Assembly (NCBI GenBank): GCA_017402445.1
Contig: JAFPME010000015.1
Span: forward strand, 1-36,973
Source of the DNA: Prevotella sp.
GTDB taxonomy: Bacteria; Bacteroidota; Bacteroidia; Bacteroidales; Bacteroidaceae
Length of the DNA stretch: 36,973 nt
Reading direction: 5' to 3'
Every line of letters starts with the position of its first letter. The first letter of the stretch is position 1. A model generated the notes under the pieces. The model saw only the letters and a list, made by a program, of their open reading frames with translations, was not told the origin of the DNA and ran no database searches. The position numbers and the translations under genes were made by a program. This document shows, piece by piece, positions 1 through 36,973 of this stretch.

Positions 1-1
1 G

Positions 2-103
2 GCTGAGTCCTTCAACGCGAAAATCAAAGCGTTCAGGACACAGTTCAGAGGAGTGACAGACATCAAGTTCTTCATGTACAGACTCGCAAAGCTATACTCT
101 TGA
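2..103 (+). mobile_element. 3' end of an IS transposase gene (cut by window edge)
   Basis: An open frame runs in from the left edge and ends at TGA 101-103, giving 33 residues that begin AESFNAKIKAFR and end FFMYRLAKLYS. This ESFNxKIKxFRxQFRGVxDxxFFxxRLxKLY pattern is the C-terminal end of DDE transposases seen in many Bacteroidetes insertion sequences (ISL3-like/ISAon1 type, from memory). The catalytic part lies outside the window, so whether the gene is intact cannot be judged. The stretch just after it, about 118-139, contains CAGGTTTATCCGCTGACCC, which may be the right terminal inverted repeat. The left end is not visible to confirm this. Confidence 0.75.
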
Positions 104-419
104 CCGGACAGCATGCCAACCAGGTTTATCCGCTGACCCGACATTTGTTTTGGGGTGGTGTCAGTCTGAAGCTTCCCGCCAACGAGCATCTGTCGGTCGG
201 CAGTGTCGGCTTTCATCTTCTCTTCATCGCGCCAGTCCGGGTTTAGTCAATCGAGGTTCGATAAAAGCAGCAGGATGTTGGAGCTGCAAGGGGTTTTCAT
301 GAATGAATGCGCATTGCGACGGAGATTGTAAACATTTTATACCAAAAAGCCGTTTTGGAATTTTCTCTCGTTTTCGGGACATGATAGCGGTCTTTTTTTA
401 AAAAAACGCGGTGCAAAAA
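104..419. other. Intergenic stretch after the IS, no gene seen
   Basis: Apart from the possible IS terminus near 118-139, I see no convincing reading frame, RNA or terminator here. Base composition becomes AT-rich after about 330 with poly-A/T runs, as in the flank of the palindrome array that follows. Confidence 0.5.
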
Positions 420-655
420 CCAAGAAAAACTGTCTCCTTTTTCAAAACGGGCCGTTTTACGCTGCAAAATGGCCCGTTCTGTCGCTCAGAATGATTCATT
501 CTGTCAAGCAGAATGGGCCATTTTCAAGTGTAAAATGAGCCGTTTTGAAAGCCTGAAAAATGTAAAGAAAACACAAGTCGTTTGTTTCCAGTGTTTTAAA
601 ACTTTCTCATCCTTCGCGTGTACGCGTCCTCCTGATTTTTATTTTGGAAGACCCA
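420..655. repeat. Palindrome-array element, copy 1 (five units, 22-bp period)
   Basis: Five 15-bp inverted repeats of 7-1-7 form start at 444, 466, 488, 510 and 532, exactly 22 bp apart. The first is AAAACGGGCCGTTTT and the third is AGAATGATTCATTCT. A conserved flank follows, including CGCGTGTACGCG at 615-626 and a T-rich end near 650. The same element recurs at 17680-17910 with a constant offset of 17259 bp from 444 to about 650, and no insertion or deletion between the copies. A small reading frame (469-669) runs through it, but base differences between copies fall evenly over codon positions, so I do not annotate it as a gene. Function unknown; a multi-site protein-binding array or a structured mobile element are both possible. 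Confidence 0.85.
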
Positions 656-794
656 CCGTAATTTTGTGAAAAACTGTTATTTCGTAAACATAATTCAGTA
701 TTCGTCCAGACATTACCCCAAACGGGAAAAACAGGTTTTACGCTGCTGTCTTATTCTGAACAGGCGTTTTCTTTCATTTTTCTCTGACTGAAGG

Positions 795-826
795 TTTGGC
801 GTTTTCGTTTTTTTTCGTTACATTTG
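795..826 (+). promoter_or_regulatory. Bacteroidetes-type promoter for the small secreted peptide gene
   Basis: TTTG (795-798), a 20-bp spacer and TACATTTG (819-826) match the Bacteroidetes sigma-ABfr consensus TTTG-N19-21-TAnnTTTG. A start about 7 bp further would give a leader of roughly 25 nt before the ATG at 859. Confidence 0.75.
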
Positions 827-858
827 CAAAAAATATATCAAACTAAACCGTTACGAAC

Positions 859-1167
859 ATGATAATCTCCAAACTTCCATCGATAGTATGCAACCTTGTT
901 GCCACCGTTTGTCTGCTGTGCTGTGGGCTTACAGCCTACGCCCAGACGGGGAACATCGTCTTTGAAGACGAGCATGTGAAAGCCATCTACGTGCCCGAGG
1001 GAGCAGACATCGTCACCGGTATGAAAGCCGTGGAGAGCGACGCCACCGACAGCCGCCCCACTGGCGTATGGACGCTCGACGGCCGCCGCCTGCGCTCCGC
1101 CGCCACCCTCACCGGCCTGTCCAGCGGCATCTATCTGCTCAACGGCCGCAAGGTGGTCGTGAAGTAA
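859..1167 (+). CDS. Small secreted peptide with Prevotella-type C-terminal tail
   Basis: 102 residues. Residues 1-28 form a signal peptide with a hydrophobic core and a probable cleavage after AYA. The last ~35 residues follow the pattern G-V-W-T-L-D-G-R-R-L ... L-S-S-G-I-Y-L-L-N-G-R-K-V-V-V-K. That is the C-terminal tail found on many secreted Prevotella proteins, and it resembles the end of the BspA-like protein at 34662-36500. Only about 40 residues separate signal and tail, so this is either a genuinely tiny exported protein or the relic of a longer one whose middle was lost. A good promoter lies directly upstream, which favours expression. Function unknown. The long frame overlapping it from 1068 belongs to the next gene, whose real start is later. 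Confidence 0.7.
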   Translation: MIISKLPSIVCNLVATVCLLCCGLTAYAQTGNIVFEDEHVKAIYVPEGADIVTGMKAVESDATDSRPTGVWTLDGRRLRSAATLTGLSSGIYLLNGRKVVVK

Positions 1168-1310
1168 TCGCCTATGGGCATCCGTGTTTTTGGGTTTTTG
1201 CTTGCGGCCGAAAGGTCTTGTGCTTGTTGCCGACAAGTCTTTCGCCTGTAAGCAAAAGCCGCAAGAATAGCCTTCGGGGTGCAGACAAGCTCACTCGCTC
1301 AAAAAGAAAC

Positions 1311-2114
1311 ATGAAGAAACAACGGAAACTGTTTTGCGAAATATCGCCGCTGACGTACCGGATTTCGGTGGAGAAGGGCATCTTGTTGCGCCATCTGCGC
1401 GACTGTCTGCGCTTTGTCTCTTTCGCCCGCGAACGGCGCGAGAAGTACTTGCCGGTGCTGGTCTATCGGCACGGTTCGCTCATTCGCCGCCGACTCGGCA
1501 ACGTGAACATGCAGCTGCAGGAGAACAAGGCGGTGAATCTGTCGCTGGCAGCACCGAAGATCAGCGGCGTCGTCATCAAACCCGGACAGACGTTCTCCTT
1601 CTGGAAGCTTGTCGGCCGCACCTCGGCGGCCCGTGGCTACCGCGAAGGGCTGACCATTGCGCGCGGCGCACCTTCGCAGGGCGTTGGCGGCGGCCTGTGC
1701 CAGTTCACGAACCTCATCCACTGGATGGTGCTCCATTCGGAACTGACCATCGTGGAGCACCATCACCACGACGGCGTGGACCTCTTCCCCGACTTCAACC
1801 GCACGATTCCGTTCGGAACGGGCACCAGCATCACGTACAACTATCTGGACTACCGCGTGAAGAACAACACCGACAATACCTACCAGCTTGTCACCTGGGT
1901 GGATGGCGAGTACCTGCGCGGCGAACTGCGTGCGCTCCGGCGCCAAAGCTACTCTTACCATGTGCACGCCGTGGGCGAGCATTTCTCACGCGAAGCGGAT
2001 GGCATCTACCGTTGCGGCGAGGTGGTGCGCGACAAAATCGACCGCCGAACGGGCGTCGTTGTGGAGCAGCAGGTCGTCAGACGTAACCATGCCAAGGTGC
2101 TCTACGACATGTAG
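1311..2114 (+). CDS. VanW family protein
   Basis: 267 residues from ATG 1311. The frame is open further upstream, but that part overlaps the preceding gene, and MKKQRKLF is the natural start. The VanW domain is recognised from PGQTFSFWKLVGRTSAARGY (residues 91-110), GGGLCQFTNLIHWMVLHSEL (127-145) and the His-rich VEHHHHDGVDLFPDFNR (148-164). VanW was named from an accessory gene in vancomycin-resistance clusters; its biochemical role is not settled, and Bacteroidetes carry it without glycopeptide resistance. No signal peptide or membrane segment is evident. It lies 143 bp after the small peptide gene and 113 bp before the HD phosphohydrolase. No resistance genes surround it, so a housekeeping envelope role is more likely, but that is inference. 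Confidence 0.85.
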   Translation: MKKQRKLFCEISPLTYRISVEKGILLRHLRDCLRFVSFARERREKYLPVLVYRHGSLIRRRLGNVNMQLQENKAVNLSLAAPKISGVVIKPGQTFSFWKLVGRTSAARGYREGLTIARGAPSQGVGGGLCQFTNLIHWMVLHSELTIVEHHHHDGVDLFPDFNRTIPFGTGTSITYNYLDYRVKNNTDNTYQLVTWVDGEYLRGELRALRRQSYSYHVHAVGEHFSREADGIYRCGEVVRDKIDRRTGVVVEQQVVRRNHAKVLYDM

Positions 2115-2190
2115 CAGCTCAAAAGGACACAAAAACCTGTTTGTTTTTACGATTTCCCTGCTTTTTACGCGTCTTCTCATTTTTTTATTG

Positions 2191-2198
2191 TATCTTTG
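2191..2198 (+). promoter_or_regulatory. -7 promoter box for the HD-domain gene
   Basis: TATCTTTG is an exact TAnnTTTG match 29 bp before the ATG at 2228. No TTTG lies at the expected -33 spacing (only a T-rich run at 2162-2166), so the promoter call rests on one box and its position. Confidence 0.6.
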
Positions 2199-2227
2199 CT
2201 CAGGATTATCAAAACATTGTTTTCACC

Positions 2228-4306
2228 ATGAAGTTGTATTCACAGACTGATACTAATTGGCGGAACATGGGGTCGCGTGTCTTGCTCGTCGTCCTGAGTG
2301 TGGTGCTGATTGTGTGGTTCCTGCCACGCACCAGCGGTCCGCAGTTCCGTTACGATGTTGGCAAACCGTGGATGTATGGCTCACTCATAGCCCAGTTCGA
2401 CTTCCCCATCTACAAGACCGACGAGGCCATCAAGGCTGAGCAAGACAGCATCAACAAGAATTTTGAGCCCTATTACAACTATAATCCGCTGACAGAGGCA
2501 GAGCAGATCAACAAATTCAAGGAGGACTTTCAGGAAGGCATCGCCGGACTGTCGAACGAATACATCGCCATCATCATTGCACGGCTGCACCAGGTCTACG
2601 AGGTCGGCATCATGAGGACGACGGAATACAGGAAGGCTTTCAGCGACACGACGCGCACCGTGCGCGTGGTATACGAGAAAACGGCACAGAACACCGACAT
2701 GAAAAGCCTCTTCTCGGAGATGTCGGCCTACGAACAGCTCTTCATGGACGAGCGGCTGGCCCATCAGCGGCAGACGTTGCAGCGCTGCAACCTGAACGAG
2801 TACATCGTGCCGAATGTCATCTACGACAAGGAGCGCAGCGAAACGGAGAAGGCCGACCAGCTCAGCAGCATCGCCATTGCCAGCGGCATGGTGCTCGCCG
2901 GGCAGAAAATCATCGACCGGGGCGAAATTATCGACGCTCATACCTACCGTGTACTGAGCAGTTTCGAGCGCGAAATGACGCGCCGCAGTGCCGACAACAG
3001 CACCATTACCTCCACCATAGCGGGCCAGACGCTCTTCGTGGGCATCCTGATGATGCTCTTCACGCTCTACCTGAGCCTCTTCCGCAAGGACTACCTGGAG
3101 AAGATGCGGAGCATTCTGATGCTCTATTTCTTCATCACCATCTTCCCCATCCTGGTGTCGATCATGATGGAGCACAACATGCTCAGCGTCTACATCCTCC
3201 CCCTGGCCATCGCACCCATCTTCATCCGCGTGTTCATGGACTCACGGACGGCCTTCATCTCGCACACGGTGATGATCCTCATCTGCGCAGCCGCCGTGAA
3301 ATACCAGTACGAATTCATCATCATCGAACTGGTGGCCGGTCTCACCGCCATCTATTCCTTGCGCGAACTGTCGCAGCGGGCGCAGCTCTTCCGCACGGCC
3401 CTGCTCGTGACCATTGCCAGCGCCGCCATGTACTTTGCCCTGCAGCTGATGCAGGACAACAGCATCACCACGATGGACCACGACATGTACAAGCACTTCA
3501 TCGTCAACGGCGTACTGCTGCTCTTCGCCTATCCGCTGATGCTCGTCGTGGAGAAGACCTTCGGCTTCATCTCCAACGTGACGCTCATCGAACTGTCGAA
3601 CACCAGCAAGGACCTGCTGCTCAAGCTCAGCGAGGTGGCACCCGGCACGTTCCAGCACTCCATCATGGTCGGTAACCTGGCGGCAGCCATTGCAAACAGG
3701 ATTGATGCCGACGCGCAGCTGGTGCGTACGGGAGCTCTCTACCATGACATCGGTAAGATGCAGAACCCGGCGTTCTTCACCGAGAATCAGGCTGGTGTGA
3801 ATCCGTTGGACAAGATGTCGCGCATCGAAGCGGCGCAAATCGTCATCAGCCACGTCACCGAGGGCATCAAGCTGGCCGAGCGCAGCAACCTGCCGTCTGT
3901 CATCCGCGACTTCATTGCCACTCACCACGGCGCAGGCATGGCCAAGTACTTCTACATCTCCTATCAGAACGAGCATCCCAACGATCCCGTGGACAAGACG
4001 CTCTTCTCCTATCCAGGGCCCAATCCGTTCACTCGCGAGCAAGCCATCCTCATGATGGCCGACACGGCCGAGGCCGCTTCGCGCTCATTGTCGGAGTATA
4101 CGGAGGAGACAATATCGAATCTCATCAACCGACTGGTGGACGGACAGGTGGCCGACGGCTACTTCCGCGACTGTCCCATCACGTTCCTCGACATCAGTCA
4201 GGCCAAGCAAGTGCTTATCGAGCGCCTCAAAAATATCTACCACACGCGTATCAGCTATCCGGAACTGAACGCCAAAGGTGATTCCACCCACAAGGAGAGC
4301 CACTGA
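2228..4306 (+). CDS. 7TM-HD family phosphohydrolase (PgpH-like, probable c-di-AMP phosphodiesterase)
   Basis: 692 residues from ATG 2228. The frame is open 29 codons earlier, but those codons contain the promoter box at 2191, so the later start is used. A first membrane helix spans about 18-33. A long extracytoplasmic 7TM-HDED region (about 35-260) contains KTDEAIKAEQDSI. Further helices follow between about 265 and 445. The cytoplasmic HD domain contains FQHSIMVGNL (around H477), the metal-binding pair H506-D507 in YHDIGK, and THHG further on. The architecture equals that of PgpH, which hydrolyses the second messenger c-di-AMP in Listeria (established knowledge). The substrate here is inferred from family. 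Its control of turgor and wall homeostasis would fit an envelope-related neighbourhood. Confidence 0.9.
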   Translation: MKLYSQTDTNWRNMGSRVLLVVLSVVLIVWFLPRTSGPQFRYDVGKPWMYGSLIAQFDFPIYKTDEAIKAEQDSINKNFEPYYNYNPLTEAEQINKFKEDFQEGIAGLSNEYIAIIIARLHQVYEVGIMRTTEYRKAFSDTTRTVRVVYEKTAQNTDMKSLFSEMSAYEQLFMDERLAHQRQTLQRCNLNEYIVPNVIYDKERSETEKADQLSSIAIASGMVLAGQKIIDRGEIIDAHTYRVLSSFEREMTRRSADNSTITSTIAGQTLFVGILMMLFTLYLSLFRKDYLEKMRSILMLYFFITIFPILVSIMMEHNMLSVYILPLAIAPIFIRVFMDSRTAFISHTVMILICAAAVKYQYEFIIIELVAGLTAIYSLRELSQRAQLFRTALLVTIASAAMYFALQLMQDNSITTMDHDMYKHFIVNGVLLLFAYPLMLVVEKTFGFISNVTLIELSNTSKDLLLKLSEVAPGTFQHSIMVGNLAAAIANRIDADAQLVRTGALYHDIGKMQNPAFFTENQAGVNPLDKMSRIEAAQIVISHVTEGIKLAERSNLPSVIRDFIATHHGAGMAKYFYISYQNEHPNDPVDKTLFSYPGPNPFTREQAILMMADTAEAASRSLSEYTEETISNLINRLVDGQVADGYFRDCPITFLDISQAKQVLIERLKNIYHTRISYPELNAKGDSTHKESH

Positions 4307-4491
4307 GACCCCACTGGGACCGCTGCGTTGGGGGTGCTGGTCACGGAATGCTTTGCTTTCTTGCGTTGTGAAAACAGAATCCAACAGGTCGCAGTCGTCG
4401 GGAAACTGCAACGTGAGGGCTGATATTGACAGAGTATCGGAGCTGATGAGAGATTTCTTTCGCTAAGTTACTATAAAACTAAAGTTACGTT

Positions 4492-5445
4492 ATGAAGAGA
4501 ATTTTATTGGCAATGATGCTGGTTTGTGTAGCCGCGATGATTTCATACAGTTGCAAACAGAATCAGACGCAGCCGGAAACAGTTTCCACTACGTCTGAGG
4601 ATAGCATGGTAACTGTGGATGAAGAACCGTACAATCTTGAAGCCATAGCCAAGGCCATTGAGGGTTGCACTTATCTCTATCGTTTCGAGAAAGGTGTCGC
4701 GTTTATGGAAAAGGATGACGAGCGGGTTTATATCGATCTGCAGGGACGTCGTGTAGAGAAACCGAAGGAAGAGGTTGATCCCAATGCACTGAGAGTGCAG
4801 TACAATGATGGGATGTATGGCTTCGTTGATGGCAATGGCAAGTTGGTTATTCCTTATCAGTACCATTTCGCTGTCGATTTCAGCGACGGCATGGCCTTGG
4901 TCTGCAACGAGAATGGAGAGATCGGTTATGTGAACACGAAGGGCGAGCTGGTCATACCATATAAGTACGATAATCCGGCCGAGCGAAATGGCAATGACTT
5001 CCATGAGGGACTCTGTGCCGTGATGGTGGATGGTGCGCACGAGTGGTTCAGCTATATCGACAAGACAGGCAAGCTGGCTTTCCCGGGCATCTTCAGTCAG
5101 GACAGCGATTTCAGCGAGGGACTGGCAGCAGTCACGACAACAGGTGAAGATAGTCAAAGCGGCTATATCGACCATTCAGGCAAGATGGTAATCACATTGC
5201 CGGAAGGGTGGTGGGGCCGCAATTTTAGAGATGGCGTGGCCCAGATTCAGAAAAACGACTCCTGTTTCATCATCGACAAGACAGGCAAACGACTCTTCCC
5301 GGTGGACAGCAAGAAGATCTATACAGGCGATGATATTGTCTTCTCTGACGGTCTTGCCGTCGTTATTGGTAAGGGCCAATACGAGATGAAATGGGGCTTT
5401 ATGGATAAGACAGGCCGCATTACCTTCTGTCTCGGCAATGATTAG
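4492..5445 (+). CDS. WG-repeat lipoprotein
   Basis: 317 residues. The N-terminus MKRILLAMMLVCVAAMISYSC is a lipoprotein-type signal with Cys21 as the probable lipidated residue. The rest consists of about six WG/KWG-type repeats of the form G-(Y/F)-V/I-(D/N)-x-x-G-K-L-V-I-P, for example YGFVDGNGKLVIPYQYHFA and IGYVNTKGELVIPYKYD, each followed by F-S/H-(D/E)-G-L-A. Such repeats build a beta-rich fold in secreted and outer-membrane proteins; no enzymatic role is established. The gene stands alone, 185 bp after the HD gene, with no clear TAnnTTTG box. Its composition is visibly less GC-rich than the flanking genes. Confidence 0.85.
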   Translation: MKRILLAMMLVCVAAMISYSCKQNQTQPETVSTTSEDSMVTVDEEPYNLEAIAKAIEGCTYLYRFEKGVAFMEKDDERVYIDLQGRRVEKPKEEVDPNALRVQYNDGMYGFVDGNGKLVIPYQYHFAVDFSDGMALVCNENGEIGYVNTKGELVIPYKYDNPAERNGNDFHEGLCAVMVDGAHEWFSYIDKTGKLAFPGIFSQDSDFSEGLAAVTTTGEDSQSGYIDHSGKMVITLPEGWWGRNFRDGVAQIQKNDSCFIIDKTGKRLFPVDSKKIYTGDDIVFSDGLAVVIGKGQYEMKWGFMDKTGRITFCLGND

Positions 5446-5555
5446 ACTGACTATTGAGGACAAACGACAGGGCATCTGGCCTGCCAAGGAGGAGAACTTT
5501 TTTTTAACGTGACTATGTAGCCACGAAACTGGACAAGATTTAAATGTATATTAGT

Positions 5556-6479
5556 ATGAACAGATTGTTTTTATCAGCCGCATTATTGGCGGCAACGGTT
5601 ACAACCCAAGCGCAGGACTACACGCTTGACGGCGTTGTGCATCAAACAGAAATCGTTCCCGTGGTCGTGTCCAATTTCAACGGGCAGACGCTCGATGCAG
5701 CCCCTGCGGGGAAAAGCAAGACGATTACTCTATCAAGAACGTCGTTCTCAAAACCTATGGACGACTACAATGCCTTGGCTTTGCCCGAGTTGAAGGTTGG
5801 AAACATCATCGGGCATCCGACACTCGGCTGGGACGACACCGATTACCGCATACCCGACATCGTGCCGGAGGTTTACAGCGACGGGTGGATACTGAATGAT
5901 GTCTTCTACGACGGCGACTATCCTGTGGCAACTTACGGTAGGGCACCGAAAACGGAACTCCTGCCTTGGGGAGAATCAGAGAAGGACATATCGCGTCGAG
6001 GCAGGGACCCGCACCTGATCATGCTCGTCGACCCATCGAAGGAGGTGAAGAAAGTGTACAACACATCGTCGATGACTTTCCCGCCCAAGAACCGTGCAGC
6101 CGACATCGACAGGCAGTCGGTCCGCTGGGCTGTCGTGAAGGATGGTATTCTGTACTTCAGCATTTCCGGCTTGATGGGCTTCGATGGTGGGCAAAATGCG
6201 TATGTTGTAGCAATCGACACCTCCACCGACAAGACACTGTGGGTCAGCAAGCCCAACACTTGCAACACGGACAACTTCCTGATTATTGACAATTCCATCG
6301 TGTGTGGATTCGGTGAATCTGATAAACCGGATTTTATTTACGTTCTGAACAGATTTACAGGTGTACGGAAACAAAAGCTTTGGGTTGCCCATGGGCCTAA
6401 TTGGCTGGCTCAGGGCAGTGACGGCAGGCTCTATGTCTCTCTGTATGACAATCACGTTGCCTTTAAGATAAACCGGTAA
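5556..6479 (+). CDS. Secreted protein of unknown function, possible beta-propeller
   Basis: 307 residues if started at ATG 5556 (MNRLFLSAALLAATVTTQAQ, a clean signal peptide cut after AQA). An in-frame ATG at 5544 would add four residues. The mature part has segments such as AYVVAIDTSTDKTLWVSKP and FIYVLNRFTG, the strand-turn pattern of PQQ-like propeller blades, and GSDGRLYVSLYDNHVAFKINR near the end. There are too few blades and no BamB signature, so I do not name it BamB. It is followed at 6555-6589 by a strong terminator, so it ends its transcription unit. No neighbour reveals a role. Confidence 0.7.
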   Translation: MNRLFLSAALLAATVTTQAQDYTLDGVVHQTEIVPVVVSNFNGQTLDAAPAGKSKTITLSRTSFSKPMDDYNALALPELKVGNIIGHPTLGWDDTDYRIPDIVPEVYSDGWILNDVFYDGDYPVATYGRAPKTELLPWGESEKDISRRGRDPHLIMLVDPSKEVKKVYNTSSMTFPPKNRAADIDRQSVRWAVVKDGILYFSISGLMGFDGGQNAYVVAIDTSTDKTLWVSKPNTCNTDNFLIIDNSIVCGFGESDKPDFIYVLNRFTGVRKQKLWVAHGPNWLAQGSDGRLYVSLYDNHVAFKINR

Positions 6480-6551
6480 GGGCTCCGCGATAGGTCATCA
6501 GCAACCGCCCGGACGTTTCTTGCCGGGCATTGACGATGGCTAATAAAAATG

Positions 6552-6703
6552 ACAAAAGGCATCTTGTCTCACGACATGATGCCTTTTTTAAAATCTCTCG
6601 CTCATAATATATTTTGTGTCTCAGCCTTCACAGGGGGAAGCACAAACTAAAAAATATGCCCTTAAAGAATAGAAAAGGGCTTAGTCAACTGATTGCAAAG
6701 GTA
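6552..6703 (-). ncRNA. Candidate small RNA between a minus-strand promoter box and the terminator
   Basis: On the minus strand TACCTTTG (plus 6703-6696) exactly matches the -7 consensus. About 130 nt downstream lies the hairpin at 6586-6555, followed by a partly T-rich stretch. Between them there is no frame of useful length. There are two further hairpins: GCCCTT/AAGGGC (6658-6663 with 6675-6680) and TTTGTG/CACAAA near 6613-6646. No -33 TTTG is present at the right distance. This could be a small RNA, or the relic of a promoter whose gene is gone. The rest of 6480-6802 holds no gene. Confidence 0.3.
6555..6589. terminator. Rho-independent terminator, probably bidirectional
   Basis: The arms AAAGGCATCTTGTC (6555-6568) and GACATGATGCCTTT (6573-6586) pair over 14 bp with one mismatch, around the loop TCAC. 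A T-run follows on the plus strand (6584-6589) and an A-run precedes it, so it can stop transcripts from both sides. It ends the gene at 5556-6479. Confidence 0.85.
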
Positions 6704-6802
6704 CAAATATTTGCGACCAATTTAGCATTGAGAGGGATAGTTGTTCTTTTATTTAACATTATTCAACACATTTGGGCGCTCCTTTGCGGATGTGGTTTAG
6801 GC

Positions 6803-8374
6803 TCAGTGCCCGTTGAAGATGACATAGAGCACCACCATGACAGCGGCAAGAAGCACCCATCCAACGCGCACGTCGAGCGATGGGCGCGATGGCTGAAGAT
6901 TGATGACGGCAGCTTCTTGGCGGTTGGTCTTGTCCGTCAATGACACAATGACCATGGCTGCTGCAATGATAATGAAGATGTAGAACGACAGCATCATGAA
7001 GTGGGGCCAGAAGTCGTACTGCTCGGCGGGGAGCACCCAGAGGTAGAGAATGCCCACACCGATGGAGAACACGGTGCCGAGCGTCAGCGCCATGTTGGCT
7101 GCACGGGCGGTGGTTCGCTTCCAGAAGACGCCGAACAGGAAGACGGCAGCCATGGGCGGTGCGATGAATCCCAGCACGGACTGGAAGATGTTGAAGAGGT
7201 TCAGACCCTCTATGCTGTCTATGGCCACGCAGATGATGACTGAGATGATGGCTCCGACGATGGTCACACGGTGCCCCATGCTGATAATCTCGGTCTGGCT
7301 GGCATCCGGGTTGAAGCGCTTCACGTAGATGTCCATCGTGAAGACAGTGCTCAGGGCGTTGAGCGCCGAGCCGATGGTGCTGACCAGCGCTGCCGTCAGG
7401 ACGGCCATGACCAGTCCGACCATTCCTATGGGGAACAGATTGGTCACCATGGTCATGTAGGCTTCGTCGGGATTCTGCAGATTGGGGTACAGCGCGAGAC
7501 ACAGAATGCCGGGCAGGATGTAGAGGGGCACGTCAAGAATCTTCAGCCAACCAGTGAAATTGGCTCCGCGCTGGCCTTCGTTCAGGTCGCGGGCGGCCAG
7601 CACGGGCTGCACCATCGACTGGTCGGTACACCAGAACCACACGCCCATGATGGGATAGCCCAGCACGATGGGCAGCCAGGGGAAGTCGGGATCGCTGTTG
7701 GGTCGGAACAGATTCCAGTAGTCGGCGGGCACGGCGGCGCTCAGTCCACTGATGCCTCCAACCTTCACGAGGCCGACAATGGTCAGCGTGGCTGAGACGA
7801 CGATGAGCAGAATCATCTGATATACATTGGTATAGGCAACGGCTTTCAGTCCGCCTGCCATGGAGAAGAAGGCCGAGATGGCCAGCAGGATGAGCGCTGA
7901 GGCCCACATGGGGATGCTGAACACCTGACGGATGAGAATGCCCCCTGCGAAGAGGGTAAGCGCGAGCCACGAAATCATGATGGTAACGATGGTGTACCAC
8001 GCGAGGATGTTGCGCGTCTGCTGTCCGAAGCGCAGTCCCATGAACTCGGGTAGTGTGCTGACTCCCGAGCCGAGATAGCGCGGTGCGAAGACAAAAGCCA
8101 ACAGGGCGATGAAGACAAAGGCATACCACGCGTAGTTGCCCGACACGATGCCCGTGGTGAAACCTGCCGAGGCGGAGGCAATGAGCATTGATGGTCCGAC
8201 GTTGGTACCCCACATGGAAAAACCGATGTGATGCCATCGCAGAGAATGTTCTGCAAGGAAGAGGCTGCTGCCCTTCTTCCGCTTCGTGCTGGCCCAGATG
8301 CCGATGGCGAGTAGCACGATGAAGTAGGTGGCGAGGATGACCCAGTCGGTGGGCGTGAGGAATTTTGCTTGCAT
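6803..8374 (-). CDS. Sodium:solute symporter (SSS/SGLT family)
   Basis: 523 residues from ATG 8374 (MQAKFLTPTDWVILATYFI). The frame is open 42 codons further upstream, but that part runs over the stop of the preceding gene. About 13-14 hydrophobic helices, the early block STKRKKGSSLFLAEHSLRWH and the GPSMLIASASAGF segment identify the solute:sodium symporter family, near the sugar (SGLT-like) branch. It is the last gene of the minus-strand operon, 61 bp after the corrinoid fusion. Its position suggests that it imports the compound processed by the GH31 enzyme and/or the methyltransferase, such as a (methylated) mono- or disaccharide or uronic acid. The substrate is inference; SSS members also carry amino acids and organic acids. 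Confidence 0.88.
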   Translation of the reverse strand: MQAKFLTPTDWVILATYFIVLLAIGIWASTKRKKGSSLFLAEHSLRWHHIGFSMWGTNVGPSMLIASASAGFTTGIVSGNYAWYAFVFIALLAFVFAPRYLGSGVSTLPEFMGLRFGQQTRNILAWYTIVTIMISWLALTLFAGGILIRQVFSIPMWASALILLAISAFFSMAGGLKAVAYTNVYQMILLIVVSATLTIVGLVKVGGISGLSAAVPADYWNLFRPNSDPDFPWLPIVLGYPIMGVWFWCTDQSMVQPVLAARDLNEGQRGANFTGWLKILDVPLYILPGILCLALYPNLQNPDEAYMTMVTNLFPIGMVGLVMAVLTAALVSTIGSALNALSTVFTMDIYVKRFNPDASQTEIISMGHRVTIVGAIISVIICVAIDSIEGLNLFNIFQSVLGFIAPPMAAVFLFGVFWKRTTARAANMALTLGTVFSIGVGILYLWVLPAEQYDFWPHFMMLSFYIFIIIAAAMVIVSLTDKTNRQEAAVINLQPSRPSLDVRVGWVLLAAVMVVLYVIFNGH

Positions 8375-8435
8375 AGGTCTTTTTATTATATGTGTAGATA
8401 GATTCTTTCCGTATTGCGAATGAATGAGAGGTGGA

Positions 8436-11420
8436 TTATAACTTTCCCAACAGCTGCTTGGCCACGGTGACGGCCGAGTTGGCGTTGTCCGAATAGCCAT
8501 CGGCGCCGATCTCGTCGGCGAAACCCTGCGTGACGGGGGCTCCGCCCACCATCACTTTCACGCGGTCGCGGATGCCGGCCTGCTCCAATGCCTCGATGAC
8601 ATCGCGCATATAGCCCATCGTGGTGGTCAGCAGGGCACTCATACAGAGAATGTCGGGCTCGTTCTTCTTCACCTCCTCAATGAACTTGTCGGCAGAAACG
8701 TCGATGCCAATGTTCACCACTTCAAAGCCGCAGCCTTCGAGCATCGAGGCCACGAGGTTCTTTCCGATGTCGTGCAGGTCGCCTTTCACCGTGCCGATGA
8801 CCACTTTGCCAAGCGTCGTGGCACTCGTCCCGGCCAGCAATGGCTGCAACACGGCCAAGGCGGCTTTCATCGCGCGGCCTGCCATCAGCAGTTGTGGTAC
8901 AAATGCCTTGCCGTCTTGGAAACGCTGGCCCACCTCCGACATGGCACGTATCATCTGTTCGTTTACGATGTCCTGCGCAATTTCGCCGCGGTCAATAGCC
9001 ATCTGCGTGGCCTGTGCTGCCTCGGCCGATTTCCCTTCGAGAATGGACGAGAACACAGATGGACCGTTCTGCGTCGGTTCCGACAGCTGTGGATGGTCCG
9101 CTTCGGCCTGCCCCGTGGCTTTTGGTTCCTGCTTTTGGGCGGCGTTGACAGCGATTCCGTCCTCCACAGGACGCATACCGCTGGGCTTGGGCGAAAGGAA
9201 GAGTCCGTTCACGGGCTCCACGGCTTTGCTTAACAGACTGATATGGCGGTCGGTGGTGCCGCAGCAGCCTCCGACCATGTTGAGCCAGTGACCGTCGAGC
9301 AGTGGCCACAGGTCGGCCAGCAGACTTTCTGCCGACTTGCTGTAGCACCCGTCAGCGTCAGGGAAACCGGCGTTGGGATATAGACTGATTCTGTAAGGGG
9401 TCTGCGAAGCGAGCTGCTTCACGAGAGGCGTCATCTGTCTGACGTCCGACAGGCAGTTCAGGCCGACGGAGAACAGCTTCCGGTCGGACAGGGATGCGAC
9501 GAACTCAGGGATGCTTTGGCCCAGCATGTTGTGGCCGTCGGCCGTTGCCACGGAGAAACTGAGCATCAGCGGCAGTTGCTTTCCCTTCCGGCTCATCACC
9601 TCGGCGGCAACATCCAGGGCAATCTTCGCGTTCTGCACGTCGAAGACGGTCTCTATCAGCAGACCGTCCACGCCACCGTCGATGAGTGCTTCCACCTGTT
9701 CTTCGTAGGCATCGCGCAGACGGACGGCGAAAGTGGTGTCGGCATGCTCGTCAGCCAGCGAGCATGTCTTGTTGGTCGGACCGATGGAACCCAGCACAAA
9801 CCGTGGTTTGTGGGGCGTAAGGGCCGTCTGCTCGTCGGCGGCTTCGCGAGCAATGCGACAGGCAGCGAGGTTAATCTCACGGCATGCATCGCCCAGTCCG
9901 TAGTCGTCCATCGATATGCGCTGGGCGTTGAAGGTGTTGGTCTCTATGAGGTCGGCCCCGGCAGCAAGGTATTTGCGGTGGATATCGCGCACGACGAATG
10001 GTGCCGTGACTGAGAGCACGTCGTTGCAGCCTTTCAGTTCCTGCTGATGACGGGCGAAACGTGCACCGCGGAAATCTTCTTCGCGCAACTGGTATTGCTG
10101 TATCATTGTTCCCATGGCACCGTCGAGCACGAGGATTCGCTCCTTGGCTACGTTGGCTAACGACTGTTTCTGAACCTCATGTGATGCAGATGCTTGCCCG
10201 TGGTGCCCCTCCTCGGCGCTGTGATCGAAGCCGCACGGGCAGGTTTCTTTCCGTTGCGGTTCTTCTTTCTCTTCCGAATGTTGCTGCTCAAGCTGCCGGA
10301 ACTGTGCTTCCGTCAGCCGGATGATTTCATCCACCTTGTGGTCGGCCTCGTCCTTCGACTGATATTCCTCCACGATGCGCAGGGCCTGCTCCACTTCACG
10401 TTCGTTGTGGAAGTCCATCTCTAAGTGGACGCCGTCTCCGCCGATGTTATCGAGCAGCGGGCGCAGCTCGTCGAGCGTCACCCAGCAGGCCATGATGCTC
10501 TTGCCGCCGTCCAGGATCTTCCGGTACAGATCGTACCATTTCGGCGATCCTCCCTGCGGTTCACCCACACCGGGCGTCCATTGTATGGCGTTCAGCTCCT
10601 CAATCTCCAACAAGGCTGGCAGATGGTGCATGGCGCCGACGCCGTCAAGATGGTAGAGCGTGTAGTCAATCTTCTGGCACTGCTCGCGAATGAACGGCTG
10701 CACGAACCGTCGGTAGTCATCTTCGCTGATCATCGTCGAGATGTCGCTCTGCAGCTTCGACATCTTGCCCGGCGCCCACGACGAGAAATAGCAGAATGCC
10801 ATCTCGTCACCCTCGCGGATGATGTCGTAGAGCTCGTCGAACACGCGGAAGTAGATGTCGTTGATCTGCTGCATCTGCCGTTCGAGCACCTCAGGTTGCA
10901 TCACCGTGTCGAGCAACACCTTGTCGGTTCCCTTGATGGCGGCCAGCACGTCGAGTCCTTCCATCAGGTCGGGCATGCCCACATAGTAGTGCCCCTGTGC
11001 CTTCGCCTTGCAGGCGCGCAGCAGTTCCTTGTGCAGTATGTAGTTGGGATGGTCGGGACGAAAGACGATGTCATCGGTATAGTTGGGGTCGGGATGAATC
11101 CAGATGGTGTCTTCGCCGCCTTCAAACACACCGCCGAGGATGGCAGCGAGCGAGCCCGGACCCAGTTGTGTGTTGGCCACGGGCAGCATGTCGGCCATCA
11201 GCGACGAGTGGGCCACGTACCAGTCCAGGTAGTCGGCGCGCCACTGCGGGTCGAACCATTTCTGAATCAGGTCGCGAGGCGGCGCCGGCATGGCGATGTC
11301 GGCATGTGGTTGCACGCCGTCTTGGAAGTGTTCCCACATGTTCACAATGATTCCCTTGTGGTTCCACCATCTGATGTAGCGTTGTTTGGTCTCTTCGAGG
11401 TTCGGTTTCCAGGTGTTCAT
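8436..11420 (-). CDS. Three-module corrinoid methyltransferase fusion (URO-D + homocysteine methyltransferase + B12-binding)
   Basis: 994 residues, cytoplasmic. Residues 1-375 form a URO-D-fold methyltransferase of the MtaA/CmuA/MtvB type, with YHLDG near H257 and a possible metal-ligand Cys312 in IMACW. Residues 421-735 match the MetH N-terminal homocysteine methyltransferase (ILVLDGAMGTMIQ, ETNTFNAQ), with the three zinc cysteines present: C656, C719 and C720 (GGCCGTT). Residues 790-994 are the cobalamin cap and Rossmann modules. They include DLHDIGKN, with H883 as the lower cobalt ligand, S928, and G959-G960. Charged, low-complexity linkers (376-420, 737-787) join the modules; the first contains CPCGFDH. 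The folate-binding and SAM reactivation domains of MetH are absent. Inferred reaction: methyl donor to Co(I) to homocysteine. Its ATG overlaps the GH31 stop (ATGA), implying translational coupling. The methyl donor is unknown. Confidence 0.92.
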   Translation of the reverse strand: MNTWKPNLEETKQRYIRWWNHKGIIVNMWEHFQDGVQPHADIAMPAPPRDLIQKWFDPQWRADYLDWYVAHSSLMADMLPVANTQLGPGSLAAILGGVFEGGEDTIWIHPDPNYTDDIVFRPDHPNYILHKELLRACKAKAQGHYYVGMPDLMEGLDVLAAIKGTDKVLLDTVMQPEVLERQMQQINDIYFRVFDELYDIIREGDEMAFCYFSSWAPGKMSKLQSDISTMISEDDYRRFVQPFIREQCQKIDYTLYHLDGVGAMHHLPALLEIEELNAIQWTPGVGEPQGGSPKWYDLYRKILDGGKSIMACWVTLDELRPLLDNIGGDGVHLEMDFHNEREVEQALRIVEEYQSKDEADHKVDEIIRLTEAQFRQLEQQHSEEKEEPQRKETCPCGFDHSAEEGHHGQASASHEVQKQSLANVAKERILVLDGAMGTMIQQYQLREEDFRGARFARHQQELKGCNDVLSVTAPFVVRDIHRKYLAAGADLIETNTFNAQRISMDDYGLGDACREINLAACRIAREAADEQTALTPHKPRFVLGSIGPTNKTCSLADEHADTTFAVRLRDAYEEQVEALIDGGVDGLLIETVFDVQNAKIALDVAAEVMSRKGKQLPLMLSFSVATADGHNMLGQSIPEFVASLSDRKLFSVGLNCLSDVRQMTPLVKQLASQTPYRISLYPNAGFPDADGCYSKSAESLLADLWPLLDGHWLNMVGGCCGTTDRHISLLSKAVEPVNGLFLSPKPSGMRPVEDGIAVNAAQKQEPKATGQAEADHPQLSEPTQNGPSVFSSILEGKSAEAAQATQMAIDRGEIAQDIVNEQMIRAMSEVGQRFQDGKAFVPQLLMAGRAMKAALAVLQPLLAGTSATTLGKVVIGTVKGDLHDIGKNLVASMLEGCGFEVVNIGIDVSADKFIEEVKKNEPDILCMSALLTTTMGYMRDVIEALEQAGIRDRVKVMVGGAPVTQGFADEIGADGYSDNANSAVTVAKQLLGKL

Positions 11421-13678
11421 AGTCGGTAACCTTTAAAGTTTTCGTCAATCTTCACGACGGTAGTTTTCCCTAAGTCCATCTCGTCTGTACATTCCACGTG
11501 CTCGGGATAGATGGGAATCTCGGCCCCTTCTCTCACGAACACAGGCATCACTTCGAGTGGAATATCCTCTAAGTGAATCCACCGTCTGCCTTGAAGACGT
11601 TCGCCGGTAAAGAAATGTACCCATCGGCCGTCGGGCAGATAGACGTCGCGGCGGTTCTCGCTGTTCATCACGGGGGCCACCAGGAAGTCGTTGCCGAAGT
11701 AGTATTCGTCGTCTATGTGCCAACAGGTGCGGTCGTCGGCGTGGTGGAAGACGAGTGCTCGCAGCAGCGTGTAGCCCGTGGAGCAGGCAATCAGGCTCTC
11801 TTGTATTATATAAGGTATAAGGGCATAGCGCAGGTTCCACCACCGTCTGACGATTTCGGCAATCTTCGGGTAGTGCCACGGCTCGCGTTTGTTGGTGCCG
11901 TGATAGCGGATGTGTGACGAGAAGACGCCGAACTGCGTCCACCTGACGTAGACATCGTCCTGCACGATGCCGTTCATGAAGTCGGGCAGCGTGTGGAATC
12001 CCGGCACGTCGTGGCTCCAGAAAGCGAAACCCGAGAGCCCGAAATGCAGTCCGCCGCGCAGCGAACCGGCCATGCCGTCCCACGACGAGCACGAGTCGCC
12101 GCCCCAGTGGAGCGGATAGCGCTGGCATCCGGCCCAGGCGGCGCGCGCCCAGACGATGCCCTGGCCCGTCACTTCGCGCGTCACCTCGTAGGCTGCCTTC
12201 TGATAGAGCAGCGCATAGAGGTTGTTGAGCAGCTCGGGCGTCATGTTCTTATACGTAGCATCCATGTGGATGTTCTCGCCGAAGTCGGTCTTGATGCAGC
12301 TGACGCCCATGCGGAGCAACCGCCGCAGCAGCTCTTTGTACCACTCGGTGGCGCGGTCGTAGGTGAAGTCGATGGTGCCGGCGTAGTCGAGAGCGGAGAA
12401 ATTGGAGCCTTCCGACTCCTGTTTCTTCGTCAGCGGACCGATATAGTCGTTCTCGCGCGCCTCGTCAATCTGCTCGGCATCTTCGGCCACGTAGGGCAGC
12501 TGCCAGAGCGACACGCGGAAACCGTTGTCGCGCAGTCCCTGGATGAAAGCCGGAGGATCGGGGAAACGCTCTTCGTTGAACTTCCACTCGCAGAGCCAGT
12601 CGGTCTTGAACCATCCCGTGTCAAGGTGGATGACGTCGCACGGATAGTGTTCGCGGCGCAGACGGTTGCAGATCGCATTCACCTCGTCGGCGGAGAAGTA
12701 GGTCATGCGGCTCATCCACACGCCGAAGCTCCACAAGGGCGGCATCGACGGGTAGCCCGTCAGGTCGCGGTAGCCACGGATAATCTCCTCTATGCTGTCG
12801 CCGCCGATGATAAAGGCATCGATCAGGGCCTGGTCGCTGAGGAACTGCACGCTGCGTGTGGACTGTCCGGCGAGCGACAGCTTGCTGTGGGCCGTGGTGT
12901 GGTAGAAGGTGCCGTACATCCGGCTCGACACGTAGAACGGGATGTTCTTGTACGTGCGACGGTTGTTCACACCCTGCCCGTCCTGGTTCTTCAGGAAAAA
13001 GGTCTGCCCGCTGAGGTCCATCTTCATGAACCGCTCGCCCGTTCCGGCAAAACACTCGTCGGCCTTGCACTCAAAAGAGAGCGTGGCGCGGTCGTTGCAG
13101 CCCTCGGTCTTGCAATAAGCAACGGGCAGGGCATCGTAGCGCGGCGGCGAGAAGTGGTCGTAGGAGGCCAGGCGCACCTCGTGTTTCCCATCGGGGAAGA
13201 ATCGGATGTCGACCGTTTCCTGCGGTGCGGGCTGCAGGTCGCTCCAGAAATCGATGTCGGGCGATGTCTGCACGATGTGCACGCGCTTCACGCCGTCTTC
13301 TGTGCAGGCGTAATAATGCCCGTGAGGCTGCGTCTCGGCAAGCAGTTGCAGCGGTCTTCTCCTGATTCGCTCTGCATATTGCAGCATGTCGTCTTCGTCC
13401 ACTGGCGTGGTGTTGTCACGATGTTCAAAGTCGATGAAGACCCGCAGGATGTTCGGCTCGTAGTACCTGATGACCATCGTATAGGTCTCGTTTTGTCCCG
13501 AAGGGTCGGCAGCCATGTCGTTAGACAGTGCTTGTCTGCAGAACGGGATACTCACACAGATGTCACCATCGCGTGCAAAGATGGCGTTTGGCCTGCTGGC
13601 TTTCCACAGGCTCTCCTCGCGTTTCAGCTTCGGATCGAAGTCGAGGAAGTCGAACAAATGGTAGTTTGTTGGTTTCAT
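11417..13678 (-). CDS. GH31 alpha-xylosidase-like glycoside hydrolase, cytoplasmic
   Basis: 753 residues without a signal peptide, so an intracellular enzyme. The GH31 catalytic barrel is clear: the nucleophile D465 lies in IKTDFGE, the motif of YicI-type alpha-xylosidases, and the acid/base is D528 in HWGGDSCSSWDGM. An N-terminal beta-sandwich occupies about 1-280, with PPLWSFGVWMSRMTYFS at the domain junction. Alpha-xylosidases remove non-reducing alpha-linked xylose, for example from isoprimeverose of xyloglucan (family knowledge). It starts 2 bp after the beta-helix gene and overlaps the next gene by 4 bp. Because it is tied to a methyltransferase, its substrate may carry a methylated sugar. 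Exact specificity cannot be read from sequence. Confidence 0.92.
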   Translation of the reverse strand: MKPTNYHLFDFLDFDPKLKREESLWKASRPNAIFARDGDICVSIPFCRQALSNDMAADPSGQNETYTMVIRYYEPNILRVFIDFEHRDNTTPVDEDDMLQYAERIRRRPLQLLAETQPHGHYYACTEDGVKRVHIVQTSPDIDFWSDLQPAPQETVDIRFFPDGKHEVRLASYDHFSPPRYDALPVAYCKTEGCNDRATLSFECKADECFAGTGERFMKMDLSGQTFFLKNQDGQGVNNRRTYKNIPFYVSSRMYGTFYHTTAHSKLSLAGQSTRSVQFLSDQALIDAFIIGGDSIEEIIRGYRDLTGYPSMPPLWSFGVWMSRMTYFSADEVNAICNRLRREHYPCDVIHLDTGWFKTDWLCEWKFNEERFPDPPAFIQGLRDNGFRVSLWQLPYVAEDAEQIDEARENDYIGPLTKKQESEGSNFSALDYAGTIDFTYDRATEWYKELLRRLLRMGVSCIKTDFGENIHMDATYKNMTPELLNNLYALLYQKAAYEVTREVTGQGIVWARAAWAGCQRYPLHWGGDSCSSWDGMAGSLRGGLHFGLSGFAFWSHDVPGFHTLPDFMNGIVQDDVYVRWTQFGVFSSHIRYHGTNKREPWHYPKIAEIVRRWWNLRYALIPYIIQESLIACSTGYTLLRALVFHHADDRTCWHIDDEYYFGNDFLVAPVMNSENRRDVYLPDGRWVHFFTGERLQGRRWIHLEDIPLEVMPVFVREGAEIPIYPEHVECTDEMDLGKTTVVKIDENFKGYRL

Positions 13679-13680
13679 AT

Positions 13681-15579
13681 CTATATTCTCATTTCTTGCT
13701 GTCTGAGTTCTGGGGTGTTTGGTGTCACCGTTGATGGCTCATTATTTGGTTTTGCCTTTGGTCCGTTGTTGCGAATCACCATCTTCGGTCCCGGCTTGTT
13801 GTAGCCGAAGCTCTCGAAGGGCATCTGGTTGTCTTCCACGGTGAAGCCGTCAGTGGCTTCGTCGAAGTAGATGCAGAAGGCGCGGTCGTTGGTGGCGTAG
13901 GGAGCCCGTGCGGGTGCGCCGATGCGGTTGTTGCGGATGGTGGAGCCGGGCTGGTTGCTCAGGGTGTAGATGCCGCCGGTGTCGTAGAGCTGCTTGGCAT
14001 AGTCGTACACGCGGTTACCCTCGATGCGGTTGTTACGCATGCCGCTCTCCAAGGCCGTCCATCCCCAGCCCACGCAGATGCCCGAATAGTTCAGGTCCGA
14101 CACGTCGTTGTTCACGATCTCGATGTTGCGCACGTAGCCGGCGCCTATGCCCACGGCTCCCCAGTCTTCTGTCGTGCAGTGTCGGATCTCGTTGTTGCTG
14201 ATCACGACGCCGTCGCAGATGTCCTCGTCGTGCTTGGGCGCATAGGGAACGTGCGTCTCGAAGCCTTGGTCGGGGAAAGTGCCCACCATGATGGCCGTGC
14301 CGCCGATGTTGTGGAACGAGCAGTTGCGCACGGCAGAGCGGCCGACGCTCTTCTCCATGTCGAGACCCGTGGCGGCGAGGTTCTCGAAGTGGCAACCGTC
14401 GAACACGATGTCGTCGGCATAGCTCACTTTCACCGCCGCGTCGGGACGCTCTATCCATGCCTGGTTCTCCAGTTCCGCCTTCTCGGGCAGACCTGGCTGG
14501 CGCAGCTTGTAGGCATCGATGAGTGGGAATCCGCCCTGCAGCGTGACGTGTCCCTGCTCCGACGGCCGCGTCCAGGCCGCATTCTTGATGTTCACGTCCT
14601 CAAAGCGGATGTGGTGCACGCGCCGCTCGGGCGTTCCGCTGATGTTGATGAGCGTTTTCAGCGCGGGTGCAAAAGGCCATGCGAAAAACTCATCCTGCGG
14701 CTGAAGGATTTCGGCATCGTAAGGATAATAGTACACGCGGCCCGACGGATAGTCCTGATACCACTCTCCGGGCTCGTCCAACAGCTCTAACGCATTCTGC
14801 AGGCAGAACGACGAACTGCCCTTCTCGCCGTTGATGACGGGTTGAGGCCACGGATGTTCAAACTCCAGCTGACTCTCGGGCTCGTGGAACGAGACGATGG
14901 TCGAGTCGCCCATCACCTGCATGTCTTTCACACGCAGGATGGCGATGGCCCACCGTTGGTGCACCACCATCTCCAACTGGCGTGCCTTCCGGAGGTCTTG
15001 CCGTGGCGTGGGAATGGTGATCGTCCGGTCTTTCGTGTTGAAATTCAGCATGCGTTCCATCCGTACGGAGGGAGTCTGGATGGCCGATTCGCAGCCGTCG
15101 ACGTAGAATGTGCCGAACTGCGTGGCCATACGCCCATGGTCCAGCTGCCGGAACCAGAGAATGCGGTTGCCCACGCGCGGCGCCTCGGCCGTCCATATCT
15201 TGTCTCTCAGGGCCGGGGCCACGCGCTCGTCATCGCAGCCGCGTGTCCATTTCTCCATCCTGACGCCGCCATTGAGCACGGCAGCACCCTTGATAATGGT
15301 GGGCGACTCTTCCGTTCCGCTGTCTTCGGGACGGATGAAGATGGGGCGCGCGAGCTGGTAGGTGCCGCTCTCTAAGTGAATCGTGATGCCGCCTGCCACC
15401 TCCGGACGCTTCAGCCGCCGCCATTCGCGCGCCTGCCTGAGTGCTTGGTCCACCGTGGCCAGCGGTCGCTCGCGCGTGCCGTCACCATTGTCGCTGCCTT
15501 GCGGAGCCACATAGATGTCACCAGCCGTCATCTGCCCGGCGCAGACCACGGCCATTATGATCGTCAACAGTCTTTTCAT
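13681..15579 (-). CDS. Secreted right-handed beta-helix protein, possible glycoside hydrolase (GH120/GH141-like)
   Basis: 632 residues with a signal peptide (MKRLLTIIMAVVCAGQMTAG). The mature protein begins with IYVAPQGSDNGDGTRERPLATVDQALRQA, the entry motif of Bacteroidetes polysaccharide-active beta-helix enzymes. PIFIRPEDSGTEESPTIIKG follows, then many short parallel beta-helix (PbH1) coils between about 390 and 590 such as IEIVNNDVSDLNYSGICVG. This layout resembles GH120 (beta-xylosidase) and GH141 (fucosidase/xylanase) proteins; the assignment is from memory and tentative. It is the first gene of the operon with the GH31, methyltransferase and symporter genes, behind a consensus promoter. 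It probably acts first, in the periplasm or on the cell surface. The C-terminal ~30 residues are polar and look disordered. Confidence 0.8.
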   Translation of the reverse strand: MKRLLTIIMAVVCAGQMTAGDIYVAPQGSDNGDGTRERPLATVDQALRQAREWRRLKRPEVAGGITIHLESGTYQLARPIFIRPEDSGTEESPTIIKGAAVLNGGVRMEKWTRGCDDERVAPALRDKIWTAEAPRVGNRILWFRQLDHGRMATQFGTFYVDGCESAIQTPSVRMERMLNFNTKDRTITIPTPRQDLRKARQLEMVVHQRWAIAILRVKDMQVMGDSTIVSFHEPESQLEFEHPWPQPVINGEKGSSSFCLQNALELLDEPGEWYQDYPSGRVYYYPYDAEILQPQDEFFAWPFAPALKTLINISGTPERRVHHIRFEDVNIKNAAWTRPSEQGHVTLQGGFPLIDAYKLRQPGLPEKAELENQAWIERPDAAVKVSYADDIVFDGCHFENLAATGLDMEKSVGRSAVRNCSFHNIGGTAIMVGTFPDQGFETHVPYAPKHDEDICDGVVISNNEIRHCTTEDWGAVGIGAGYVRNIEIVNNDVSDLNYSGICVGWGWTALESGMRNNRIEGNRVYDYAKQLYDTGGIYTLSNQPGSTIRNNRIGAPARAPYATNDRAFCIYFDEATDGFTVEDNQMPFESFGYNKPGPKMVIRNNGPKAKPNNEPSTVTPNTPELRQQEMRI

Positions 15580-15601
15580 ATTCTTTGATTTGTTTTGCCC
15601 A

Positions 15602-15632
15602 CAAATTTACGAAAAGTCGAGAGCAATACAAA
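15602..15632 (-). promoter_or_regulatory. Promoter of the beta-helix/GH31/methyltransferase/symporter operon
   Basis: Read on the minus strand, TTTG (15632-15629), a 19-bp spacer and TAAATTTG (15609-15602) match the Bacteroidetes consensus at both boxes. The start codon at 15579 lies about 22 bp beyond the -7 box. Confidence 0.75.
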
Positions 15633-15744
15633 ACAAACCCGTTTGTTTTATTGCCGAGACGAAGTAAATTCGCGTTTTTGTCGCAAATATACATAAAAAA
15701 ACATGAAACACAAGCCAGACAACAGAAGAAAATGTTTTTCCCTC

Positions 15745-15782
15745 TGGGGGAAAGACTGTCATTTTGCTGCTTTTAACCCCCA
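15745..15782. other. G/C-tract hairpin in the divergent intergenic region
   Basis: TGGGGG (15745-15750) pairs with CCCCCA (15777-15782), with AAAG/CTTT extending the stem inside. It is not followed by a clean T-run on either side. It lies in the 404-bp gap 15580-15983 between divergent genes, which otherwise holds promoters and the inverted repeats at 15804-15882. Role unknown. Confidence 0.4.
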
Positions 15783-15803
15783 AACAAGCCTTTTTAGCAC
15801 CAG

Positions 15804-15882
15804 TTTTTGCACACATGAAGCGTAAAATGTGCAAAAAAATGTCCGAAAAACTTGCACAAATACGTATTTTTGTGCAAGTTTT
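15804..15882. promoter_or_regulatory. Two phased inverted repeats with TTGCACA half-sites (candidate operators)
   Basis: The first repeat is TTTTTGCACA (15804-15813) with TGTGCAAAAA (15828-15837). The second is AAAACTTGCACAAA (15847-15860) with TTTGTGCAAGTTTT (15869-15882), a perfect 14-bp pair. Both share the half-site TTGCACA/TGTGCAA, and their centres are 44 bp apart (about four helical turns). They lie upstream of both divergent promoters, so a dimeric regulator binding here is plausible. No regulator gene is adjacent. Confidence 0.5.
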
Positions 15883-15948
15883 CGTTTCTTTTACGTTAAT
15901 AAACATAAAATATTGTGTGCGCATACAGGTAATATCGAACAATATAGA

Positions 15949-15956
15949 TACCTTTG
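15949..15956 (+). promoter_or_regulatory. -7 promoter box for the OmpP1/FadL-type gene
   Basis: TACCTTTG is an exact TAnnTTTG box followed by CAAC, as in many strong Bacteroidetes promoters. It lies 27 bp before ATG 15984. No TTTG is found at the -33 distance. The box argues against the TTG codon at 15954 being the start. Confidence 0.65.
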
Positions 15957-15983
15957 CAACCATGTTTTTTAATGGTAATTAAG

Positions 15984-17513
15984 ATGAATAAATTAAAATT
16001 TGCCTGCATTGCCTTTGCAATGACAGCGTCAACCGCCTACGCTGGCGGCATTTTGACCAACACAAACACGAACATTGCCTTCAACAGAATGATGGCCCGC
16101 GACGGTGTCATCGCTATTGACGGCGTGTATACCAACCCCGCTGGCGTGGTCTTCATGGACGAAGGTTGGCATCTGTCGCTCAACTGGCAGGCTGCTTTCC
16201 AGACGCGCACCATCCTCACAACGAACCCCGACTTCGCCCTCGGAATGAGCAACAACGGACAGACGACGAAGGAGTTCAAGGGCGAAGCCATCGCTCCCGT
16301 CATCCCTTCCATCCAGGCCGCCTACAACCGAGGCCGCTGGAGCCTGCAGGGCAGCTTCGCACTGACGGGCGGCGGCGGCAAGTGTGAGTTCGACAACGGC
16401 ATCGGGTCGTTCGAGAGTGCCGTCGGCGCCATTGCCAAATCGCTGCAGCCCCTGGGCGCTACGGGCTACGATGTCGATGGCTACATGCGCGGCAAGCAGT
16501 ACTATTTCGGCTTCACCCTCGGCGCTGCCTACAAGCTCACCGACAACCTGTCGGTCTATGGCGGTGCCCGACTCATCTATGGTACGGCCTCGTATAAGGC
16601 GAACCTCAGCAACATCCGCGTGAACACAGCCGCCGGAGCAGTGCCCTTCGGTACGTTCCTCGACAATGCCAACGTCACCATCGCCGGAGGCATCGCTCAA
16701 TACAGTGCTGGCATCACCAAGTTGGAAGCCGGCATCGCTCAGTATCAGGCTGCCGGAGCACCCGTTCCCGAAGAGCTCACCACGCAACTGGCCACCGCCA
16801 AGGCTGCGAAAGCTCAGCTCGAAGGAACGCAGCAGAGCCTGCAGACGCTCGACATCTACCGCGAGGGTGTGAGCCTGATGTCCGATCAGACCGGGTGGGG
16901 CGTTGCGCCCATCGTGGGTATCGACTACAAGACGGGCGACTTCAACTTCGCCGCGAAGTATGAGTTCAAGACGCGCATCCGCATGAAGAACAGCTCCACC
17001 GTGAAGGAAGCGCACCAGATAGCAGCCATCAACAAGTACCGCGACGGCAGCAAGGTGCCCGAGGACCAGCCGGCACTGCTCACCGTGGGTGCTCAGTGGT
17101 CGGTCATTCCCACCGTTCGCATCAATGCAGGCTACCATCTGTTCTTCGACAAGTCGGCCCATTGGTACAACCACGAGGAGAAGAAGCTCGACGGCAACAC
17201 ATGGGAGGTGAACGGCGGTGCTGAATGGGACGTCACCGACAAGCTCCTCGTCAGCGGAGGCTTCCAGAAAACGAACTACGGGCTGTCCGACGAGTACATG
17301 AACGACATGTCGTTCGTCGTGAGCAGCTATTCCTACGGTGTGGGACTGTCGTACAAGCTCAGCAAGAAGATGAAGCTCAACGTGGCTTACTTCCAGACCA
17401 ACTACGATACCTACAAGCAGGACGTCACACCCACAGCCACCAACAGCACCACGCACAACGACTACACTCGCACCAACCGCGTGGTAGGCGTCGGTCTTGA
17501 TATCGACTTTTAG
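15984..17513 (+). CDS. OmpP1/FadL/TodX-family outer-membrane protein
   Basis: 509 residues from ATG 15984 (MNKLKFACIAFAMTASTAYA, signal peptide); an in-frame ATG at 15972 is possible. The mature N-terminus GGILTNTNTNIAFNRMMARDGVIAIDGVYTNPAG is the FadL-type plug segment carrying the NPAG motif. Alternating beta strands follow, ending in VVGVGLDIDF with a terminal Phe, the usual outer-membrane barrel signature. FadL-type channels pass hydrophobic molecules such as fatty acids or aromatics across the outer membrane. An Ala/Gln-rich helical insert at about 235-295 interrupts the strands. It is transcribed away from the methyltransferase operon; the shared intergenic region allows co-regulation, but no functional link is shown. 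Confidence 0.88.
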   Translation: MNKLKFACIAFAMTASTAYAGGILTNTNTNIAFNRMMARDGVIAIDGVYTNPAGVVFMDEGWHLSLNWQAAFQTRTILTTNPDFALGMSNNGQTTKEFKGEAIAPVIPSIQAAYNRGRWSLQGSFALTGGGGKCEFDNGIGSFESAVGAIAKSLQPLGATGYDVDGYMRGKQYYFGFTLGAAYKLTDNLSVYGGARLIYGTASYKANLSNIRVNTAAGAVPFGTFLDNANVTIAGGIAQYSAGITKLEAGIAQYQAAGAPVPEELTTQLATAKAAKAQLEGTQQSLQTLDIYREGVSLMSDQTGWGVAPIVGIDYKTGDFNFAAKYEFKTRIRMKNSSTVKEAHQIAAINKYRDGSKVPEDQPALLTVGAQWSVIPTVRINAGYHLFFDKSAHWYNHEEKKLDGNTWEVNGGAEWDVTDKLLVSGGFQKTNYGLSDEYMNDMSFVVSSYSYGVGLSYKLSKKMKLNVAYFQTNYDTYKQDVTPTATNSTTHNDYTRTNRVVGVGLDIDF

Positions 17514-17679
17514 TCAGAAAGCCTGCTATCGGAAATATCATCAGTCGTTCATACGACTCATGTCATGTTGATCCTGCCTTGTTTTCGTCAAGTAAATTTA
17601 CTGAAAAAACAGGGCAGAATTTTTTTTCGTTTTAGAATGCAGATTGCTTCTGAAACGGTAAAAAATCCAAACAAAAGCG

Positions 17680-17910
17680 CAGAAAAAATCTTGTCGGTTT
17701 TCAAAACGGCCCGTTTTACGTCGCAAAATGGGCCGTTCTGCTCGCCGGAATGAGTCATTTTGCCAAAGAAAAAGGCCCGTTTTGAAGTGTAAAATGAGTC
17801 ATTTTGAAAGCGTCGGAAATGTAAGGAAAATTCAAGTCGCTTGTTTCCAGTCGTTTGCAACTCTTTCAAATTTCGCGCGTACGCGTGCTTCCGATTTTTA
17901 TTTTTCAACG
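17680..17910. repeat. Palindrome-array element, copy 2 (five units, 22-bp period)
   Basis: Units start at 17703, 17725, 17747, 17769 and 17791, again exactly 22 bp apart. The first is AAAACGGCCCGTTTT and the last is AAAATGAGTCATTTT. The flank with CGCGCGTACGCG (17874-17885) and the T-rich end match copy 1 without any gap. Identity is roughly 78% over the 183 bases I compared by eye. The element occupies most of the 519-bp gap between the convergent OmpP1-type and priA genes. The remainder, 17911-18032, shows no gene or clear terminator. Confidence 0.85.
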
Positions 17911-18032
17911 ATGGCACTCACGAAGCGCGAATTTGAACTTTTTGTCCGCTTTTTTCACAACTGGAAACGGTTGCGTACGGCGCGTAAAGAGACGGTATGG
18001 ACGGGGTAGGGGAGAGCGCGGTGCGAGCTTCG

Positions 18033-20324
18033 TCAGATGGGGTCCACGTCGAAAAACACCTGAACGGAGTTGTACTGCTTGTCCTTCAGCACGTCTGCCT
18101 CCATGCCGTGCAGGCACTGGCGGACGCGCCGCATGTCGATGCCGTTCTCTAACTTCAGCACAATCTTGCGGATGTTCAGCGTCTTCACCTTCGCCACGGC
18201 AGGTTTGTCGGGCCCCAGCACGCGCTGGCCGAACAGCTCGCGCAGGCGCATTCCCATGTACTCGGCAGCATGAGCCACCGTCTGGTCGTTCTTGTGGCGC
18301 AGAAAGACGTAGATGAGCCGGCTGAAAGGCGGATAGCGGAACGCGGCACGCTCCTCAAGCAAGTCGTTGAAGAAGCCTTCGTAGTCGTTGCGCACCACCT
18401 GCTGCACGACGCTCACCTCGGGATTCTTCGTCTGCAGCAGCACACGTCCGCGCCGTCCCTTTCGTCCGGCACGTCCGCTCACCTGCGCCATCATCATGAA
18501 CGCATGCTCGTAGGCGCGGAAGTCGGGATAGTTCAGCATCGAGTCGGCGTTGAGGATGCCCACCAGCGACACACGGTCGAAGTCGAGTCCCTTGCTGATC
18601 ATCTGCGTTCCGATCAGGATATTGGTGCGGCCGGCCGAGAAGTCGTTGATGAGTCGCTCGTAGGCGTGGCTCGTGCGCGTGGTGTCTAAGTCCATGCGGG
18701 CCACACGGGCCTCCGGAAACAGCTCCATCACCTGGTCTTCCACCTTCTCCGTGCCGTAGCCTCGGCCGCGCAGGTCGGTGCTGCCGCAGCAGGGGCACGA
18801 CGTCGGCAGCTGGTAGGTCAGTCCGCAGTAGTGGCACGTCAGCAGGTTCAGGTGGCGGTGATAGGTCAGCGACACGTCGCAGTTCTGGCAGTGTGGCACC
18901 CAGCCGCACTGCCGGCACTCCACCATCGGGGCGAAACCGCGGCGGTTCTGGAACAGGATGACCTGCTCCTTGCGCGTCAGTGCCTCGCGGATGCCTGCCA
19001 GCAACTGCGGCGAGAACATGCCGTTCATCATCTTCCGCCGTTGCAGGTCCTTCACGTCCACCACCTCTATCTCGGGCAGCTCAATGTCTTTGTAGCGCTG
19101 CATGAGCGTCACCAGTCCGTACTTGCCCGTCTGTGCGTTCTGATAGCTCTCCATCGAGGGTGTGGCCGTGCCCAAGAGCACCTTTGCCCCGCTCTTCTGT
19201 GCCATCATGATGGCTGCCGAGCGTGCGTGGTAGCGCGGGGCCGGATCCTGTTGCTTGAACGACGTCTCGTGCTCTTCGTCCACGATGACCAGCCCCAGGT
19301 GCCGGAACGGCAGGAAGACGGCCGAGCGTGCACCGAGAATGACGTCGTAGGGATTGTCCGAAAGCTGTTTCTTCCAGATTTCCACGCGCTCGGCGTCGGA
19401 ATATTTGGAATGGTAGATGCCTAACCGTCGGCCGAAGACACGCTGCAGGCGCTCGCGCATCTGCACGGTCAGTGCTATCTCGGGCAGCAGGTAGAGCACC
19501 TGCTCCTTGCGTTCGAGCGCGCGGCGTATCAGGTGGATGTAGATTTCCGTCTTGCCACTCGACGTGACACCGTGCAGGAGCACCACCTGCTTGCTCATGA
19601 ACTGCAGCAACACCCGGTTGTAGGCATCTTGTTGGGCGTCGTTCAGCTGCTTCAGGTGGTCCAGGTTCGGCTCGCCGCCGTTGTTCAGCCGCCCCACTTC
19701 CTTTTCGTACGTGCGCAGGATGCCTTTGTCTGTCAGCGCTTTCAGTGCCGCTGCCGATGCGTGCGACTCGTTCATCAGCTCTTCGCGTGTGATTTCGGCG
19801 GGCAGCGCAGCGTTCGTCGGCGGGTCTGTCGATGACTGTTCCGACACGTATTCGCCCCACCGCGACAGGTCGAGGTAGGTGCTCAGCAGCTGTTCCTGCT
19901 TCTCGGCCCGGCGCAGCATGTTGAGCGCTATGTGCAGGGCCTGCTCCGAGCGGTAGCGTTCGCCCAGCTCGATGTAGGTCTCTGTGCGCGGTTTGTAGCC
20001 GTCCACCGTCTTCAGGCCCGATGGCAGTGCGGCATTGTAGACGTCGCCGAGCGGCGACATGTAGTAGTCGGCAATCCATTGCCACAGCCACAGTTGCGAG
20101 GGGAGCAGCACGGGATGGCAGTCGAGCACGTTCAACACGTCCTTCACCGCGAAGTCCGGGCGCTCGTCGTGCACGCGCACTGCCATGGCCACGTAGCGCT
20201 TGCTGCGTCCCAGCGGCACCAGCACGCGCATGCCCATGCTCACCTTGCCGTCCATGTCGGGTGGCAGCGAGTAGGTGAATGTGCCTTCGAGAGGCAGCGG
20301 AAGAATGACGTCGACGTATTTCAT
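18033..20324 (-). CDS. priA: Primosomal protein N' (replication restart helicase PriA)
   Basis: 763 residues from ATG 20324 (MKYVDVILPLPLEGTFTYSLP, the conserved PriA 3'-DNA-binding start). Walker A is HGVTSSGKT (251-259), and the DEAH-box helicase motif is DEEH (349-352), followed by the conserved RYHARS. A zinc-binding domain holds four CxxC pairs (ECRQCGWVPHCQNC ... CHYCG ... CPCCG). Helicase motifs V-VI follow (GTQMISKGLDFDRV, QVSGRAGRKGRRG). PriA reloads the replisome at stalled forks. The gene is complete and stands alone on this strand. Its promoter boxes lie so close to the ATG that the mRNA may be leaderless. Confidence 0.97.
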   Translation of the reverse strand: MKYVDVILPLPLEGTFTYSLPPDMDGKVSMGMRVLVPLGRSKRYVAMAVRVHDERPDFAVKDVLNVLDCHPVLLPSQLWLWQWIADYYMSPLGDVYNAALPSGLKTVDGYKPRTETYIELGERYRSEQALHIALNMLRRAEKQEQLLSTYLDLSRWGEYVSEQSSTDPPTNAALPAEITREELMNESHASAAALKALTDKGILRTYEKEVGRLNNGGEPNLDHLKQLNDAQQDAYNRVLLQFMSKQVVLLHGVTSSGKTEIYIHLIRRALERKEQVLYLLPEIALTVQMRERLQRVFGRRLGIYHSKYSDAERVEIWKKQLSDNPYDVILGARSAVFLPFRHLGLVIVDEEHETSFKQQDPAPRYHARSAAIMMAQKSGAKVLLGTATPSMESYQNAQTGKYGLVTLMQRYKDIELPEIEVVDVKDLQRRKMMNGMFSPQLLAGIREALTRKEQVILFQNRRGFAPMVECRQCGWVPHCQNCDVSLTYHRHLNLLTCHYCGLTYQLPTSCPCCGSTDLRGRGYGTEKVEDQVMELFPEARVARMDLDTTRTSHAYERLINDFSAGRTNILIGTQMISKGLDFDRVSLVGILNADSMLNYPDFRAYEHAFMMMAQVSGRAGRKGRRGRVLLQTKNPEVSVVQQVVRNDYEGFFNDLLEERAAFRYPPFSRLIYVFLRHKNDQTVAHAAEYMGMRLRELFGQRVLGPDKPAVAKVKTLNIRKIVLKLENGIDMRRVRQCLHGMEADVLKDKQYNSVQVFFDVDPI

Positions 20325-20330
20325 GGCTTG

Positions 20331-20362
20331 CAAAAATACGCAATTCTTTTCATTCGGCCAAA
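20331..20362 (-). promoter_or_regulatory. priA promoter abutting the start codon
   Basis: On the minus strand TTTG (20362-20359), a 20-bp spacer and TATTTTTG (20338-20331) match the consensus. The ATG starts at 20324, only 6 bp past the -7 box, where transcription would begin. Confidence 0.65.
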
Positions 20363-20393
20363 AAAAATGCCTGCGCTTTTCGCACAGGCATTT
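20360..20393 (-). terminator. Rho-independent terminator of the GH115-regulator-GH67 operon
   Basis: Read leftward, a 12-bp stem pairs plus 20382-20393 with 20365-20376. It has one G-U wobble and a 5-nt loop, and a run of T (plus A 20360-20367) follows. It sits 31 bp past the GH67 stop and merges with the priA -33 box. Confidence 0.85.
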
Positions 20394-20423
20394 CGTTCGG
20401 ACGGGGCCGGCGGGGGCGTGTCG

Positions 20424-22403
20424 TCACTCGATGGGCTTCTGGCTGAACGTCTGGAAGTATTTCAGACAGACGTCGCGCCACTCGCGGGCGTTCTCCACCT
20501 GGTGCTGCAGGCGGTCGTTCACCTCGTTCCAGCGCTGCGCATCACCGCCGTCGATGGTCAGGACGTGCTCCTTCATGCGCTCCCAGATGGCGGGATACTT
20601 CTCCACCTCGGCCACGCCTTGGTTGTATTTCAGGCAGAGCTCCTGCCACAGTGTGCGTCCGCTCTTCATGCGGTAGGTCCAGGGCACGTGGTGGAACCAG
20701 AGCAGGTACTGTTCGGGGCAGGTCTGCAGGTTATCGTACAGTGAGGCGTAGGGCTCGTTGTACTGCGACACGGCGTTGGTCCCCTTGCTGCTGCGGTCGA
20801 AGCCGACGCCGTCGGCATCGGCCTTATGGTAGTAGACGGGGCACCACTCTATCGGGTATTCGGCCTTGAAGCCGTCGGGTTCGGGTCCGTAGTGGTGGTC
20901 GAACTTGAAGATGTGGTGCAGTCCCAGGGGCATCATGTAGTTGACGCAAGCCTCGCGGCTGCCCAGCATCAGCATGGTCATCGTGTTGACGAAGGCCGGA
21001 TCGTTGTCGAAGGTCTGACTGAGCCATTCGCGTGCGATGGTTTCCGACGACAGTTCAGGATTCCAGGCCAGTCGTCCGAAGGCGTACCAGTTGGCCTGCG
21101 AGAAGTGGTGTCCGCACCAGTTGCGGTCCTTTCCGATGTTGGCCACACCGGCGATGCCGCGCAGGTTGCAGGGCGGAACGAAGGTGAAGAACTCCTTCCA
21201 CATCGGAGCCAGATAGACGAGATGGCGCGACTGGCCGAGATACTCCTGCGTAATCTGCAGCTCGGCCATGTTGGGTGTCTGGCGAATCTGGTCGAAGACG
21301 GGGCTGTAGGGCTCGCGCGGCTGGAAGTCGAGCGGTCCGTTCTTGGTCTGCAGGATGACGTTCGGACGGAATTTCCCGTCGAGGGGCTTGAACTCGGAGA
21401 CGGCTTGTTTCACGCGGTCTTCACCCTTGTGGTTGGCACCGTAGACAAAGCAGCGCCACATGACGATGCCTCCGAAGGGCTTCAGCGCGTCGGCCAGCAT
21501 GTTGGCACCGTCAGCGTGCGACCGTTTGTAGTCGCCGGGGCCGGGCTGTCCCTCGCTGTTGGCCTTGACCAGAAAGCCGCCGAAGTCGGGAATGAGCTGA
21601 TAGATCTCCTTGGCCTTGCGCTTCCACCACTGAGCCACCTGCGCGTTGAGCGGGTCGGCAGTCTTGGTGTCGCCGAGTGCCATGGGACTTGCGAAGTTGA
21701 TACTCAGGAAGACGCGGATGCCATAGGGCCGAAGGATGTCGGCAATCGTCTTCACCTCCTTCAGATAGTCGGCGGTGAGGATCTTCGGCGAGGCGTTCAC
21801 GTTGTTCAGCACGGAGCCGTTGATGCCGATGGAGGCGTTGGCGCGTGCGTACTGGCGGATGCGCTGTTCGTCGAGATGGAACCACTCGAAGATGCTCTCG
21901 CCCGCATAGCCGCGCTCGATGCTTCCGTCGAGGTTGTCCCAGTGGTTGAGCAGGCGCAGGGGGAAGGCCGGGCGCTCGGTCTTGTCGACGTTCTGGCCGT
22001 CAAGTCCGACCCTCGGAGCAATGCCGCCCGTGTTGAGGACGTCGGTGTTCTGCAGTCGCAACAGCTCGTAGGCGCCGTAGAGCAGGCCCCGGTCGGTGCT
22101 GGCATAGACGGTGGCCTGGTAGCTTCCCGTGCATCCCAGCTCCTTGCAGGTGGCCACGACGCGGTAGCCCTCGTCGAGCTTCAGGCTCTTGTCGAGCACC
22201 AGCTTCACCTCGTCGCCCAGCTGCCAGCCGTTAGCGAGTTCGCTGCAGGCGATGTCGATGGTGGCCGACTTGGCGTTGGCCGTCACTTTCGGGACGTTGG
22301 ACCGCGTCAGGTCCCACAGCCCGAGCCATAGTTTGTAACCGTCGTCTGCCTTGGAGATGAGCGCCATGAGGCAGAGAGAAATCAGCATGAATGACTTTTT
22401 CAT
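20424..22403 (-). CDS. aguA: GH67 alpha-glucuronidase
   Basis: 659 residues with a signal peptide (MKKSFMLISLCLMALISKADD), so a periplasmic or secreted enzyme. GH67 enzymes remove (4-O-methyl)-glucuronic acid from the terminal xylose of short xylo-oligosaccharides. The catalytic residues map by spacing to the characterised enzymes: acid E284 in KANSEGQPGPGDY, and D359 and E387 (GPLDFQPREP and ITQEYLGQ, 28 residues apart as in Geobacillus AguA). Full length for the family. It follows the regulator gene by 36 bp and is last in the leftward operon. The equivalent in Prevotella bryantii is xynF. Its product, methylglucuronate, is the candidate methyl donor for the corrinoid fusion at 8436-11420 (inference). 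Confidence 0.95.
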   Translation of the reverse strand: MKKSFMLISLCLMALISKADDGYKLWLGLWDLTRSNVPKVTANAKSATIDIACSELANGWQLGDEVKLVLDKSLKLDEGYRVVATCKELGCTGSYQATVYASTDRGLLYGAYELLRLQNTDVLNTGGIAPRVGLDGQNVDKTERPAFPLRLLNHWDNLDGSIERGYAGESIFEWFHLDEQRIRQYARANASIGINGSVLNNVNASPKILTADYLKEVKTIADILRPYGIRVFLSINFASPMALGDTKTADPLNAQVAQWWKRKAKEIYQLIPDFGGFLVKANSEGQPGPGDYKRSHADGANMLADALKPFGGIVMWRCFVYGANHKGEDRVKQAVSEFKPLDGKFRPNVILQTKNGPLDFQPREPYSPVFDQIRQTPNMAELQITQEYLGQSRHLVYLAPMWKEFFTFVPPCNLRGIAGVANIGKDRNWCGHHFSQANWYAFGRLAWNPELSSETIAREWLSQTFDNDPAFVNTMTMLMLGSREACVNYMMPLGLHHIFKFDHHYGPEPDGFKAEYPIEWCPVYYHKADADGVGFDRSSKGTNAVSQYNEPYASLYDNLQTCPEQYLLWFHHVPWTYRMKSGRTLWQELCLKYNQGVAEVEKYPAIWERMKEHVLTIDGGDAQRWNEVNDRLQHQVENAREWRDVCLKYFQTFSQKPIE

Positions 22404-22439
22404 ATTGTTCGTGTTTTGATTTTGATTCAGGTGCTGCCG

Positions 22440-25400
22440 TCACGCCTCTGTCTCAGCCGAACGTTCCTGTTCGCTGTACTCGGTGGGCGTCATGCCGAAA
22501 TGTTTCTTGAAGATGGTGGAGAAGTGGGTCTGGTTGTTGAAACCGACGGCGTAGGCCACCTGCGTGACGTTGATTTTCTTTTCCTTGATGAGCCGGGCGG
22601 CCTGCTCTAAGCGCAGGTTGCGGATGAAGTCGCCAGCCGAGATGCCTGTGATCTCCTTCATCTTGCGGTGCAGCTGTGCGCGGCTGATGCCGACCTTCTC
22701 GGTCAGGCGCTCCACGTTGAAGTCGGGATCCTGCAGGTTCTCGTTGATGCACTTCATGATGCGCTCCATCAGGGCGTCGTTGTTGCCCTTCACTTCCACT
22801 TTCTCGACCTTCTCTTCCTGCTTCTGCGCACCGGAGAACTTGCCGCGCAGACGCCGAACGTTGTCCACCAGGTTGTCGATGAGGATGTGGAGCTCCTCCA
22901 TGCTGAAGGGCTTTGCCAAGAAGGCATCGGCCCCTTTCTTCAGACCTTCGAGTCGGTCGCTGACCTCGGCCTTCGACGTGAGCAGGATGACGGGGATGTC
23001 GCTGATGTTGGTGTTGCCCTTGATGTTCTTCAATAGTGTGATGCCGTCCATCTCGGGCATCATGATGTCGGAGATGACCAGGTCGTAGCTGCCCGTGAGC
23101 AGGAGCTTCAGGGCCTCCTTGCCGTTTGGTGCGGCATCGAAGCGGTACCAGTTTCCGAGCTCGGAGCGGATATATCCGGCTATCTCGGCATCGTCGTCGG
23201 CGATGAGAATGCGGAAGTTCTTCGATGCTTGCTTCTTTGGCGCGTTGCTGAATGTGGGTTCTTCCTCTTTCTCCAGTTCTTCGGGCTTCAGATGGTCATT
23301 GCCCATGGGCAGGTGGATGGTGAGCACCGTGCCGCGCATGCCGTCGGGACGGTTGGCAGCCGTGATGGTGCCGCCGTGCATGTTCACGATGGCACGGCTC
23401 AGGTTCAGTCCGATGCCCGTGCCGTCGAGGTGCAGGTCACGGGCGTTGGAGCCCTGGTAGAAACGGTCGAAGAGGCGGTCGGGCTTGTCTTCCTTCAGCC
23501 CGATGCCGTTGTCGATGACCTGAATGACGGCCTCGGGCTTGCCTTCCGTCGATGTCTGCTGCGACAGCACCACGTCTATTTGTCCGCCGTCGAAGGTGTA
23601 CTTGAAAGCGTTGGAGAGCAGGTTGCTGATGACCTTGTCGAAGTTGATGCGGTCAATCCACACGGGGATGGTCGCCGTCTGCTGGCCGTTCTGCCGGTCG
23701 GCGTCGTCCGTCGCAGCCTGTGTGGGTTCCACCTGAAGGCCGAAAGCGATGTTGCGCTGCTGCGCATTGTAGTTGTAGAGCGAGCAGATGCCGCTGACAA
23801 AGGAGACAAGGTCGGTCTCGCGGCAGTGGAGCTGCATCTGGTTCTTGTCAATCTTTCGCTCATCGAGAATCTGGTTCACTAACAGCAGCAGTCGCTGGGC
23901 GTTGCGGTCGATGGTGTCGATGTCGTTCTGGCATTCAGCATCGGTGACGCGTTCCTTCAGTTTCTTCAGCGGACCCATGATGAGGGTCAGCGGAGAGCGG
24001 ATGTCGTGCGTGGCATTGATGAGGAATCGCATCTTCGATTCCTCCAGTTCGGCCTTGCGCTGACGGTCGAGATAGTAGAAGAGGAAACCGGCGAGTCCCA
24101 TCAGGAGCAGTATATATATAAGGTATGCGAGTGTGGACGAATACCACGGTCCGCGCACGTCCACGGTGATGGTGCAGGTGCTTTCTGAGTAATTGCCGTT
24201 GCAGACGGCCCGCACCTCGATGATGTAGCGGCCGGGTTTCATCTTGTTGAACGAAATGGCGTTCATGCCTTCGTTCGTGGAAATCCAGTCTTCGCTGCCG
24301 TTCAGCCGGTACTGGTAGAAAATGTTCTCGGTGTTCTTGTAGTTGAGCAGTGAGAACTCCAGGGTGAACGAGTTCTCGCCGTAAGGCACCGTGAACTCAT
24401 TGGCCAGCGGACAGACGGTTTCGTTGCCGATGAGGAAGTTGGTCAGGTAGACATCGCCCATCTCGATGCGGCTGTTGCGGACGGTCTGCGGCTGGAAGGT
24501 GGTGATGCCGTCGTTCGTGCCGAAGCCGATGGTGCCGTCGGGAGCCTGCATGACGGCTCCCAGCACGTACTCCTTGGTGGAGAGACCGTTGCCGTGGAGG
24601 TGTCCGATCCATGCTTTCGACTTCATGCTGTATTGCCAGATGCCGATGGAGGTGCTCACCCAGATGTCGCCCTCGATGTCGGTGACGATGCCGTAGATGA
24701 GCTTGTCGTTGAGCTCTTCGGCCCCGGGAAACGGTTCTATCGTCTTCTTGATGCGGTCGAAGACGTAGAGTCCGGCGTTGGAGCCGATGAGGATATTGCC
24801 CTGTTTCTGCTCGGAGAAGGCTGTACACTGGTGGCCTTGCAGCATCACTTCCCATCCGAAGGTGCGGAAATTCTGCGTCTTGGTGTCCATGACGGACAGG
24901 CCGTTTGACGTTCCGATCCACAACATGCCGTAACGGTCGACGAAAAGCGACTTGATCCAGTCGTTGCAGAGCGTTCCAAGCTTCGGGTCGCTGGCGGTCA
25001 TACTGATGTGTTGTTGCTCGTTGGTGGCGGTGTTCAGGATGCGCAGTCCCTTTCCGAAGTCGCAGATGTAGAGCTTGCCGTCTTCGCCGCTCGCCATGCA
25101 GTTCAGGCCCCAGCCGTCGCCCGTCATGCGTGACTGGCTGGCTCCCGTGGTGGGTTGGTAGCTGTAGAGCGTGTTCTCGGTGCTCACCCAGTAGCGTCCC
25201 TGGCGGTCGCGCAGGATGGCTTTTGTGCCGTTGGGAGCCGGCAGCGTGGCAACCACCTTTCCCTGGCGGTTGAACCGGTAGATGTGATTGTTCTGTGCCG
25301 CGCAGAGCACGTCGCCTTCGTCGTCGCAGACGATGGCCGACACGCTGCTGCCGATGTTGATGTTCTGTTCGGAGAAGCGCCAGCTGCTGAAAGCCTCAGC

Positions 25401-26396
25401 GCCGGGATTGAGCTGGTAGAGCCCTTTCTGGTAGCAACTCACCCAGATGTTCTGGTCCTTGTCCTCCATGATGTCGTTGACATGGGTGGAAGTCAGGTCG
25501 TACTTCACGTTGAGGTTCTCCACTGGACGCATTTCGCGCTGGCCTCGGGGAATGATTGTCAGACCGAGACCCGTGGTGCCGATGTACAGGTCGCCGGTCT
25601 TGTTCAAGATGGCTTTGCGGATAGAGATCTGGCCGCCGAGCAGTGACAGGTCGTAGCCGGCATCGCTGACGGTCTCCGTAGCGTAGTCGTAGCGCAGGAT
25701 GCCGTACATGCAGACGATGAGGAAACCGCCGTCGTCGGTCTTGATGAACGACATCGGCGCCCCACAGGGCGACACGTAGTCTTTTTCGGCTACGGCTTTG
25801 TGGTCGCGGATGGTGATGCGGGTGAAGGTGTTCAGGTGACTGCTCCGCCAGAGACGGTGCTGGTCGTCTTCAAAGATGCGGCTGTAGAAGGCGTCTTCCT
25901 TTCGCTTGTTGAAGCTTTCTTCACGCGTGATGTGCTCTTCGCCCTTGCGAATCTGGTACAGTCCGTAGCCTGCGGTGCCGATGTACAGGTCGCCATCGGA
26001 GGTCATGATCAGTGAGTTCACGCGTGGCACCTGATGGTCGGGGAAGGCATAACGCACGAACCGGTTGTGCTCGTAGTCGTAGCGTGAGAGTCCTTTCCCG
26101 CTGCCTACCCATAGTCGGCCGTCGCGGTCGGACAGCACTTTCACCACTTCGTTGTCGTTGATGGTGAGCGTGTCGGACGGGTTGTTCAGGTATCTCGTGA
26201 ATCGGTAGCCGTCGAACTTGTTCAGACCGTACTCGGTTCCGATCCACAAATAACCGTACTTGTCCTGAATCACGCAGTCGATGAGCGAGCTGGACAGTCG
26301 GTCGCCGGTAAAGAGTCTCCTGACGTCGGCTTTCATGTGGGCAGCCAACGCCAGGAGGATGATAATAAAAGTTAGTTGGTATGGTTTTCGTTTCAT
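22440..26396 (-). CDS. Hybrid two-component system regulator (HTCS) of the xylan locus
   Basis: 1318 residues, inner membrane. A signal or anchor segment (1-23) precedes a periplasmic sensor of about fourteen two-component-regulator propeller repeats (30-640; for example GYLWIGTEYGLNKFDG). A Y_Y_Y domain (about 670-750) and one membrane helix (756-776) follow. The kinase has the phospho-acceptor H797 in NATHDIRSPLTLI and ATPase motifs DNGIGL and GTGIGLNLS. The receiver domain has the phospho-acceptor D1110 in ISDIMMPEMDG. An AraC-type DNA-binding domain (about 1208-1315) is last. HTCS proteins bind oligosaccharides and activate nearby glycan genes. The place between GH115 and GH67 suggests a xylo-oligosaccharide ligand, the role of XynR in P. 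bryantii. That XynR has a different sensor part, so I do not reuse its name. Confidence 0.95.
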   Translation of the reverse strand: MKRKPYQLTFIIILLALAAHMKADVRRLFTGDRLSSSLIDCVIQDKYGYLWIGTEYGLNKFDGYRFTRYLNNPSDTLTINDNEVVKVLSDRDGRLWVGSGKGLSRYDYEHNRFVRYAFPDHQVPRVNSLIMTSDGDLYIGTAGYGLYQIRKGEEHITREESFNKRKEDAFYSRIFEDDQHRLWRSSHLNTFTRITIRDHKAVAEKDYVSPCGAPMSFIKTDDGGFLIVCMYGILRYDYATETVSDAGYDLSLLGGQISIRKAILNKTGDLYIGTTGLGLTIIPRGQREMRPVENLNVKYDLTSTHVNDIMEDKDQNIWVSCYQKGLYQLNPGAEAFSSWRFSEQNINIGSSVSAIVCDDEGDVLCAAQNNHIYRFNRQGKVVATLPAPNGTKAILRDRQGRYWVSTENTLYSYQPTTGASQSRMTGDGWGLNCMASGEDGKLYICDFGKGLRILNTATNEQQHISMTASDPKLGTLCNDWIKSLFVDRYGMLWIGTSNGLSVMDTKTQNFRTFGWEVMLQGHQCTAFSEQKQGNILIGSNAGLYVFDRIKKTIEPFPGAEELNDKLIYGIVTDIEGDIWVSTSIGIWQYSMKSKAWIGHLHGNGLSTKEYVLGAVMQAPDGTIGFGTNDGITTFQPQTVRNSRIEMGDVYLTNFLIGNETVCPLANEFTVPYGENSFTLEFSLLNYKNTENIFYQYRLNGSEDWISTNEGMNAISFNKMKPGRYIIEVRAVCNGNYSESTCTITVDVRGPWYSSTLAYLIYILLLMGLAGFLFYYLDRQRKAELEESKMRFLINATHDIRSPLTLIMGPLKKLKERVTDAECQNDIDTIDRNAQRLLLLVNQILDERKIDKNQMQLHCRETDLVSFVSGICSLYNYNAQQRNIAFGLQVEPTQAATDDADRQNGQQTATIPVWIDRINFDKVISNLLSNAFKYTFDGGQIDVVLSQQTSTEGKPEAVIQVIDNGIGLKEDKPDRLFDRFYQGSNARDLHLDGTGIGLNLSRAIVNMHGGTITAANRPDGMRGTVLTIHLPMGNDHLKPEELEKEEEPTFSNAPKKQASKNFRILIADDDAEIAGYIRSELGNWYRFDAAPNGKEALKLLLTGSYDLVISDIMMPEMDGITLLKNIKGNTNISDIPVILLTSKAEVSDRLEGLKKGADAFLAKPFSMEELHILIDNLVDNVRRLRGKFSGAQKQEEKVEKVEVKGNNDALMERIMKCINENLQDPDFNVERLTEKVGISRAQLHRKMKEITGISAGDFIRNLRLEQAARLIKEKKINVTQVAYAVGFNNQTHFSTIFKKHFGMTPTEYSEQERSAETEA

Positions 26397-26418
26397 GGAT
26401 TAGTCAGATGATCGTTCG

Positions 26419-28941
26419 TTATTCCTGAGTCCGCGGGGATTCGCGTCCGAAGAGGTACGAAGGCTGGTGGCCACCACAGTCGACCACGATCTTCTCGAAG
26501 ACAATGGCCGGGTCGAGCGGTTCGACGACCAGCGTGTGCTGACCTGCTTCGGCCTGCACGTTGATGTCTGTCACGACGATGCGCCGGGCCACCGTCGGGT
26601 AGTAGAGCGAGTAGATGTTCTCCGGCTTTTCGTTGAGGTTTTTGTTGAAGTTGCAGACCACGGGAGGCTGTCCGTCGAGGGTCACGCGGAAGCGGTGACC
26701 GCCGCTGTTCTGGAAGTCGAGTGTGGACTTGACCACGATGTAAACGCGTTTCACGGCGTTCTGAGTGTTGAAACGGTAGGTGAGCGACGCGCCGCTGTTC
26801 TCGTTCAGCGCTACGTTGTAGGGTTGCAGGCTGATGCCGCTCAGCGTACGGCCCATGTCGGGGATGAGGGTCCAGCGCAGGCCTTCGCCGTCGTTCTTGC
26901 TGAAGAAGTGCTCTGCTTCGATGGCGACGACACCGTTCTTCTCGGCAAACAGGTTTGAACCGGTCCGTTCGGTCATCCGGAACACCTGCGGCATGACGTC
27001 CTTCGGACCGAAGTCGTCGTTCCACGAGCGATAGCCGATGTGCTTCTGCACCATCATGCCGTTCCACTTGCCGCCAGCAAGGTCGTGATTGTACTGTGCA
27101 CAGAGCACGGAGTCACGGCGGAAAGCCTGTTCGGCGCGGTCGGCCCATAGGTTGCAGTCGGGGTTCTTTTCCTTATAGAGCTGGTGGTTCATGGCCACAG
27201 CCTGGTAGAGACGGTAGATGTTTCCCATGGCCTGAATGGGGAAGAGAATCAGCTCGCGATAGGCATCGCGCTGATTGGGGCGCAGAGAGACGAACTGCTC
27301 GAGCGCTGCGCGTTCCAGTTCGGTGTAGTCGGCGACGACACCTTCCCATTCGTCGAGGGCATACGTGGTGGCGTCCAGCATTTCGGCCGTGCTGCGGCCG
27401 TTGAGCTTCGATACGCGGTTCAGCAGACGGGCTGCCTCGTCGGCCTGCTCCTCGCCGAAGCAGGCACGGCAGAAGTCTCGCGTGTGCGGAAGGCAGTCTG
27501 CTGTCATGAGGCCGCCGGCCGTGTCGGCAACCGATGCTGCCGTCTGCGGATTCCATGCCATGTCCATGAACAGCTGGATGGGGTACTCCATGGGCTTCAG
27601 GTCGCCCACGTTCAGGATCCACATCTGGTCGATGCCGTACTGGGAAGCGAGCGTGAGCTGTTCCCACATGTTCTGCACGGGGGTGACATTGAGCCATTTG
27701 GAGTTGCGGGGCGCACCGACGTAGTCCACGTGGTAGTAGAGTCCCCAGCCGCCCTTGTGCGACTTCTCCTTCTTGGTCATGGGGACGCGGCGCACGTTGC
27801 CCCAGTTGTCGTCGCAGAGGAGGAAGATGACGTCGTCGGGAACTTTCATACCGGCGTCGTAGTAGTCCATCACCTCTTTATATAAGGCCCACACCTGAGG
27901 CGTTTCCTTGGCTGGGCGCTTGGTCACCTGTTCGATGATGCGCCGCTGGTTGCTCACGACATTTTCGAGCAGACGCGTGTCGGCCTCGGCACTCATGGCT
28001 TCGTCGCCGTCGCCGCGCATGCCGATGGTCACCACGTCTTCGGTGCCCTGTCGGCGCTCCATGCCTTCACGGAAGAAACGGTCGAGGTTCTCCTTGTTCG
28101 TGCTGTAATTCCAGGGACCCCATTCTTTCCTGTGACGGGCATACTCCTGGTGGTTGCGCGCCATGGGTTCATGATGGGAGGTGCCCATGACGATGCCCAT
28201 CTCGTCGGCAATGCGGCTGTTCTCGGGATCGTCAGCGTAGAATGCCCAGCTCCACATGGCGGGCCACATGAAGTTTCCCTTCAGTCGCAGGAGCAGTTCG
28301 CACACGCGCTCGTAGAAACGGTGGTCGCCGTAGTCAGTGCCATAGGTGTATTTCACCCATGAGGTCAGGCAGGGGGCTTCGTCGTTGAGGAAGATGCCAC
28401 GGTAGCGAACGGCCGGCTCGCCGTCGGTGTATGTACCTTTCTTAATGAATATCTGGTCGTGGGCTTCCACGGGAACGTCGGCCCAGTCGTACCATGGCGA
28501 CACACCCATCTGGCGGCTGAGTTCGTAGATGCCATAGATGGTGCCGCGACGGTCACTGCCCGCAATGACCAACTGCTCGCCGACGGTGGTGATGATGAAT
28601 TTCTCGCGCTTCCCCTGCAGGTCCTTCTTGTTGAAGACACCCTGTTTCGCCAGTTTGTCTATCAGCTTGCTGTGGCCAATCGTGCCCACGATGACGTGCG
28701 CATCCTCACGCGTCGTCACCTCGGAGGGGAAACCGCACACCTTGTGGATGTCGGTGGTCAGGTCGTGTGCGGCCCTCGACACTCCTTTCTGGTCGTCAGC
28801 GTCGAGATAGACCAACACGGGGAAACTCTTGTTCAGGCAGAAGTCACCCTCGGTGAAAGACACAAACTGCGGGGCAGCCATTCCACAAACGTGCTGTAGC
28901 AACACGATAGACAGTAACAAATAGCGATAGCGAAGTTTCAT
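26419..28941 (-). CDS. GH115 alpha-glucuronidase
   Basis: 840 residues from ATG 28941 (MKLRYRYLLLSIVLLQHVCGMAA, signal peptide); the frame runs 17 codons further upstream, across the promoter box. Recognised by the N-terminal domain with HVIVGTIGHSKLID and RRGTIYGIYELSRQMGVSPWYDWADVPV, the catalytic barrel blocks RYRGIFLNDEAPCL, NFMWPAMW, MGTSHHEPMARN and IGMRGDGDEAM, and the C-terminal KWNGMMVQKHIGYRSWN region. GH115 enzymes remove (4-O-methyl)-glucuronic acid from internal as well as terminal xyloses of glucuronoxylan, complementing GH67. First gene of the leftward operon, 22 bp before the regulator gene. Confidence 0.94.
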   Translation of the reverse strand: MKLRYRYLLLSIVLLQHVCGMAAPQFVSFTEGDFCLNKSFPVLVYLDADDQKGVSRAAHDLTTDIHKVCGFPSEVTTREDAHVIVGTIGHSKLIDKLAKQGVFNKKDLQGKREKFIITTVGEQLVIAGSDRRGTIYGIYELSRQMGVSPWYDWADVPVEAHDQIFIKKGTYTDGEPAVRYRGIFLNDEAPCLTSWVKYTYGTDYGDHRFYERVCELLLRLKGNFMWPAMWSWAFYADDPENSRIADEMGIVMGTSHHEPMARNHQEYARHRKEWGPWNYSTNKENLDRFFREGMERRQGTEDVVTIGMRGDGDEAMSAEADTRLLENVVSNQRRIIEQVTKRPAKETPQVWALYKEVMDYYDAGMKVPDDVIFLLCDDNWGNVRRVPMTKKEKSHKGGWGLYYHVDYVGAPRNSKWLNVTPVQNMWEQLTLASQYGIDQMWILNVGDLKPMEYPIQLFMDMAWNPQTAASVADTAGGLMTADCLPHTRDFCRACFGEEQADEAARLLNRVSKLNGRSTAEMLDATTYALDEWEGVVADYTELERAALEQFVSLRPNQRDAYRELILFPIQAMGNIYRLYQAVAMNHQLYKEKNPDCNLWADRAEQAFRRDSVLCAQYNHDLAGGKWNGMMVQKHIGYRSWNDDFGPKDVMPQVFRMTERTGSNLFAEKNGVVAIEAEHFFSKNDGEGLRWTLIPDMGRTLSGISLQPYNVALNENSGASLTYRFNTQNAVKRVYIVVKSTLDFQNSGGHRFRVTLDGQPPVVCNFNKNLNEKPENIYSLYYPTVARRIVVTDINVQAEAGQHTLVVEPLDPAIVFEKIVVDCGGHQPSYLFGRESPRTQE

Positions 28942-28964
28942 GATCGTTGTGTTTATATTTGTTG

Positions 28965-28972
28965 CAAAGTTA
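28965..28972 (-). promoter_or_regulatory. -7 box of the leftward xylan operon
   Basis: On the minus strand TAACTTTG matches TAnnTTTG and lies 23 bp before the GH115 ATG. No -33 TTTG occurs at the usual spacing, as expected for a promoter that needs an activator such as the HTCS. Confidence 0.55.
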
Positions 28973-29078
28973 AGATTTGTTCCACAAACCACCTAATTTT
29001 ACGATATGAAATATTTGAAATGAGACATATTGAAACAAATTGGTTACTAATTGTGTTGCAAATACGGGAACTTGTGTG

Positions 29079-29086
29079 TAATTTTG
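29079..29086 (+). promoter_or_regulatory. -7 box of the rightward xylan operon
   Basis: TAATTTTG matches TAnnTTTG, 42 bp before ATG 29129. Twenty bases upstream GTTG (29055-29058) is a weak -33 box, again fitting activated transcription. Confidence 0.55.
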
Positions 29087-29128
29087 CATCATCAAACTAT
29101 CATTATTCATTACATTAATATCAATCAA

Positions 29129-30310
29129 ATGAAACGTATCTGTATTTTGCTCTTGGCACTCGCAATATGGGCTGCGGGCTATGCCAAAGAATCAGATTCT
29201 GCATGGACCGGAACGTGGGCGGCGGCTGCTGAGTTCACTGGACCTTCCGACATGCCCAAGGCCAGTCTGTCTAACCGCTCACTGCGCGAAATCGTCAAGG
29301 TCTCCATCGGCGGAACATCGCTGAGGCTGCAGCTCTCCAACGAATTCAGTAAGGAACCAGTGGAAATACGTTCCATCTACATTGCCGACGGGTCCGAGAC
29401 ATGGACCATCGACACCAAGACAGCCCGCTATCTTACGTTCAACGGCAAACGCAACGTAACCATCGAACCGGGAAAGGCCATCTTTTCTGATGTCGTGAAG
29501 TACAATCTGAAACCGTTGCAGCGACTGGCCATCACCATCAACTACGGCGCGCAGACGCCTGTCAACGCCACCTCGCACCGTGGATCGCGCACAACTTCTT
29601 ATATTATAGAGGGCACATCGAAGCCTAAGACCAGCTTCGAGAACGGAGAACGCGCCGACCACTGGTACAATATTGCTGCCATCGACGTGCTCGCCGACGA
29701 GCAGACACCTTGTGTCGCCGTCATCGGAAACTCCATTACCGACGGACGCGGCTCCACGACAAACAAGCAGAATCGCTGGCCGGACTTCATGGCAGAGGCC
29801 TTCGGCGGACAAACGGCCGTGCTCAATCTCGGCATCGGCGGCAACTGCGTGCTGGAGAGTGGACTGAGCGAGCCTGCACTGGTACGTTTCGACCGCGACA
29901 TCCTCGGACAGCGCGGCGTGAAGACGCTCATCATCTTCGAGGGGGTGAACGACATCGGATGGAGCAGCGGACAGGCTGAACGCAAGTCGCAGCGGCTCAT
30001 CGATGCTTACAAGACGCTCATCGAAAAGGCTCGTGCTAAGGGCATGCGCGTCTACATGGGCACCATCACGCCGTTCAAGGGTAACAGCTACTTCAAACCG
30101 TTCCAGGAAGCAGCACGTCAGGTGGTGAACGAATGGATCCGCACCACCGACCTCATCGACGGAGTGATTGATTTCGACAAGGCCGTGCGCAACGAGAGCG
30201 ACACGATGCAGCTGAAGGCCGAGTACTCGGACGACTGGCTCCACCTGAACCCCGCAGGCTACGAGGCTATGGGAAAGGTAGCAGCCCAAACACTTTCCGC
30301 CAACAAGTAA
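29129..30310 (+). CDS. xynE: Secreted SGNH/GDSL esterase, probable acetylxylan esterase
   Basis: 393 residues from ATG 29129 (MKRICILLLALAIWAAGYA, signal peptide). An N-terminal beta domain (about 25-190) precedes the SGNH hydrolase fold. Block I is VIGNSITDGRG with the nucleophile S202, block II NLGIGGN (G238), block III EGVNDI (N274) and block V DDWLHLNPAGY with D369 and H372. Such esterases remove acetyl groups from xylan so that xylanases can reach the chain. First gene of the rightward operon; 96 bp containing a small GTTGCG/CGCAAC hairpin (30352-30370) separate it from the symporter gene. P. bryantii has the same pairing of an esterase gene xynE with symporter xynD and xynA/xynB. Acetyl specificity is inferred from context. 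Confidence 0.88.
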   Translation: MKRICILLLALAIWAAGYAKESDSAWTGTWAAAAEFTGPSDMPKASLSNRSLREIVKVSIGGTSLRLQLSNEFSKEPVEIRSIYIADGSETWTIDTKTARYLTFNGKRNVTIEPGKAIFSDVVKYNLKPLQRLAITINYGAQTPVNATSHRGSRTTSYIIEGTSKPKTSFENGERADHWYNIAAIDVLADEQTPCVAVIGNSITDGRGSTTNKQNRWPDFMAEAFGGQTAVLNLGIGGNCVLESGLSEPALVRFDRDILGQRGVKTLIIFEGVNDIGWSSGQAERKSQRLIDAYKTLIEKARAKGMRVYMGTITPFKGNSYFKPFQEAARQVVNEWIRTTDLIDGVIDFDKAVRNESDTMQLKAEYSDDWLHLNPAGYEAMGKVAAQTLSANK

Positions 30311-30406
30311 CCTTTTCCTGAACCCGCGGCTCCATCCCCCCTGTTCCGTATGTTGCGCCCCCGTCGCAACCCCGCCCCAAGCAACTTCTAAAAAAACATA
30401 AAACAC

Positions 30407-31807
30407 ATGGAAACAACCACTATCTCCCAAGAGGCGAAAGGCTTCTACAAACTCAATTGGCTTCAACGCATCGGCTTCGGCTCTGGCGACTTGGCACAGA
30501 ATCTGATTTTCCAGACGGTGGCATGCTACTTGATGATTTATCTGACCACAGTATTGAAAATCAGTCCTGCCTTTGTCAGCGGACTGATTCTCACGGTTCG
30601 ACTCATCGACTGTTTCTGGAGTCCTGTCGTAGGACGTTATATTGATAATCGCAATCCGAAGTTAGGTAAGTACCGCACTTATCTTCTTTACGGAGGCATC
30701 CCACTGACGGTGGCCGCCTGCCTGCTGATGCTTCCGCAAGCTGCTACATGGTCTATGACGATGAAGATGATCTATGCCACGGCCAGTTACACCGTGCTGA
30801 GCATGATCTATTCGGTTGTGAACATTCCTTACGGATCGATCATGGCCAGTATGACCCGCGATAACGATGAGGTGCTGATCCTTACTTCCACACGAATGGT
30901 TTGCGCCAACATCGGTCAGATCATTGTACAGGCTGGATTCCCTATCGGGCTCGCTATGTGTGTACACGCCGCCATCGACTGGAATCAGGCCACATTTATG
31001 GCCATTGGCACGATTCCTGCGTTCATCATCCTGCCCTCTCTGCCCATTTTGAAGAAATGGCTGGGCAAAAAAGGTCTTTATTATACGCTTCTCTCCATCG
31101 GCCTTATAGGGTTCGCCATCTTGTTCGTCATCGGAAAATTCTTCGACGTGAGCCATTACAATACGCTGGTTCAGATTGCAAAGGTGATGACGGGAGTAGG
31201 TCTTCTCGTGGGTTCTCTGATGTGGGCTTTGGTTCCTGAAGTCATCACTGAGGCTGAATACCGTACCGGCAACAGACCGGCTGCCACGGTGAACGCCCTT
31301 GCCGGTGTGGCCTTCAAGGCCGGTTTCTCCATTGCCGGTTGGATCACTCCTTTGGTGATGGGGTGGATAGGCTTCAACTTCGCCACCGAAGAGTCTGCCT
31401 TGGCCACCGATCCTATGGCCTGGTTCACGGTTACGTGCATCTTTGCCATCGTCGGATTCGTGCTCTTGATGCTTTGCTTCATGGGCAGCAAGGAGAACAT
31501 CACCACGACACCGGAAAAACCTGTTACGTTCGGTGAAATGTGGCAGGAGTTCAAGGACAGCAAGTGCCTGCAGTTGGTGCTCAGCATCTTCGTCGTGGTC
31601 TTCTTGGCTTCATTCATCAGCGGACCGGTCAACGCTTATTACCCCAAACTGGCCAACTATTCTGAAATTGCACAGAATGCCATTCTGTGGTTCACGACCA
31701 TTATTCCCGCTGTCCTTCTTGTGGTTGTAGGCTACCTTATCTATAAGTATCCTCTTACTGACGAGAAGCTCGACGAAATGAATATGGAGATTGAAAGCCG
31801 TCATTAA
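30407..31807 (+). CDS. xynD: GPH-family (glycoside-pentoside-hexuronide) cation symporter
   Basis: 466 residues with about 12 membrane helices. The start KLNWLQRIGFGSGDLAQNLIFQTVACYLMIYLTTV and the segment VGRYIDNRNPKLGKYRTYLLYG are typical of the GPH branch of the major facilitator superfamily, as is IPYGSIMASMTRDNDEV. These carriers bring pentosides and xylo-oligosaccharides across the inner membrane with Na+ or H+. It lies 12 bp before the GH10 gene. Together with the signal-less GH43 encoded downstream, it supports import of short xylo-oligosaccharides and their hydrolysis in the cytoplasm. The gene symbol follows P. bryantii xynD by position and family; the exact cargo is inferred. Confidence 0.9.
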   Translation: METTTISQEAKGFYKLNWLQRIGFGSGDLAQNLIFQTVACYLMIYLTTVLKISPAFVSGLILTVRLIDCFWSPVVGRYIDNRNPKLGKYRTYLLYGGIPLTVAACLLMLPQAATWSMTMKMIYATASYTVLSMIYSVVNIPYGSIMASMTRDNDEVLILTSTRMVCANIGQIIVQAGFPIGLAMCVHAAIDWNQATFMAIGTIPAFIILPSLPILKKWLGKKGLYYTLLSIGLIGFAILFVIGKFFDVSHYNTLVQIAKVMTGVGLLVGSLMWALVPEVITEAEYRTGNRPAATVNALAGVAFKAGFSIAGWITPLVMGWIGFNFATEESALATDPMAWFTVTCIFAIVGFVLLMLCFMGSKENITTTPEKPVTFGEMWQEFKDSKCLQLVLSIFVVVFLASFISGPVNAYYPKLANYSEIAQNAILWFTTIIPAVLLVVVGYLIYKYPLTDEKLDEMNMEIESRH

Positions 31808-31819
31808 TCACATGGGTAT

Positions 31820-32995
31820 ATGTTGAGAAAGACATTCTTGATGGCCGCGTTCGCCTGTTGCTGTCACAGCATGACAGCGCAGACGACACTGTGGGAGGCC
31901 TATCGCGACTACTGGTACACAGGCGTGAGCGTCAACCAGTGGCAGGTGGAAGCTGACAACAGCGGGGCAAACGTGCACGATGTCACGGGGCAGGTGAGCA
32001 ACGACCAGACTGCCGACTGGCCCGTCATCGCGAAGAATTTCAACTGGGTGGTGGCGGAAAACTGCATGAAGTGCGAAGTCATACATCCGCGCGAGGGGGT
32101 CTACGACTTCACGCTGGCCGACCAGTTCGTCAACAAGGCCAAGGCTGCCGGCATGAAGGTGCTCGGTCATTGTCTCATCTGGCACTCGCAGTGTGCACCG
32201 TGGTTCCACTTCGACAGCGAGGGCAAACCTGTATCGCGCGATGTATTAAAGAAACGCATGCGCGAACATATATATACCATCGTGAGCCATTTCCGAGGAC
32301 GAGTGGACGCATGGGACGTGGTGAACGAAGCTTTCGAGGACGACGGGACACCGCGCCAGAGCCTGTTCCACCAGATTTTAGGCACCGACTACATTCCGCT
32401 GGCCTTCCAGTATGCACATGAGGCAGACCCCGCAGCGCAGCTCTACTACAACGACTTCTCCATGAACAAAGCCGCTAAGGTGGAGGGCGTATGCCGCTTC
32501 TTCCGACCGCTCATCGAACAGGGACTGCCTGTGACGGCCATCGGCATGCAGGGACACATGATTCTCGAGGACAATGTCGACAACAGTGTCATCCGGCAGT
32601 ATGAACATTCCATCGAGACCATCGCTGCCACAGGAGTGCCGACGTTCTTCTCCGAGCTCGACCTCTCCGTATTGCCCAACCCCTACGGATTCTCAGGGGC
32701 TAACATCAGCGATAAGTTCGCCTACCGGCCTGAAATGGACCCCTACACAAAGGGGCTCTCCAAGGAACAGAATGCGAAGATGGAGCAGTTCTGGATTGAC
32801 TTCTACAAGATGCTGATCCCTCACCACAAGGACATCCTGCGCGTCAATTTCTGGTGTCTCAACGATGCCAATTCGTGGCGCAACGACTTCCCCATCAAGG
32901 GACGCACCGACTACGCAACTCTCTTCGACCGTCAGAGTCGGCCCAAGCCCGTCGTGCAGAAGCTCATCGATCTGGTCAGGGAAGGGAAGAAGTGA
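31820..32995 (+). CDS. xynA: GH10 endo-1,4-beta-xylanase
   Basis: 391 residues. The signal peptide is MLRKTFLMAAFACCCHSMTAQ; the CCC run could also make it a lipoprotein, though cleavage after MTA fits better. The single GH10 (beta/alpha)8 domain shows ENCMKCEVIHP, GHCLIWHSQ, the acid/base E170 in WDVVNEAFED and the nucleophile E279 in FFSELDLSV. No carbohydrate-binding module is attached. It cleaves the xylan backbone into oligosaccharides that the neighbouring enzymes and symporter handle. The start lies 12 bp after the symporter stop, so the two are co-transcribed. Confidence 0.96.
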   Translation: MLRKTFLMAAFACCCHSMTAQTTLWEAYRDYWYTGVSVNQWQVEADNSGANVHDVTGQVSNDQTADWPVIAKNFNWVVAENCMKCEVIHPREGVYDFTLADQFVNKAKAAGMKVLGHCLIWHSQCAPWFHFDSEGKPVSRDVLKKRMREHIYTIVSHFRGRVDAWDVVNEAFEDDGTPRQSLFHQILGTDYIPLAFQYAHEADPAAQLYYNDFSMNKAAKVEGVCRFFRPLIEQGLPVTAIGMQGHMILEDNVDNSVIRQYEHSIETIAATGVPTFFSELDLSVLPNPYGFSGANISDKFAYRPEMDPYTKGLSKEQNAKMEQFWIDFYKMLIPHHKDILRVNFWCLNDANSWRNDFPIKGRTDYATLFDRQSRPKPVVQKLIDLVREGKK

Positions 32996-33027
32996 AAAGG
33001 GCCCGAGCGGGTTAAGAGTGAAAAGGC

Positions 33028-33074
33028 CCCCCTAAAAGGCCCGAGGGGAAGGGCCTCCCAAGCCCCCGAGGGGG
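33028..33074. repeat. G/C-rich hairpin cluster between xynA and the GH43 gene
   Basis: Short complementary runs GGCCC/GGGCC and CCCCC-GA-GGGGG (33063-33074) lie directly after the xylanase stop. They could attenuate transcription or protect the upstream mRNA end, making GH43 expression lower than that of xynA. There is no T-run, so it is not a classical terminator. Confidence 0.5.
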
Positions 33075-33076
33075 AT

Positions 33077-33132
33077 GTTAAGAGTTAAGAGTTAAGAAAT
33101 AAGAGTTAAGAATTAAGAGTTAAGAAATAAAC
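33077..33132. repeat. 7-bp tandem repeat (GTTAAGA)
   Basis: Eight consecutive 7-bp units run from 33077 to 33132: GTTAAGA three times, AATAAGA, GTTAAGA, ATTAAGA, GTTAAGA and AATAAAC. The tract ends 17 bp before the GH43 start codon. Its TAA triplets provide stops in several frames. Copy number may vary between strains by slippage. Confidence 0.9.
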
Positions 33133-33149
33133 ATTTAATCCTATACGAT

Positions 33150-34142
33150 ATGAAAGCAAGATATCTTTTCCCGAAGGACTATATGGCAGACCCGTCTGCC
33201 AACGTGTTCAATGACCGACTCTATGTGTACCCCAGCCACGACTGGGACAGCGGCGAATGTTTCGATGACGACGGCGGACACTTCCAGATGCGCGACTACC
33301 ATGTGCTCAGCATGGACGACGTCATGGAGGGCGAAGTGACCGACCACGGCGTGATTCTCGATGTAGAACAGGTGCCCTGGGCTGAAAAACAGATGTGGGA
33401 CAACGACGTCGTGGAGAAGGATGGTAAGTACTATCTCATCTTCTCTGCCAAGGACTACACGGGCGTCTTCCACCTCGGCGTGGCCGTCAGCGACACGCCC
33501 GAAGGACCCTTCCGTCCCGAGCCTGCACCCATCATCGGCAGCTACAGCATCGATCCCTGTGTGTTCAAGGATGATGACGGGGAAGTGTACTGTTATTTCG
33601 GCGGCATCTGGGGCGGACAGCTGCAGTGGTACCGCGACAACAAGCTGAAACCCGCTGCTTCCGTAGGCGAAGAGAACTTCCGTCCCACCATGCTGCCCGA
33701 AGGCGACGAGGTGGCACTGCCCAGCCGCGTGGCCCGCATGACGGCCGATGTGCTGCAGTTCGCAGAGGCGCCGAAGGCCGTGCTCATCGTCGACGAGAAC
33801 GGCGAGCCGCTGAAAGCCAACGACCCACATCGCTTCTTCGAGGCGTCATGGATGCACAAGAAGGACGGCAAGTATTATTTCTCTTACTCTACGGGCGATA
33901 CGCATTTCCTCTGCTACGCAGTGGGCGACAATCCCTACGGACCGTTCACCTACCAGGGTGTCATCCTCGAACCCGTCGTCGGATGGACCACTCACCACAG
34001 CATCGCAGAATACAAAGGACAGTGGTATCTGTTCCACCACGACTGTGTGCCTTCCAATGACACCACATGGCTTCGCAGCCTCAAGGTGATGCCCATCGAA
34101 TTCGATGAGGAAGGCCGCATCAAGACCATGAAGAGCGAGTGA
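33150..34142 (+). CDS. xynB: GH43 beta-xylosidase / alpha-L-arabinofuranosidase, cytoplasmic
   Basis: 330 residues, no signal peptide, so intracellular. Five-bladed GH43 propeller: general base D14 in MADPSANVF, the pKa-modulating D135 in YSIDPCVF and the acid E231 in RFFEASWM. The small single-domain form resembles the GH43 xylosidase encoded by P. bryantii xynB. It would convert imported xylo-oligosaccharides to xylose (and possibly remove arabinose). It lies 154 bp after xynA in the same direction, beyond the hairpin cluster and heptad repeat, and is the last enzyme of the operon. Confidence 0.92.
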   Translation: MKARYLFPKDYMADPSANVFNDRLYVYPSHDWDSGECFDDDGGHFQMRDYHVLSMDDVMEGEVTDHGVILDVEQVPWAEKQMWDNDVVEKDGKYYLIFSAKDYTGVFHLGVAVSDTPEGPFRPEPAPIIGSYSIDPCVFKDDDGEVYCYFGGIWGGQLQWYRDNKLKPAASVGEENFRPTMLPEGDEVALPSRVARMTADVLQFAEAPKAVLIVDENGEPLKANDPHRFFEASWMHKKDGKYYFSYSTGDTHFLCYAVGDNPYGPFTYQGVILEPVVGWTTHHSIAEYKGQWYLFHHDCVPSNDTTWLRSLKVMPIEFDEEGRIKTMKSE

Positions 34143-34181
34143 GGAATCAGGCGCACTCGCGATTCCCCCAACAATAATTGT

Positions 34182-34252
34182 CTACGGACTCTTTGGACTT
34201 CAAGGACTTTTCCGCGTGGAATGTGAGTCTTAAAAGTCCAAAGAGTCCGTAG
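34182..34252. repeat. 71-bp inverted-repeat element, copy A
   Basis: A perfect 19-bp inverted repeat, CTACGGACTCTTTGGACTT (34182-34200) with its complement at 34234-34252, surrounds a short inner hairpin TTCC-GCGT-GGAA. A diverged copy of the same length follows 97 bp later. The structure is that of a small palindromic or MITE-like element; no protein is encoded. Confidence 0.85.
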
Positions 34253-34278
34253 CCTTTATAAGCAAATAACCTTCTGTC

Positions 34279-34349
34279 CTACAGACTATTGGGACTTCAA
34301 GGACTTATCCGCGTGAAGTGTCAGTCCTAAAAGTCCAAAGATTTCGTAG
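34279..34349. repeat. 71-bp inverted-repeat element, copy B (diverged)
   Basis: Same length and order as copy A: CTACAGACTATTGGGACTT at 34279-34297, the shared core CAAGGACTTATCCGCGTG, and AAGTCCAAAGATTTCGTAG at 34331-34349. The outer arms carry several mismatches, so this copy has lost perfect pairing. Confidence 0.8.
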
Positions 34350-34373
34350 CCAAGTAGTTCACGAAGCAGCCAC

Positions 34374-34408
34374 GTTTATCATTTATCATTTATCATTTGT
34401 CATTTAGA
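34374..34408. repeat. 7-bp tandem repeat (ATTTATC)
   Basis: Five heptads in phase: GTTTATC, ATTTATC, ATTTATC, ATTTGTC, ATTTAGA. This is a second 7-bp-period tract, different in sequence from the one before the GH43 gene. Confidence 0.8.
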
Positions 34409-34430
34409 AGCGAAGCTTCGCTTTGTTTTT
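34408..34430 (+). terminator. Possible terminator of the rightward xylan operon
   Basis: The perfect 16-bp palindrome AAGCGAAGCTTCGCTT (34408-34423) can fold as a 6-bp stem with loop AGCT and is followed by TTGTTTTT. It lies 266 bp after the GH43 stop, the first such signal in the gap. Confidence 0.5.
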
Positions 34431-34491
34431 ATGCACATTTGTTACATTTCTTGTTTTTTTTGTGTGTTTGTGAAATTTTTTCTTCTGATTA

Positions 34492-34523
34492 TTTGTCAGT
34501 TTTTCAGAAAATCTGTATTTTTG
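34492..34523 (+). promoter_or_regulatory. Promoter of the BspA-like gene with long leader
   Basis: TTTG (34492-34495), a 20-bp spacer and TATTTTTG (34516-34523) match the consensus at both boxes. The ATG at 34662 is about 130 bp further, so the mRNA has a long 5' leader that could hold regulatory structure. Confidence 0.75.
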
Positions 34524-34661
34524 CAGCGGTTGGTCAACAAATAAAAACTTTTATTGTCTGAAGCCGTCCCGTTGCACTGCGTGGCAGGATTATGCGAGGG
34601 ATTATGTTCCGAAAAAAAACTCATTAATCCAAAGATAGAACTATTTTTAATTTATATCGTT

Positions 34662-36500
34662 ATGCGTAATTTTACTTTTAGAAAAAGGCTAATTGCCTTT
34701 GCCGTTTCCGCGTTCGCTTGTCTTGGCGCGAATGCCTTTAGTGTCCAGAATGGAATCTTGACAATTACAGACCAAGATAATTTAGCAAAAATTTCGTACA
34801 ATGCTGACAGAAATGAGTTAAGTTGTGTGGATAACTCAACAGGTCCGGAAGTAACTACCACAGTAAGCATGGCAGGAGTTACAACACTCAAGTTCTCTGG
34901 TGATTTTACAAGTGGAATGGCGCAAGGTTGGCTTTCAAATGATGAAATAGGAAAGAGTGGAATCACAAAGATAGATTTGGAGGATGCTGATCTTTCTGGT
35001 ACTCCATCTTGGAGCTTCTATAAATTTACCAATTTGCAGGAAATCGTTTGGCCGAAGGCAGGGAAAATAACTGTGATCCCTGAGCTCGCTTTTGCGGATA
35101 CCGGAATAGAGACAGTCACTATTCCTGGCTATATTAAAACCATTAAAACACATGCTTTCCGTAGTTCTAGTGGGGACGGTTATTTGAAAACAATCATCTT
35201 TGCTGAATACGATCCTGATAATAATGGAAGTGACGTTGTGATGCATCTTGAACGTGAAGCATTCAACAATACAACTGCTATATACGATGTCTATATTGAG
35301 ACAGAGGGAACAATGACAGCAGCACTTGATGCCTTCCCCAAGGATATAACTTATTCACAAACTCAGCCTGGTGCTCCAAGGGCAACGCTGCATTTCCCAG
35401 AAGATAAGGCAGATTTGTATGCTAACCCCCAACCGCTTGAACCTAAAGATATTGCAAGCGACGGCGCTTTTCAGAAATGGCTGAATGCGCATAATACCAC
35501 AGCTTCTCAAGCAGATAACGGTTTCTTCCAGTTCGTCAGCAATGGATCTACTTCCAAGAATGGCGATAACTGGGGCGATGTTATCTTGCGTACTTTCAGC
35601 CATGCCAAACTCGACTATGTCGTTCCCAAGGGGTTGAAGGCCTTCCGAGTGACCAATGTGACAGCAAATGACGCTGGCCAGTACGTGCTGACCTTGACGA
35701 AGACACCTGTTATCCCGGCAGGAACTGGTGTTATTCTCTATGGCGGTCCCAATTCGAAGGATAAGAACGGTAATCCAACATTGGCAATGACTGTTGTGAA
35801 TTACACAGGAGGTAAATTTGGCCGTGATGGGGGTGTGATGAACCTTCTGATGCCTACCTCTTACATGGATGGTGAAACCGAGGTGTCAGGTGTAGAAATT
35901 AAACCGTATGAAATGGATGCAACTGGGAAAAAAGTTGAATGGCGTACTTTCATAATGAATAGGTTCTATAATACAGATTTGAAAGCTAAGTACTTAAAGA
36001 AGTATCCGAATGAAACTCCTAATAACTTCGTCGGCTTCTTCCGCACGAAACAAGGAACAATTTCCGGTGGTAAGGCTTACCTGAGGTTGAAGGCTGATGA
36101 ATTCGCACAGGCAGATGGAAACGAAATCATTGTACCCAAGTATGACGACTATGACCTTGAATATCCAGAAGGTGCTGATCCGGATGCATTGGTTCGAATG
36201 ACAGACGAACAGATGAAGGCAAAGGGTTATTGGCACAAAGGTAGTGGCGAAAACATCACAAAGATTATCTGGGAAGAAGACTGGGGCGTACGTAATCTTA
36301 ATGCGAGCTTCAAAGCTAAATTCTCTGGTGAACCTATCATTGAACTGGACGACGAAGACGGCGTTGTGACGCTGATTGTCCCGGGCTCAATGATTGACGG
36401 CGAGGAGGCAGGCGACTACTATAACCTGCATGGCGTGAAAGTGAGCCATCCCACAAAGGGCATCTATGTGAAGAACGGTAAAAAGGTTGTAATCAAATAA
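34662..36500 (+). CDS. BspA-like leucine-rich-repeat surface protein
   Basis: 612 residues from ATG 34662 (MRNFTFRKRLIAFAVSAFACLGANA, signal peptide). The frame extends 36 codons upstream without a likely start. Residues about 90-200 contain LRR_5/BspA-type repeats: SGITKIDLEDADLSGTPSWSFYKFTNLQEIVWP, ITVIPELAFADTGIETVTIP and IKTIKTHAFRSS. A large beta-rich region of unknown fold follows. The last ~30 residues, YYNLHGVKVSHPTKGIYVKN followed by GKKVVIK, are the Prevotella C-terminal tail, also seen in the small peptide at 859-1167. BspA proteins are surface adhesins. GC content is clearly lower than that of the xylan genes, which hints at different ancestry. A small acidic peptide gene follows after 19 bp. 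Confidence 0.88.
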   Translation: MRNFTFRKRLIAFAVSAFACLGANAFSVQNGILTITDQDNLAKISYNADRNELSCVDNSTGPEVTTTVSMAGVTTLKFSGDFTSGMAQGWLSNDEIGKSGITKIDLEDADLSGTPSWSFYKFTNLQEIVWPKAGKITVIPELAFADTGIETVTIPGYIKTIKTHAFRSSSGDGYLKTIIFAEYDPDNNGSDVVMHLEREAFNNTTAIYDVYIETEGTMTAALDAFPKDITYSQTQPGAPRATLHFPEDKADLYANPQPLEPKDIASDGAFQKWLNAHNTTASQADNGFFQFVSNGSTSKNGDNWGDVILRTFSHAKLDYVVPKGLKAFRVTNVTANDAGQYVLTLTKTPVIPAGTGVILYGGPNSKDKNGNPTLAMTVVNYTGGKFGRDGGVMNLLMPTSYMDGETEVSGVEIKPYEMDATGKKVEWRTFIMNRFYNTDLKAKYLKKYPNETPNNFVGFFRTKQGTISGGKAYLRLKADEFAQADGNEIIVPKYDDYDLEYPEGADPDALVRMTDEQMKAKGYWHKGSGENITKIIWEEDWGVRNLNASFKAKFSGEPIIELDDEDGVVTLIVPGSMIDGEEAGDYYNLHGVKVSHPTKGIYVKNGKKVVIK

Positions 36501-36519
36501 AGGATAGGAGACAGACGAA

Positions 36520-36738
36520 ATGAAAAAGAGATATGAGAAACCATTTGTAGTGATGGTGATTGTCCCTGAGCTGTGCCAGACTTTGGAAAGCAGCGGTGTC
36601 ACAAAACCTGATGGCCCTGGTGGCGCCATGGGTAAGGAGAACAATAGTGTCTGGGAGGATGTTGACGACGAAGACGACCTTATGGAGCCTGTTGAACCGA
36701 AGGACGTATGGGGTGACAACGAACCGTCGGAGCATTAA
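36520..36738 (+). CDS. Small acidic peptide of a Prevotella-type family, function unknown
   Basis: 72 residues. The start MKKRYEKPFVVMVIVPELCQTLESSG follows the recurrent pattern M-K-K-x-Y-x-K-P-x-x-x-V-x-x-x-x-x-x-x-L-x-x-S found in many short Bacteroidales proteins (from memory). A Gly/Pro segment (GPGGAMG) and a strongly acidic tail, VWEDVDDEDDLMEPVEPKDVW, follow. There is no signal peptide. It lies 19 bp after the BspA-like gene and before a strong terminator, so the two form one transcript. GGAG at 36507-36510 is a possible ribosome site. I know of no assigned function. Confidence 0.7.
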   Translation: MKKRYEKPFVVMVIVPELCQTLESSGVTKPDGPGGAMGKENNSVWEDVDDEDDLMEPVEPKDVWGDNEPSEH

Positions 36739-36801
36739 TACGAAGACCAAGGCGTAAACACATATACAATACTGTAAAGATTCTAAAAGTAAATGGCAAA
36801 G

Positions 36802-36831
36802 GGGCCTCGCAGTGATGCGAGGCCCTTTTTT
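36802..36831 (+). terminator. Rho-independent terminator after the BspA/small-peptide unit
   Basis: A perfect 10-bp stem, GGGCCTCGCA (36802-36811) with TGCGAGGCCC (36816-36825), has a GTGA loop and is followed by six T (36826-36831). Confidence 0.93.
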
Positions 36832-36833
36832 AG

Positions 36834-36973
36834 GTACGCCCAGCATGGGCGTACGCTATAGGGTGCAAGTCCCGAACGAGCCCTGATAGTGGGAATCGTT
36901 AGCCAAGAGCAAGGGTGTCCGTGGCGACGCGGAATCTGAAGGAAGCTGGCGGCAAACACTCGGCCTTACGTAC
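36834..36973 (+). mobile_element. 5' end of a group II intron (cut by window edge)
   Basis: The segment begins with GTACG at 36834, which resembles the GUGYG 5' end of group II introns. It folds at once into a perfect 9-bp hairpin, GTACGCCCA-GCA-TGGGCGTAC. The familiar domain I sequences follow: GGGTGCAAGTCCC near 36862 and AGCAAGGGTGTCCGTGGCGA near 36907. Then come GGAATCTGAAGGAAGC and GGCGGCAAAC, typical of introns that encode a reverse transcriptase. The catalytic core and any intron protein lie beyond the window. It is inserted directly behind the terminator at 36802-36831. Confidence 0.85.

Follow-up and report, generated by a model that had tools for sequence, protein, structure and literature searches.

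A URO-D-fold methyltransferase, a homocysteine methyltransferase domain and a corrinoid domain joined in one Prevotella protein, with a possible role in passing methyl groups from RG-II sugars to homocysteine

The window considered here, the whole 36,973-nucleotide stretch of Prevotella sp. DNA that was analyzed (contig JAFPME010000015.1), carries on its minus strand an operon with the order GH141, GH31, a three-part fusion and a Na+ symporter, all in one direction. The GH141 gene (13681..15579) encodes a protein with a signal-peptide-like start whose closest solved relative, BT_1002, belongs to RG-II breakdown, and is separated by 2 bases from the GH31 gene (11417..13678), which encodes an alpha-xylosidase-like protein with no signal peptide seen, both signal-peptide calls being made by eye. 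According to the coordinates, the GH31 gene overlaps the fusion gene (8436..11420) by 4 bases, and the start of the gene for the Na+/solute symporter (SSS; PF00474, TIGR00813; 6803..8374) lies 61 bases beyond the fusion. A promoter scan returned 5 sites against 5.3 expected.

The fusion is a protein of 994 amino acids in which the domains of three activities follow one another in a single open reading frame, in the order claimed by a preliminary description of this DNA, and their identities were confirmed with Pfam and with a model of the first domain, MT1. Residues 1-360 (10341..11420) constitute MT1, a putative methyl-sugar:corrinoid methyltransferase of URO-D fold with an H257-L-D259 motif, and a variable linker (residues 361-426; 10143..10340) connects it to the homocysteine methyltransferase (Hcy) domain (PF02574; residues 427-737; 9210..10142), the proposed acceptor site, where the zinc ligands C656, C719 and C720 pointed out earlier were recovered. 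The chain ends with a corrinoid cap and binding domain (PF02607 and PF02310; residues 788-994; 8439..9059) bearing the DLHDIG motif with H883. The three cysteines, D881, H883, H257 and D259 were invariant in 88 of 88 aligned three-domain proteins, an alignment in which some genomes are represented twice.

The preliminary description had suggested a search for four Pfam families in this chain, and three of them (PF02574, PF02607 and PF02310) were matched, whereas PF01208 was not, MT1 being without any Pfam match at E<=10; its URO-D fold was recognised from structure. Because the whole-chain model was poor in the MT1 part, MT1 was modelled as a separate domain, and this model shows the TIM-barrel methyltransferase fold of the URO-D/MtaA type. 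Comparison of the MT1 profile with PDB sequences gave chance-level matches only, and a profile-profile comparison with UROD2, a protein encoded beside many of the fusions, found nothing (probability 1.2%), even though structure assigns MT1 to the URO-D fold and UROD2 matches PF01208. As had been claimed, a pterin (methyl-folate) binding domain was not reported by Pfam at E<=0.001, nor did the Pfam search report an activation domain in the same chain. The fusion scored 495.4 bits with the methionine synthase model TIGR02082, against an equivalog cut-off of 1010.85, and TIGR01463 was not among its matches at E<=0.001.

In CmuA, URO-D and corrinoid parts are fused, and the MtaA/CmuA family carries an HxC...C zinc motif. 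MT1 shares the URO-D fold with these proteins, and the Bacteroides forms also share the order of URO-D plus corrinoid parts; it differs in having HxD (H257-L-D259) at what would be the equivalent site and in the Hcy domain inserted between the two parts. With MetH (TIGR02082) the fusion has in common an Hcy domain with three zinc cysteines, a cobalamin cap, a DxHxxG domain and a PF02965-type reactivase, which in fusion systems is a separate protein, whereas the missing pterin domain, the URO-D-fold module in front and the different lineage of the corrinoid domain set it apart. The three-component corrinoid O-demethylases, composed of MT1, corrinoid protein, MT2 and activator (PMC3727330), work by the same logic, in which the methyl of an ether goes first to cob(I)alamin and then to an acceptor, and have the same MT1 fold and cap plus DxHxxG domain; unlike them, the fusion unites the three transfer parts in a single chain, its acceptor domain belongs to the homocysteine-methyltransferase type and not to the folate enzymes, and its donor is probably a sugar. 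Finally, in the type 1 mlp clusters of non-methanogens, which are commonest in Firmicutes, MtaA-like proteins occur together with an activase and a corrinoid protein, with methyl-S and methyl-Se donors and a proposed link to methionine, but neither sugar enzymes nor such a fusion figure in the available text of that source (PMC10418091). No description of the MT1-Hcy-corrinoid order was found in the open-access literature, among the matches listed, in line with the earlier statement that no described enzyme with this order was known.

In a first set of 60 relatives, the fusion was present in 8 of 35 same-genus genomes, and MT1 stood alone in two others (G054 and G041). A larger draw from the same genus contained MT1 in 107/398 genomes (38/175 among those of good quality), and the draws from the order and the phylum gave 12/324 and 4/395 matches, respectively, each counting the source genome, the other three matches in the phylum being weak. 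A scan of GTDB contigs returned 313 relatives, the best 80 of which were kept as named loci. All three domains share one frame in 67 of these 80 (in L101 only as far as the contig end), and therefore the fusion represents a family and not an artefact, which answers the concern that a frameshift or misassembly had joined separate genes. A two-domain MT1-corrinoid form of about 600 amino acids, found in Bacteroides and Phocaeicola (including P. vulgatus ATCC 8482 and B. faecis MAJ27), accounted for 10 of the best 80 of 313, and contig ends interrupted the remaining 3. Separate genes were also observed: at locus L022, MT1, a symporter, a corrinoid protein, UROD2 and a reactivase lie between GH31 and GH141, and at locus L138 MT1 clusters with a stand-alone PF02574 protein and a reactivase, with no UROD2 seen.

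Phylogenetic analysis of 89 Hcy domains placed all 63 fusion domains in one set grouping with MetH, with a support (88/98) short of the tool's star mark. In the corrinoid tree, whose long branches were flagged by the tool, the 19 MetH rows formed a clade of their own (100/99), apart from both the fusions and the stand-alone corrinoid proteins. The protein thus appears to combine an acceptor domain of MetH type with an MT1 and a corrinoid protein of the demethylase type. In the corrinoid tree, the two-domain rows were nested within the three-domain ones. Because this nesting is weakly supported and the MT1 tree lacks resolution, we regard it as likely, and no more than likely, that the Bacteroides two-domain forms have lost the Hcy domain.

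The genomic context was examined in the same best 80 of 313 loci, with neighbouring genes called by a simple longest-ORF script and flanks that differ in length between loci. The commonest neighbours were GH141 (51/80) and GH31 (50/80), both occurring together in 47/80, followed by UROD2 (49/80), the stand-alone MetH-type reactivase (48/80) and SSS (45/80). The window itself holds a xylan locus 5 kb away from the operon, with GH67 and GH115 at 20424-28992, which could point to 4-O-methyl-glucuronate as the methyl donor. However, priA intervenes, and because these xylan enzymes do not accompany the fusion across loci (GH67 in 0/80 and GH115 in 1/80 of the best 80 of 313), we regard this donor as very improbable. 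At 26/80 loci (best 80 of 313), none of GH141, GH31 or SSS was present in the examined flank; some of these nevertheless carry genes of RG-II type, as does L069, where a BT_1020-like protein is encoded two genes upstream of the fusion together with a GH78-type enzyme, but at L063 the fusion adjoins capsule-type genes. At locus L032, GH141, GH31 and the fusion recur as a near-identical (98-99%) copy, and no symporter follows. A sugar kinase beside the fusion of another genome (G032) looked like a xylulokinase, and it offers no support for xylose because NCBIfam places it with glycerol kinase (608 bits).

The best PDB match of the GH141 protein was BT_1002 (E 7.7e-147), with homology over the chain, and two aspartates (chain positions 528 and 569) were present in 59/59 aligned rows; assuming a 5-residue offset, they would correspond to the catalytic Asp523 and Asp564. 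BT_1002 frees 2-O-methyl-D-xylose-alpha1,3-L-fucose from chain A of the pectin RG-II, and the only other characterised GH141 named in the available text of that source is a xylanase (PMC10154630). The GH31 protein was assigned as alpha-xylosidase-like by NCBIfam, below the cut-off, and its similarity to 5f7c, a structure deposited under the name alpha-glucosidase, is very high (1374 bits, with 1701 bits reached by the B. faecis copy). In one genome (G035), a GH106 enzyme adjoining the fusion scored 1219 bits against 5mqm. Among the solved structures, we take 5f7c to be BT_0339, 5mqm to be the RG-II rhamnosidase BT0986, and 5msy to be BT_1012. In a comparison of 398 genomes, all of one genus, RG-II-type GH106 (E<=1e-100) was found in 102/107 genomes with MT1 and in 29/291 non-carriers (odds ratio 184, Fisher p 6e-61, a statistic that ignores the relatedness of the genomes). 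Taken together, the operon favours a methylated sugar over a methoxyaromatic as the donor, as the preliminary description had guessed. An O-methyl sugar of RG-II is the probable donor in our judgement, and for 2-O-methyl-xylose in particular we see the evidence as evenly balanced.

A comparable cassette seems to exist in Bacteroides thetaiotaomicron, where BT_0338 has been named a GH141 (PMC8264420), BT0339 an alpha-xylosidase (PMC10434189), and BT_0340, BT_0342 and BT_0343 Mta methylamine-type corrinoid proteins (PMC8941943). These published names fit the gene order of P. vulgatus (L068), and BT_0338-BT_0343 seems to be a two-domain version of the cassette, resembling the operon in its GH141, alpha-xylosidase and corrinoid proteins; judging by the two-domain relatives, no Hcy domain is expected, and the available text names the corrinoid proteins only as methylamine-type. 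In that same text, a probe caught four B12 proteins or complexes, and BT_0340, BT_0342 and BT_0343 were not included (PMC8941943). Moreover, B. thetaiotaomicron is said to cleave 21 of the 22 RG-II linkages, the exception lying in 2-O-Me-Xyl-alpha1,3-Fuc, a disaccharide that the wild type accumulated (PMC7939467), and all RG-II linkages but one are likewise described as cleaved elsewhere (PMC12282258). This build-up counts against use of 2-O-Me-Xyl-alpha1,3-Fuc by the cassette under those conditions and is our chief doubt; as a guess, it might reflect a lack of induction or of B12.

These observations bear on whether the same chemistry could serve another donor (the 2-O-methyl-fucose of RG-II, a methoxyaromatic or a methylamine), with GH141 and GH31 being incidental or acting on a different glycan. 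The unused disaccharide (PMC7939467), the methylamine-type annotation (PMC8941943), the 26 loci lacking GH141, GH31 and SSS in the examined flank, and the rhamnosidase-like genes that adjoin distant MT1 relatives all speak for such a donor. Nevertheless, no neighbours are commoner than GH141 and GH31 in the best 80 of 313 loci, the GH141 resembles an enzyme that frees MeXyl-Fuc, and RG-II-type GH106 accompanies nearly all carriers, so we consider another donor unlikely.

With regard to methionine supply, PF02574 was found in all 38 good-quality carriers, with two matches in 30 and the fusion alone in 8 (G004, G084, G102, G149, G168, G251, G366 and G368). MTHFR was present in exactly the 30 two-match carriers and absent in the 8 fusion-only genomes, and MetE (PF01717) was found in 0/38, the same search matching in 10/14 genomes as a control. 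These absence calls rest on completeness values of 91% for G251 and G368 and 97-99% for the other six. The 8 genomes fall into three or more parts of the Hcy tree, and one of them (G366) is X. caecicola PCHR, a cultured isolate with an identical 19-kb stretch and fusion, whose genome yielded no PF02574 protein other than the fusion. These genomes lend support to the earlier proposal of a non-folate methyl donor, and judging from gene content we consider it likely that the fusion makes methionine in this way. The non-carriers G010, G016 and G026 have neither MetE, MTHFR nor a full-length Hcy match; a genome without the folate branch is therefore not necessarily dependent on the fusion, and may just be auxotrophic for methionine. 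A methionine synthase variant that still used methyl-tetrahydrofolate, with the MT1 barrel or another protein as its binding site, would agree with the grouping of the Hcy domain with MetH, with MTHFR in 30/38 carriers and with the fold of the methyl-folate-using MetE, which is related to that of MT1; however, given that no pterin domain was reported, that 8/38 carriers are without MTHFR and that the operon consists of sugar enzymes, this is the least credible of the alternatives.

The acceptor side was also considered in the light of selection. In 15 pairs analyzed by NG86, dN/dS was 0.07-0.27 in the Hcy domain, compared with 0.006-0.075 in MT1 and 0.015-0.14 in the corrinoid domain; silent sites were saturated in several of the pairs, and one value was undefined. 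All three domains are constrained, the Hcy domain least, as it evolves faster than its neighbours while being under purifying selection. UROD2, whose best PDB match was 4ay7 (E 3e-13) and whose matches to MtaA/CmuA models were below cut-off, is kept beside both two- and three-domain forms, and three-domain fusions should need no further acceptor enzyme; conceivable roles for UROD2 are a second methyl donor enzyme, an alternative acceptor enzyme for thiols, and a helper. If UROD2, as an MtaA-like thiol methyltransferase, were the real acceptor enzyme, the Hcy domain would be secondary, serving for example in spill-over or regulation. Its presence at 49/80 loci (best 80 of 313), among them 6 of the 10 two-domain forms, the HxC...C motif in 7/7 aligned rows, the match to 4ay7 and the faster evolution of the Hcy domain fit this idea, which we nonetheless judge quite improbable in view of the zinc cysteines kept in 88/88 proteins, an Hcy dN/dS well below 1, the eight genomes with neither another PF02574 protein nor MTHFR, and the split cassette of L138, where a stand-alone PF02574 protein occurs and no UROD2 was seen.

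The reading we prefer, with somewhat more confidence than doubt, is a one-protein methyl-transfer chain from an RG-II methyl sugar via methyl-cobalamin to homocysteine; the domains, fold, residues, operon, co-occurrence, purifying selection and fusion-only genomes without MTHFR are observed, and from them we infer the chemical steps, what is transported and which sugar is used. The secreted GH141 would release a disaccharide, e.g., 2-O-methyl-xylose-alpha1,3-fucose, from side chain A of RG-II, the Na+ symporter would import this disaccharide or the methylated sugar, and the cytoplasmic GH31 would split off 2-O-methyl-xylose. The URO-D-fold MT1 would then shift the ether methyl onto the cob(I)alamin of the corrinoid domain, and the MetH-type zinc domain would pass it from methyl-cobalamin to homocysteine, yielding methionine and free sugar. 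Demethylation of an alkyl ether that is not activated is difficult chemistry, and this weighs against the RG-II-methionine reading, as do the Bacteroides and Phocaeicola forms with no Hcy domain, the MetH-like protein kept by 30/38 carriers, the retention of UROD2 and the faster evolution of the Hcy domain. The 26 of the best 80 of 313 loci with none of GH141, GH31 and SSS, the capsule-like L063, L032 with no symporter, and the methylamine-type naming and probe miss of BT_0340, BT_0342 and BT_0343 in the available text of PMC8941943 count against it as well.

More tentatively, and with slightly less than even confidence, gut and rumen Bacteroidota may make methionine independently of folate from the ether methyl of the 2-O-methyl-xylose of RG-II, a route replacing MetH, MetE and MTHFR in some lineages, with GH31 as the missing enzyme for the single RG-II linkage that B. 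thetaiotaomicron reportedly leaves uncleaved. If true, a single enzyme would accomplish the whole O-demethylase cycle with homocysteine as the acceptor, and plant-wall pectin would take the place of folate as a new methyl source for methionine. In common bacteria of the rumen and gut, the digestion of pectin would thereby be connected with B12 and with the supply of methionine. It would also give a function to a cassette annotated as methylamine-type and make GH31 and the symporter candidates for the unsolved step of RG-II breakdown.

Such a cycle would be completed by a separate Met_synt_B12-like protein restoring oxidised cobalamin, and reactivation is probably supplied to the fusion in trans by the stand-alone PF02965-type reactivase. 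Some Prevotella MetH proteins likewise have no activation domain. In the source MAG, which is 50.7% complete, UROD2 and the reactivase are encoded side by side on a separate contig (C41), and an RG-II-type GH106 is encoded on contig C11.

Some MetH proteins of Prevotella (loci L161, L162, L164, L165, and L168) have a length of just 913-927 aa and seem to stop ahead of the activation domain. A nearly complete Met_synt_B12 domain is encoded as a separate protein in the window's own genome (contig C24 of G000, 52094-52858).

In two split cassettes, in which the parts of the fusion are encoded by separate genes, the stand-alone MT1, the proposed methyl-sugar:corrinoid methyltransferase, is adjoined by a GFO/IDH/MocA-type oxidoreductase (L138:10629-11678 and L139:8609-9673), and a sugar oxidation step may be part of the pathway in these loci. 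Distant MT1 relatives with 25% identity retain the H-x-D-G motif and lie next to GH106-like and GH78-like genes in one case (L141:9242-10336) and next to GH31-like and RhaT-type genes in the other (L142:2768-3850); these proteins are perhaps demethylases for a different O-methyl sugar.

The window also carries a glucuronoxylan locus (20424-34142) comprising GH67, a hybrid two-component regulator, GH115, a GDSL esterase, an MFS_2 transporter, GH10, and GH43. The 519-aa protein at 15954-17513 was judged by eye to look like a secreted outer-membrane barrel; the frame antisense to it (16029-17456), the only one scanned here, had no Pfam match. At 36918-36973, a group-II-D1D4-3 intron match (Rfam, 43 bits) is truncated by the contig end.
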